64,000 nucleotides of DNA from Salvelinus alpinus (lineage: Eukaryota; Chordata; Actinopteri; Salmoniformes; Salmonidae): positions 13,778,076 to 13,842,075 of the forward strand of contig NC_092099.1 of NCBI RefSeq assembly GCF_045679555.1, read 5' to 3'. This document shows, piece by piece, positions 1 through 64,000 of this stretch. A program made the translations under genes and the position numbers. Below the pieces are notes generated by a model. The model saw nothing but the letters and a program-made list of their open reading frames with translations. It was not told the origin of the DNA and did not search any database. Position 1 is the first letter of the stretch. Every line of letters begins with the position of its first letter.

Positions 1-56
1 TTCAAGCACAAGCCAATTCAATACAGTACGTATGAATTCAGTGAAACCTCTCTTAC

Positions 57-225
57 CTCTATCTAGCAAAGTTTCATCTTGGACAACCACTCCAGGAGAT
101 GCGGGGGGTGGAGGAGCCTTGCGCTTTGTCCTCTTCAATGAAGACTCTGTGCTGCGACTCAGACCAGTCGTCATCTCCACAACAGAAGAGGAAAACGAGT
201 TAGTTGAAGTATGCAAAGAAGTGAC
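57..225 (-). CDS. cobll1: cobll1 coding exon 8 (second KRRAP-type motif)
   Basis: 169 bases. The acceptor is the AG of ttcaggtag and the donor GTAAGA, phase 0 in and phase 1 out. It encodes a Ser/Thr-rich stretch, then [20 protein letters not shown] and a Pro/Ala tail to LLDR. Human COBLL1 has NSSLRRTKRKAPSPP here. It is the last exon in the window. The plus-strand 68-codon ORF over the same bases is an antisense shadow. Confidence 0.88.
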
Positions 226-3200
226 CTACCTGAAATGATTGATTTACTTGTCTAGGATTTTAATTTTAAAATGCATCACGAGCCATTTCTCTGGACATAC
301 TAACAACTACCTTTACAAACAGACCTGGTAAAGCCAGAACACAGGTCCAGTCGGGTTGAGTCCCACTCACCTGGTCACCATCCGTTTGGGTTTCGGGCTC
401 CGAGGCGGAGATGAACCTCTGGCGATGGCTGAGGTCAGAGGGGCAGCTCTGGGACACCAGCATGGGGGGCAGAGGGGCCCGTCTCTTCTTTGGCATGTCA
501 GAAGGCATGGTGCTGCAGTTGAATGTGGAGGAGTGGGCACTGAGTGAGCTCATGCTGAGAGGTCGAGGCCTGCTAGGGAAGACTGGGGACGCCGGGGCAC
601 TGGCAGTCATTCCCTTTAAAGAGCAAACAAACATCCAATCAGATCCTGATCAAAGGCCTGTTTTCTGCAGTAAGCAAAGAGAAAACTATCCAATCACATG
701 GCTGTGACAATATCCCCATGCCCCACCCCAACACACACACATTTAACTCATAATCAGCCAAAACTGACCTGTAAATTAACATAGTACACACCTGCTCAGG
801 TTTCTTCTTACTTCTCCTGAATAGACTGAACAATCCCTTGTTTTCTTTCTCCTTCTGCATTTTATCTTTGCTGGGTGGAATGGTATCTGTTAGGAATATA
901 TAGATCTCGGCCATTACACTGTAAGGTCTACACCTGTTGTATTCGGCGCACCTGACAAATGCACTTTGATTTGATCTTACTGACAACGTTTCTTAAATTT
1001 CTGTCAAAAGTATTGATGGACTTCAAATGCATAATGTCAGTGGTAAATAGAAATCGCAAAATAAACCCATGTAAAATCATGTTACATTACCTAGATGACC
1101 TTGGTGAGTTGGTGTAGTAGGTGAGGCAGGTACATCTGCTGAGTACATAGCTATGGAAGAGAATATGGAAATTATATGCGGTAGTAAATGCACCTGTGTA
1201 ATTGTAAAATGAATGAATGAATGGTGAATAGTGTTTATTCAGAATAAGTCTCTTGTTGACAGACTTAACACACGAGATTTGGTTCTGGGTGCCAAGATTA
1301 GTTCAGAATGTATGGTAATTATTCAGTTTGATGAATGTTTTGAAGGCTGATGGTTTTAAAGAGAAGCCCTTACCTTTTGTGTCTCTTGCATAAACCTCCC
1401 TTATTGCAAAATCATTGAGAGAACAGGTCAAATCCAAAGGATCCTCAGATTGGGCATCTCTCAATAAAAGTGTGCTCTGTCGCTCAAATTCACATTTCTC
1501 ACAAATAGCTGGTAAGAGGTCTTCAAGGGGGACTCGAGGGCTGACTCTTAGTATAGTCTTCTGGGTCTTTTTATAGTTTATTACCAGACGGACAGTTGCC
1601 TGAAGAGTCAAAGCAATTAGATTATCAGACCTCATGACTATCCTCATTTAAAAACTGCCAGAAAAACATAAATCAATCATTTCATATATACATTACAAGA
1701 TAAAGCAATTATTATAACTAGGACATTTCTACCACAGATGTCTCAACTGTACCTCTGGCATCTGAGGGCCAGGCTTCTTACTCTTTTCCTCCATTCCTTT
1801 GGGCTTGAGCAAAACCTTCTCTGCCTCTAGGGCCCCGATTAAAGCGTTGGGTTTGAACTTGATGTGGTTTCTGTTGGTGGTGACGAGCTCTATAGTGTGG
1901 CCTGATGGGTTCAGGTGGTACTTGGCACAAAGCATGACTAACAAATCCATCATAGGCTTGCTGAAAAACACAAAAGGTTAGTAGTAATAAATCGCCTAAG
2001 CTAAGGATAAAAGGCTGTGTGTATCGAGAAAACACTGAACTTTTATTGTGTGGAAATTGCAAATGCCAAGGAGAAACTACTCTCACGAAAGTAGATGCTA
2101 TCACAGATGACTTTTATACTCTACGTCATAGTAATGCATTCTTACGCTACTTTTTCACAGTGATAAAGCTTTGCATAAGGAGCTGTCAGTTTGTGCTTCA
2201 CACACAACTGTTGGTGATGTGGAAAACCATTTAGCAACAGCATCCACACAAAGCTATGCAGCAGTTTCCAAACCCAGTCTCTGGAAATATAATACCAGAA
2301 GTTTAATCCTTGTCATAATGAGTTCACTGTACTCTGTAAAATAAAAGAGGGTGAAGAATTTGATGCTTAATCCTTTTATATTAAAAGTTGGTCTTGATTA
2401 AAGCTAGAGAGGGCAAGGGGCACAATATACCAATGGAGTATTTGAGTCTTGCAAAAATAGAAGAATGATATCTTGAGTAAACTTCGGTGATGGCAAGTGA
2501 AGAGTGTGGGCCTGTAGTTTCATACCAGGACACAAAGTCCTTGTTCTGAAAAACAACAAAGCCCTTTGACTGTGAGATATTAATCTCATGTTTGTCTGAT
2601 TAGGCATTTTGGTCTCAGCTGAATTGGTGTGGATGAGAGTTTCATCGTCCAGACTTCATAAGATTAACTTTCATGAAATGTGTGTGCAGGGGGCCTGTAG
2701 CAAATTACACTGTCTACATGTATTCATCTTAGCAAATTCTCTAAAGTCTAAGATGGGGGGGGGGGGGGGGGTTATAAACTGACATGGAATTGTTTTAAGA
2801 TGGTCATACCATGGATCATTTAGCTATTTGATTTTAGGATGTCTTTAGGTATCAAAAAATACATATTGAATTTCGCATATATATTGAGTTTCGCCAATGG
2901 AACCAAATCCCATAGCAACACATTGAACAAAACATTCATAAATGGCAAGAGAGACATTCCTTATGATTTATTTTTGAACTAAGGTTTTGAAGTGTGTCCT
3001 ATATAGGAGATAAGTTCAGGAAATATATTTTTATATATTTAAACCATAAAATGTGATTACTGGGCCTAAAACGTAAATAACATTATTAAACCTTAGCAAG
3101 TGGAAAGGAATCAGCCACATCATAAAACTTTTTTTTTGCAATTAATGGTGCAAGTACTGTTAACCAAAACCACAGCTTTTACAGCACCACCTACAATATC

Positions 3201-6200
3201 TGACTCAGAGAAATAGGACATTACATTAGAGCCTTGGAAAGATGATGTAATGGTAGGATGTGCAGTAATCATATACCATTTTATACTGAATAAAAATATA
3301 AACGTAACATGCGACAATTTCAAAGATTTTACTGAGTGACAGTTCATAGAACTGTCACTCCTAATCTATGGATTTCGCATGACTGGGCAGGGGTGCAGCC
3401 ATGTTTGGTTGGTGTGTTGACAAAACTGCACATTTTGGGGTGGCCTTTTATTGTCCCCAGCACAAGGTACACCTGTGCAATGATCATGCTGTTTAATCAG
3501 CTTCTTGATATGCCACGCCTGTCAGGTGGATGCAATATCTTAGCAAAGGAGAAATTTATTTTTATTTTTATTTTACCGTTATTTTACCAGGTAAGTTGAC
3601 TGAGAACACGTTCTCATTTGCAGCAACGACCTGGGGAATAGTTACAGGGGAGAGGAGGGGGATGAATGAGCCAATTGTAAACTGGGGATTATTAGGTGAC
3701 CATGATGGTTTGAGGGCCAGATTGGGAAGTTATGGTCACTAACAGGGTTGTAAACAAATTTGTTCACAAAACTTGAGAGAAATAAGCTTTTTGTGCGTAT
3801 AGAAAATATCCGGGATCTTTTATCTCAGCACATGAAACATGGTTGCCTTGCGTTTATATTTTTGTTCTGATGCTCAAAATGCATTTAGATCACGCTTCAT
3901 CTTGGAATCATGGGGATGTCTTGGAGGTCATTTTCAAGGAGGGAAAGTTGGGAGCACTTGGTTGGTGTTTAGTCACAGTGGGACACTTCCTTTATTTCTT
4001 TAGTGCACTACTTTTGACCATGGTCCATAGGCACTAAATAGGTGCCATGTGGGACTTAAGCCCAAGTCTCACCTGCCATGGACAGTGGCCGTCTTCTCCA
4101 CTCCGCCTGGCAGAACCACAACCAGAGTCAGGTCCTGTTCAAGTAGGTTCTCCTTCTGGTCCATGGTCATCAGAGGATATCCTGATACGGAGTGTCTCTG
4201 GGAGAGGCCTGCACCTTCCAGACCCTTCACTGATACTGGGGGAGAGGGTGCCTTGCTTTTGGTTGACACTCTGTCAGTAGGAAAAGGGACAAGATGAGCC
4301 TCACACAATAATATTAAACACAATAGTATCAGCCTGTTACAGTCTAAAACAATATGGTAGTATTTCACTGGTATGAATACACATCTTTCCCTGATGGTAT
4401 CCATATAAATAAGAAGCATTGAACAGGTAGAAAAAGAGAAGGCAGGGGCTCTGGGTAATTTTTGTCACGAAAATAATTCTAACCGTTCGCAATAGATCTA
4501 AAAACGAAATTTCATGAGACATGATTCTGTTATTGCATAAAACAATCTGATTACACATAACACTGCATTATATAGCATGAAAGGAATCCTTTCTTCCCAA
4601 CTTAAAGTAAGCAGCTATTAGATGAAAGAGCTTGGGCTCCCTTTGCAAACAAGTCACAAGACACACGTGCAGTGATTTGTCCATTGGGCCTGAGGACGGT
4701 GTGGTGAAAGGTAACCCATGTGAAACAGAAACGAAAGGTGTAGCACAGTGATCAACGTTTCTGTTCTCTAAATGTCTCTCTCTAGGTGTCTTTTAAAACC
4801 CATCAGTCTCCCCTTTAATCACTGAATCAGCAATATTATTATCAAATTGTATTTGTCACATGCGCCGAATACAACAGACATTACCGACTAGCCCTTTCTC
4901 AACGATACAGAGTATAGTGGCATCTGCTGTGTGGTGTGTACAACTGGATAGAAAAGTCTGACCATCTGTCAGAAGAAATGTGTGGCCAATCCTTACTTTT
5001 ATACTAATTACACCATCATCATTAAAACTGACTGGGCTAACTGGGGAGAGTGTAATCATATGGCCGATTTTTCTTTTCTTTAGGTTGGATTGAAAATGTT
5101 TCTCACTGTACAGACAGATTAGCTCTAACCTGACTGCAACAGCTAACGCAGTCAGCCAAAGCAAACATGCATGCGTTTTAAACGGACAAATCTCCTGATA
5201 AGATGTCACACACTTTGTCCTTCAGAGGGATACTGCACATTACAGTATGAGAAACTGGCAGTGAAATGCAATATACTGTACATAACGCTTCACTAAAACA
5301 ATCTATAAATTAAAGTTGTCATTAATTATTCAAGGTGTTATTCAGTGGGGAGTAACACAATTGACTAAGCTGCGTGACCTGTAGTGTATGTGATTTCCTC
5401 AGAGGTCACAACTTACTCTGAAAAATATAAATTTTTGCAATTTCTTAACTTGATGGGCCCAGGCCCACTAAGCCCTGACTTGAAATTAATATTTGTTCCT
5501 TCAGGGGGGGTTCTATTCTCAAATATTCCATGGTTCTAATCATGTAATCACACCAGTAAGCCCCCACCTTCATTCACAATAGTTGCACAATGATGCAATT
5601 AAAAGTCATTTAACTGCTTTAGATTTTAACAAAGCGTGGGACTTATGCGTCCAGAAGCCTAGAGCATCAGAAACAGACATTAGGCAGGGAAGACAAAGTG
5701 TTAAATCAACAGTTATATTCAACACACAGACAAAACTAGTCTAGAACCACCAGAAATGTCCATGAATAGCCTTGTGACTAAATATGTCAACAGACGCCCC
5801 CAGCTAAAACAGACAGACTACTGTGGTCCACACCAGGCTAGGGTACAAAGTCCAGATTTCATGTCTCTAAAAGTTTGTTTGGCAATGCGATTATGGGAAT
5901 GAGCTACTCTCTCCCTATCTAAATGTTATACCATTCGCCGAAATTATGCCAAGATTTACTTTCTTTCCACAGATAGGAAACAACATTTAAGTGGCATGTC
6001 TACAAATTACAACAGTGATACTTTAATAGACTCTGGAAACAAAAAGCAGGTGCCAATATAACCAATACAATAATGTAAATACTAGTCAAAAGTCCTCAAA
6101 AGACAAACAGAATATTGTTTGGTTTATAAAACAGCCTAGCTTTTCTCAGGAGCCTTATCCAGACACTTCTGAGAACATGTGACGGAGGCAGAGACAAAAG

Positions 6201-9200
6201 GACTGTTTTCCTCATCCAAGCCCATGTTTCTGCAGCAGCAGCCTCTGCCAGACAGTGAGGTGACTGGTGAATGATGAGACGGAGACATGTTGCAGCTTGA
6301 CCCGTCTAAGCCTACATTTACCCCCAAGTGTTTCCCTGCATATAGGAGGTCTGCTGTGCATAAACAAACCCATTCACAACCAGGGAACATGCTTATTGGT
6401 CTATAGACAGGAGGAAATGACAAGTCTGGTGCCTTTGTTTTCCGTGTCTTTTATTGATCACAGGCTTGATACAGCTGATCCTGTGTATGTATACCAGCGG
6501 CGGCTGGTGGGAGGAACTATAGGAGGACAGGCTCATTGTAATGGCTGGAACGGAATAAATTTAACAGGGGCAAACGTGCTTTCCATTTGTTTGGTACTGT
6601 TCCATTATTTCATTCCAGCCATTACAATGAGCCCGTTCTTCTATAGCTCCTCCCACCAGCCTCCACTGATGTATAGAGTGTTAGATAAAGCCTATAGATT
6701 GATTCATTACCACTAAGTACACAAAAGGGTTGTTTGGCTGTCCCCATAGGAGAACCGTTTTTGGTTCCCGGTAGAACCCTTTTGGGTTCCAGGTAGAACC
6801 CTTTTGGGTTCCAGGTAGAACCCTCTGTGGAAAGAGTTCTACCTGGAACCAAAAATGGTTCTTCAGAGGGTAACATCCGGCATACCCTTTTAGGTTCTAG
6901 ATAGCAACTTTTTTTTCTAAGAGTGTAACCTTGGTAGACAAGTCAAACTAGGCCTACTATACTTATGGACTTGCCAGTTGCCAGACTGTATCAGAACACA
7001 CACAGTAGTTGTGTGAACTCTCCGGTACCATTGCCAGGCATCAGTTACTGTTAGTCTGGCACCAACAATTGATGAATCACTACAGTAGTGTGAAATATGA
7101 AAACAGATGTAGAGTGAAATCAGCCTCTGATGTTTTTGCTCACACCTGGTACTGCGCAAATGTGCAACGCAGCTGCAGGAAGGTCCGCAGTCAGTCTACC
7201 TAAAGCAGACAATAACTAAATACATCCAGACGGCACACAAGAAGCCATATTGCATTTTCATAATCCTACTGTTAGATTAGCATCAAAGGCATGTGGCCTG
7301 TTCCTTCCATTATTGTCTGACGATGCACAAATAGGACTACAGCTCAAAGGCATAATATCCAGATACTGCTACCGACTTTCATATAGCTGAGATGCCTTTG
7401 TGTGTGTGCATATGAGAGAGAGAGAGACACACCGAGACAACAGTCCATAGAAGTTCAACAGTCTCCAAATCAATCCACAGACGTTGTTATAGTGTCGTAC
7501 CTTTGATGGCTCCTTCCTGGTCTTTGTTAGGGCAAACATAATTAACTAACCTATAAAACAAGTATTGCCATATCAATCGCCGGCATCAGGGAGGCTGCTA
7601 CTCACTCCTCTAAATGAATAAGCTGAAGGGGCTGGGAAGCAGGCGACCTGCTCAAGCCTACTGGCCTGTATTAACTACATTCTGTTTTGATTGTTACCAT
7701 TTTTAAACAAGTAATATCCTGACATGCCATTCTTATATTTGTTTTGAACCAATAAGGAAGGCACAAATAACATCACCACAAGGGCTGTCTAAATTCCTTA
7801 CATTCCAATGGACATGTTTGCAGCTGGAACATAGGCATGTTCCCGTGAAATACATTTTCAGCCTCTTCCATGAAATTCTTTCATAATCAATGGGAAACCC
7901 TGAGGGAAAAAGTAAATACTTGAGGGGGAAAACAGATTGTTTATGCTTATGACTGACAAGAGTGCTCTTGGAGTTGCCAAGCTGAAGTTATGTTCAGTGA
8001 ATACATGGAATTATTTTACTGAGAGTTGATGCATAAAGATTAGGAAGCCTTCCCGCTGTTGAAGTCTCTTACCGGCGGTGTAGCCTAAAAGGTCCCTTGG
8101 GAAAAGGTAGGTTCATGAACAAAGCGACAAACAAAGTGGCTATGCAAACAAGCCTCCCTGCTCTCCTCTGGACAACACCCTGTGTATTTTAAGAAGCGAG
8201 AGTGCAACAATGCATACCACCACCAACGTCCACACCACTTTTTTTTTTATTGCCTTGCCTGAGTAATCTACTGTACGGCCTCACACATACAGGGTTAACA
8301 GAAACTCTACTGTACACTCCCACAAAACCATTGAATCCAAGCAAACTACAACCAGTAAACTAGCTACTCAAACCAACGTGTCTTACAACATTCTTGTATG
8401 ACAGTGCAAGCAACATGGCCCACATTGTCCTGTCTGAAGTTATTACCCAGGCATGTACTTTCAAGAATCGTAGCAGTAATACACAAGTGTATATAATCCT
8501 AAAACTGAAGGCACGTATACCCACTATGTTCCCCTTCAACATTGTCTTAGGAAAGAAACAACGCAACAAAAGTTAGACAGGGTGCTCTAGGAAGTAGAGC
8601 AAAACTAGAGTGCCTCAAGTCCACCTGTACTTTCTTTTCAAATGCTGGCTACAGGTTTGAACATTACACATTCATCCTAAAACAGATCCTCTCCTCCAAT
8701 CATTACCCTGTAACGCCTTCTTACCTCTTGGCCTCAGTGTTGAATTCTCCCCTCTTAAATACCTGCCATCTCCACTGCGTTCAAAGACAGACTCCGCTAT
8801 GCTATGACTGTTGGAGCAGAGGAGACCGGGCCTACCTTAATGCCCCGCCCAGGCTGTGACGTCAGAAAATCTGTAGTCTCCTGTACTTTAAATCCCTTCA
8901 CACAGTGGGCCCCCTCAGTCAGTCGGTCGTAGAAATCTCTTAAGCCTGGTATATATCGGTGGAGCTTCAGTTCAGTGAGTGAGTGAACTCCCCCACCGTC
9001 AGTAATAAGCAAAGGGATAAATCAGCTTTACTTTACCTCCCTGCACACTGCGCTAGAGCCGTGAACCTGTGGGCAGGGCGGTGAAACAACACAGCCCTGC
9101 TATCCATCACATTCACAGCGAGTTTATCAACTTCCTCTCATATCCTCCAGTCCAAACCACACTGTGTCCGCTAGCTATCTGTCCGCCTTCTTGAGCCTGG

Positions 9201-12200
9201 CTACAATAGCATGCCTGGGACGCTTTTCCAACACTTAATTCAATCAGGTGTTACTTTGTATGTGTTTGCTATTCATTATCCCAAACACAGACCACCACCA
9301 CACCCTGCTTCTTCGAGGTGATTCACTCTGAAATCACATCAGCAACTCTGTGTGGATCTTACTCCCATGAACAAGCCTGCCAACGAATGAGATTACACGC
9401 CTGCTCAGATGATTCTAGGGTGCTCTAGTTGCTGAGACGAGGGTTTGGAACAGATTCCCTGTAAGCTAATCTTATAAATCACTTCTGGATGATTGCTTTC
9501 TGATGACTTCTGATAAACATATCCTTATAGACGACAACAGACTTTGCCTCAAGCCTCTGATTTGTATTGATTTGCATAGTGCCGTTGAGATTGACATGAT
9601 TAAATCAGCCTAATCTAAGATAACGTACCTACAGTAGCGGCATTACCTTAGTATTATACATCTGATGAATCCACAAGTCTCCATTCGAATACACTTTATT
9701 GTTTTCAAAGTCTGATCAACATTTCTTTAAATGAATCCAGCATGTCTGGTTTTGGTTAAAATCGGTTTCACTGTGAAATAGTAAAATAGCATTAGAGAAA
9801 TCAATCGTAAAACAGAAAAGATGAGGTTGTTGCAGTGTGCATGGGAAGCTAGGTCAAATGATGTGATCTAAGTGACGTTGTTCATTACAGTAGTGGTTAC
9901 TACAGAAGTCGGATCATAATTTGACCCATTTCGTCGCAGTAGGAAAATAATCCTACAGCAGGAGGATTTGAATATCTAAAGAAATATTTAGAAATCCCAG
10001 CCAGGGGGCACCTCGAAGCGGTGTTTGTATACAATGCAGTACCGTAGCTACCTACATTGTATCTTAGACTGCAGGTCCACTAGGTCGCCAGTTCAAGTAG
10101 CCTTCTGTATGTAGTCTACGTGCAGGCTTCACAAGAGAAGCGCTGTATTCTTATGTGGATTATAATAAATGTACTTATTTGTAGGGGGTATATGTATTTT
10201 TTGTTAAGAGAAAATCCGTTTTTTTTAGATCAATTATTTTTATGTGTTCAAGGCAAGAAGTAGGCAGAATAAATGATGTGTACTCACACATATGCCAGAG
10301 TCGGCATGGGTTCCAATCTCAGCTCAATGAAATCGTCTTTGAATAAGCTTAAATGCATAACACATCTTGATAGCTTTATGAAATTAAATATTAAAGCGAC
10401 ACAATACAGGATGACTTCAAATGCCGGCATCAAACTGAAAAGTACAGTAGGCCTACGCTACTGTATTCAGTGCATAACAGCTAAGCAATGGAAATCTCAC
10501 CTATGTAAGGGCCATCCACTCCCAAGACCATAACAACAAAGTATTCAGACCCCTTCCCTTTTTCCACTTTGTTATGAAACAGCCATATTTTTGTAAATGT
10601 ATAAAAATAAACAAATACCTTTACATAAATATTCAGACCCTTTGCTATGAGACTCGAAATTGAGCTCAGGTACATCCCGTTTCCATTGATCATCCTTGAG
10701 ATGTTTCTACAACATGATTGGAGTCCACTGGTGGTAAATTCAATTGACATGATTTGAAAAGGCACAAACCTGTCAATATAAAAATATCCCATAGTTGACA
10801 GTGCATGTCAGAGCAAAAATAAAGCCATGAGGTCGAATAAATTGTCCATAGAGCTCCGGGACAGGATTGTGTCAATGCACAGATCTGGGAAAGAGTACCA
10901 AAACATTTCTGCTGCATTGAAGGTCCCCAAGAACACAGTGGCCTCCATCATTCTTAAATGGAAGAAGTTTGGAACCACCAAGACTCCTCCTAGAGCTGGC
11001 CACCCGGCCAAACTGAGCAATCGGGGGAGAAGAGCCTTGGTCAGGGAGGTGATCAAGAACCCGATGGTCACTCTGACAGAGCTCCTGAGTTCCTATGTGG
11101 AGATGGGGGAACCTTCCAGAAGGACAAAGATCTCTGCAACACTCCACCAATCAGGGCTTTATTGTAAAGTGGCCAGACGGAAGCCACTCCTCAGAATAAG
11201 GCACATGACAGCCCATTTGGAGTTTGCCAAAAGGCACCTAAAGGACTCTCAGATCATGAGAAACAAGATTCCCTGGTCTGATGAAACCAAGATTGAACTC
11301 TTTGGCCTGAATGCCAAGCGTTATGTCTGGAGGAAACTTGGCACCATCCCTACAGTGAAGCATGGTGGTGGCAGCATAATGTTGTGGGGATGTTTTTCAG
11401 CACCAGGAACTGGGAGAATAGTCAGGATCGAGGGAAAGATGAACACAGCAAAGTACAGAGAGATCCTTGATGAAAACCTGCTCCAGAGCACTCACGACCT
11501 CATACTGGGGCGAAGGTTCACCTTCCAACAGGACAACGACCCTAAGCACACAGCCAAGACAAAGCAGGAGTGGTTTCGGGACAAGTCTCAATGTCCTTGT
11601 GTGGCCCGGACTTGAACCCGATCAAACATCTCTGGAGACACCTGACAACAGCTGTGCAGCGACGCTCCCCATTCAACCTGACAGAGCTTGAGAGGACCTG
11701 CAGAGAAGAATGGGAGGAACTCCAAATACAGATGTTCCAAGCTTGTAGCTTGTAACTTATTATAGGGTGTCCAATCAAAACCGCATCTTTTGACCAATGG
11801 GTAAAAATTTTCAATTGTGTAGATAATCCTCTAAGAAAACAAATGGTCTAAACCTCATGTCTCTATCATAATCCGTTAAAAAACAAGCGTCTCTGTGAAA
11901 TGTTAACAGATCAATGAGCGTACACCAAGCCCTTTCTTTTCAAAGCCTTTTACATTTCATTCAGCTCGTGTTATGTTAATTTTGCAACCCGAGGAAACAA
12001 CTTTGAAGAAGGCGACCACAAAATGTAAAATCCTCAAAAGTTGTTATGAGAAACCTGCACCGCTTTGTCAACACAGCTAGGTGCTTATTGTCGGATGTAT
12101 TAGGTTACAAAATGCAACTTTTTGGACATACTGTTAATGATATGTTTGAAACAGACCCCACCGACCGATTCAGACCATAAATAATCAGAATTGTCTTGGA

Positions 12201-15200
12201 AAAATGTATTTCATAACATAAGGAAGTGAAACGTCATCACCAAAGCGTGTTTTCACCCACTCTGGGCAGAGTGGATGGACACCCTACTTATTACTATCCC
12301 CAGCAGCTTACCAAGGCCGATTTAGTAGCCTCCTGCTTTCCAATGCTTTACTCACACAGCTACTCAGTACATAATAGATGTTGGACTATTCAACAGGTAT
12401 ATGAGGAAAGGTAATACTAGGCAAGCTAAACTCAGAAGAATAGATGAAGATTTACAGCACCAATATGCAGGTTGGTGTTAGATGTTCCTCTGTAAAAAAA
12501 AGAAGAAAAAAAAAAAATCTATCTATATCCACATTTTTCAGTTCCATACTACTTCATAATGTCAGGAATGACATGCAGGTTGAAACTTGACCTGAAACTC
12601 TAACCGAAAAGCAGGGCTCAGAGATGCTGCCATTTACCGTCTATTACACAGTACTTAAAGTAGTTTGAACTGTCCTGTGCTGTATTTTGTTTGCTAAATC
12701 ATAGTGGTTGTAAATGGAACAATCTACGCAAGAGGTCACCGTCTGCCCATTGAATATGCGACAAAAAAGCAGGAAGCTACAGTTTGACCTTGGGTAGTAA
12801 GCGTACAATGGACTCAACTAAATTTCCTACATCTTACAATGAGATCAACATAGGTTCAACTACGTCAAAGTCTTCTCCTGCACCCTCTGCCCTACTACGT
12901 ACTATAGATGTCCCATTCCCTGGTTCTTTCACTTAAAATAACAGAACTAGGTGCTTGATACAGTACAATGATCAAGTGTCACACAGTTCATGCTCCAAGT
13001 GTAACAAACAGAGGAATTTCTACTGAAACACATGATCTTAGTATACTTCCTCTGTACATACTCTTTTGCCTTTAGAGTTTGTCCTTCATTTAATAGAAAA
13101 GCCATATCAGACGATAAGGGACAACTTGTGGTTGGAGGCATTAGTGGGTGGGAATCGGAGCGACAGGAGATGGGGGTTGGGTTGCAGAGAAGGGAAATCC
13201 CTGTGGAAAGACAAAACACAGGACCAGGGACACAGCTGGTAATTTGGTAAGAGGTTGCTCACAGTAAACACAAGCTGTTTAGAGAAGGTCTGGAAAGGCC
13301 ATTACTCCAGGAGCTGTGTGGGGCGGATGGCAGGAGATTAAAAAAAAGAAACTATGAGAACTCCCCACTTCCTATGTGTATACCTTATTATTTTAGGCAA
13401 AACAACAACAAAAAATCCCATAACATGTCCGTATGCAGGCTTCAAACTTGCTTGGAACATTTCACACCCTTATTTAGACAACTGATAAGTATCCAGGGGG
13501 CATTAATAACTTCAGAGTGGCTTAGCATTAATATACAGTATGTTATAACCTTCCGTTATGAATCGCCTTATTTCACTTCAGTAACATTGGGCAAATCCCA
13601 AATGGCACCCTATTCCCCTATATAGTGCACTACTGGTCAAAAAGTAGTGTACTATATAAGGAACGGCTGGGTGCCATTTAAGACTATAGTACATTATATC
13701 CTTCTTAATACCACTGGGACTCCAGCTGGTAGGAAGTTAGTCAGGCAGTCAGGCAGTCTGTCAATCAAAGAGATTCCAGATCATTCTGGGTGATCCTTGA
13801 ATTCCATGTCCATGACACTACACAACGCAAGTCACAGAAGAGATCAACCTTGTCTGACCTGTTCTCTCCCCACACCTTATTTCAGAGGTCAAATATGCTT
13901 CTACCAGAACTTTCTCAGTATAGGCAAGTAACTTGGCCAAGTAAAGACAGGGTGAACATCTGCCAAGCATTAAGATAAGAAAACAACAAGTAATATGTTC
14001 CTGTCCAAGTGTATGTTTAAATCCGTTGCTTTTGGAGTGATAAGAGCTGAAATTAGGAGCAGTTAGCGCCTGGAACTATTTACAGTGCATTCAGAAATTA
14101 TTTCAGAAGCCTTCCCTTTTTCCACATTTTGTTACGTTACAGCCTTACACGGAACCCAAACCGGCTGCGCGCGTGCACTATCGTGCGCTATCGTGCATAA
14201 AATGTATTTTGCCCCTGCTACACCAAACGAGATCACGACACGCAGGTTAAAATATCAAAACAAACTCTGAACCAATTACATTAATTTGGGACCAGGTCGA
14301 AAAGCTTTAAACATGTATGGCAATTTAGCTAGTTAGCTTGCACTTGCTAGCTAACGTTAATTAGCTAGCCAAATCGTTTCTAGGTATCGCTCCTCCTTCC
14401 AGGCTTTTTCATCTTTGAACTTATATGGTGATTGGCATCTAACTTACACTTTTACCATGACGACCGGCAAAACATTTTGTCTTTCAATCACCCACGTGGG
14501 TATAACCAATGAGGAGATGGCACGTGGGTACCTGCTTCTATAAACCAATGAGGAGATGGGAGAGGCAGGACTTGCAGCGTGATCTGCGTCAGAAATAGGA
14601 ATGACTTCTATTTTAGCCCTTGGCAACACAGACGCTCGTTGGTGCGCGCGAGCAGTGTGGATGCAATAATTGAATAACATGGACTTCTAAATTTATTTTG
14701 CGACGCTTGCGCACGCGGCGTGTCCGGTCTGGTCAGCATGTTATTCTAAAATTGATTTTTTTAAATTCTAATCCTCATCCATCTACAGAAAACACCCCAT
14801 ATTGTCAAAGTGAAAACAAGTTTAGAAATCTTTGCAAGTTAAAAAAAATAATAATAATTTGAAATACCTTATTTACATAAGTATTCAGGCCCTGTAAAAT
14901 GGCTCCGGAAGAAATGGCAGCAGTTTTATGGGCGCCCAACCAATTGTGCTATTATGTGTTTTTTTCACGTTATTTGTAACTTATTTTGTACATAATGTTT
15001 CTGCTACCGTATCTTATGGCAAAAAAGAGCTTCTGGATATCAGGACAGAGATCACTCACCTCGGATTAGAGATTTTTTCTACAACAAGGACGACGCACAA
15101 GACATTCTCCAAACACCCCACAGGGCCGACATCCCCGTTATTTGCAAGAGGAAGCGACGCAGGTACAGAGGACAAAGATGCCTGGTCAGGACCCGGAGAA

Positions 15201-18200
15201 GGCGACTGGGAAAGCTGCCGTTACCGTCAATACTACTCGCCAACGTGCAATCATTGGACAATAAATTAGACGAGGTACGATCACGAATATACCAGCGGGA
15301 CATCAAAAACTTTCTATCCTATGTTTCACGGAATCGTGGCTGAATGACGACATGGATATTCAGCTAGCGGGATATACGCTGCACCGGCAAGATAGAACAG
15401 CACACTCCGGTAAAACGAGGGGGGGCGGTCTGTGCATACAGCTGGTGCACGAAATCTAAGGAAGTCTCTAGATTTTGCTCACCTGAAGTAGAGTATATTG
15501 TGATAAGTTGCAGGCCACACTACTTGCCAAGAGAGTTTTCAGCTATACTTTTCGTGGCTGTTTATTTACCACCACAGACAGATGTTGGCACTAAGACCCC
15601 ACTCAGTCAGCTGTATAAGCAAATAAGCAAAGAGGAAACCACTCACCCAGAGGCGGCACTCCTAGTGGCCAGAGACTTTAATGCAGGGAAACTTAAATCA
15701 GTTCTACCAAATTTCTATCAACATGTTAAATGTGCAACCAGAGGGAAAAAAATTCTAGATCACCTGTACTCCACACACAGAGACGCGTACAAAGCTCTCC
15801 CTCGCCCTCCATTTGGTAAATCCGACCACATCTCTATCCTCTTGATTCCTGCTTACAAGCAAAAATTAAAGCAGGAAGCACCAGTGACTCGGTCTATAAA
15901 AAAGTGGTCAGATGAAGCAGATGCTAAACTACAAGACTGTTTTGCTATCACAGACTGGAACATGTTCCGGGATTCTTACGATGGCATTGAGGAGTACACT
16001 ACATCAGTCACTGGCTTTATCAATAAGTGCATCGAGGACGTCGCCCCCACAGTGACTGTACGTACATACCCCAACCAGAAGCCATGGATTACAGGCAACA
16101 TTCGCACTGAGCTAAAGGGTAGAGCTGCCGCTTTCAAGGTGCGGGACTCTAACCCGGAAGCTTACAAGAAATCCTGCTATGCCCTGCGATGAACCATCAA
16201 ACAGGCAAAGCGCCAAAACAGGGCTAAGATTGAGTCATACTACACCGGCTCCGACGCTCGTCTTATGTGGCAGGGCTTGCAAACTATTACAGACTACAAA
16301 GGGAAGAACAGACACGAACTGCCCAGTGACACGAGCCTACCAGGCGAGCTAAATCACTTCTATGTTCGCTTCGAGGCAAGCAACACTGAGGCATGCATGA
16401 GAGCATCAGCTGTTCGGGACGACTGTGTGATCATGCTCTCCGTAGCCGACGTGAGTAAGACCTTTAAACAGGTCAACATACACAAGGCTGCGGGGCCAGA
16501 CGGATTACCAGGAAGTGTGCTCCGGGCATGTGCTGACCAACTGGCAGGTGTCTTCACTGACATTTTCAACATGTCCCTGATCGAGTCTGTAATACCAACA
16601 TGTTTCAAGCAGACCACCATAGTCCCTGTGTCCAAGAATGACTACCGACCCGTAGCACTCACGTCCGTAGCCATGAAGTGCTTTGAAAGGTTGGTAATGG
16701 CTCACATCAACACCATTATCCCAGAAACCCTAGACCAACTCCAATTTGCATACCGCCCAAACAGATCCACAGATGATGCAATCTCTATTGCACTCCACAC
16801 TGCCCTTTCCCACCTGGACAAAATGAACACTTACGTGAGAATGCTATTCATTGACTACAGCTCAGCGTTCAACACCATAGTACCCTCAAAGCTCATCACT
16901 AAGCTAAGAAACCTGGGACTAAACACCACCCTCTGCAACTGGATCCTGGACTTCCTGATGAGCCGCCAACAGGTGGTGAGGGTAGGTAGCAACACATCTG
17001 CCACGCTGATCCTCAACACTGGAGCTCCCCAGGGGTGCGTGCTCAGTCCCCTCCTGTACTCCCTGTTCACCCACGACTGCATGGCCAGGCACAACTCTAA
17101 CGCCATCATTAAGTTTGCAGACGACACAACAGTGTTAGGCCTGATCACCGACAACGACGAGACAGCCTATAGGGAGGAGGTCAGAGACCTGGCCGGGTGG
17201 TGCCAGAATAACAACCTATCCCTCAACGTAACCAAGACGAAGGAGATGATTGTGGACTACAGGAAAAGGAGCACCGAGCACGCCCCCATTCTCATCGACG
17301 GGGCTGTAGTGGAGCAGGTTGAGTGCTTCAAGTTCCTTGGTGTCCACATCAAACTAGAATGGTCCAAACACACCAAGACAGTCATGAAGAGGGCACGGCA
17401 AAGCCTATTCCCCCTCAGGAAACTAAAAAGATTCGGCATGGGTCCTGAGATCCTCAAAAGGTTCTACAGCTGCAACATCGAGAGCGTCCTGACTGCTTGC
17501 ATCCCTGCCTGTTACGGCAATTGCTCGGCCTCTGACCGCAAGGCACTATAGAGTGTAGTGCGTACGGCCCAGTACATCCCTGGGGCTAAGCTGCCTGCCA
17601 TCAAGGAACTCTACACCAGGCGGTGTCAGAGGAAGTCCCTAAAAATTGTCAAAGACCCCAACCACCCCAGTCATAGACTGTTCTCTCTACTACCGCATGG
17701 CAAGCGGTACCGGAGTGCCAAGTCTAGGACAAAGGCTTCTCAACAGTTTTTACCCCCAAGCCATAAGACTCCTAAACAGGTAATCAAATGGCTACCCGGA
17801 CTATTTGCATTGTGTACCCCCTCCCCAACCCCCCTTTTTACATTGCTGCTACTCTCTGTTTATCATATATGCATAGTCACTTTAACTATACATTCATGTA
17901 CATACTACCTGAATTGGGCTGGCCAACCAGTGCTCCCGCACATTGGCTAACCGGGCTATCTGCATTGTGTCCCGCCACCCACCACCCCCTCCTTTACGCT
18001 ACTGCTACTCTCTGTTCATCATATATGCATAGTCACTTTAACCATATCTACATGTACATACTACCTCAATCAGCCTGACTAACCGGTGTCTGTATGTAGC
18101 CTCGCTACTGTATATAGCCTGTCTTTTTACTGTTGTTTTATTTCTTTACTTACCTATTGTTCACCTAACACCTTTTTTGCACTATTGGTTAGAGCCTGTA

Positions 18201-21200
18201 AGTAAGCATTTCACTAAGTATTCTGTTGTATTGGACCTGTTGTATTCGGGCGCACGTGACAAATAAACTTTGATTTGATTTGCTATGAGACTCGAAATTG
18301 AGCTCAGGTGCATCCTGTTTCCATTGATCATCCCTGAGATGTTTCTACAACTTAATTGGAGTCCACCTGTAGTAAACTCAATTGATGGGACATGATTTGG
18401 AAAGGCACACACCTGTCTGTATAAAGGTCCCACAGTTGACAGTGCATGTCAGAGCTAAAGGGTATCAAAAATGTCTGCAGCATTGAAGGTTCCCAAGAAC
18501 ATAGTGGCCTCCATCATTCTTAAAATGGAAGAATTTTGGAACCGCCAAGACTCTTCCTAGAGCTGGCCGCCCGGCCAAACTGAGCAATCGGGGGAGAAGG
18601 GTCAGAGAGGTGACCAAGAACCCGATGGTCACTCCGGAGAACTTTCCAGAAGTACAACCATCTCTGCAGCACTCCACCAATCAGGACGTTATGGTAGAGT
18701 GGCCAGACGGAAGCCACTCCTCAGTAAAAGGCATATGACAGTCTGCTTGGAGTTTGCCAAAAGGCTCCTGAAATACTAAGACCATGAGAAACAAGATTCT
18801 CTGGTCTGATGAAACCAAGATTGAACTCTTTGGTCTGAATGCCAAGCGTCACGTCTGGAGGAAACTTGACACCACCCCTACAATAAAGCATGGTGGTGGC
18901 AGCATCATACTGTGGGGATGTTTTTCAGCGCTAGGGACTGGGAGAATAGTCAGGATCGAGGGAAAGATGAACGGCGAAAAGTACAGAGAGATCCTTGATG
19001 AAAACCTGTTCCAGAGCAGGTTCACCTTCTAACAAGACAATGACTAAGCATATACAGCCAAGACAAAGCAGGGGTGGCTTCGGCACAAGTCTCTGAATGT
19101 CCTTGAGTGGCCCAGCCAGAGCCTCGACTTGAACCTGATCAAACATCTCTGGAGAGAACTGAAAATAGCTGTGCAGCAACACTCCCCATCCAACCTGACA
19201 GAGCTTGAGAGAAACTGCCAAAATACAGGTGTGCCAAGCTTTTAGGGTCATATACAAGAAGACTCGAAAGGTTCTGAATAATTATGTAAATGTGATTTTT
19301 TTTTATTTTTATAATACACTTGCAAAGAAATCTTAAAACCTGTTTTTGTTTTTTCATTATGGGGTATTGTGCGTAGATAAGGGGAAAAACACAATTTTAA
19401 ATCAATTTTAGAATAAGGCTTTAATGTTACAATGTGGGAAAAGTCGAGGGGTCTGAATACATTCTGAATGCACTGTAAACCCATCAAATACACATAAGCT
19501 TCAGCTGCCTACACTCCTAGAAAAAAAAAGTGCCATCTAGAACCTAAAAAGGTTTTTTTCGCCTGTCCCCATAGGAGAGCCCTTTTTTTGTTCATGGTAT
19601 AACCTTTTGGGGTTCCATTTAGGACCATTTTCATAGAGGGTTCTACATGGAACCCAAGAGTTCTTCCTGGAACCAAAAACGGTTTTATCTGGACCCAAAA
19701 AGGGGTCTCCTATGGAGATAGTCGAACTCTTTTGGAACCCTTTTTTCTAAGAGTGTATGTAAAATGTGTACGCTACTGAAAAAGAGGAACAAGTTTGCCC
19801 TTTCTGTGAGGTCAACATTTACATAAAAATGCAGAAGAGAGCGCTTTTCCCCTTGAGTCATAATTATAATATATAATCACACTGCATTCATTCTTTTATG
19901 AGACAATGCTGCATTGTCTATACAGGAGTGTTTATCAAAAAAGCATTAGCCTGTTGCTTTGCGGTCTCCCCTGATGCTCATCACATGCACTGGAGCTTTA
20001 CAAAATGTCAAAGGGCCAAGAGCTTTATATGGGAACGTTAACTACGATGTTGCTTTGTGATTACAGTTTTCCATGTAAAAGACACAGAGGAAATCCAAAA
20101 ATAAAAATAAATGATACTTGGGCCACAGTGCCATACACTAGCATTCATTATGAAAGATACATATTTCTCACATTTGTAACCATTAGGTTAATGGCTGCGA
20201 AATGTCTGCTTCTGTGACATATTCAATATACTGAATGAACAACTGGTAAATGATAATGTGCGCAAGAATAGCGCCATCTAGAGATTTGCTTCACATACTT
20301 TTATTCAGCCCTGTCCTTCTATTTTTCTCTGACCTTTTTAACACAAAAGGCTCTGTTATGAAGGTGGATGGTAGGTGGCTTCCAACTGTTATGTGTTGGA
20401 AGAGTACACAACAGAAACAAAACACGGGCCAAGACTTCACAGTATTGACTATTTGTATTCTCCAGGCACTATGACGCCATTTGCACAGAGCTATTGCGTG
20501 GGATCTGTGTTGAATACGTGCTCTCTCTAGTATCAAAAACAAGCACATAAATTCCTGGAATAGCCAAGCCTACCAATTCATTTGGCGAAATTTGAACATA
20601 TAGTTGACTGATTTTGTATACTAACCCAGTACAACTCCAGTAATAAGCCCTCATTGGTATTTACGGTCAGTGCATTGGCTTCAACTGCACAACAAAGACG
20701 ACCCATTATTCCCTGTTCTCTGGATGATGGCCACTGTCTGTTTTAGCCCTCTGAGGCATAAAGCATCCCATCCACAAGACATAAGAGCCTCTGTATTCCC
20801 AAGACCTGACGGGCTTAGCAAACACAAGCTTGTCGTAAGGTCTCAATTCCTTTTTTTTGTTAGAATACGTTTTTCATTTTCCTACTGGCCAAATTCAGTG
20901 ATTTCGCCTCTCCTTTACATTTAATGGCGTTGCTATGAGTGGTGTGGGTGGCCGTTGGAATGCCACTGACCTCTTCACAGAAACGACAAACAACAAGGCC
21001 TGTGTGATATCTTTATCTACTCTATTGAGTCTGTCAAACAGTATTGTAAATAATGTGATAAACAACATTGTACAAATGTATAGGCCTAAATCATAATCGC
21101 ACAAATGCTGTATCAAAACGCAGTATATACTATTCTGTATTGAAAAGTTATTTAGAAACGTGTTCATTTTCATATAAGTTCATCGCATTTAGTGAGGGAA

Positions 21201-24200
21201 TGACACATGCTGTCCTCTATTGGCTTTCAGAGTTTTTTGACAGTGTTTTGTGTTTCATTTGTAACCTACAGTAGTTCCTGGCCCAATTGGAGACTCTTTT
21301 CCTGGCTGAACAGAGAGGCTTTTATCCCTCAGGAAAGTTTCAAGGGGAAAATGTTGCAAATGCTAGAACTCTGAGGGTTTTTGTCTATGCTATCATAACC
21401 TTCCATTAGTATCTTTATTCCCCTTTAACTGCATCCAGTGAAGATCTCATTTGCCAGGGTCTAGACTTATAACACTTCTGTTTGTAGAGGCTCAACTATT
21501 TGCACGTTTCTGTTTTAGGTCTTCTTCTGTTCGGAGTTGAAACTTTGCAGGAGTATCAAAGGATTGGGTCTCTGCAAATATTTGGACAATTATTAAGCTC
21601 ACAGTTGTACTAATCAAAGTAGTTTGAAATAGCAAACTTGGATTTGAAATTGCAGTATTAGTTTCACAAGTTCCTCTCCTCACAGGGAACACTTTAGCCT
21701 CAAAGACCTATAACTTCTACCATGGAAAACATGGGTGTGCAGTAGCTCGTTATAAGGGCGTACTGCTGCCAGTATGCTCAATTCTGGCGGTATAACACAA
21801 AATATGGTTATAGGGCAGTAACTTTGACCCCAATGATTTCAGCTTGCAGCTATATTTTACTAATATTTATCATCTGTTGTAGAATTCAGCCCATCCCTCT
21901 CGACATAGTAGCACTATTCAAAGTGGTTGAAGGCTGTGAGCTTAATTAATTGTCCAAATATTTGCAGACACTCAATCCATTTATACTCCTGCAAAGTTTC
22001 AACTCAGAACAGAAGAAGACCTAAAACAGAAACGTCCAAATAGTTAAGCCTCTACAATGTGTGACAGTGATCTCATTTGCCAGGGTCTAGACGTATGATA
22101 TCTTCACTAGATGCAGTTAAATGAGAATAAAGCTGCTGAATTCAAATGCAGCTGTGCCCTTGGACTGCTAAAGTGTCTGGAAACAGCTGCAGGGATTCAC
22201 AATACCTTCACCAATTCCACACTCGGCTCCACTCCGAGGGAAGCCTGCAATGTGAGATCATGGTAAAAAGGTGTCTCTCATTATCTGCAAAGGCTTCACA
22301 TAGCTGGGAGGATAGGGAGAGGAATGTCACCAATAAAACACTCAACTGTCATGGAGGAAAATCTATAAACCATCCATCCTCCTTCTGGAGTCCTTTCCTG
22401 TACAGATGTAGGATCTTTGCTACAGCAGTTTGCTACAACAGGAAAATAATCCTGCAGCAACAGGAAGTGTGAATTACTATGTGCATTATAACTAATGGAC
22501 ATTTTTGTAGGGGCTGATACATTTTTCAAAAGGAAAACTCAACTCTGAAATGTCCAAATGGAAATTAAAACGTCAGAAGCGTTTTTACAATACAAGTTTG
22601 ACATTTCCTGCATTTCAGGAAAGTTCTCCTGCAACAGGGTGATACAAATCAAGATCCTACATTTGTATAGGCCTGTATAGCCTTCAGAAAGTATTCACAT
22701 CCCAAGACTTTCTCCACATTTTGTTGTGTTACAAAGTGGGATTAAAATGGATTTGTCATTTTTTGTCAACAACCTGCACAAAATACTATTTCATGTCAAA
22801 GTGGAAGAAATGTTTTATTTACTTTTGTAATTAATGGAGAGAAAAAAAACACTAATATATCTTGATTAGATAACTATTCAACCCCCTGGGTCAATACATG
22901 TTAGAATCACCTTTGGCAGCGATTACAGTTGTGTCTTTCTGGGTAAGTCTAAGAGCTTTACACACCTGGATTGTACAATATTTGTACAATACAATAAATA
23001 TATATTTGTTTTAATTGTCATGCTCTGTCACATTGGTTGTTGATCATCGCTTGACAGTCATTTTTAAGTCTTGCCATAGATTTTTATACCGATTTAAGTC
23101 AAAACTGTAACTATGCTCCTCAAGAACCTTCAATTTTGTCTTGGTTAGCAACTCCAGTGCATATTTGGCCTTGTGTTTTAGGTTATTGTCCTGCTGAAAG
23201 GTGAATTTGTCTTGCAGTGTCTGGTGGAAAGCAGAGTGAACCAGGTTTTCCTCTAGGATTTTGCCTGTGCTCTATTCCATTTATTTTTATCCTAAAAAAG
23301 ACTCCTTAGTCCTTGTTGATGACAAGCATACCTATAACAGTAGGCAGTCAACACTGTTCTTGAAAATATGAAGAGTGGTACTCAGTGATATGTTGTTTCA
23401 GATTTGCCCCAAACATAATGCTTTGTATTCAGGACAAAAAGTTAATTTCTTTGCCACATTTTTCGAAGTATTCATTTGGTGCCTTATAGCCAACAGGATG
23501 CATGTTCTGGAATATTTGTATTTTGTACAGCCTTAATTCTTTTCACTCTGTCATTTAAGTTAGTATTGTGGATTAACTACAATGTTGTCGATCCATCCTC
23601 AGTTTTCTCCTATCACAACCACTCAACTCTGTTTTAAAACCACCATTGGCCTCCAGGTGAAATCCCTGAGCGTTTTCCTTCCGCTACGGCAACTGATTTA
23701 GGAAGGGCGCCTGTATCTTCGTAGTGACTAGGTGTATTGATACACCATCCAAAGTGTAAAATTAATAACCGCACCATGCTCAAAGGGATATTAAGTGTCT
23801 GCTTTCTTTTACCCATCTGCCAATAGGTGCCCTTCATAACAAACCATAGGAAAACCTCCGTGGTCTTTGTGGTTGAATCTCTGCTTGAAATTCACTGCTC
23901 GACTGAGGGACCTTACAGATAATTGTATGTGTGGGGTACAGAGATGGAGTAGTCATCTCTGTACCCCACTCTATGTGCAATAAACACTATTATTGCAAAT
24001 AGAGTGAGTCCATGCAAATTACGTGATTTGTTAAGCACATTTTTACTCCTGAACATATTTAGACTTGTCATAACAAAAGGGTTGAATACTTATCGACTCA
24101 AGACATTTTAGGTTTTCATTTTTAATCAATTTGTAAACATTTCTAAAAACATAATTCCGCTGACATTTTGGGGTATCAGTGACACAATATCTCAAATTAA

Positions 24201-26163
24201 TCAATGAATTGAATTGAATTCGGGCTGTAACACAACAAAATCTGGAAAAAGTCAAGGGGTATGACTACTTTCTGAAGGCACTGTATGTGCAGCTCTACTC
24301 AGAAATGCAAAGTTGCCAAGCGAAGAATTTCAAAATGACCAGATGTCATTGCAAACAGATGCTGCTGTGACAAAATGATACTGTCTTTTAGCAGACATTA
24401 AGTAACTTTTCCAACGGCCAAAGCCGTTGGAATTATTTAGTTGAGGCTAATTTGGAAAATCCTCAAGTGAATATCACTGTGTTCATAGAGCTATGCATGT
24501 TTGTGTGTACTACAAACTGCCACCCTTGGACAAGGGAATGTGTTTTGAAAGGGTCTGTAGCAGGATAACAAATGTAGCATGGCGTGGATGGCCACATGAT
24601 GTCTCCACAAGTCATTGCACTTGAAAAGCGGGGTGGATTTTCAGAAGCAGTTGTGGCTCAAAGTATGAGAAGCCACAAATAAACCCGGCACACATGTATC
24701 CCCCCCCCCCCCAACAACAGCTCATGGAGAGCGGCTTTCATTTCCAAATAACAGACAAACCACAGACTGAATTGGGTAGTCTGCTACTCTAGAAAGCCAG
24801 AGGGTGGCTCTGCTACCGAATTACACAATTCTACAACGACATATCAAAAGGGTCATGTTGAAACTACAGCACTTGATCCAATAGATTACTGTGTGGTTAT
24901 GTGGAGTTCGTGATAAGCACCTATCCCAAAAATACCACTGGTGGTGAAACACAATGATCCGTGAGGAGAGGTCTAAACGTGTCTTTTGCCTAATATTAAA
25001 TGTCAAATAAATAAGAGTCAACGAGGATCTCTTTAAAAGTGTTATATCTGTGACCGTGTGGAATTTCCCATATATTTGGTTCAAGCCCGGTTGCTTGAAG
25101 ATTATGTCAGCTGACTGTATTCCAGTTGGTCGGAGGCGTTTGCTCTTAAACTTGGGAGTGAGTTTTCCAAAGTTCTTTGCAAGCTTTTAGAAAGTCACTG
25201 CTCACTCCCTTGGCATGCAACACAGGCCTGCAGATTTATTGTGATTTTAATTAGGAATGAGATGCAGAATTTGAGGGTTTAATAGCAATTCATGTGAAGT
25301 TTCCATTTCTCCACAGTTGTTGAGTTTTCCATATTGAGACTGAAATATGATGATATATCTATGAGATCATCCATCCATACAATTATTGACCAAAATACTT
25401 CAGAATATAAATAAATAACCAGACGTTGATTATAATGCACATGAGATGCACACTGGTTTTCCTCCAAAATGCTTCCCATGACCCCAACATGTGGTCAAGG
25501 CAATTTCTCAGAACAACTCAGAAGGCAGGAAATGAGTGGAGTTCAAAGGTTACTGAAATGTCTGCAACAACTGTTACTTCAGTTACTGACTACATTTACT
25601 CAATATAGCCGATGCACATCTATCCCCTCTGGTTGTGGACTATTAAATTAGTCAAACCCTTTGTCTTAGACATGCAATTATGTCATTTCATTCAATTGCA
25701 ATTTGCTTGTAACATGTGTCTAGAAAATGTATTGCAACATTGTCTTTGTGTGTGTGTGGGGGGGGGGTAGATAATGGCATAGAAGGGATGGAATCCCAGT
25801 GAAGCTTTGTAAAAGGTTTGAATTGAATAAGGGTTTGGAATGACATAAGACACCATGCATGGACTACAAAAGTCCCATATTTTCCAACTGATGTCATCTC
25901 AAGAATTCCACAATAAATGATCTAATATACACGATTTTTAAGTGTCATCATCAATCTAAGCATTTTAAAACACCTCCAAATAATGGTGACAATTTCTATC
26001 CTGAAGTGAACAATAATGTAGTAGACTACAGCTAAGAAAAAGTGACAGCTGACAGTTCTCACACAGGAACCCTCTGATCCTAGTACCCATAATGAATCCA
26101 CATACTGTACCTAGAGCCAGAGAGTCGTCGTCGAGGAGTTCCTTGGGACCCATTTTCTTCCAT
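57..26163 (-). CDS. cobll1: cobll1, cordon-bleu WH2 repeat protein-like 1 (N-terminal part; continues off the left edge)
   Basis: Eight exons, in transcript order 26163-26111, 4270-4073, 1960-1753, 1599-1374, 1150-1091, 886-792, 613-371 and 225-57, join into one open frame of 417 codons plus one base. Every junction has AG/GT sites and matching phases. The family consists of cytoskeletal adaptors related to Cordon-bleu, carrying a ubiquitin-like Cobl domain, KRRAP motifs that in Cobl bind syndapin/PACSIN SH3 domains, and C-terminal WH2 actin-binding repeats. Seen here are the two halves of the N-terminal Cobl region ([10 protein letters not shown]...[23 protein letters not shown]), the block [11 protein letters not shown]...RVSPRVPL, the basic block [18 protein letters not shown], and two proline-rich KRRAP-type motifs. 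The WH2 part is outside the window. No lesion was found. The next gene is slc38a11, as in human. COBLL1 fits better than COBL because of the KEKENKG and TASAPASP segments. Confidence 0.93.
371..613 (-). CDS. cobll1: cobll1 coding exon 7 (KRRAP motif)
   Basis: 243 bases (81 codons), acceptor ctttaaag, donor GTGAGT, phase 0 at both ends. It encodes [10 protein letters not shown], a Ser/Pro-rich stretch, then [15 protein letters not shown] and [10 protein letters not shown], matching human COBLL1 ([28 protein letters not shown]). KKRRAPLPP is the KRRAP-type proline-rich motif that in Cobl binds syndapin SH3 domains; that function is inferred from the relative. Confidence 0.94.
792..886 (-). CDS. 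cobll1: cobll1 coding exon 6 (basic KEKENKG block)
   Basis: 95 bases, acceptor cctaacag, donor GTGTGT. It encodes [20 protein letters not shown] followed by [11 protein letters not shown]. Human COBLL1 has MKEKENKGFFSFFQRSKKK at this place, so the assignment is firm. The strongly basic block is typical of the linker after the Cobl domain. A LINE-tail fragment lies in the intron just upstream (about 917-980). Confidence 0.93.
905..980 (+). repeat. LINE 3'-tail fragment
   Basis: The text ctgttgtattcggcgcacctgac followed by aaatgcactttgatttgat is the terminal sequence of the L2-like LINE seen in full at 14.9-18.3 kb. Only the last 70 or so bases are present, in a cobll1 intron. Confidence 0.7.
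1091..1150 (-). CDS. cobll1: cobll1 coding exon 5 (60-base microexon)
   Basis: A 60-base open stretch lies between acceptor ctcttccatag and donor GTAATG. It takes the overhanging G of exon 4 to form Ala, reads [19 protein letters not shown], and leaves a G that pairs with AT of exon 6 to make Asp. Being 60 bases, it could be skipped without changing frame. The peptide is Ser/Thr/Pro-rich and poorly conserved; the support is splice sites and phase, which fit perfectly. It may be alternatively spliced. Confidence 0.78.
   Translation of the reverse strand, partial: LCTQQMYLPHLLHQLTKVI
1374..1599 (-). CDS. cobll1: cobll1 coding exon 4 (Cobl domain, second half)
   Basis: 226 bases, acceptor cttcag, donor GTAAGG. 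It encodes [20 protein letters not shown], then the PAICEKCEF and [15 protein letters not shown] blocks, and ends in REVYARDTK. These are the signature strands of the Cordon-bleu ubiquitin-like domain (Pfam Cobl). It starts in phase 0 and leaves one G, which the next exon completes. No stop or frameshift. Confidence 0.96.
1753..1960 (-). CDS. cobll1: cobll1 coding exon 3 (Cobl domain)
   Basis: 208 bases, acceptor ttttcag, donor GTACAG. It encodes [20 protein letters not shown], then the strand around [19 protein letters not shown] and a Lys-rich tail. This is the conserved middle of the Cobl ubiquitin-like region and matches human COBLL1 (PMMDLLIFLCAQYHLNPS...NHIKFKPN) nearly residue for residue. 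The frame is intact and ends in phase 0 after Pro-Glu. Confidence 0.95.
1970..3280. other. cobll1 intron, no gene seen
   Basis: AT-rich intron between coding exons 2 and 3. It holds a run of about 20 G (2754-2772), AT-rich stretches near 2870-3040 and no recognisable coding sequence. Confidence 0.6.
3286..3868 (-). mobile_element. Internally deleted Tc1-like element with a nested insertion
   Basis: The ends read ctgaataaaaatataaac and gtttatatttttgttc, an inverted pair next to a TA. The inner text (cctgtcaggtggatgcaata; gagagaaataagctt) is the 5' part of a widespread fish Tc1-like element; the transposase is absent. Another repeat piece (about 3555-3737, containing ccaggtaagttgactgagaa) interrupts it. 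Related sequence occurs at about 30.7-31.1 and 50.3-50.75 kb. Confidence 0.65.
3960..4050. repeat. Degenerate palindromic MITE
   Basis: Contains tagtgcactacttttgacca and ggtgccatgtgggact, parts of a palindromic salmonid repeat also present at 13.57-13.69 kb. It ends about 20 bases from the donor of cobll1 coding exon 2. Confidence 0.5.
4073..4270 (-). CDS. cobll1: cobll1 coding exon 2 (start of Cobl domain)
   Basis: The exon lies between acceptor ctgacag and donor GTGAGA and encodes 65 full codons, [11 protein letters not shown]... through [20 protein letters not shown] to TVHG, closely matching human COBLL1 (MEQKEN...VVLPG...TVHG). An internal Met-Thr-Met just before DQKEN corresponds to the start of a shorter isoform; this matters because the candidate promoter at 8.7-8.9 kb would give a transcript lacking exon 1. 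The two-base overhang AG joins C of the next exon to make Ser. About 21.8 kb of repeat-rich intron separates it from exon 1. Confidence 0.93.
4845..4905 (-). repeat. LINE 3'-tail fragment, inverted
   Basis: The text caaattgtatttgtcacatg followed by cgccgaatacaacag is the reverse complement of the L2-like LINE terminus. Confidence 0.6.
4906..6490. other. cobll1 intron, nothing recognised
   Basis: No coding exon, RNA gene or clear repeat was recognised. ORFs here lack conserved sequence or codon bias. Confidence 0.5.
6493..6668. mobile_element. Palindromic foldback MITE
   Basis: The left end ggctggtgggaggaactata and the right end tatagctcctcccaccagcc are reverse complements, and ctcattgtaatggctgga / tccagccattacaatgag pair inside them. 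About 175 bases, no coding capacity. Such hairpin elements are common in salmonid DNA. Confidence 0.75.
6730..6928. repeat. tagaaccctttt-type repeat, MITE-like
   Basis: A unit close to ggttccaggtagaaccctttt is repeated about three times, followed by an inverted stretch (gttctacctggaacc) and the end ttttttctaagagtgta. Similar elements are at 19.51-19.76 and 54.83-55.15 kb. The shared end (a)cactcttagaaaaaa suggests one family with terminal inverted repeats. Confidence 0.65.
6929..8724. other. cobll1 intron, nothing recognised
   Basis: A short GA run lies at about 7410-7427 and a T run at about 8239-8249. No exon or element recognised. Confidence 0.5.
8725..8864 (-). promoter_or_regulatory. 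Candidate internal promoter and untranslated first exon of cobll1
   Basis: Read on the minus strand there is a perfect cAMP-response element TGACGTCA (8863-8856), a GC box GGGCGGGG (about 8850-8842), then about 115 bases ending at a strong donor, AAGAG|GTAAGA, at 8725/8724. The only ATG seen in this exon is closed at once by TAA, so translation would begin at the Met-Thr-Met in the exon at 4270-4073, giving a shorter Cobl isoform. The motifs are seen directly; the promoter role is inferred. It sits in repeat-poor sequence inside the first large intron. Confidence 0.5.
8865..10530. other. cobll1 intron upstream of the internal promoter
   Basis: A fragment near 9905-9975 (aggaaaataatcctacagca) resembles part of the MITE at 22.4 kb. 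The rest is unique-looking sequence without recognisable exons. Confidence 0.5.
10531..11755 (+). mobile_element. Tc1-like transposon, right end missing
   Basis: The left end (gtattcagaccccttccctt) is the inverted repeat of the salmonid Tc1 family also at 14.08, 28.55 and 51.30 kb. The transposase follows in the plus direction. The expected right end is absent; similarity stops near 11755. Confidence 0.8.
10827..11755 (+). pseudogene. Tc1 transposase, frameshifted
   Basis: A 262-codon frame opens with [20 protein letters not shown] and a paired helix-turn-helix N-terminus, then the catalytic block [11 protein letters not shown], a [11 protein letters not shown] block and [11 protein letters not shown] (second Asp). 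A frameshift near 11.58 kb moves the rest ([12 protein letters not shown]) to another frame. The third catalytic residue of the DD34E triad, normally Glu in NPIEHLW, is Lys here. Full Tc1 transposases are about 340 residues. It is inactive on both counts. Confidence 0.85.
11756..13570. other. cobll1 intron, nothing recognised
   Basis: An A-rich run lies at 12493-12518. No exon or repeat family recognised in the remainder. Confidence 0.5.
13572..13690. repeat. Palindromic MITE-like repeat
   Basis: The left part caaatggcaccctattcccc and ctatatagtgcactactggt pairs with right-hand agtagtgtactatata and gggtgccattt. About 100 bases forming an imperfect hairpin; a more degenerate relative is at 3960-4050. 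Confidence 0.65.
14148..14740. mobile_element. 593-bp MITE with TTA target duplication (PIF/Harbinger-like)
   Basis: It interrupts the Tc1 end: cagccTTA before and TTAttctaaaat after, where the intact Tc1 reads cagccttattctaaaat, so a 3-base TTA is duplicated. The termini cacggaacccaaaccgg and, read inwards from the right, catgctgaccagaccgg are imperfect inverted repeats. A TWA duplication of 3 bases is the hallmark of PIF/Harbinger elements; no transposase is present, so the superfamily call is inference. Confidence 0.65.
14894..18282 (+). mobile_element. L2-like LINE, near full length, degenerate
   Basis: It lies inside the Tc1 (Tc1 text breaks after tattcaggccct and resumes at ttgctatgagactcg). 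It starts with a 5' region like that of the 40.8-kb LINE, carries endonuclease and reverse transcriptase remnants, a 3' untranslated region with a duplicated catatatgcatagtcacttt motif, and ends aactttgatttgattt. Same clade as the LINEs at 40.8, 48.7 and 60-63.8 kb. Confidence 0.85.
14928..17950 (+). pseudogene. LINE ORF2 (endonuclease/reverse transcriptase), broken
   Basis: Open pieces: 14928-15269 (N-terminus), 15500-16192 (C-terminal half of the endonuclease, with a Lys-Ser-Asp-His catalytic end), 16265-17551 (reverse transcriptase: [64 protein letters not shown]) and 17558 onwards. The frame is cut by shifts near 15.27-15.5 kb and nonsense codons at 16192 and 17551. The FADD catalytic motif is intact but the protein cannot be made. 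Confidence 0.85.
18784..19260 (+). pseudogene. Tc1 transposase remnant, C-terminal part
   Basis: The frame [20 protein letters not shown] through [12 protein letters not shown] is open to 19030; later blocks (NDPKHT equivalent, [10 protein letters not shown]) lie in other frames. As in the 10.8-kb copy, Lys stands where the third catalytic residue, Glu, is expected. The N-terminal half before it is also interrupted. Confidence 0.75.
19514..19757. mobile_element. MITE of the ctaagagtgta family
   Basis: Begins acactcctagaaaaaaaaa and ends ttttttctaagagtgta, an inverted pair. The inside carries the tagaacc/ggttcc repeats in both orientations, like the copies at 6.73 and 54.83 kb. Confidence 0.7.
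19758..21412. other. cobll1 intron, nothing recognised
   Basis: No exon, RNA gene or known repeat recognised. Small ORFs here show no conserved sequence. Confidence 0.5.
21413..22132. repeat. Foldback element with ~190-base arms
   Basis: The left arm (21413-21604) and right arm (about 21934-22130) are reverse complements over nearly their whole length; for example ggtcttcttctgttc on the left pairs with gaacagaagaagacc on the right. A loop of about 330 bases separates them. Within the arms a block of about 26 bases (tctcatttgccagggtctag at 21446 and 22071) runs in the same direction instead of inverted. No coding capacity. Confidence 0.75.
22402..22670. mobile_element. MITE with gatgtaggatct ends
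   Basis: The left end tacagatgtaggatct and right end agatcctacatttgta are inverted repeats. About 270 bases, no ORF. A decayed relative is near 9905. Confidence 0.7.
22676..24283. mobile_element. Non-coding Tc1-like element, 1.6 kb
   Basis: The ends are inverted repeats: gccttcagaaagtattcaca on the left and ctttctgaaggcactgta on the right, flanked by TA. The inside (cacctttggcagcgattaca) is shared with the element at 48.33-50.05 kb. No transposase blocks are readable, so it depends on a helper or is dead. Confidence 0.78.
24284..26110. other. cobll1 intron near coding exon 1, nothing recognised
   Basis: A C run at about 24701-24712, a GT/G run near 25747-25768, and otherwise unremarkable sequence. 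Confidence 0.5.
26111..26163 (-). CDS. cobll1: cobll1 coding exon 1 (start codon)
   Basis: It encodes [17 protein letters not shown] and ends with two bases of an Arg codon before a GTACAG donor. The AG overhang plus the first A of the next exon gives AGA (Arg), leading into [11 protein letters not shown], much like the Arg/Lys-Pro start of human COBLL1. I chose the ATG at 26163 because G stands at both -3 and +4; an in-frame ATG at 26175 (MQLD...) has a poorer context. AG dinucleotides about 40 bases upstream could be acceptors, so an untranslated exon may lie further right. Phase match and context support it; the conserved peptide is short. Confidence 0.72.
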
Positions 26164-26175
26164 GTCTAGCTGCAT

Positions 26176-26955
26176 AGGTTTAACTAAATCCCTCGGACTA
26201 ATGAAAGGCAAGCAAAACACACAATTATTCATATTTCATAATAACAACAGAAATGTACAGGTTTACATCTATAGCTGTCCCAAAACGACCGAGTGCCTGC
26301 TGCGGATGGGCGAACCCTATTAACAATGAGGTCATAGTTTCTCCGGATAACTTTTGCCAGACTTACAAAGCGGGACAGACATTAAAGTACAATTTCATTA
26401 TGATCATTCTGTAACTCGACATCTCTTACCATGAATGGCCCTGCCCCTCCGAGCAGCTGTCAACTTTCATCAGTCTTTATTAGGGATTCAAAAAATGACT
26501 TATACCGTACAAAATATACCGTAGACTTTTCATTCGTTCAGTGATCCATTAGGCTACTCCGCGTTCTTATGAATTCTGGAACTCCCACTTTTACCTCCAA
26601 CTCTTGGTTCAAAACAACAGTCACTGCTCTGTTCCAATACGCCGCCAGCACAACCCAGTCTTTCCCGTTTAGCCAGCAGTTAACATATCAAAGTTGTGAC
26701 ACAATGCTACGGATGCCAAGTTCTCCGTCGAATGCAGAGCAACTAAAAAAAATCGGCGTCCAAACGTAAGCTTATGGGTACTGTAGATGCTTTGCACGAC
26801 GACTCAGTGTGCAAATAGCCTTTCGTGGGGCGTCGAATACCTTACTGCCCTAGTTTTCCTCCCAGCGGTGATTGATTTCATCGCTCCATCCCAGAAGGAA
26901 TAGGCTACAAACGTTTCGCTTTTTTATTAATTTAAAGCAGCATTGGAAATATGTA
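26176..26955. other. Sequence upstream of cobll1 coding exon 1; possible 5' UTR or promoter
   Basis: Somewhat richer in CpG than its surroundings (for example around 26270-26300 and 26690-26870). A promoter or untranslated exon of cobll1 may lie here, but no definite motif set was seen. Confidence 0.3.
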
Positions 26956-27140
26956 CACTAAGTGCTAACTTTAGGAACACCTGCTCTTTCCAAGGAAGAC
27001 TGACCAGGCGAAAGCTATGATACTTACTGATGTCACTTCAACCAGTGTAGATAAAGTGGAGGGGACAGGTTAAAGAAGGACGTTTAAGCCTTGAAACGAG
27101 TGTGTATGTGTGCCATTCTTAATGTTTTGTTCACTAAGTG
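26956..27140. mobile_element. Short Tc1-type MITE
   Basis: Ends cactaagtgctaactttagg and aatgttttgttcactaagtg are inverted and each abuts TA. The inside (aggaacacctgctctttcca) matches the 5' part of a common salmonid Tc1-like element; the transposase is deleted. Confidence 0.7.
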
Positions 27141-28307
27141 TATGTGAAACTTTATTGAAGGAGCCAATTGAATTTATTGAAGGAGCCGTATGACTTTCAT
27201 TAGTATTTTCAACATCTGAAGTGAACAATTCGCGTTTACATTTATACTTTTGAAATAGCCTAAATGTTATAATAGGCCTATTGCAATTTCCTAAATATAC
27301 CTACTATAAAATAACGTAGGGTAACTAACCACCCGGGGTAATCCCCAATAATTCTCACAGAAACCACATGTCACCAGCATTTTTTTTCAACACTTTCTCT
27401 GGCTACCAATGCTCTTTCTCAACTAAAAATGGTATCTGTCTCATCAACAAACAAAAAATTGTCACTCTAACAAAACAATTCTGAGTTAAGTTGATCTAAT
27501 ATTTTGTAATTTAGAAAAAGTTATATATACCATTAGGAAAGCCTAAAGATAAACAACCACTTGTTTACAGATACACATTGTAATCCGTTTTTAATAAAGC
27601 AGTAACATTTAAGGTGACCCAATGCAAGTCAGTGGTACCTAAATTACCATATTTCAAATCATGCCCAAACCATCTACAAGTAACTTCATTGAGTTACAGT
27701 TATTTTTTAGATACATGTTTTTCCCATGTTACCCCAGTACTTGGGAAAAACGCCCCTTTTCTAAAAAAACAACAACATATTTCATGAAATAACAAAAAAA
27801 AATGTAAACTGTAGCTACTTATTTCCATGTATAGTTTTTGCCTAAGCATGACCATCATCCACATACCACATTTTTACCAAACGTAGCTTTATTGTGTCAG
27901 AAATTGAACATTGTTCTTAGGTGCGCACTACCAGTGGACAAACACCTATAATCTGGATCTTAATCTTAATCATTGAAGGGTGAATAATGACGTTAAGGCA
28001 AGAGGACAATACTGTAGTTAGCCTAGCTTTCAAATTGAGCCTTTTTATGATAGTTTTATTCATGTTATAGCGACATCATGTGGTAGGTAAATACATTCAA
28101 GGTGGAACTTCACTGTTTCACAATTTGATTTACAAATTGATAAATGCATTGCGTATTGGCACATTATCACACATACGTCATAGTCAAATAGTAAATTATG
28201 ACACACACATTCCTTGCAGAGTTAATAATACATTTGTTTCTGCAGTCTTACATGTTGTACCAGAGTAGGGAAATAAGTTACAACAATTCAAAGGACATCT
28301 GACTTAC
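27141..28307. other. Interval between slc38a11 and cobll1, nothing recognised
   Basis: The final slc38a11 exon should lie here if retained; I could not find its hydrophobic peptide in any frame. No repeat family was recognised. Confidence 0.5.
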
Positions 28308-28439
28308 ATTTAACACCAGAACAATACCCAGACAGTCGTAGGCCAAGGAAAGCAATGTGCACGCTGCAACTATAAGCAAGGTGACAGCCACATGGGCATG
28401 GTTGTTGAGAGACCCATTAAAAAAAACATTGGATATTAC
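28308..28439 (-). pseudogene. slc38a11: slc38a11 exon trace (last one recognised)
   Basis: 132 bases (44 codons), acceptor tatgtttgtag, donor GTAAGT, open. It encodes VISNVFFNGSLNNHAHVAVT, then LLIVAACTLLSLAYDCLGIV to Leu-Asn. Human has VIANVFFGG...DCLGIVLELN. The following exon (the last membrane spans) was not found between 28.3 and 26.2 kb. Confidence 0.9.
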
Positions 28440-28548
28440 CTACAAACATAAGAGAGAATAAAGAACTGTCTTTCGTACGTGATTCGCATTCAAATGAATG
28501 AACACTGAGCCTGAAGTTATGAAGTGCCATATTATCAGTAAAATCATA

Positions 28549-30066
28549 CAGTTCATTCGGAAAGTATTCAGACCCGTTGAATTTTTCCACGTTTTGTTAC
28601 GTTACAGCCTTATTCTAAAATTGATTTTCTCATAAATTTACACACATAATAATTACAAAGCAAAAACAGTTTTTTTTGTGCAAATGTATATGAAAAAAAG
28701 AACATTGAAATATAACATTTACATAAGTACTCAGACCATTTACTCAGTACTTTGTTGAAGAACCTTTGGCAGCGATTACAGCCTTGAGTGTTCTTCAGTA
28801 TGACGCTACAAGCTTGGCACACCTATATTTGGGGACTTTCTTCTATTCTTCTCTGCAGATCCTCTCAAGGTCTGTCAGGTTGGATGTGGAGCATCGCTGA
28901 ACAGCTATTTTAAGGTCTCTACAGAGATGTTAGATTGGGTTCAAATCCAGGCTCTGGCTGGGCCTCGAGCCATTCCTGTGTTGTCTTGGCTGTGTGCTTA
29001 GGGTCGTTGCCCTGTTGGAAGGTGAACCTTCGCCCCAGTCTGAGGTCCCGAGTGCTCTGGAACAGGTTTTCATCAAGGATCTCTGACTTTGCTTTGTTCA
29101 TCATTCCCTCGATCCTGACTAGTCTCCCAGCCCCTGCCGCTGAAAAACATTCCCACAGCATGATGCTGCCACCACCATGCTTCACCGAAGGGATGGTGCC
29201 ATGTTTCCTGGCATTCAGGCCAAAGAGTTCAATCTTGGTTCTCATGGTCTGAGAGGCCTTTAGGAGCCTTTTGGCAAATTCCAAGCGGGCTGTCATGTGC
29301 CTTTTACTGAGAAGTGGCTTCCGTCTGGCCTCTCTACCATAAAGGCCTGATTAGTGGAGTGCTGCAGAGATGGTTGTCCTTCTGGAAGGTTCTCCCATCT
29401 CCACAGAGGAACTCTGAAGCTGTCAGAGTGACCATCGGGTTCTTGGTCACCTCCCTGACGAAGGCTCTTCTCACCCAATTGCTCAGTTTGGGCGGGTGGC
29501 CAGCTCTAGGAAGAGTCTTGGCGGTTCCAAACTTCTTCTATTTAAGAAGGATGGAGGCCACTGTGTTCTTGGGGACCTTCAATGTTGCAGAAATGTTTTG
29601 GTACCCTTCCCCAGATCTGTGCATCAACACAATCCTGTCTCAGAGCTCTACGGACAATTCCTTCAACCTCATGGCTTGGCCTTTGCTCTGACATGCACTG
29701 TCAACTGTGGGACCTTATATAGACAGGTGTTTGCCTTTCCAAATCATGTCCATTCAATTGCATTTACCACAGGTTGGACTCCAATCAAGCTGTAGAATCA
29801 CCTCAAAGATGATCAATGGAAACAGGATGCACCTGAGCTCAATTTCGAGTCTCATTGCAAAGGGTCTGAATACTTATGTAAATAAGGTATTTTTTTGTTA
29901 TATCTTTTTTGCACACATTTTTTTTAAACGGTTTTCACTTTGTCATTATGAGGTATTGTGTGTAGATTGATGAGGGAAAAAAATATTTCACCCATTTTAG
30001 AATAAGGCTGTAAAGTAACAAAATGTGTAAAGAGTCAAGGGTTCTGAATATTTTCAGAATGCGCTG
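28549..30066 (-). mobile_element. Tc1-like transposon, full length, degenerate
   Basis: Both inverted ends are present (cagttcattcggaaagtatt; tttcagaatgcgctg), TA on each side. Transposase blocks are readable on the minus strand from about 29.68 to 28.86 kb but in several frames; 28919-29296 carries [12 protein letters not shown] and [12 protein letters not shown], so the second catalytic Asp is still seen. Confidence 0.85.
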
Positions 30067-31265
30067 TATCTAAGTTCCCTATCTACCATGCTAGACTGCT
30101 AGCTACACCAGGCGTGAGAGTTTGCTGTATACCACAGTAGCAATATTGACTAGCTAGTAGACAGCTAACGTTAGTATGTTGATATAACCAAAGATACTTG
30201 TAACTAGCTAGCTAATTTGGGGACAAGCATAATATAGATTTAAGTTGTCCAAATGGACAAGTTAAAAAAAAAATAAAAAAACACTATATCAAACAATTAC
30301 TCCAATCAGAATTAGAGCAGAGAGGCCAACATTGGAATAATATTAAAATCTATTTTTAATATAATAATTTTAAAAAGTGTAGGTGTAGGTGATATGCATA
30401 TTGGTTACAACCTCATGTCCAAACCGATGCTGACATGAGGGATTCGCCAGAAAATGTAGCTACACTTTAATGACACTTTTAACTACATCAATATGCACTA
30501 AATGCCAGTCATTTTGACAATTATAAGGAAGGAAATGTACATTAATGTCTAAAGGCTTGATTCTGTCGACATAGGCTACTCGAGGCACAGTTCATTCAGA
30601 TCAAATGGTCACAAGCCCAGAGAGTGGAGGACCATGCCTGTTGCGAACCGCACATCAGCTACTGTACCTTGAATCTGAGTGGAGGGGGTCAGCATTTTGA
30701 AACTATAGAGAACAAAAAGATAAATGCAACATGTAGAGTGTTGGTCCCATGTTTCATGAGCTGAAACAAAAGACACCAGAAATTGTCCATGTACACATAA
30801 AGCTTATTTCTCTCAAATTCTGTGCAGAAATATGTTTACAACCCTGTTAGTGAGCATTTCTCCTTTGCCTAGATAATCTATCCACCTGACAGGTGTGGCA
30901 TATCAAGAAGCTGATTCGAAAGCATGATCATTACACAGATGCACCTTGTGCTGGGGATAATCAAAGGCCATTCTAAAATGTGCAGTTGTGTCACACAACA
31001 CAATGCCACAGATGTCTCAAATTTTGAGGGAGAGTTCAATTGGTATGCTGACTGCAGGATTGTCCACCAGAGCTGTTGCCAGCTGTGAACCTCCACATCC
31101 AGCTTTTTCTCCTTCGGGATCGTTTGAGTACAGCCACCCAGACAGCTGATGAAACTGTGGGTTTGCACAATCAACAGCCTGATTAACTCGATGCGAAGGA
31201 TATGACTTGGTTTTGAGCCCTGGAGGGAATTATTTTATGAAGACATATTTGGTTGCAATTGCAAT
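30067..31265. repeat. Inverted copy of 50.15-51.30 kb
   Basis: The reverse complement of about 50150-51302, nearly throughout: for example accctgttagtgagcatttc here and a matching inverted stretch near 50.59 kb, and ttgagccctggagggaatta pairing with 50222. It includes AGCTAG-rich text (30.1-30.2 kb) and part of a Tc1-like element of the 3.3-kb type. Confidence 0.85.
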
Positions 31266-31889
31266 GTTGACATTTTTTTTGAGTCTCTCTACCATAAAGG
31301 CCTGATTGGTGGAGTGCTGCAGAGATGGTTGTCCTTCTGGAAGGTTATCCCATCTCCACAGAGGAACTCTGGAGCTCTGTCAGAGTGACCATTGGGTTCT
31401 TGGGCACCTCCCTAACCAGGGCCCTTTTCCCCCAATTGCTCAGTTTGACCAGGCAGCCAGCTCTAGGAAGAGTCTTGGTGGTTCCAAACTTCTTCCATTT
31501 AAGAATGATGGTGGCCACTGTGTTCTTGGAGACCTTCAATGCTGCAGATCTGTACCTCGACACAATCCTGTCTTGGAGCTTTACGGGCAATTCCTTTGAC
31601 CTCACGGCTTGGCTTTTGCTCTGACATGCACTGTCAACTGTGGGACCTTATATAGACCAGTGTGTGCCTTTCCCAATCATGTCCAATCAATCGAATATCA
31701 ATGGAAACGATGCACCTGAGCTTAATTTCAAGTCTCATAGCAAAGGGTCTGAATACTTATGTAAATATATATTTTTTTGTATTATAATTTTTTTGCTCAA
31801 ATTTATAAAAACATGTCTTTGCTTTTTCATTATGGGGTATTGTGTGTAGATTGATGAGGGGGTATGAATACTTTCAGAATGCACCGTAC

Positions 31890-31990
31890 CTCTCGAGTCA
31901 CAAAACACTAGAGAGGACAAGTTATTATACTGATGCCAAAACAGAAGTAAACAAAAGCATAGCCAGGTCATCGTTTCTGCAGTAGTTTTC
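31890..31990 (-). pseudogene. slc38a11: slc38a11 exon trace with frameshift and TAG
   Basis: From 31990 the frame reads ENYCRNDDLAM, matching human ENYCRNDDL. The conserved sequence then continues in another frame as CFGISIITCPL, TAG (31910-31908), CFVTRE; human has PMECFVTRE, so Glu became a stop. The distance between the two conserved Glu positions is 80 bases instead of 81, a 1-base deletion. No AG is visible upstream where the acceptor is expected. The donor GAG|GTA is the insertion site of the composite transposon at 28549-31886. Confidence 0.87.
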
Positions 31991-32081
31991 AAAGAAAAAG
32001 AGATAAGAGGTCAGAAAAAGAACACTTAGTGGAGAGTGACTGGAGACATACCATGAGAGTATTCTATGTGTTGTGTTTTAC

Positions 32082-32234
32082 CTTGAGTGTACCCAGTGAA
32101 GGTAGCATAGCCAGTCACAGCAAACAGAGCACTGACAATCAGAGAAGAACCAACAGACGTGAGTGACACGAGACCAAGACTTGGTTCCTCCAGAGAGCCA
32201 TAGATCATAAAGCTGTTGTGATGGCTGATATAGG
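32082..32234 (-). pseudogene. slc38a11: slc38a11 exon trace (HHNSF...SLEEP)
   Basis: 153 bases with acceptor ttttgcag and donor GTAAAA, open throughout. It encodes YISHHNSFMIYGSLEEPSLG, a hydrophobic membrane segment, then GYATFTGYTQ. Human has ICHHNSFLVYSSLEEP...CGYLTFTGFTQG. Alone this exon looks functional; its neighbours on both sides are broken. Confidence 0.92.
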
Positions 32235-32389
32235 CTGCAAAACAAAAGTATATAGCAAAGTATTACAATATATCAATAGTCCAAGTTACATTTTTGTGTT
32301 GTTGTTTTGTGTGGATTTCTGCTATTATGAAACTTGATTGGCATTATCATACAATATGAAGCTGTACACACATAGGCTATATTAGAAGA
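32235..32389. other. slc38a11 intron remnant
   Basis: Short AT-rich non-coding interval between two exon traces. Confidence 0.4.
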
Positions 32390-32450
32390 GAAGTCAAAAG
32401 ACAACACCAACAGCCTAAATTGCATTCCATCTTGTAAATGCTCATGCATT
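32390..32450 (-). pseudogene. slc38a11: slc38a11 exon relic with two nonsense codons
   Basis: Reading from 32447 gives Ala, TGA, Ala-Phe-Thr-Arg-Trp-Asn-Ala-Ile, TAG (32417-32415), Ala-Val-Gly-Val, then a 2-base gap and Ser-Phe. Human has AWVFAKPNAIQAVGVMSF, so the Trp codon TGG became TGA and the Gln codon CAG became TAG. Position between the neighbouring exons is correct. Boundaries are approximate. Confidence 0.75.
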
Positions 32451-32620
32451 CAGTGTAGGGGGACTGGACACAAAGTCATTGGATTAACATTTTGTTAGCC
32501 ATTTTAACATTTTCAAATTCTAGAGGAAGTGGTTTCAATAGTCGTTTATTTGACTGAAATATAAAATAAAAATAGAATGCATTTCAGATTGATTAGTAGA
32601 ATGTGATATAGCGTGTGTGA

Positions 32621-34113
32621 GTCAGTGGCGGTTGTTGCCGTTTAAGACGAGGGAGGATGATAATTTTTTAATGAGCATGGCCTTATTTCTATTAAGTATT
32701 GGGTGACTGTAATTCATATTCCATTCACCCAACTCAATGTAATATCGATACATTTAGGCTACTACATGATACTCCAATTTTCCCTGTACCCATCATGAGG
32801 GTACTACAACATAGCCTATGAATGAAAGTTTCAACGTAGCTGCACAGATTGAGAGGATTTTGAGTAATCAAGTTGACAGACAGTGACACATTCAATATCG
32901 CCTTGCACACTCTTGCCTGCATCTAGCTGATCTAGTCTAACAGCTGCAAATGAGAGCTTCTATTGGACAAATTCAGGTATGTTTTTCCCCGTTTCATTCC
33001 GTTTGCTTTTGTTGAAGAAACATTTTTCAACAAAATCGGCAGAATTATTACACCCCTGATCACACGAGAACACAGTTCACTTTCATTACAGCCACATAAA
33101 AGCAGCATGCTCACTTTGCTCGTTGTATACTGTATATAATTCCTTCTCGCAGCTATCTATGGCTATGTGCTCTCCTCCTCTTCCCCTTTTCCCTTCACTT
33201 GTGGACTTCAATGCACAACACATCAGCTGTCTGTGACCAGGTGAAAAAACCTTTCCAAGCCCAACCTTCATATCATGACCGCTAACCGCTACACACAGCC
33301 TACATCATTGCCACGTCATAGTCAACATAGCTACTAGATCTAACACATTAGTAAACCCGCTACAATCATGCAGTACAGTGTACAGTCAGAAAGCAGTTTA
33401 GCAGTTACGCCGGCGGGCCCCGGGGGCAATCCATTAATAAAGCCAAAAGCTTACCTTGACATGGAGGACTTACAGTGTTGGATAGTCATAGACAGCTAGC
33501 TAATATGGCATCCCTCGTTGTTTGAGCAGGGTGTTTGAGTAGGCTAAACTAGCTAGCTAAGTGAAAGTTTAATTTTTTTTTATCTCTCTCTCTCTCTCAA
33601 ATTGCTCAACTATTGTCTTTCTCTCACTTTGAGTCAACTATTCACCACATTTTACGCACTGCAGTTCTAGCTATCTGTAGCTAATGCTTTCAGTACTAGT
33701 TTCATTCACTGATCCTTTGATTGGGTGGACAACATGTCAGTTCATGCTGCAAGAGTTCTGATAGGTTGGAAGACATCCTCCGGAAGTTGTCATAATTACT
33801 GTGTAAGTCTATGGAAGGGGGTGAGAACCATGAGCCCCCTAAGTTTTGTATTGAAGTCAATGTACCCAGAAGAGGACACAAGCTAGCTGTCCTCTGGCTA
33901 CACCATGGTGCTACCCTACAGAGTGCTGCTGAGGCTACTGTAGACCTTCATTGCAAAACAGTGTGTTTTAATCAATTATTTGGTAAAGGCGATATATTTA
34001 GTATGGTTCTATCTAAAAAGGATAACTTTTTAAATGTTTCACTATTTACATTTTTATGAAATTCACTGAGGATGGTCCTCCCCTTCCTCCTTTGAGGAGC
34101 CTCCACTGGTGTG
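32621..34113. mobile_element. Probable TIR element, about 1.5 kb, non-coding
   Basis: The left end (gtcagtggcggttgttgccg) and the inverted right end (caccagtggaggctcctcaa) resemble each other, and both are followed inwards by a gagga/ggagg-rich stretch. The interior has TAGCTAGC-rich text and no ORF. The superfamily is uncertain. Confidence 0.45.
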
Positions 34114-34146
34114 AGGGAATAGATTTTGACAGTGTTATTATATACA

Positions 34147-34534
34147 TGTCACGTTCGTCGTATGGAGGAAGAGAGGAGGACCAAGGCGCAGCGTGATAGT
34201 AATACATTCTTCTATTTATTATAACGAAACGAAGAACACTTGACAAACTATACAAAAAACAACAAAACGAACGTGAAGCTATATACGAAAAGTGCAGACA
34301 CAGGCAACTTACATATAGACAATAACCCACGAAATACCCAACGGAATATGGCTGCCTAAATATGGTTCCCAATCAGAGACAACGATAAACAGCTGCCTCT
34401 AATTGAGAACCAATCCAGGCAACCATAGACATACAAACACCTTGACAAGACAAAACACATACATCCCCCATGTCACACCCTGACCTAACCAAAATAATAA
34501 AGAAAACAAAGATAACTAAGGTCAGGGCGTGACA
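34147..34534. mobile_element. Solo LTR, TGTCACG family
   Basis: Begins TGTCACG and ends CGTGACA with a 5-base target duplication ATACA on each side (34142-34146 and 34535-34539). 388 bases. TG...CA ends and a 5-base duplication mark an LTR. The same family occurs at 35612-36013 and 60382-60751. The right-hand duplication overlaps the splice donor of the slc38a11 exon at 34539. Confidence 0.85.
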
Positions 34535-34538
34535 ATAC

Positions 34539-34618
34539 ATCTGTGGTCCTAGGGTAGCTGTTCTGGTGATTACAGTGATAAGGATCAAAACAGTCAACAC
34601 CATGGACAGTAAGGACAC
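34539..34618 (-). pseudogene. slc38a11: slc38a11 exon trace with lost splice acceptor
   Basis: It encodes VSLLSMVLTVLILITVITRT then ATLGPQ; human has VSLISTGLTTLILGIVMARAISLGPH. The two bases before GTG are TG, not AG. The nearest upstream AG would add an in-frame TGA. Donor GTATT survives, but a solo LTR was inserted 3 bases beyond it (34534). Confidence 0.85.
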
Positions 34619-34711
34619 CAAGAATCACATAGACAGGTGCTTTAGCTCAGAAATTGAAGAATGAGTCATTGACTCCTTAAATCAATGTAACAATATGTGA
34701 TTAAGTCTTAC

Positions 34712-34818
34712 ATTTCCCAGCTTTGATATATTCCGGAAAAGAGACAGAGGAAGCGTGAACAGAATGGTGGATACTGAGATGACAAAATGTCTCACTGCAA
34801 GTGCGGGGCCCGGCCCAA
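34712..34818 (-). pseudogene. slc38a11: slc38a11 exon trace (LPLSLFRNISKLG)
   Basis: 107 bases, exactly the length inferred from human phases. It encodes RHFVISVSTILFTLPLSLFR then NISKLGN; human has GRHFIIGLSTVTFTLPLSLYRNIAKLGK. Acceptor tttgcag and donor GTAAGA are intact. The first residues are a Gly/Pro-rich run unlike the human sequence. Confidence 0.9.
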
Positions 34819-35015
34819 CTGCAAATAACATTTATGAAAAATATGAATAAGCAACATACAATAACAAATGTGGCCTTAGTGTTTTGTGCTTAATTTAGCA
34901 AAACTTTGACCTATTTTTTGACTGTCACTGCATTAGCATATCAATGCACATCGCTAAGTTATGGCTTGATATTGTTCAGATATATTACATTAAAGTAAAA
35001 TGTGCCATATTATAC

Positions 35016-35079
35016 CTCCAGGTAGTCTGAAATACTTTGGTCAATGTGTCACCAGCTATGATGTTGTAGCTGATAACAG
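35016..35079 (-). pseudogene. slc38a11: slc38a11 exon trace (NIIAGDTL) with 2-base deletion
   Basis: It encodes AVISYNIIAGDTLTKVFQ; human has AMISYNIIAGDTLSKVFQ. Acceptor cttccccag and donor GTATAA are usable. Length is 64 bases where the family phases require 66, so the join to the next exon is out of frame; the loss lies in the last few codons. A Tc1 element begins 16 bases upstream of the acceptor (at 35096), within the polypyrimidine tract. Confidence 0.88.
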
Positions 35080-36169
35080 CTGGGGAAGAAACATACAGTT
35101 GAAGTCGGAAGTTTACATACATTTAGGTTGGAGTACTCCACAAGTTTCTTGTTAACAAACTATAGTTTTGGCAAGTCGGTTAAAACATCTACTTTGTGCA
35201 TGACACAAGTAATTTTTCCAACAATTGTTTACATACAGATTACTTCACTTATAATCCACTGTATCACAATTCCAGTGGGTCAGAAGTTCACATACACTAA
35301 GTTGACTGTGCCTTTAAACAGCTTGGAAAATTCCAGAAAATGATGTCATGGCTTTAGAAGCCTCTGATAGGCTAATTGACATCATTTGAGTCAATTGGAG
35401 GTGTACCTGTGGATGTATTTCAAGGCCTACCTTCGAACTCAGTGCCTCTTTGCCTGACATCATGGGAAACTCAAAAGAAATCAGCCAAGACCTAAGAAAA
35501 TAAAATGTAGACCTCCACAAGTTTGGTTCATCCTTGGGAGCAATTTCCAAACACCTGAAGGTACCACATTCATCTGTACAAAAAATAGTACGCAAATATA
35601 AACACCATGGGTGTCACGGCCGTTGTAAGGAGGAGACCAAGGTGCAGCGCGGTATGCGTACATTCTTCTTTATGTCAGAATGAACACTGAACAAACGAAC
35701 AAAATAACAAAATGAACCGTGAAGCTAATATGAGTACTGCAGACAGGCAACTAAACATAGAACAAGAACCCACAAACACCAAAGGGAAAATGGCTTCCTA
35801 AATATGATCCCCAATCAGAGACAACGATAAACAGCTGCCTCTGATTGGGAACCATATCAGGCCACCATAGACATACAAATCACCTAGACCTACAAAAACC
35901 CTAGACATACAAAAAACCCTCGACAATACAAAAACTAACGTACCCACCCTAGTCACACCCTGATCTAACCAAAATATAAAGAAAACAGAGATATCTCAGG
36001 TCAGGGCGTGACAGTACCCCCCACCAAAGGTGTGGACTCCCGGCCGCAAACCTGAACCTATAGGAGAGGGTCCGGGTGGGCATCTACCCTCGGTGGTGGC
36101 TCCGGTTCTGGACGCAGCCCCTCCTCTTTACGCTGATCCCTCCGCCTTTGTAGAACCGGACCGCGGATC

Positions 36170-36440
36170 ATCGCCGGAGGCTCTGGACTGTGGATCCGTC
36201 GCCAGAAGCCACGGACTGGGACCGTCGCCGGAGACCCCGGACTGGGGACCGTCGCCGGAGGCCCCGGACTGGGGATCATCGCCGGAGGCTCCGGACTGTG
36301 GCCCGTCGTTGGAGGCTCCGGACTGTGAAACGTCGCTGGAAGCTCCGGACTGGGTACTGTCACCGGAAGCTCTGGACTGGGTACTGTCGCCGGAAGCTAT
36401 GGACTGGGAACGGTCGCCGGAAGCTCTGGACTGTGGAAGC
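36170..36440. repeat. 27-base minisatellite, about 10 copies
   Basis: The unit is close to gtcgccggaggccccggact plus ggggatc, 27 bases = 9 codons. On the plus strand it reads SPEAPDWGP-type repeats, on the minus strand SPEPPATVP-type repeats, which is why ORFs exist both ways. Confidence 0.85.
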
Positions 36441-36460
36441 GCACTGGACGCCTGATGCAT

Positions 36461-37645
36461 GGTGCCGGAACTGGTGGTACCGGGCTGAGGACATGCACCT
36501 CAGAGCGAGTGCGGGGAAGAGGCACAGCCGTACTGGACTGTGGAAGCGCACTGGAGGCCTGATGCATGGTGCCGGAACTGGTGGTACCGGGCTGAGGACA
36601 CGCACCTCAGGGCGAGTGCGGGGAAGAGGCACAGGCCGTACTAGACTGTGGAAGCGCACTGCAGACCTGATGCGTGGTGCCGGAACTGGTGGTACCGGGC
36701 TGATGACACGCACCTCAGGGCGAGTGCGGGGAAGAGGCACAGGCCGTACTGGACTGTGGAATCGCACTGGAGGCCTGATGCGTGGTGCCCGGAACTGGTG
36801 GTACCGGGCTGAGGATACGCACCTCAGGGCGAGTGCAGGGAAGAGGCACATGCCGTACTGGACTGTGGAATCACACTGGAGGCCTGATGCGTGGTGCCGG
36901 AACTGGTGGTACCGGGCTGAGGACACGCACCTCAGGGCGAGTGCGGGGAAGAGGCAGAGGCCGTACTGGACTGTGGAATCGCACTGGAGGCCTGATGCGT
37001 GGTGCCGGAACTGGTGGTACCGGGCTGAGGACACGCACCTCAGGGCGAGTGCGGGGAAGAGGCACAGGCCGTACTGGACTGTGGAAGCGCACTGGAGGCC
37101 TGATGCGTGGTGCCGGAACCGGTGGTACCGGGCTGATGACACGCATCTCAGGGCGAGTGCAGAGAGGAGGCCCAGGACGTACTGGACTGTGGAATCGCAC
37201 TGGAGGCCTGATGCGTGGTGCCGGAACTGGTGGTACCGGGCTGAGGACACGCACCTCAGGGCGAGTGCGGAGAGGAGGCCCAGGACGTACTGGACTGTGG
37301 AAGCGCACTGGAGGTCTGATGCATGGTGCCAGCACTGGTGGTACCGTGCTGGGGACACGCACCTCAGGGCGAGCACGGAGAGGAGGCACAGGACGTACTG
37401 GACTGTGGAATCGCACTGGAGGCCTGATGCGTGGTGCCGGAACTGGTGGTACCGGGCTGAGGACACGCACCTCAGGGCGAGTGCGGAGAGGAGGCCCAGG
37501 ACGTACTGGACTATGGAGGCGCACTGGAGGTCTGATGCATGGTGCCAGCACTGGTGGTACCGTGCTGGGGACACGCACCTCAGGGCGAGCACGGAGAGGA
37601 GGCACAGGACGTACTGGACTGTGGAGGCGCACTGGAGAACTGGAG
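36461..37645. repeat. 108-base minisatellite, 11 copies
   Basis: Units start with ggtgccggaactggtggtac or the variant ggtgccagcactggtggtac at 36461, 36568, 36676, 36784, 36893, 37001, 37109, 37217, 37325, 37433 and 37541. The period is 108 bases (36 codons); the first unit is one base short and the fourth one base long. The last four units alternate two variants, forming a 216-base higher-order repeat. Confidence 0.93.
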
Positions 37646-38051
37646 CTTAGAGCTGGCACACTGCGTCCTGGCTGGATGCTCACTTGCGCCCGGCAAGTGC
37701 GAAGAGATGGAATAGAGCGCACCGGACTATGAATGCGAACTGGAGACACCGTGCGCATCACTGCGTAACACGGTGTCTGACCAGTCACACGTTCCCCAGC
37801 ACGCCCGCTCTGCAGCGCTCGTAATGCTAGCACCTCTCTCCGGAATCTTGCGTCGAAATCCTCATCCGACTCCCTGACTGGCTCTGGTTCGCTCCTTGGC
37901 TCCGCCGACTGCTCCATGTACCGCCCCCCCCCCCCCCCCCCCAAATGAACGTACTTTGGTGCGAAAGTGCAAATCAATCCCAGAACAACAGCAAAAGACC
38001 TTGTGAAGATGCTGGAGGAAACCGGTACAAAATGATCTATATCCATAGTAA

Positions 38052-38384
<333 letters not shown>

Positions 38385-38487
38385 TAGGAACATTATGTGG
38401 ATATATTGAAGCAACATCTCAAGTCATCAGTCAGGAAGTTAAAGCTTGGTCGCAAATGGGTCTTCCAAATGGACAATGACCCCAAAC

Positions 38488-40211
38488 AACTCTCTCTCTC
38501 CAGATGAAATCTCGCGTCTTGTGACGGCAAGGCCGCCCAACAACCTGCCCGCTTGACCCTATCCCCTCCTCTCTTCTCCAGACCATTTCCGGAGACCTTC
38601 TCCCTTACCTCACCTCGCTCATCAACTCATCCTTGACCGCTGGCTACGTCCCTTCCGTCTTCAAGAGAGCGAGAGTTGCACCCCTTCTGAAAAAACCTAC
38701 ACTCGATCCCTCCGATGTCAACAACTACAGACCAGTATCCCTTCTTTCTTTTCTCTCCAAAACTCTTGAACGTGCCGTCCTTGGCCAGCTCTCCTGCTAT
38801 CTCTCTCAGAATGACCTTCTTGATCCAAATCAGTCAGGTTTCAAGACTAGTCATTCAACTGAGACTGCTCTTCTCTGTGTCACGGAGGCGCTCCGCACTG
38901 CTAAAGCTAACTCTCTCTCCTCTGCTCTCATCCTTCTAGACCTATCGGCTGCCTTTGATACTGTGAACCATCAGATCCTCCTCTCCACCCTCTCCGAGCT
39001 GGGCATCTCCGGCGCGGCCCACACTTGGATTGCGTCCTACCTGACAGGTCGCTCCTACCAGGTGGCGTGGCGAGAATCTGTCTCCGCACCACGTGCTCTC
39101 ACCACTGGTGTCCCCCAGGGCTCTGTTCTAGGCCCTCTCCTATTCTCGCTATACACCAAGTCACTTGGCTCTGTCATATCCTCACATGGTCTCTCCTATC
39201 ATTGCTATGCAGACGACACACAATTAATCTTCTCCTTTCCCCCCTCTGATAACCAGGTGGTGAATCGCATCTCTGCATGTCTGGCAGACATATCAGTGTG
39301 GATGACGGATCACCACCTCAAGCTGAACCTCGGCAAGACGGAGCTGCTCTTCCTCCCGGGGAAGGACTGCCCGTTCCATGATCTCGCCATCACGGTTGAC
39401 AACTCCATTGTGTCCTCCTCCCAGAGTGCTAAGAACCTTGGCGTGATCCTGGACAACACCCTGTCGTTCTCAACTAACATCAAGGCGGTGACCCGTTCCT
39501 GTAGGTTCATGCTCTACAACATTCGCAGAGTACGACCCTGCCTCACGCAGGAAGCGGCGCAGGTCCTAATCCAGGCACTTGTCATCTCCCGTCTGGATTA
39601 CTGCAACTCGCTGTTGGCTGGGCTCCCTGCCTGTGCCATTAAACCCCTACAACTCATCCAGAACGCCGCAGCCCGTCTGGTGTTCAACTTTCCCAAGTTC
39701 TCTCACGTCACCCCGCTCCTCCGCTCTCTCCACTGGCTTCCAGTTGAAGCTCGCATCCGCTACAAGACCATGGTGCTTGCCTACGGAGCTGTGAGGGGAA
39801 CGGCACCTCCGTACCTTCAGGCTCTGATCAGGCCCTACACCCAAACAAGGGCACTGCGTTCATCCACCTCTGGCCTGCTCGCCTCCCTACCTCTGAGGAA
39901 GTACAGTTCCCGCTCAGCCCAGTCAAAACTGTTCGCTGCTCTGGCACCCCAATGGTGGAACAAACTCCCTCACGACGCCAGGTCAGCGGAGTCAATCACC
40001 ACCTTCCGGAGACACCTGAAACCCCACCTCTTTAAGGAATACCTAGGATAGGATAAAGTAATCCTTCTAACCCCCCCCCCCCTTAAAAGAGTTAGATGCA
40101 CTATTGTAAAGTGGTTGTTCCACTGGATATCATAAGGTGAATGCACCAATTTGTAAGTCGCTCTGGATAAGAGCGTCTGCTAAATGACTTAAATGTAAAT
40201 GTAAATGTAAA
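38488..40211 (+). mobile_element. RSg-1-type LINE, 5' truncated
   Basis: Inserted in the Tc1 between gacaatgacccca and acttccaaagttgtggc. It ends with gtaagtcgctctggataaga, gcgtctgctaaatgac and three copies of aatgta. This 3' tail is shared with the HpaI SINE at 45.5 kb, and RSg-1 is the LINE known as the source of that SINE tail. A C run at 40071-40082 lies in the 3' UTR. Confidence 0.8.
38633..40051 (+). CDS. RSg-1-type reverse transcriptase, uninterrupted 472-codon frame
   Basis: The frame encodes the reverse transcriptase half of a LINE ORF2: NNYRPVSLLSFLSKTLERAV, LLDLSAAFDTVNHQILLSTL (first catalytic Asp), TGVPQGSVLGPLLFSLY, CYADDTQL (catalytic YADD), LNLGKTELLF and NLGVILD, then the usual C-terminal region ending LKPHLFKEYLG. 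The endonuclease is missing because the copy is 5' truncated, so it cannot retrotranspose alone. The Met at 38633 is only the first Met in an already open frame. An undamaged frame suggests a fairly young insertion. Confidence 0.85.
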   Translation: MTAGYVPSVFKRARVAPLLKKPTLDPSDVNNYRPVSLLSFLSKTLERAVLGQLSCYLSQNDLLDPNQSGFKTSHSTETALLCVTEALRTAKANSLSSALILLDLSAAFDTVNHQILLSTLSELGISGAAHTWIASYLTGRSYQVAWRESVSAPRALTTGVPQGSVLGPLLFSLYTKSLGSVISSHGLSYHCYADDTQLIFSFPPSDNQVVNRISACLADISVWMTDHHLKLNLGKTELLFLPGKDCPFHDLAITVDNSIVSSSQSAKNLGVILDNTLSFSTNIKAVTRSCRFMLYNIRRVRPCLTQEAAQVLIQALVISRLDYCNSLLAGLPACAIKPLQLIQNAAARLVFNFPKFSHVTPLLRSLHWLPVEARIRYKTMVLAYGAVRGTAPPYLQALIRPYTQTRALRSSTSGLLASLPLRKYSSRSAQSKLFAALAPQWWNKLPHDARSAESITTFRRHLKPHLFKEYLG

Positions 40212-40730
40212 TACTTCCAAAGTTGTGGCAAAATGGCTTAAGGACAACAAAGTCAAGGTATTGGAGTGGCCATCACAAAGCCCTGACCTCAATCCTATAG
40301 AAAATTTGTAGTCAGAACTGAAAAAGTGTGTCCGAGCAAGGAGGCCTACAAACCTGACTCAGTTACACCAGCTCTGTCAGGAGGAATGGGCCAAAATTCA
40401 CCCAACTTATTGTGGGAAGCTTGTGGAAGGCTACCCTAAACATTTGACCCAAGTTAAACAATGTATAGGCAATGCTACCAAATACTAATTGAGTGTATGT
40501 AAACTTCTGACCCACTGGGAATGTGATGAAAGAAATAAATGCTGATCTAAATAATTGTCTCTACTATTATTCTGACATTTCACATTCTTAAAATGAAGTG
40601 GTGATCCTAACTGACCTAAGACAGGGGATTTTTACTCTGATTAAATGTCAGGAATTGTGAAAAAATGAGTTTAAATGTATTTGGCTAAGGTGTATGTAAA
40701 CTTCCGACTTCAACTGTAGTTATGTTACAA

Positions 40731-40812
40731 TCCAAGTCCTCCCATACTGTACCTGTCCTCCCATACTGTACCTGTCCTCCCATACTGTACCTGTCCTCCC
40801 ATACTGTACCTG
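40731..40812. repeat. 19-base tandem repeat, about 4 copies
   Basis: The unit cctgtcctcccatactgta is repeated about four times without visible change. It fills the gap between the Tc1 right end (40716) and the LINE 5' end (about 40815). It could be host microsatellite or part of the LINE 5' end; the other LINE copy at 14.9 kb lacks it, which favours host. Confidence 0.85.
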
Positions 40813-40813
40813 A

Positions 40814-43800
40814 GATACCACCCGGCGCCGAAAAGAGATGGCTGCCTCGCTTCGTGTTCCTTGGAAAATATGCAGTATTTTGTTTTTTTACGTGTTATTT
40901 CTTACATCGGTACCCCGGGTAATCTTAGGTTTCATTACATACAGTCGGGAGGAACTACTGAATATACGATTAACGTCAACTCATCATCGTTCCTACCAGG
41001 AATATGACTTTCCCGAAACGGATCCAGTGTTTTGCCTTCCACACAATACAATGGATCTGATCCCAGCCGGCGACCCTGTGCGACGCCGAAAAAGGGGAAA
41101 ACGTGGCGGTCTCGTGGTCAGGCTTCGGAGACGGTCACATCGCGCTCCACTCCCTAGCATACTACTCGCCAATGTCCAGTCTCTTGACAATAAGGTTGAT
41201 GAAATCCGAGCACGGGTAGCATTCCAGAGAGACATCAGGGATTGCAACGTGCTCTGCTTCACGGAAACATGGCTAACTCAAGGGACGCTAACGGAGTCGG
41301 TGCAGCCAGCTGGTTTCTTCATGCATCGCGCCGACAGAAACAAACATCTTTCCGGTAAGAAGAGGGGCGGGGGGGTATGCCTTATGATTAACGAGAAGTG
41401 GTGTGATCATCATAACAACACACAAGAACTCAAGTCGTTCTGTTCACCTGATCTAGAACTCCTCACAATCAAATGTCGACCGCATTATCTACCAAGGGAA
41501 TTCTCGTCAATCATAATCACAGCCGTATACATTCCCCCCCAAGCAGACACATCGATGGCCCTGAACGAACTTTATCTGACTCTTTGTAAACTGGAAACCA
41601 CACACCCTGAGGCTGCATTCATCGTAGCTGGGGATTTTAACAAGGCTAATCTAAAAACAAAACTCCCTAAATTCTATCAGCATATCGATTGTGCTACCAG
41701 GGCTGGAAAAACACTAGACCATTGTTATACTAATTTCCGCGACGCTTATAAGGCCCTCCCCCGCCCCCCTTTCGGAAAAGCTGACCACGACTCCATTTTG
41801 TTGATTCCAGCCTACAAACAAAAACTCAAACAACAAGCTCCCGCGCTCAGGTCTGTTCAACGCTGGTCCGACCAATCTGAATCCACGCTTCAAGACTGCT
41901 TCGATCACGCAGATTGGAATATGTTCCGCATCGCGTCCAACAACAATATTGACGAATATGCTGATTCGGTGAGCGAGTTCATTAGGAAGTGCATTGACGA
42001 TGTCGTACCCACAGCAACGATAAAAACATTCCCAAACCAGAAACCGTGGATTGACGGCAGCATTCGCGTGAAACTGAAAGCGCGAACCACTGCTTTTAAC
42101 CAGGGCAAGGTGACCGGAAGCATGACCGAATACAAACAGTGTAGCTATTCTCTCCGCAAGGCAATCAAACAGGCCAAGTCTCAGTACAGAGACAAAATCG
42201 AGTCGAAATTCAACAGCTCAGACACAAGAGGTATGTGGCAGGGTCTACAGTCAATCACGGATTACAAAAAGAAAATCCGCCCCGTCGAGGACCAGGATGT
42301 CTTGCTCCCAGACAGGCTAAACAACTTTTTTGCCCGCTTTGAGGACAATACAGTGCCACTGACACGGCCCCCTACCAAAACCTGCGGGCTCTCCTTCACT
42401 GCAGCCGAGGTGAGTAAAACATTTAAACGTGTTAACCCTCGCAAGGCTGCAGGCCCAGACGGCATTCCCAGCCGCGTCCTCAGAGCATGCGCAGACCAGC
42501 TGGCTGGTGTGTTTACGGACATATTCAATCAATCCTTATCCCAGTCTGCTGTTCCCACATGCTTCAAGAGGGCCACCATTGTTCCTGTTCCCAAGAAAGC
42601 TAAGGTAACTGAGCTAAACGACTACCGCCCCGTAGCACTCACTTCCGTCATCATGAAGTGCTTTGAGAGACTAGTCAAGGACCATATCACCTCCACCCTA
42701 CCGGACACCCTAGACCCACTCCAATTTGCTTACCGACCCAATAGGTCCACAGACGACGCAATCGCAACCACACTGCACACTGCCCTAACCCATCTGGACA
42801 AGAGGAATACCCATGTGAGAATGCTGTTCATCGATTACAGCTCAGCATTTAACACCATAGTACCCTCCAAACTCATCATCAAGCTCGAGACCCTGGGTCT
42901 CGACCCCGCCCTGTGCAACTGGGTCCTGGACTTCCTGACGGGCCGCCCCCAGGTGGTGAGGGTAGGTAACAACATCTCCACCCCGCTGATCCTCAACACT
43001 GGGGCCCCACAAGGGTGCGTTCTGAGCCCTCTCCTGTACTCCCTGTTCACCCACGACTGCGTGGCCATGCACGCCTCCAACTCAATCATCAAGTTTGCGG
43101 ATGACACTACAGTGGTAGGCTTGATCACCAACAACGACGAGACGGCCTACAGGGAGGAGGTGAGGGCCCTCGGAGTGTGGTGTCAGGAAAATAACCTCAT
43201 ACTCAACGTCAACAAAACAAAGGAGATGATTGTGGACTTCAGGAAACAGCAGAGGGAGCACCCCCCTATCCACATCGACGGGTCAGTAGTGGAGAAGGTG
43301 GAAAGTTTTAAGTTCCTCGGTGTACACATCACGGACAAACTGAACTGGTCCACCCACACAGACAGCGTTGTGAAGAAGGCGCAGCAGCGCCTCTTCAACC
43401 TCAGGAGGCTGAAGAAATTCGGCTTGTCACCAAAAGCACTCACAAACTTCTACAGATGCACAATCGAGAGCATCCTGTCGGGCTGTATCACCGCCTGGTA
43501 CGGCAACTGCTCCGCCCACAACCGTAAGGCTCTCCAGAGGGTAGTGAGGTCTGCAGAACGCATCACCAGGGGCAAACTACCTGCCCTCCAGGACACCTAC
43601 ACCACCCGATGTCACAGGAAGGCCATAAAGATCATCAAGGACAACAACCACCCAAGCCACTGCCTGTTCACCCCGCTATCATCCAGAAGGCGAGGTCAGT
43701 ACAGGTGCATCAAAGCAGGGACCGAGAGACTGAAAAACAGCTTCTATCTCAAGGCCATCAGACTGTTAAACAGCCACCACTAACATTTAGCGGCCGCTGC

Positions 43801-44325
43801 CAACATACTGACCCAACTCCAGCCACTTTAAAAATGGGAATTGATGGAAATTATGTAAAAATGTACCACTAGCCACTTTAAGCAATGCCACTTAATACAA
43901 TGTTTACATACCCTACATTACCCATCTCATATGTATATATACTGTACTCTATATCATCTACTGCATCTTGCCATCTTTATGCAATACATGTACCACTAGC
44001 CACTTTAAACTATGCCACTTATGTTTACATACCCTACAGTACTCATCTCATATGTATATACCGTACTCTATACCATCTACTGCATCTGCCATGCCGTTCT
44101 GTACCACCACTCATTCATATATCTTTATGTACATATTCTTTATCCCTTTACACTTGTGTGTGTGTGTAAGGTAGTAGTGTGGAATTGTTAGGTTAGATTA
44201 CTGTTGGTTATTACTGCATTGTCGGAACTAGAAGCACAAGCATTTCGCTACACTCGCATTAACATCTGCTAACCATGTGTATGTGACTAATAAAATTTGA
44301 TTTGATTTGATTTGATTTGATTTGA
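40814..44325 (+). mobile_element. Full-length L2-like LINE with intact ORF
   Basis: It starts at about accacccggcgccgaaaaga just upstream of the ATG, has one ORF (40838-43783), a 540-base 3' UTR with repeated taccactagccactttaa text, and ends in (TTTGA/TTGAT) repeats at 44298-44325. gagat stands both before the 5' end and after the 3' end and may be part of a short target duplication. It lies in an slc38a11 intron, opposite to the gene. Confidence 0.88.
40838..43783 (+). CDS. LINE ORF2: endonuclease and reverse transcriptase, 981 codons, intact
   Basis: One uninterrupted frame. The apurinic-type endonuclease lies at about residues 105-320, with [22 protein letters not shown] (Glu near 142), IVAGDFNKANL (near 263) and the KADHDS end (near 314). 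The reverse transcriptase lies at about residues 560-830, with [32 protein letters not shown] (Asp near 664), [20 protein letters not shown] (near 721), FADDTTVVG (catalytic Asp-Asp near 752) and KFLGVHI. The C-terminus includes a Cys/His-containing segment (CIT...CSAHNRKAL; TTRCHRKAIKII). The first 35 residues are hydrophobic. All catalytic residues I can name are present, so it may encode active enzyme. The start is the first Met just after the element 5' end. Confidence 0.9.
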   Translation: MAASLRVPWKICSILFFYVLFLTSVPRVILGFITYSREELLNIRLTSTHHRSYQEYDFPETDPVFCLPHNTMDLIPAGDPVRRRKRGKRGGLVVRLRRRSHRAPLPSILLANVQSLDNKVDEIRARVAFQRDIRDCNVLCFTETWLTQGTLTESVQPAGFFMHRADRNKHLSGKKRGGGVCLMINEKWCDHHNNTQELKSFCSPDLELLTIKCRPHYLPREFSSIIITAVYIPPQADTSMALNELYLTLCKLETTHPEAAFIVAGDFNKANLKTKLPKFYQHIDCATRAGKTLDHCYTNFRDAYKALPRPPFGKADHDSILLIPAYKQKLKQQAPALRSVQRWSDQSESTLQDCFDHADWNMFRIASNNNIDEYADSVSEFIRKCIDDVVPTATIKTFPNQKPWIDGSIRVKLKARTTAFNQGKVTGSMTEYKQCSYSLRKAIKQAKSQYRDKIESKFNSSDTRGMWQGLQSITDYKKKIRPVEDQDVLLPDRLNNFFARFEDNTVPLTRPPTKTCGLSFTAAEVSKTFKRVNPRKAAGPDGIPSRVLRACADQLAGVFTDIFNQSLSQSAVPTCFKRATIVPVPKKAKVTELNDYRPVALTSVIMKCFERLVKDHITSTLPDTLDPLQFAYRPNRSTDDAIATTLHTALTHLDKRNTHVRMLFIDYSSAFNTIVPSKLIIKLETLGLDPALCNWVLDFLTGRPQVVRVGNNISTPLILNTGAPQGCVLSPLLYSLFTHDCVAMHASNSIIKFADDTTVVGLITNNDETAYREEVRALGVWCQENNLILNVNKTKEMIVDFRKQQREHPPIHIDGSVVEKVESFKFLGVHITDKLNWSTHTDSVVKKAQQRLFNLRRLKKFGLSPKALTNFYRCTIESILSGCITAWYGNCSAHNRKALQRVVRSAERITRGKLPALQDTYTTRCHRKAIKIIKDNNHPSHCLFTPLSSRRRGQYRCIKAGTERLKNSFYLKAIRLLNSHH

Positions 44326-44417
44326 GATTGAGACTGCTCAATCTCTTCAAATCTTGATGATAAGTATTTCTGATTTATTTTAAAATGTATTCTCCAATCA
44401 AGTACCAATGAAAGTAC

Positions 44418-44482
44418 AAGTGACTGGTAGCTTTTTGTCTCCGAAAGATTCCCTCCTTTTATCAACAAGATGATGAAATAGT
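44418..44482 (-). pseudogene. slc38a11: slc38a11 exon trace (LLIKGG segment)
   Basis: It encodes YFIILLIKGGNLSETKSYQS then Leu; human has DFSLVLLIKGG...TYQSL. Acceptor ccctgcag is good and enters in phase 1; the donor is taken as GTACTT after Leu. The family's next exon (GFPGYLL...LYPF) is absent from the roughly 200 bases of non-mobile sequence left in the following intron. Confidence 0.82.
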
Positions 44483-45024
44483 CTGCAGGGAATAAACAGA
44501 ACACCTAGCTGTTGACTTAAATTATTTGTATCATCAAAGGAGTTCATCACAATCGTCACCATACAAAACTCTCAGAAATCTTGCGATTTTATTATTTACA
44601 CATCCAACATACATGTACATATTGTTCAAAAAAGATATATATATTTGTAATATTTTGTTTCATTGAATTGACTGGAATGTTTGAATCCTACAACTTTGAG
44701 AGAATGTTGGAAGGGCAAAAGAAGAGGGGTAAAGTTTTTTAAAAGGAGAGAAAAAAGGCATTTGCAGTAGTCATGCGATCATGCAGAGGACAACCACCCA
44801 GGGGCTGTTCACTATGGCTGAGGTATGATGTTTTCTATTCTGCATGTTCTGAACTATATGGAAATTGCTTATCTTATTGGGTAATATGATCGATCATTGT
44901 ATAGGCCCACATTAACATGCAACAGGTGCTCCCCTCCAAAGAAGGGTGTCGTATCTATCCACCTCCCCATATTCTGTTGCGCCACATGATGCTCAAGCAA
45001 TTTAATGTGTAAACACCAATTTAC
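44483..45024. other. slc38a11 intron remnant
   Basis: Apart from the possible degraded exon at 44757-44817 nothing coding is seen. AT-rich. Confidence 0.4.
44757..44817 (-). pseudogene. slc38a11: slc38a11 possible degraded exon (first loop and TM2)
   Basis: After an acceptor-like cctcag the minus strand shows fragments that look like PLG, then VVLCMIA in a shifted frame, then TGA. The family has a Pro-Tyr-Ser...Gly-Phe-Pro-Leu-Gly...exon at this point. Part of it appears deleted. Order and spacing fit the relic, but the match is short and broken and could be chance. Confidence 0.3.
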
Positions 45025-45103
45025 CTATTATTCCAGATCCTATTATCGAATTGATTAAATTAAAAGAGGCTGAGGTCGTCCAACTTTTGACTTCTCCAAC
45101 CAC
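45025..45103 (-). pseudogene. slc38a11: slc38a11 exon trace, first transmembrane segment
   Basis: It encodes SWTTSASFNLINSIIGSGII followed by the first base of a Gly codon and a GTAAAT donor. Human SLC38A11 has SAALFNVVNSIIGSGIIG, the start of membrane segment 1 and the unwound substrate-binding motif of this fold. The exon body is intact. The left boundary (acceptor after acaaaag) is a guess. Confidence 0.85.
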
Positions 45104-45522
45104 CTTTTGTGAAGCAAGTAACGTTTTACCATCGCCATTCTCAATCTAGAGTGGTAAAATATCAAATTGTTAAAGTGTTTTGGTAGAATGGTGGTAATCG
45201 TGAGTATCAATAAAGGTTATGCTATTAGTATCGTAGCATTGAGTATTCTGGTCTCCACTTTTCTGTGTTGATGAATTCATTTTAATACAAGTGTTTACAT
45301 CAATTTATACATTTGCTGTCCGCATCTCTGCCGTGAAATTGTTTTGCTTGGCAGAATGTGCAAAACTTTGCTGATCTGAGTCGGTGAAGTCCGCCCATGA
45401 AAAACGATGGCAGCAATGGGTGTGTTCCAGATAGGTCTAGACAATTTCTGGACAGGCTTGCGCAAAGTACAACATCAGTATAGGCTACTACTGACGTGGT
45501 TCTTGAAATGTGAACTTACTTG

Positions 45523-45675
45523 GTCCTGTGTGGCTCGCCAGAGTTGTGGCTTGCAACGTGAGCGTTGTCAGAGTTGAGCGTTCAACTCCCACGGAGGACC
45601 AGTATGAAAATGTATGCACTCGTGTATGTCGCTCTGGATAAGAGTGTCTGCTAAATTACTCAAACGGAAATGTAA
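45523..45675 (+). mobile_element. HpaI-type SINE
   Basis: The tRNA-derived head (ggtcctgtgtggctcgccag, with a B-box-like gttcaactcccac) is followed by gtatgaaaatgtatgcactc and the tail gtcgctctggataagagtgt. This is the salmonid HpaI family, whose 3' end is derived from RSg-1. The head has diverged and lacks a tRNA fold, so it is not a tRNA gene. Confidence 0.85.
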
Positions 45676-46112
45676 CCACAGGCCTGTGCAGAATTGTGTC
45701 TCTGGAACGAATCCAAACTATAAGCTGGATTCAACACCAATAACCAGTCGAGTGAAATTGGCTTTTAAACATTAGTATTCAAATGTATAGGCTAAGTCCT
45801 TTGGGCAAGAAGGTCAGAGATATGGACAGCTTTAGCTGACTGTTCATAGGGTTTTGGTCATGTGTTGGTATCAATTGTTACATTATGAAAGAAATGTATA
45901 CTATACATTCCCCACTGTGTGATCAAGTCAGGTGAGGAAATTTAGGTCAGACTTGTTTTGCCTTTTACTCAGGAAGAAAATCAAATGCTGTAGAGAAACA
46001 AAGCAGAAACACAAAATTAACCTCAAGAAAAACTGTTTGACTTCTGAAATTAAAGCTGTTCTGTCTGTGGTATCACCAACACAAATTTGGTATGAAGTTT
46101 ATGATAGTGTTG

Positions 46113-47375
46113 AACTTTTTTGGGATAGGGGGCAGCATTCGGAATTTTTATGAAAATGGTGCCCAAAGTAAACTGCCTGATACTCAGGCCCAGAATCTAG
46201 TATATGCATATATGCATTGGTAGATTTGGATAGAAAACACTCTAACGTTTCCAAAACTGTTAAAATAATGTATGTGAGTATAACAGAACTGATATTGCAG
46301 GCGAAAACCTGAGGAAAATCCATCCAGGAAATGCTTTTATTTTGAAATGGCTGTTTTTCCATTGAAAGCCTATCCTGTCGCTTCCACTACACGTGGCCAG
46401 TCTTTAGGGATTGCTTCAGGCTTTTACTCTGAAAAATGAGGGAGAAACAGCACTTTCAATGAGAGGACAGTGGAAATTTCCAGACATGAGTCCTGCGCGT
46501 GAACGGGCGCGTGCCTTTCTTGTTTTTCCTTTTCTGTTGACGAAGCTATTGTCCGGTTGAAATATGATTGATTATTTATGACAAAAACAACCGGAGGATT
46601 TATTATAAACATCGTTTGACATGTTTCTACGAACCTTTTAGATTTTTTGTCTGACTGCTGTGACCGCGCTTTGTTCCAATGGGTTACTGAACAAAACGCG
46701 CTAACAAATGGAGGTTTTTGTACATTAAGAGTGACTTTATCAAACAAAACAAACATTTATTGTGTAACATGGAGTCTTGGGAGTGCAATCATATGAAGAT
46801 CATCAAAGGTAAGTGACACATTTTATCGCTATTTCTGACTTTTGTTACTCCTCTTCTTGGCTGGTTACTGTTTGTAATGATTTGTCTGCTGGGCTCTGTT
46901 CTCAGATAATCGCATGGTTTGCTTTCGCCGTAAAGCCTTTTTTAAATCTTACACAGCGGTTGGATTAACAATATCTCTAAGCTTATGTATAACACTTGTA
47001 CCTTTTATGTATGTTTATTATGAGCATTTCTGTTTTGTTGAGTTTCACGCCCTGGAATTTCACCGGATGTTGTTTGAGACAGTGGATTACTGAACAAAAC
47101 GCGCTGTAACTGTCTGTTACATTACTGTTTGTAATGATTTGTCTGCTGGGCGCTGTTCTCAGATAATCGCATGGTATGCTTTCGCCGTAAAGCCTTTTTG
47201 AAATCTGACACCTTGGCTGGATTAACAACAAGATAATCTTTATTTTGATGTATTGCACTTGTGATTTTATGAAAGTTAAATATTTATAGTAATTTAATTT
47301 GAATTTGGTGCTCTGCAATTTCACCGGATGTTGTCGAGGTAGGACGCTAGCGTCCCACTGTTCCATAAGAAGTTA
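46113..47375. repeat. Unclassified 1.26-kb dispersed repeat
   Basis: Starts near ttgggatagggggcagcatt and ends near ggacgctagcgtcccactgt. The text is of a type I recognise as dispersed in salmonid DNA, without a clear class. It contains an internal direct duplication of about 110 bases (46860-46970 and 47115-47225; ctcagataatcgcatggt in both). No conserved ORF. Confidence 0.55.
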
Positions 47376-48327
47376 ATATGACACCACCATCCAATGTTGG
47401 CACAGGAAAACATTAATGCCTGCTTTATGGTGCACTGAAGAAAAAAGGTTCTTCAGTCCAGAAGATCGTACCCTTTTTTCAATTTTCGCCCAAAATAACA
47501 TACCCAAATGTAACTGCTTGTAGCTCAGGACCTGAAGCAATGATATGCATATTATTGATACCATTTGAAAGGAAACACGTTGAAGTTTGTGGAAATGTGA
47601 AATTAATGTAGGAGAATATAGCACATTAGATCTGGTAAAAGATAAAACAAACAAATAAACATGTGTTTTTTTCATCATCTTTGAGATGCAAGAGAAAGGC
47701 CATACTTTCAGATAGGAGTCTAGGTGTAATTTAGATTTTGGCCACCAGACGGCAGCAGTGTGTGTGCAAAGTTTCAGACTGATCCAGTGAAGAATTATAT
47801 TACTGCACAATATTTTGTATCAAGTCTGCCATGAGTTTGCCTAAATGTGCAATTGATACATTTTAAAATACATAACTATTGAGAACACTCCCAGGAATGT
47901 CATACATGATGTATCATTAGCTTATACACTAACTTTCACACATTAAGAATGTAAGCTTTCTGCCCATATAAGGAATGTCCATGTCCCTGAAAGTTGGCTG
48001 TTGTATACAACGTCATTCTAGTCACATTAGCACACATTATCAACAACCGTCCCGGTTTAGGGACTCCCATCCCGTAGAGATTAAATGGTTCTACAGCAGC
48101 TCTTAAGGTTCCTTTTAGAACTCTTGACCAATAAAGAACCTTTGAGTTAAGTGGGGGGTTCCTAAGGTGGCATTTACAGGTCTTCAGAATTCTAAAAGTT
48201 TGAAATGTATTGAAGCCTGCAGATGTGTCCCTTTCATAGCATGGCAATAAAATGAAGGCCACACATAGATATGTTTGCAAATTGTTGCTATAATAACATC
48301 TGGTGGGTTAGGGCTTGCCATTATACG
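47376..48327. other. Intergenic, probably old repeat
   Basis: 47.4-47.8 kb looks like another dispersed salmonid repeat (ttggccaccagacggcagca), not classified. 48.05-48.17 kb contains ggttctacagcagctcttaa-like text related to the tagaacc family. No gene. Confidence 0.35.
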
Positions 48328-50049
48328 GTGCCTTCAGAAAGTATTCACACCCCGCTACTTTTTCCCCATTTTGTTGTGTTACAAAGTGGGATTAAAATAA
48401 AGTGTATTTTTTTTAATCAACAATCTACATGAAATACTCTGTCAATGCAAAAGAAAAAATATAACATTTGTAAAAAAATAAAAAATAAAATAAAAACATA
48501 TATATTGATTAGATATTCAACCCCCTGAGTCAGTACATGTTAGAATCACCTTTGGCAGCGATTACAATTGTGAGTCTCTAAGAGTTTTGAACATTTTTTT
48601 GATTTTTTATTCTACAAGCTCTGTGAAGTTAGTTGTCGATCATTGCTAGACAGCCATTTGCCAAATTTTTCCAAGCCAATTTAAGTCAAAACTGTAACCA
48701 GGCCACTCAGGAACATGAAAAGTAATCTTGCTCAGTACCCTCCTGCACTCCATGTTCACTCATGACTGCATGGCCAGGCATAACTCCAACACCATCATTA
48801 AGTTTGCCGACGACACAACAGTGGTAGGCCTGATCACCAACAATGATGAGACAGCCTATAGGGAGGAGGTCAGAGTCTTGGCCATGTGGTGCCAGAATAA
48901 CAACCTCTGCCTCAACGTGATCAAGACAAATGGGATGATTGTAGACTACAGGAAAAGGAGGACCGAGCACACCCCCATTCTCATCGACGGGGCTGTATTG
49001 GAGCAGGTTGAGAGCTTCACGTACCTTGGTGCCCACATCACCAACAAACTATCATGGTCCAAACACACCAAGACAGTCATGAAGAGGGCACGACAAAGCT
49101 TATTCCCCAGGAGACTGAAAAGATTTGGCATGGGTCCTCAGATCCTCAAAAAGTTCTACAGCTGCAGCATCGAGAGCATCCTGACTGGTTGCATCACTGC
49201 CTGGTATGGCAACTGCTCGGCCTCTGACCACAAGGCACTACGGAGGGTGGTACGTACGGCACAGTATTTCACTGGGGCCAAGCTTCCTGCCATCCAGCAC
49301 CTCTATACCAGGCAGTGTCAGAGGAAGGCCCTAAAAATTGTCAAAGACTTCAGCCACCCTAGTCATAGACTGTTCTCTCTGCTACCACACAGCAAGCGGT
49401 ACCGGAGCGGCAAGTCTAGGTCCAAAAGGTTTCTTAACAGCTTCTACCCCGAAGCCATAAGACTCCTGAACAGCTAATCAAATGGCTACCCAGACTATTT
49501 GTATTGTCCCTCCCCCCCTTTTTACACTGCTGCTACTCTGTTTATTATCTATGCATTGTCACTTTAACTCTACCTACATGTACATATTACCTCAATTACT
49601 TTGGCTAACCTGTGCCCCCGCACATTGACTCTGTACCAGTACCCGAAAACCTCCCTGGTTTTTGAGGTTGAATCTGTGTTTGAAATTCAGTGCTCGACCT
49701 TATAGATAATTGTACGTTTGGGGTACATAGATGAGGTAGTAATTAAAAACACTATTATTGCAGACAGAGTGAGTCCATGCAACTTACTGTATGTGACATG
49801 TTAAGCAAATCTTTACTCCTGAACTTATATAGGCTTGTCATAACAAAGGAGTTGAATACTTACTGACTCAAGCTATTTCAGCTTTTCCTTTATAATTCAA
49901 TTGTAAAAAAAAATCCACTTTGACATTATGGGGTATTGTGTGAAGGCCAGTGACAAAACAATCTAAATGTAGTTAATTTTATATTCAGCCTGTAACACGA
50001 CAAAATGTGGAAAAAGTTGAGGGGTGTGAATACTTTCTGAAGGCACTGT
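48328..50049. mobile_element. Non-coding Tc1-like element carrying a LINE fragment
   Basis: The ends ggtgccttcagaaagtattc and ctttctgaaggcactgta are inverted; same family as 22676-24283. The middle is replaced or interrupted by a LINE piece at about 48722-49630, after which the element resumes (ccctggtttttgaggttgaa). Confidence 0.75.
48728..49477 (+). pseudogene. LINE reverse transcriptase fragment, 3' part
   Basis: An open frame of 249 codons starting just before the FTHDC block, with [20 protein letters not shown] (catalytic FADD), a Lys-Thr-Asn-Gly-Met segment, and the C-terminal region to LLNS. Everything upstream of GAPQG is missing. A 3' UTR related to the 14.9-kb LINE follows to about 49.63 kb. 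A truncated copy, not a functional protein. Confidence 0.85.
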
Positions 50050-50149
50050 AGATGCATGTGAAGTTATGATTTTCCCTTGAGACATCATATTGATGTTGAA
50101 TGCCCAGCGAAATGCTCTAACTTTGTCACGCCCTGACCATAGAGAGCCC

Positions 50150-51302
50150 TTGTTTCTCTGGTAGCCTATAAAATATTGCAACATTACAATTGCAACCAAA
50201 TATGTCTTCATAAAATAATTCCCTCCAGGGCTCAAAACCAAGTCATCTCCTTCGCATAGAGTTAATCAGGCTGTTGATTGTGCAAACCCACAGTTTCATC
50301 AGCTGTCTGGGTGGCTGTACTCAAACGATCCCGAAGGAGAAAAAGCAGGATGTGAAGGTTCACAGCTAGCAACAGCTCTGGTGGACAATCCTGCAGTCAG
50401 CATACCAATTGAACTCTCCCTCAAAACTTGAGACATCTGTGGCATTGTGTTGTGTGACAAAACTGCACATTTTAGAGTGGCCTTTTATTGTCCCCAGCTC
50501 AAGGTGCACCTGTGTAATGATGTTTAATCAGCTTTTTGATATGCCACACCTGTCAGGTGGATGGATTATCTAGGCGAAGGAGAAATGCTCATTAACAGGG
50601 TTGTAAACATATCTGTGCACAGAATTTGAGAGAAATAAGCTTTATGTGTGCATGGACAATTTCTGATGTCTTTCATTTCAGCTCATGAAACATGGGACCA
50701 ACACTACATGTTGCATTTATATTTTTGTTCTCTATAGTTTCAAAATGCTGACCCCCTCCACTCAGATTCAAGGTAGGTGATGTGCGGTGCGCAACAGGCA
50801 TGGTCCCTGACCACTTGATCTGAATGAACTGTGCCTCTAGTGTAAATTCCTGCCATTATGTTTGTCAAAAATGACTGTCATTTAGTGTATATTGATGTAA
50901 TTAAAAGTTTTCTGGCGCATCCCTCATGTCAGCATCGGTTTGGACATGAGGTTGTAAACAATATGCATATCACCTACACTTTGACATGTAGACTTTTTTA
51001 TTTATTATATTAAAAATATATTTGAATATTATTGCATTGTTGGCCTCTCTGATCTAATTCTGATTGGAGTAATTGTTTGATATAGTGATTTTTGTGTGTT
51101 TTTTTTACTTGCCCATTCGGACAACTTAAATCTATATTATGCTTGTCCCCAAATTAGCTAGCTAGTTACAAGTATCTTTGGTTATATCAACATACTAACA
51201 TTAGCTGTCTACTAGCTAGCCAATATTGCTACTGTGGTGTACAGCAAACTCTCAAGCCTGGTGTAGCTAGCAGTCTAGCATGGTAGATAGGGAACTTAGA
51301 TA
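50150..51302. repeat. Inverted partner of 30067-31265
   Basis: The reverse complement of the middle of the composite unit at 28.5-31.9 kb. It is continuous with AGCTAG-rich DNA on both sides of the neighbouring Tc1, which suggests this is the original location. It begins near a small TGTCACGCCCTGACC LTR-end-like fragment (50137). Confidence 0.85.
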
Positions 51303-52898
51303 CAGTTAATTCTGAAAATATTAAGAACTCTTGACTTTTTCCACATTTTGTTATGTTACAGCCTTATTCTAAAATGGGTGAAATATTTTTTTCCCCTCAT
51401 CAATCTACACACAGTACCCCATAATGACAAAACGAAAACCGTTCAATAAACAATTGTGCCATAAATATATATAACAAAAAAACGTATTTACATAAGTATT
51501 CAGACCCTTTGCAATGTGACTCAAAATTGAGCTCATGTTTCCATTGATCATCTTTGCGATGTTTCTACAACTTGATTGGAGTCCAACCTGTGGTAAATGC
51601 AATTGATTGGACATGATTTGGAAAGGCACACACCTGTCTGTATAAGGTCCCACAGTTGACAGTGCATGTCAGAGCAAAAACCAAGCCATGAGGTTGAAGG
51701 AATTGTCCCTAGAGCTCTGAGACAGGATTGTGTTGAGGCACAGATCTGGGGAAGGGTACCAAAAACATTATGCAGCATTGAAGGTCCACAAGAACACAGT
51801 GGCCTCTATCATTCTTAAACGGAAGAAGTTTGAAACCGCCAAGACTCTTCCTAGAGCTGGCCACCCGCCCAAACTGAGCAATTGGGGGAGAAGAGCCTTG
51901 GTCAGGGAGGTGACCAAGAACCCGATGGTCACTCTGAGAGAGCTTCAGATTTCCTCTGTGGAGATGGGAGAACTTTCTAGAAGGACAACCATCTCTGCAG
52001 CACTCCACCAATCAGGCCTTTATGGTAGAGAGGCCAGACGGAAGCCACTCCTCAGTAAAAGGCACATGACAGCCTGCTTGGTGTTTGCCAAAAGGCACCT
52101 AAAGACTCAGACGATGAGACAGAAGAGTCTCTGGTCTGTTAAAAACAATATTGAAGTCTTTGGCCTGAATGACAAGAGTCACGTCTGAAGGAAACCTGGC
52201 TCCATCTCTATGGTGAAGCATGGTGGTGGCCGCATCATGCGGTGGTAATATTTTTCAGCGGCAGGAACTGGGAGACTAGTCAGGATTGAGGGAAGGATCA
52301 ACGGAGCAAAGTACAGAGATCCTTGATGAAAACCTGCTCCAGAGTGCTCATTGACCTTAGACTGGGGCGAAGGTTCACCTTCCAACAGGCCAATGACCCT
52401 AAGCACACAGCCAAGACAATGTAGGAGTGGCTTTGGGACAAATCTCTGAATGTCCTTGAGTGGCCCAGCCAGATCGACTTGAAGCTGATCTAACATCTCT
52501 GGAGAGACCTGAAAATAGCTGTGCAGCGACACTCCCCTTCCAACCTGACACGGCTTGAGAGGATCTGCAGAGAAGAATGGGAGAAATTCCCCAAATACAG
52601 GTTTGCCGAGCTTGTAGCGTCATACCCAGGAAGACTTGAGGCTGTAATCGCTGCCAACGGTGCTTAAACAAAGTACTGAGTAAAGGTTCTGAACACTTAT
52701 GTAAATGTCATATTTCAACATATTTTTTTATACATTTGCAAAAATGTATAAAAACCTGTTTGTTTTGTCATTTTGGGGTATTGTGTGTAGATTGACGGGG
52801 GGTGGGGGGGGGGGACATTTATTCCATTTTAGAATAAGGCTGTAACTTAACAAAATGGTGAAAAAGTCAAGGGGTCTGATTACTTTCCAAATGCACTG
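51303..52898 (+). mobile_element. Tc1-like transposon, full length, degenerate
   Basis: The ends cagttaattctgaaaatatt and tttccaaatgcactg abut TA. The flanks (gggaacttaga before, acatagctagcc after) are both of the AGCTAG-rich type. It is the inverted partner of the Tc1 at 28549-30066. Confidence 0.85.
51690..52620 (+). pseudogene. Tc1 transposase, broken
   Basis: An N-terminal frame at 51730-52188 (HRSGEGYQKHYAALKVHKNT; a DNA-binding region) is followed by WSVKNNIEVFG, where the family has [11 protein letters not shown], so the first catalytic Asp is changed to Val. It ends at a TGA at about 52186; later blocks are in other frames. Inactive. Confidence 0.8.
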
Positions 52899-52900
52899 TA

Positions 52901-53568
52901 ACATAGCTAGCCAGCTAGCTAACATCACATTGTGCATGGTGCTAAATAGCTAGCTTGCTACAGTACATTATCTAAGTTAGCTAACACAATTATCTCTGAC
53001 CAAGTCAGATGAATTAGCTATCTAGCTTGGGTTGTCCAATTTAGCTAGAAAACTAATTTGTCAGTAATATCATCATGTGAGATGTTAGTTGTTTCAACCA
53101 AAACCTATCACTGGCTAAATATGAACGGTGGCTAGCTAACATTAGCTAAACAACGAGCGCCTCTGGCAGGCATTGAGAAAGGTAGCTAATAATGTTGACC
53201 AACAGCAGCCCTTACAGCGAGTAACAAATAATTGCATATTTGACGGGTATTTTTTTAAAGTACCTATTTATCCATTTATCTCATTTAGTTAATAAATACA
53301 TATACAGAATGTATTTACAGAATATATAATGTAATTCATATTAGAAAGTCTCAACTGTTACTATATGTTTTCGTGGTGGATTTGACATATTTGTCTGGTA
53401 TTTTGAGGAATCTAATTTAGTCTAATCTAATTTAATCTAATTTAGTTCCTGAATAAAATACAGTAGATCAATTAATTTACAGAATAAATGTACAGCATGA
53501 ATATACATAATTTATGCTTTATTCTCTCTCTCTCTTCTCTCTCTTCTCTCCTCTCTCGCTCTCTCTAG
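52901..53568. other. AGCTAG-rich intergenic sequence
   Basis: Many TAGC/AGCTAG words (52.90-53.16 kb), a short taatct-type repeat (53.41-53.45 kb) and a CT-rich tract (53521-53566) that could serve as a polypyrimidine tract for the next feature. Confidence 0.4.
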
Positions 53569-53722
53569 CTTTTGGAGGAGATGACAGCACTCATGCACAA
53601 GGACGTGGGCAAGCTATTGATAACTAATCTGCATAAAATGGCAGTCAACCTAGTTGAGAAGGCCCCAAAGAGTCTCCTGAAGACGTCATGTGCCCAGTTG
53701 CTAGATGGCTGCCCGATCAGAG
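53569..53722 (+). CDS. Putative exon of an unrecognised gene
   Basis: After a 45-base CT tract ending ctctctag, a frame of 51 codons plus one base reads LLEEMTALMHKDVGKLLITN then LHKMAVNLVEKAPKSLLKTS and CAQLLDGCPIR, to a donor GTGGAA. A stronger GTAAGT donor at 53736 would close the frame in the next exon with TGA. I do not recognise the protein. It could be a real exon, a gene fragment or chance. Confidence 0.35.
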
Positions 53723-53950
53723 GTGGAAGAAGCGGGTAAGTGGTTTTATATTATTACTCTTGAAGTTCAGCCTGAGGCGGGCAGCTGCTAGGGGTCCACT
53801 GATTTGTCTATGATACAGTAGTTGGGTGGTGGCCAACCAAGGTGGCGCAAAAGGGGATGCTCATTCAAGCTTGAGCAGAGAAAATTAAAACAATGTTCAA
53901 TAACAATGTCGGAGATGCGATGAATTAAGATGTTTAATTCTGTTTTTCAG

Positions 53951-54030
53951 GCCAGATGGTCAGCGGAACCATTTTCCTGCTGTCATTTCTCCTCAAAGAG
54001 GATCCAGCACAGTTGTTTGTGGTTGATGAG
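53951..54030 (+). CDS. Putative second exon of the same unrecognised gene
   Basis: Acceptor tgtttttcag, donor GTAAGT. With one base carried over from 53722 the frame reads GQMVSGTIFLLSFLLKEDPA then QLFVVDE. The phase fits the weaker donor of the preceding exon. The end (LLKEDPAQLF) vaguely resembles a motif in fish multigene proteins of unknown function. No further exon was found. Confidence 0.35.
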
Positions 54031-54549
54031 GTAAGTGAAATAAGAATTGTCGTTACGACATTTTGGAACGCTCATTACTTTTTTTGAGCCATTAGTGCAG
54101 AGCTCTACAATTAGGTTCTCGTCACTTTGAATTCTTAGAGTTTGAAAAATGTTTAATTCACTTTGCATTCTGCCCACCCAGCAAAGGCACCTCGATAAGC
54201 CTATAAAAGGATAAATGTCTGTACAGTCACTTGGGACATTTATTCTCATGGTTCACTCACTCTTTACTCGCTCACTTTTTTTCTCTGTATTGTGTTTGTG
54301 TGTGGTCTGCTGTCAAATGATTTATCCCAATCTGTCAGGAACATAAAGTTAACAGAATGTCTCACAAGAGAAATGTAATGCTAATGGATTGGAAGATCAT
54401 GTTCTTAAATTATGAAGGTTTAACGATGTGAAAGTGATGGCCCCTTCCGCTTTACTACCATGTCCTGTCACATACTGATGGGCTCATGTTCTTAGATTAT
54501 ACTCTACCTCTATCATTGAACAATTACATTGTTTTAAATTGTACTTTGA

Positions 54550-54690
54550 AATGAATGGAAATTGTACTTTGTTGGAAATTGTACTTTGAGTTTGAAATAA
54601 AATGAATGGCAATTCGTTGGAAATTGTACTTTGAGTTTGAAATGAAATGATACTTTGTTTGAAATTGTAGATTCTACTTTGTTTTGTACT
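54550..54690. repeat. Short tandem repeat with attgtactttg
   Basis: The phrase ggaaattgtactttg recurs three times with variable spacing (about 30-60 bases) together with gtttgaaatgaaatg. Local tandem duplication, no coding. Confidence 0.6.
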
Positions 54691-54829
54691 TCTTGGTTGT
54701 ATAACAAACTATTGGTACATTTGACATTTGTTTAGTCATTATTGATTCTTATTTCAACACATTTGAAAGGATCAATGTATTTTAACAAAATTGCTGAAGA
54801 ACCACCATATCTTAAAGAAACATTTGATT

Positions 54830-55150
54830 TAGGTTCTATACAGAAACTTTTAGAGATCTACAAAGAACCATCAATACTGTGCTACTGAAGGTTGGGTTAG
54901 GGTTAGGGCTAGGGTTCTTTGTAGAACCAATAATGGATATTTGTATAACTCTTTATGCTGGATCCTTGTGTAACCAATAATGGTTATTTGGAGCTCTTGA
55001 TATTTACATTGTGTTTTTTTGTTGTTGGTAGGGTTCTTTAAAGGAACATCCCATTCATGGTTCTTTGGAGACCCAAAAATGGTTCCCTATGGCATCGCTC
55101 TCAAGAACCCTATTTGGTTCCAACTTGCGCCTTTATTTTTAAGAGTGTGA
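54830..55150. mobile_element. MITE of the ctaagagtgta family
   Basis: Contains gttctatacagaaac, several agaaccaataatgg units and ends atttttaagagtgt. Same family as 6.73 and 19.51 kb. It includes a short ggttagggttagggctaggg stretch at about 54895. Confidence 0.55.
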
Positions 55151-56600
55151 ATCAGTTAAATGATTTGGAACATTTAAAGCAGTTAAAATCACACTCCTCA
55201 CTGCACGTTTCAAAGTGTCCCATCACACACTTGCTTTCCCATGATGCATGCTGTGCTGCCCAGGGTTGTATTAGCTCAGTCCGGGTCACATTGGTCAAGT
55301 CCCCTTGCTCAGATGTTGCATGCATCAACCAATGGTTGCGTGCCACATCATCGACTGTGTCACCAACTGACAGATTGCTATAACATATGATGCGGTTAGC
55401 TGAGAAGTAAAATACTTGTCCAGGCATTGTAAAATCTGGGTATTCGTCAGCAACGCCTAGGCAGGGGACCCATTGTCTGGCTAGCTGGCACTCAGACAAA
55501 CGCTGGCTCACTAGGGCACCATCCATTAGGATCCCTGTCTTTGAGCACTGATGTTCTAGAAATGACTGAACCCGTTAGTGTAGTTAATGATGATTCAGAG
55601 AAGTGGGTTAGGGTGGAAACTCACACACTGGCCAACCGTGCTATAGCAACATGAACCCAGCAATGTGCCCTGAATGAAAAAAAAGGCTCCCGGAAAAAAC
55701 ATTTAACAGGGAGGTCTGTAAATGTCACACAGCGGTTTGTTAGTCATACATCAATGTGGGCCCATTTGGCAACAAAATGAATTTACTCAATTTAAACAAA
55801 ACCTGGATAGATTCATCTAAATGAAGTTAATTAAAAAGTAGTGTCCTTGGAATTTACCCAAATTAGAGTTTAAACAACACATTTTCCTCCATTGTAACAC
55901 CAATCTATATGTACTCCCTTCACTCACACACCTCCAGTCGGGATCAGACTAAAGAGATCCTCTCATGTTGAATGGAAAACTACAAAGACGTTCAATAAAA
56001 TGATGTGTTTTTTCTCTGGAAACACAGAATTGATGGTTGCTGTATTTCAGCACATGGATGAATGATATGTACAAAGAGCAGTGCAGTGGATTTGATCCCT
56101 GAACAATGCTGCCTGCAGCCACCAGGTGCCATCAGAACACTTGAAAGCATACAGTCTGGGGGTATTTTTGGGCTAGAACGACAGAGTATTCACTCATTCA
56201 TTCAATATTCACACTTGTTTATAAGTGCATTTCTCTGCCTTCTTATTTGTCACAGATTTCCTCTAATAAAAATGTTTTAAAATACTAAGAAATCACACAG
56301 AAAGCTGGTATTTTGTACTAATATGATATGAAACTGTGTCTAGTGCTACAAGGTGTGTTTTTTTAATTGATGCACACATTGTAGTGACAATGTGTATGTG
56401 TAGTGAAGCCTTTAGCATTTTCATAATGAGAAAAACACACTCTGACATCGTATTACCACAGTCACCCACTGTGTGTATCAGAAACTACCCCCATACTTCA
56501 CCAACATCCAGAGATGACTAACACTTTTTGAATGTTCTTCAATGTGTTACAGTAGGTATGCCTACATGTAATCTCCATTTCAGTGATACTAAACTGTAGG
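55151..56600. other. Intergenic, nothing recognised
   Basis: No exon, RNA gene or repeat family recognised. The antisense ORF at 55152-55526 shows no familiar peptide. Confidence 0.45.
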
Positions 56601-56639
56601 CTGCCCATTATCCCTTCCCGACATCCACGACCACAGACA

Positions 56640-56930
56640 GACATTATTTCTGATCACGCACACAACCCCGACTCTCTGCCGTCATTGGTACCCGGTAACA
56701 ACCGGAAGCGCAACAGAATGCTCTGAACAAGACGACCGTGGCAACAAGTTAATCACGCTCTCCTGTGATTTTTTTGTCCATCTCTGGGAAATACCAAATC
56801 GAAAGAAGAAAACACATTTGACTTAGTCAAGTTTACACATGTGTCCTTCAATCACCTTACTCGGGAGAAAGCAACATCGAGGCGTGCCTAGCGATTATTG
56901 TCTTTACCTGCCTTGGATCAAAAACGAATG
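56640..56930 (+). promoter_or_regulatory. Candidate promoter and untranslated first exon, plus strand
   Basis: CpG-richer than the flanks, with an ETS-type ccggaagcg (56702-56710) and, at 56930, a near-perfect donor CGAATG|GTAAGTATAG. Such ETS sites lie close to the start of many broadly expressed genes. Upstream exon boundary unknown. This may be an alternative first exon of the gene suggested at 58351-58425. Confidence 0.4.
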
Positions 56931-56940
56931 GTAAGTATAG

Positions 56941-58350
56941 GGGATGGGAATGGGTGCCATTGGGCTGCCCAAAGGTGGGAAATGATTGCGTAATTTAAAC
57001 AAATCTCTCAAAAACAGGTATGTCTACCATCTTTAATGTCTCAGGTGAAAACGGAGTGGGAGCTGTCCCTGTTTTTCAAAACTGATGCATTACAAGGCTG
57101 ATGGAAAAATATGGTTAAAGAAGATGCCTGGAGGGCCCTGATACAATAATGATCAGTTATTGGTCACAGAATATTCCATGATGTGTAACCTATAGCTGAC
57201 CTATTCAAATAATTATGATAGGCCTTATTATATACTCAGATAATGTAGTTTAAGGTAATCCGTACTATGGGCATTTTGTAATTTTGACAGGGGATTACCA
57301 GATTTTACAGATCTGTATTTTATTCATTTAAAAAACAACTGTGGCGTAGGTTTTAAAGGGAATTAGTCTTGATGGGTGAAATAAGCTGTTTAGCAGATAA
57401 TACTATGATCCTGCTAGTTATTACAGATTTGTGTGATCAAACCTTCTTCTTACAATGTCAATGGATCAAACCCCCTGGATCAGGCATGAAATATAAGGGG
57501 GAAGGGGATACCTAGTCAGTTGTCCAACTGAATGTATTCAACTGAAATGTGTCTTCCGCATTTACCCCATCCCATCTCACCTCTGACAACATTGTTCTTT
57601 CGGCATGTCCAATCTCCCATAGAAAATATAGTTCAACACAAAATATAATGCGCCCTACTGTAGCCTAGTTTAACCTTGCTAGAGCGGATATATGAATCGA
57701 ATGTTATTGATCACTGTGATCATAATAGTGTCCCGTCTGCTGCTGCAGGATTGTTTCAGCTGACCCATCAATAGTGTTTCTAATTGGGTGCCACTTCTAG
57801 GTATTCCAACCTGTTAGATTAATGTCAACAGAGTGGCAATAAGGCTACCGACGTTGGAACAGCCGTACAAATAGCCTACTGTAGCCAACACTTCATCACC
57901 TGGGACTAGATAGGCTGTAATATGATTATTGCCGTATAAAGACTATGAGAATTGAACATATACCAGTCAAGAACGATTTTACTTTATCCCACAAGCAAAA
58001 TATGTTTGTATGTATTTATCTGCGACATAGGCCTGTCATAACTCTTCAATATACATATATTTATAGGCTATACATCGTAATCAGTCTGTTTAAACTCATC
58101 ATAATGTATAGGTCTACATTATTTATAGTGTCGCCGACGCGCTAAATGTGTCACACTTCTCCAATCATTCTACAACTTAGCCCATTTTCTTTCAGAAAAA
58201 TCGAGGCGTGAGGCGTGATGCAAGCAGTGGTTGTGGGCGCTTGGCTATAGCCTACTGTCGTGTACGTGAATGGGAAGGGTGGCTTGAGGGTGTTGGTTCT
58301 ACCAGACTCGCTGGGTAGGGCGGAGATTTTGCTATGAGTGAGCCTTCTCC
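56941..58350. other. Intergenic or intronic, nothing recognised
   Basis: No conserved peptide or repeat family seen. Confidence 0.4.
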
Positions 58351-58425
58351 ATGGAAATAATTGAAGCCTCCAATATGGCGACAGCAGTTGAACCCCCTCC
58401 GTACGTCAAATCTACCATTGATAAG
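58351..58425 (+). CDS. Putative first coding exon of an unidentified plus-strand gene
   Basis: The frame reads MEIIEASNMATAVEPPPYVK then STIDK and meets a GTAACT donor. The second ATG (58375), in caatATGGcg, has an A at -3 and G at +4 and the ATGGCG context typical of real starts in CpG-rich first exons, so translation may begin MATAVEPPPY. I cannot match it to a family. It would be transcribed away from slc38a11. Confidence 0.4.
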
Positions 58426-58429
58426 GTAA

Positions 58430-60136
58430 CTTGTTTGATGCCCTCCCGTATCATCGCATGCGGTCATATTCATATTCATATCCAAAATATTAGCCTAATC
58501 AAGTCATTCATTTTCGAATGTATCCGTACACCTTTCTCCTTTTCTGTTGTGTGGGCATATTTCTATTTATTTACCTTCCCTCAGCGCGCCACTCAGGGTG
58601 GACCTTCTTATGGACGAGACGCAGAAATGCATAAACATACAAGAAGTCAGTCAGCTAGCTGCGTGTCAAGGTTGTGGTAATAGTCAAGCAGATGTCATGA
58701 ATGTGTAATTTATTAGCCGCGGGTATAAATACGATATTGGTCATACATTCTCAATACTCATTTGTTTGATTGGTTAAGATAACATATATGTAAGCTATTT
58801 TACCTCAATAACTTCGTGTTGCTTGCTGTTTAAAGCTGATATATAACGTTGCTTTTGTACAATTTCGTTGTAGTAGTCGGCAAAACAGCAATTCCTAGCG
58901 CTTTTATTAATTTAAAGTCCTATCTCAACTTTCCTAAATCATATCATACATTTGCCTGCATGAGTAACCCAGGTCAACATGTATATTTTGTCATGAAATT
59001 GAACATGATTTACAGTTGGCTAAGTGATATACCCCTAAGGCGAGTATGATTTGAATAGTTAGTTAGACTACATAATTTTGTACACTCTTATGTGAGTAAT
59101 GCCATGAACTTCAGATTTCTCCCTCTTGGGCATATCTCTTGTGAAATAATGGAGGATAAATCAGTGCCATTCACACGAGCAGACACTCTGGAAGGAGGAT
59201 ATCACGCATTTCTGATAGACCCACTGGCATTTCTGCGCTTAGTCCATTTACGGTTAACCTTTTAGCACCATGGACAGCAGCACATGCGCGAAAAGTAGGA
59301 CTACCCGGTAGAATCCGTCAATCAACAGCACCCGTTCACGAAAGAGAGGGAGAGCAAGTAGCCTTATTTGCTCTGTTAGACTGATTTGGGATTATTTATT
59401 TTGATAACAGACTAAGCAACTCAAATTGGACTTTCAATGTGGTTTATGGTCGGCTACAGTAGGAAATATGCAGATGCGCTGAAATGCCTAAATGTTTTCG
59501 CCTACATAACAAGCTACTAAAACGTCATAATGCATGGCAATTATGTTTTAAATAATCTATGCTAAATCACGTCTATAGCCGTGGGCACTTCCCTCCCTGG
59601 AGTCTTTTCATTGTACCTGAGTTCATAGTACATTTTTCAAGTAAGTAGACTAACACACTTTAGCTTGACTGCCCGTCTGTTTCTGCTCTCTTGCTAAATC
59701 CTTGTCAGCAATGATAATCATCCATGATAATTCCATAATGTGTTGACAAGAGAGAAAAAAGATACCAGCACTTAGGCTAAAAAAGCACACTGAGGCCAGT
59801 AGCTTACCATGGGGTTTCTGTCAACTCCATGTGAAAGAGGAGAACCTGATTGAATTAATGAAACATGGAGGGGAAGGCTGGGGGTGTAGGCCACTGAGGC
59901 CAAGGCCCCTCCGTTTTTGTTGATGAGCAGGACAGGGCTAATATGCATGGTGAAAGATAGAGAAAACAAAAGTGGTGTCATTTGAGGTCAGTGAACGATA
60001 GAGGAGACAAATGAGTTGCCATTTTTGGTCAGCTGGCCACCTTATGGTCTTGATGTCAAGGCAACAGCTTGCAGATGAAGAAAAATATTTGAAGCACGTT
60101 AGCAGCTCATAGCTCATAGTTGTGTGCAATAGGCCT
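58430..60136. other. Possible intron of the plus-strand gene, nothing recognised
   Basis: Unique-looking sequence; no further exon recognised. Confidence 0.4.
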
Positions 60137-60381
60137 ATATGAAACACTGGTTTCAAGTTCTACGTTTTAATGTCACATGCACAAGTCCAGTGAAATGCCT
60201 TTCTTGATAGCTCTAAACCCAACAATGCAGTAATCAATAACAATGTAATATTAAAAATAACTTAAGGTAGAACAAAAACACACAAGAAATAAGAACACGA
60301 GAAAGTAAGTAAGCATACTATATACAGGGTCAGTCAGTTCCAGTACCATATTTACAGTGTGCAGGGATACTGGAGTGATAG

Positions 60382-60751
60382 TGTAACGATTTTCGTCGTC
60401 GGATGAAGAGTAGTCGGACCAAAGCGCAGCGTGGTAAGTGTTCATGTTTTTTTTATTAGAACTGAACACTATAACAAAAATAACAAGAGAATAAATGAAA
60501 CCCGAAACAGTCCTGTAAGGTGCAAAACACTAAACAGAAAATAACTACCCACAAAACCCCTGTGGGAAAAAGCTACCTAAGTATGGTTCTCAATCAGAGA
60601 CAATGATAGACTGCCTCTGATTGAGAACCACACCCGGCCAGACACAAAGAAATAAAAAACATAGAAAATGAACATAGAATGCCCACCCGAATCACACCCT
60701 GACCAAACCAAAATAGAGACATAAAAAGCTCTCTACGCTCAGGGAGTGACA
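60382..60751. mobile_element. Solo LTR, TGTCACG family, divergent
   Basis: TGTAACG...AGTGACA ends, 370 bases, with a 5-base target duplication gatag/gatgg (one mismatch). Internal text (ctctgattgagaaccacacc) matches the other two LTRs of the window. Confidence 0.8.
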
Positions 60752-60769
60752 GATGGAGGTAGATATGTA

Positions 60770-62378
<1,609 letters not shown>

Positions 62379-62750
62379 TATAGAGGTAAGGTGACTAGAC
62401 ATCAGGAAAAATGATAAACAGAGTAGCAGCAGTGTATATGATGATTGTATGTGAGTGCGTGTGTGTAGAGTCAGTATAAATGTATGTGCATGTTATGTGT
62501 ATGTGAGCAGATGATGGAGTGAGTGTTTGTGTGAGTGTCAGTGTGCATGAGTGTATAGGGACCTGTGAGTGTACATAGACTGCAAAAATACAAATAAAAT
62601 ACAAGGATCAACTCAGATAGTCTGTGTAGCCATTTTGTTAGCTATTTAGCAGTTTTATGGCTGTTCAGGAACCTTTTGGTGTCAGACTTGATGGGTTGGA
62701 TGGCTGGAGTCTTTAATGACTTTCCGGGCCTTCCTTTCACACTGCCTGAA

Positions 62751-63785
62751 TTAGAGGTGCTGGATTTTGATATTTGGTATTTTATTAGAATCCCCATTAG
62801 CTGATAGCAGGGAGCTCGGTCCCTGATGTCCTGGGCTGTCTGCATCACCATCTGTAGTGCCATGCGATCTAGGGAGGTGCAACCTGTAGACCATGATCAG
62901 CTCCTTGGTCTTACTGACATTGAGGGTTAGGTTGTTGTCCTGGCACCACATTGCCAGGTCACTGACCTCCTCCCTGTAGGCTATCTCATTGTTGCCGGTG
63001 ATCAGGCCTATCACCGTCGCGTTGTCAGCAAACCTTTAACTTTTTTTAATTTAACCTTTATTTAACTAGGCAAGTCAGTTAAGAACAACTTATTATTTAC
63101 AATGACAGCCTACCCCAGCCAAACTCTACCCCGGAAGATGCTGGGTCATTTGTGTGCCGCCCTATGGGACACCCAATCACGGCCGGTTGTGATACAGCCT
63201 GGAATCGAACCAGGGTTTGTAGTGACGCCTCTAGCACTGAGATGCAGTGCATTAGACATCTGCGCCACTCGGGAGCCCTACTTGAGGATGGTGTTGGAGT
63301 CGTACATGGCCACGTAGTCATGGGTGAACAGGGAGTACAGGAGGGGAAAAAGCACACACCCCTGTGGGGCCCCCGTGTTGAGGGTCAGCATGGCGGAGGT
63401 GATCACCGCCTGGGATCAGCCCGTCAGGAAGTTCAGGATCCAGTTGCAGATGGATGTGTTCAGTCCCAGGGTCCTAAGCTTGGTGATGTGCTTGGAGGGG
63501 ACAATGATGTTGAACGCTGAGCTGTAGTCAATAAACAGCATTCTCACGAAGGTAATTCTCTTACCTAGGTGGGTGAGGGCAGTGTCGAGTGCAATTGAGA
63601 TTGTGTCGTTTATGGATCTGTTGGGACGGTATGCAAATTGGAGTGGTGTCTGGGATGATGGAGTTGATGTGTGCCATAACCAGCCTCTCAAAACACTTCA
63701 TGATTACAGATGTGAGTGCTACAGAGCGGTAGTCATTGTGGCATGAAGCCTTATAGTTCTTGGGAACAGGAATGATGGTGGCCAT
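62751..63785 (-). pseudogene. LINE reverse transcriptase fragments
   Basis: Minus-strand frames give MATIIPVPK...[17 protein letters not shown] (63785-63561), [20 protein letters not shown] and [20 protein letters not shown] (63691-63416), and after the SINE, the GLITGNNEIAYREEV and NVSKTKELIMVYR blocks (63014 downwards). Frames do not join. The catalytic FADD motif is decayed at the SINE insertion. Confidence 0.85.
63035..63285 (-). mobile_element. tRNA-derived SINE (SlmI-like)
   Basis: On the minus strand it begins gggctcccgagtggcgcaga, has a B-box-like ggttcgattcc, the body cacaaccggccgtgattggg and a tail ending aataaaggttaaattaaa. The LINE around it reads continuously if it is removed (tcagcaaac / ttgaggatgg). 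The name is from memory of salmonid SINEs; the structure is clear. Confidence 0.75.
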
Positions 63786-63835
63786 CTGTTTATGCTGCCT
63801 ATGTTTGGTGACCAGTCGCTTCAGTATTTATTTTG

Positions 63836-64000
63836 GCTCACATATTAAGTCTAATCACTAATCAGTATTTACAGTATGTCAATAAACATAGATTCGAGGA
63901 GTTAACACAGAATATAGCCTACCCAACAGAAATCCTTCAACTGCTGCCAACAGTCACCATGTTTTCACTGGATACAGTTTGGCCACACACCTACGGTCAC
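63836..64000. other. Right edge, nothing recognised
   Basis: No exon or repeat recognised in the last 165 bases. Confidence 0.4.

Follow-up and report, generated by a model that had tools for sequence, protein, structure and literature searches.

A decayed slc38a11 copy on C14 and its intact partner on C20 in Salvelinus alpinus

In work on the Atlantic salmon genome, pseudogenisation has been described as what appears to be the main way in which duplicates are lost, and a decayed partner was reported for 56% of 9,162 singletons (Lien et al. 2016, PMC8127823). The same study gives a similarity of about 87% for most of the duplicated regions in salmon (Lien et al. 2016, PMC8127823). In Arctic charr, cobll1-like, slc38a11 and scn2a-like genes lie side by side at 13.925-14.0 Mb of NC_036839.1, a neighbourhood that stands in a table of the selection section of a previous study (PMC10130564). 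The locus described here has the same three-gene neighbourhood, and the gene in that table may correspond to either of the two duplicated copies (PMC10130564). No report of this decayed slc38a11 copy was found among the titles and abstract openings listed for slc38a11, and a listing in the supplement of Lien et al. is possible.

The stretch analysed, hereafter the window, is 64,000 nucleotides long (C14:13778076-13842075), and the genome searched comprises 2.37 Gb in 928 contigs. Multi-exon remains of a slc38a11-like gene occupy positions 28308-45280 of the window on the minus strand, flanked by cobll1 and a sodium-channel gene. An earlier note made from the letters of the window had placed a decayed slc38a11 at 28308..45103; the remains were found there, and their end is moved outwards, as exon 1 reaches 45280. 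Ten remnant exons are colinear with those of a partner gene on C20, and 851 of the 949 aligned exon bases are identical. Because of this colinearity, a chance origin of the remnant is excluded. The name slc38a11 for the C14/C20 pair is putative, and it rests on gene order, on the side-by-side listing of the three genes in Arctic charr (PMC10130564) and on a resemblance to human SLC38A11.

An intact partner within a colinear block

A complete slc38a11 was observed directly at C20:41202554-41206931 (L023 2554-6931), with 12 exons, GT-AG introns and an open frame of 1389 coding bases that encodes 462 residues plus the stop. Its product contains an Aa_trans domain (PF01490) over residues 36-422 of 462 (E 6.9e-61), and the solved structures nearest to it by sequence are those of SLC38A9, 6c08 (E 3.3e-11) and 7kgv (E 5.8e-11).

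Genome searches with the readable pieces of the window gene recovered the window and one other locus, C20:41202789-41206561; the sole further row was a match on C31 (E 2.2). With the whole C20 product, 21 matches were retrieved at E <=1: C20 has ten of them, C14 has nine, and C9 (E 0.06) and C33 (E 0.08) have a single match apiece. Below E 0.05, the C20 product matches only C20 and C14 in the genome (26 of 26 candidates scored). Thus, neither the window-gene pieces nor the whole C20 product detected a third slc38a11 copy in the genome. The weak matches on C9, C33 and C31 were considered as extra copies and are presumably fortuitous or due to other members of the family. A genome search with the Pfam Aa_trans model yielded 116 candidates, of which 102 were scored, and 36 matches, with both the window gene and the C20 gene absent. 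Genes broken up into short exons therefore escape this search, and the copy count of slc38a11 was made without it.

The duplication extends to the neighbours of the gene. In blastn comparison of the window with C20:41185001-41240000, we obtained an extended series of colinear matches, with the two contigs oppositely oriented, running from cobll1 through slc38a11 and beyond, together with many repeat matches. Over the 55 kb compared in this way, cobll1 and slc38a11 are directly seen to be colinear on C14 and C20. Beyond the window on C14, the next gene opens with a sodium-channel-like N-terminus (L027 2663-2923), an exon that is probably that of a sodium channel, with an open frame. This exon is also present at the matching C20 place, with 93% identity, which gives both contigs the scn / slc38a11 / cobll1 order. 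On the other side, pieces of cobll1 match the Pfam Cobl domain, and the following stretches lie within the window:

4075..4260, minus strand: cobll1 exon stretch, open in both copies
1753..1959, minus strand: cobll1 exon stretch, open in both copies
1375..1599, minus strand: cobll1 exon with the Cobl ubiquitin-like domain, open in both copies
792..887, minus strand: cobll1 exon stretch, open in both copies
371..613, minus strand: cobll1 exon stretch, open in both copies

With a large exon outside the window (in L028), the cobll1 stretches tested number six, and both copies are free of stops in all of them. Of the earlier proposal that the decayed gene stands in conserved synteny with an intact cobll1, the synteny is thereby borne out and the intactness is shown in part.

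Three further stretches of the window were recorded. At 26111-26163, on the minus strand, a short frame from an ATG ends in RRRLSGSR and is followed by a donor-like GTAC; C20 has a similar frame, and this is possibly a first exon of cobll1. At 58351-58425, on the plus strand, an open stretch from an ATG (MEIIEASNMATAVEPPPYVKSTIDK) precedes a donor-like GTAAC in a region that aligns with C20, and may be a 5' exon of a neighbouring gene. Exon-like open stretches at 53561-54032, on the plus strand, with a splice-donor-like site at their end as judged by eye, are possibly part of a mobile element.

Exon-by-exon state of the window copy

Lesions were called by exon-by-exon alignment with the C20 partner, and missing exons were judged from the flanking blastn matches. 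The state of each exon, all as present in the assembly, is as follows:

45239..45280, minus strand: exon 1; start codon retained, donor gone in a deletion (alignment with C20 exon 1)
45025..45145, minus strand: exon 2; frame and both splice sites intact, in-frame 3-base difference
44570..44630, minus strand: site of exon 3, which is missing (75 coding bases in the partner)
44406..44482, minus strand: exon 4; 58 of 135 bases deleted, frameshift
35094..44328, unstranded: expansion of intron 4, repeat-filled, with multi-copy blastn matches
35016..35079, minus strand: exon 5; 2-base deletion
34712..34818, minus strand: exon 6; free of disabling differences, both splice sites retained
34539..34618, minus strand: exon 7; acceptor AG changed to TG
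32395..32463, minus strand: exon 8; TGG (Trp) changed to TGA, CAG (Gln) changed to TAG, 2-base deletion, donor gone
32082..32234, minus strand: exon 9; 7-base and 2-base deletions that jointly restore the frame, splice sites retained
31890..31995, minus strand: exon 10; acceptor deleted, 2-base insertion, in-frame 3-base loss, GAG (Glu) changed to TAG
28308..28439, minus strand: exon 11; free of disabling differences, both splice sites retained
28233..28263, minus strand: site of exon 12, the last coding exon, which is missing (279 bases in the partner)

About 15 disabling differences from C20 were counted in nine of the 12 exons, none falling in exons 2, 6 and 11; this is a count of differences and not of mutations, as adjoining gaps may be one event, and it takes the open C20 state as ancestral, a reasonable assumption. 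Among them are two deleted exons (3 and 12), the 58 bases gone from exon 4, indels in four others (5, 8, 9 and 10), three stops that arose by substitution and four broken splice sites, namely the donors of exons 1 and 8 and the acceptors of exons 7 and 10. On its sequence, the window copy is unable to encode the whole protein. Introns are retained in the exon-by-exon alignment with C20, which rules out a processed pseudogene.

Comparison with the partner confirms the several independent lesions of the earlier note and shows that they were undercounted. The 2-base loss in exon 5, the TG acceptor before 34618 (exon 7) and the two stops at 32444 and 32417 in exon 8 were all found again. In exon 10, where the note had placed lesions at 31990-31908, the Glu-to-TAG change holds, and the supposed 1-base loss is replaced by a 2-base insertion relative to the partner, with an equal effect on the frame. 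Instead of the single absent exon noted before, two are wholly missing, as judged from the flanking alignments and the search with the C20 product. At the exon 3 site, 61 window bases stand opposite 124 partner bases with an alignment score of only 18.8, and the flanking alignments close up. The genome search with the whole C20 product gave no C14 match centred on exon 3; its C14 match to exon 4 begins seven residues ahead of that exon. At the exon 12 site, the flanking alignments leave 31 window bases opposite 375 partner bases, and in the C20-product search no C14 match of its own was retrieved for this exon, the match of exon 11 extending 16 residues beyond, through stops. A degenerate exon 3 near 44650-44710, suggested by eye, was ruled out, as the partner sequence that aligns there is intron 2.

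Repeats have also entered the window copy. Intron 4 is 149 bases long in the C20 partner vs about 9.3 kb in the window, and its filling presumably consists of nested transposable elements. A multi-copy repeat detected by blastn starts a few bases past the exon 7 donor of the window copy. Within the expanded intron, at 36426-37637, lies a tandem array of a 108-base unit (11.2 copies, 93% matches); a similar array was found by blastn on C20 near 41210818.

Divergence of the copies and origin of the pair

In eight intron or 3' stretches of the slc38a11 pair, 874 of 1017 bases are identical (85.9%). Exons are less diverged than introns (98/949 vs 143/1017 differences, Fisher P 0.013); the pair was therefore constrained for part of its history. 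From 306 codons (309 gap-free ones, of which three bore stops and were dropped), we obtained Ks 0.195, Ka 0.086 and dN/dS 0.443 (95% 0.294-0.661). The cobll1 pair gave Ks 0.171 and dN/dS 0.419 (six stretches, 762 codons), the latter falling to 0.278 over the 319 codons of the five smaller stretches, with the large exon left out. Two further Aa_trans ORF pairs, located on other contig pairs, showed Ks of 0.24 and 0.35 and dN/dS of 0.07 and 0.044. These are the four best matches of the Aa_trans model search, taken as stop-to-stop frames with a few non-coding bases included; they look like one gene kind and are not a broad control.

The dN/dS check named in the earlier note was thus run between the two copies, and it does not discriminate. 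The slc38a11 value is below 1, about equal to that of cobll1, and is by itself without sign of relaxed selection. This measure does not separate a decayed from a living gene here because it also includes changes on the constrained branch of the partner and changes that precede the inactivation. Under simulated neutral change, 1.4 stops are expected per 49 changes; three were observed (P of three or more 0.17), which agrees with neutral decay and shows no more.

The window copy is very probably an unprocessed duplicate pseudogene from a whole-genome duplication, which was most likely that of the salmonids. The earlier note had found it plausible that the salmonid doubling left two copies, of which this is one, and this is supported by a complete second copy on another chromosome-size contig, by a duplicated block with the same neighbours and by the divergence of the pair. 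Its Ks and its intron identity of about 86% are in line with the salmonid doubling, given the value of about 87% in the literature (PMC8127823), and we infer this doubling to be the one involved. A whole-genome duplication would have left two slc38a11 copies, on C14 and C20. With the intact C20 partner supplying the protein, selection on the C14 copy would have lapsed, and this copy may then have gathered deletions, splice-site losses, stops and repeat insertions. The loss was presumably neutral, and the C14 copy probably makes no protein.

That the pair was made by a later segmental duplication is very unlikely. This origin draws some room from the span examined, since the blastn comparison with the window covered 55 kb of C20, out of 85 kb of C20 in all, and the mechanism of duplication is deduced. 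Against a later event, however, stand Ks values of 0.17-0.20, of the same order as in the other transporter ORF pairs (0.24, 0.35), and an intron identity near the published salmonid value.

There is a still fainter chance that the remnant retains a role, either through a shortened protein or through a regulatory transcript. Three exons (2, 6 and 11) lack any disabling difference, and exon divergence is below intron divergence. Nevertheless, exons 3 and 12 and 58 of the 135 bases of exon 4 are lost, four splice sites are disrupted and exons 8 and 10 contain stops, while lower exon divergence is expected in any case from constraint acting on the partner and in the time preceding inactivation. 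Equally faint is the chance that the decayed C14 locus is still transcribed into a regulatory RNA acting on the intact C20 copy, although this would, if true, help to explain why the exons are less diverged than the introns. Least credible of all is an assembly or sequencing error hiding an intact C14 gene. Read errors could account for small indels taken by themselves, but hardly for three substitution stops, the TG acceptor and the absence of two complete exons and of 58 bases from another, with flanking introns that align smoothly.

Comparison with described duplicate loss and SLC38 transporters

Decay of the C14 copy after a probable whole-genome duplication makes the slc38a11 case one of ordinary duplicate loss by pseudogenisation, a common fate of genes after genome doubling that has been described before. 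It is a clear example, in which the intact twin and the neighbouring genes serve as built-in controls, with little meaning beyond the case. As a caution, studies of slc38a11 in this species should be based on the C20 copy.

Like the SLC38 transporters, of which SLC38A9 is the nearest solved, the C20 partner has an Aa_trans domain; the window copy differs from them in that it cannot encode the full protein. The present case concerns a single gene in one genome and in this differs from the survey of Ss4R singletons (PMC8127823). It resembles the singletons reported there in that one copy is intact and the other, in the colinear place where it would be expected, has decayed, with a similarity of about 86-87% (PMC8127823).
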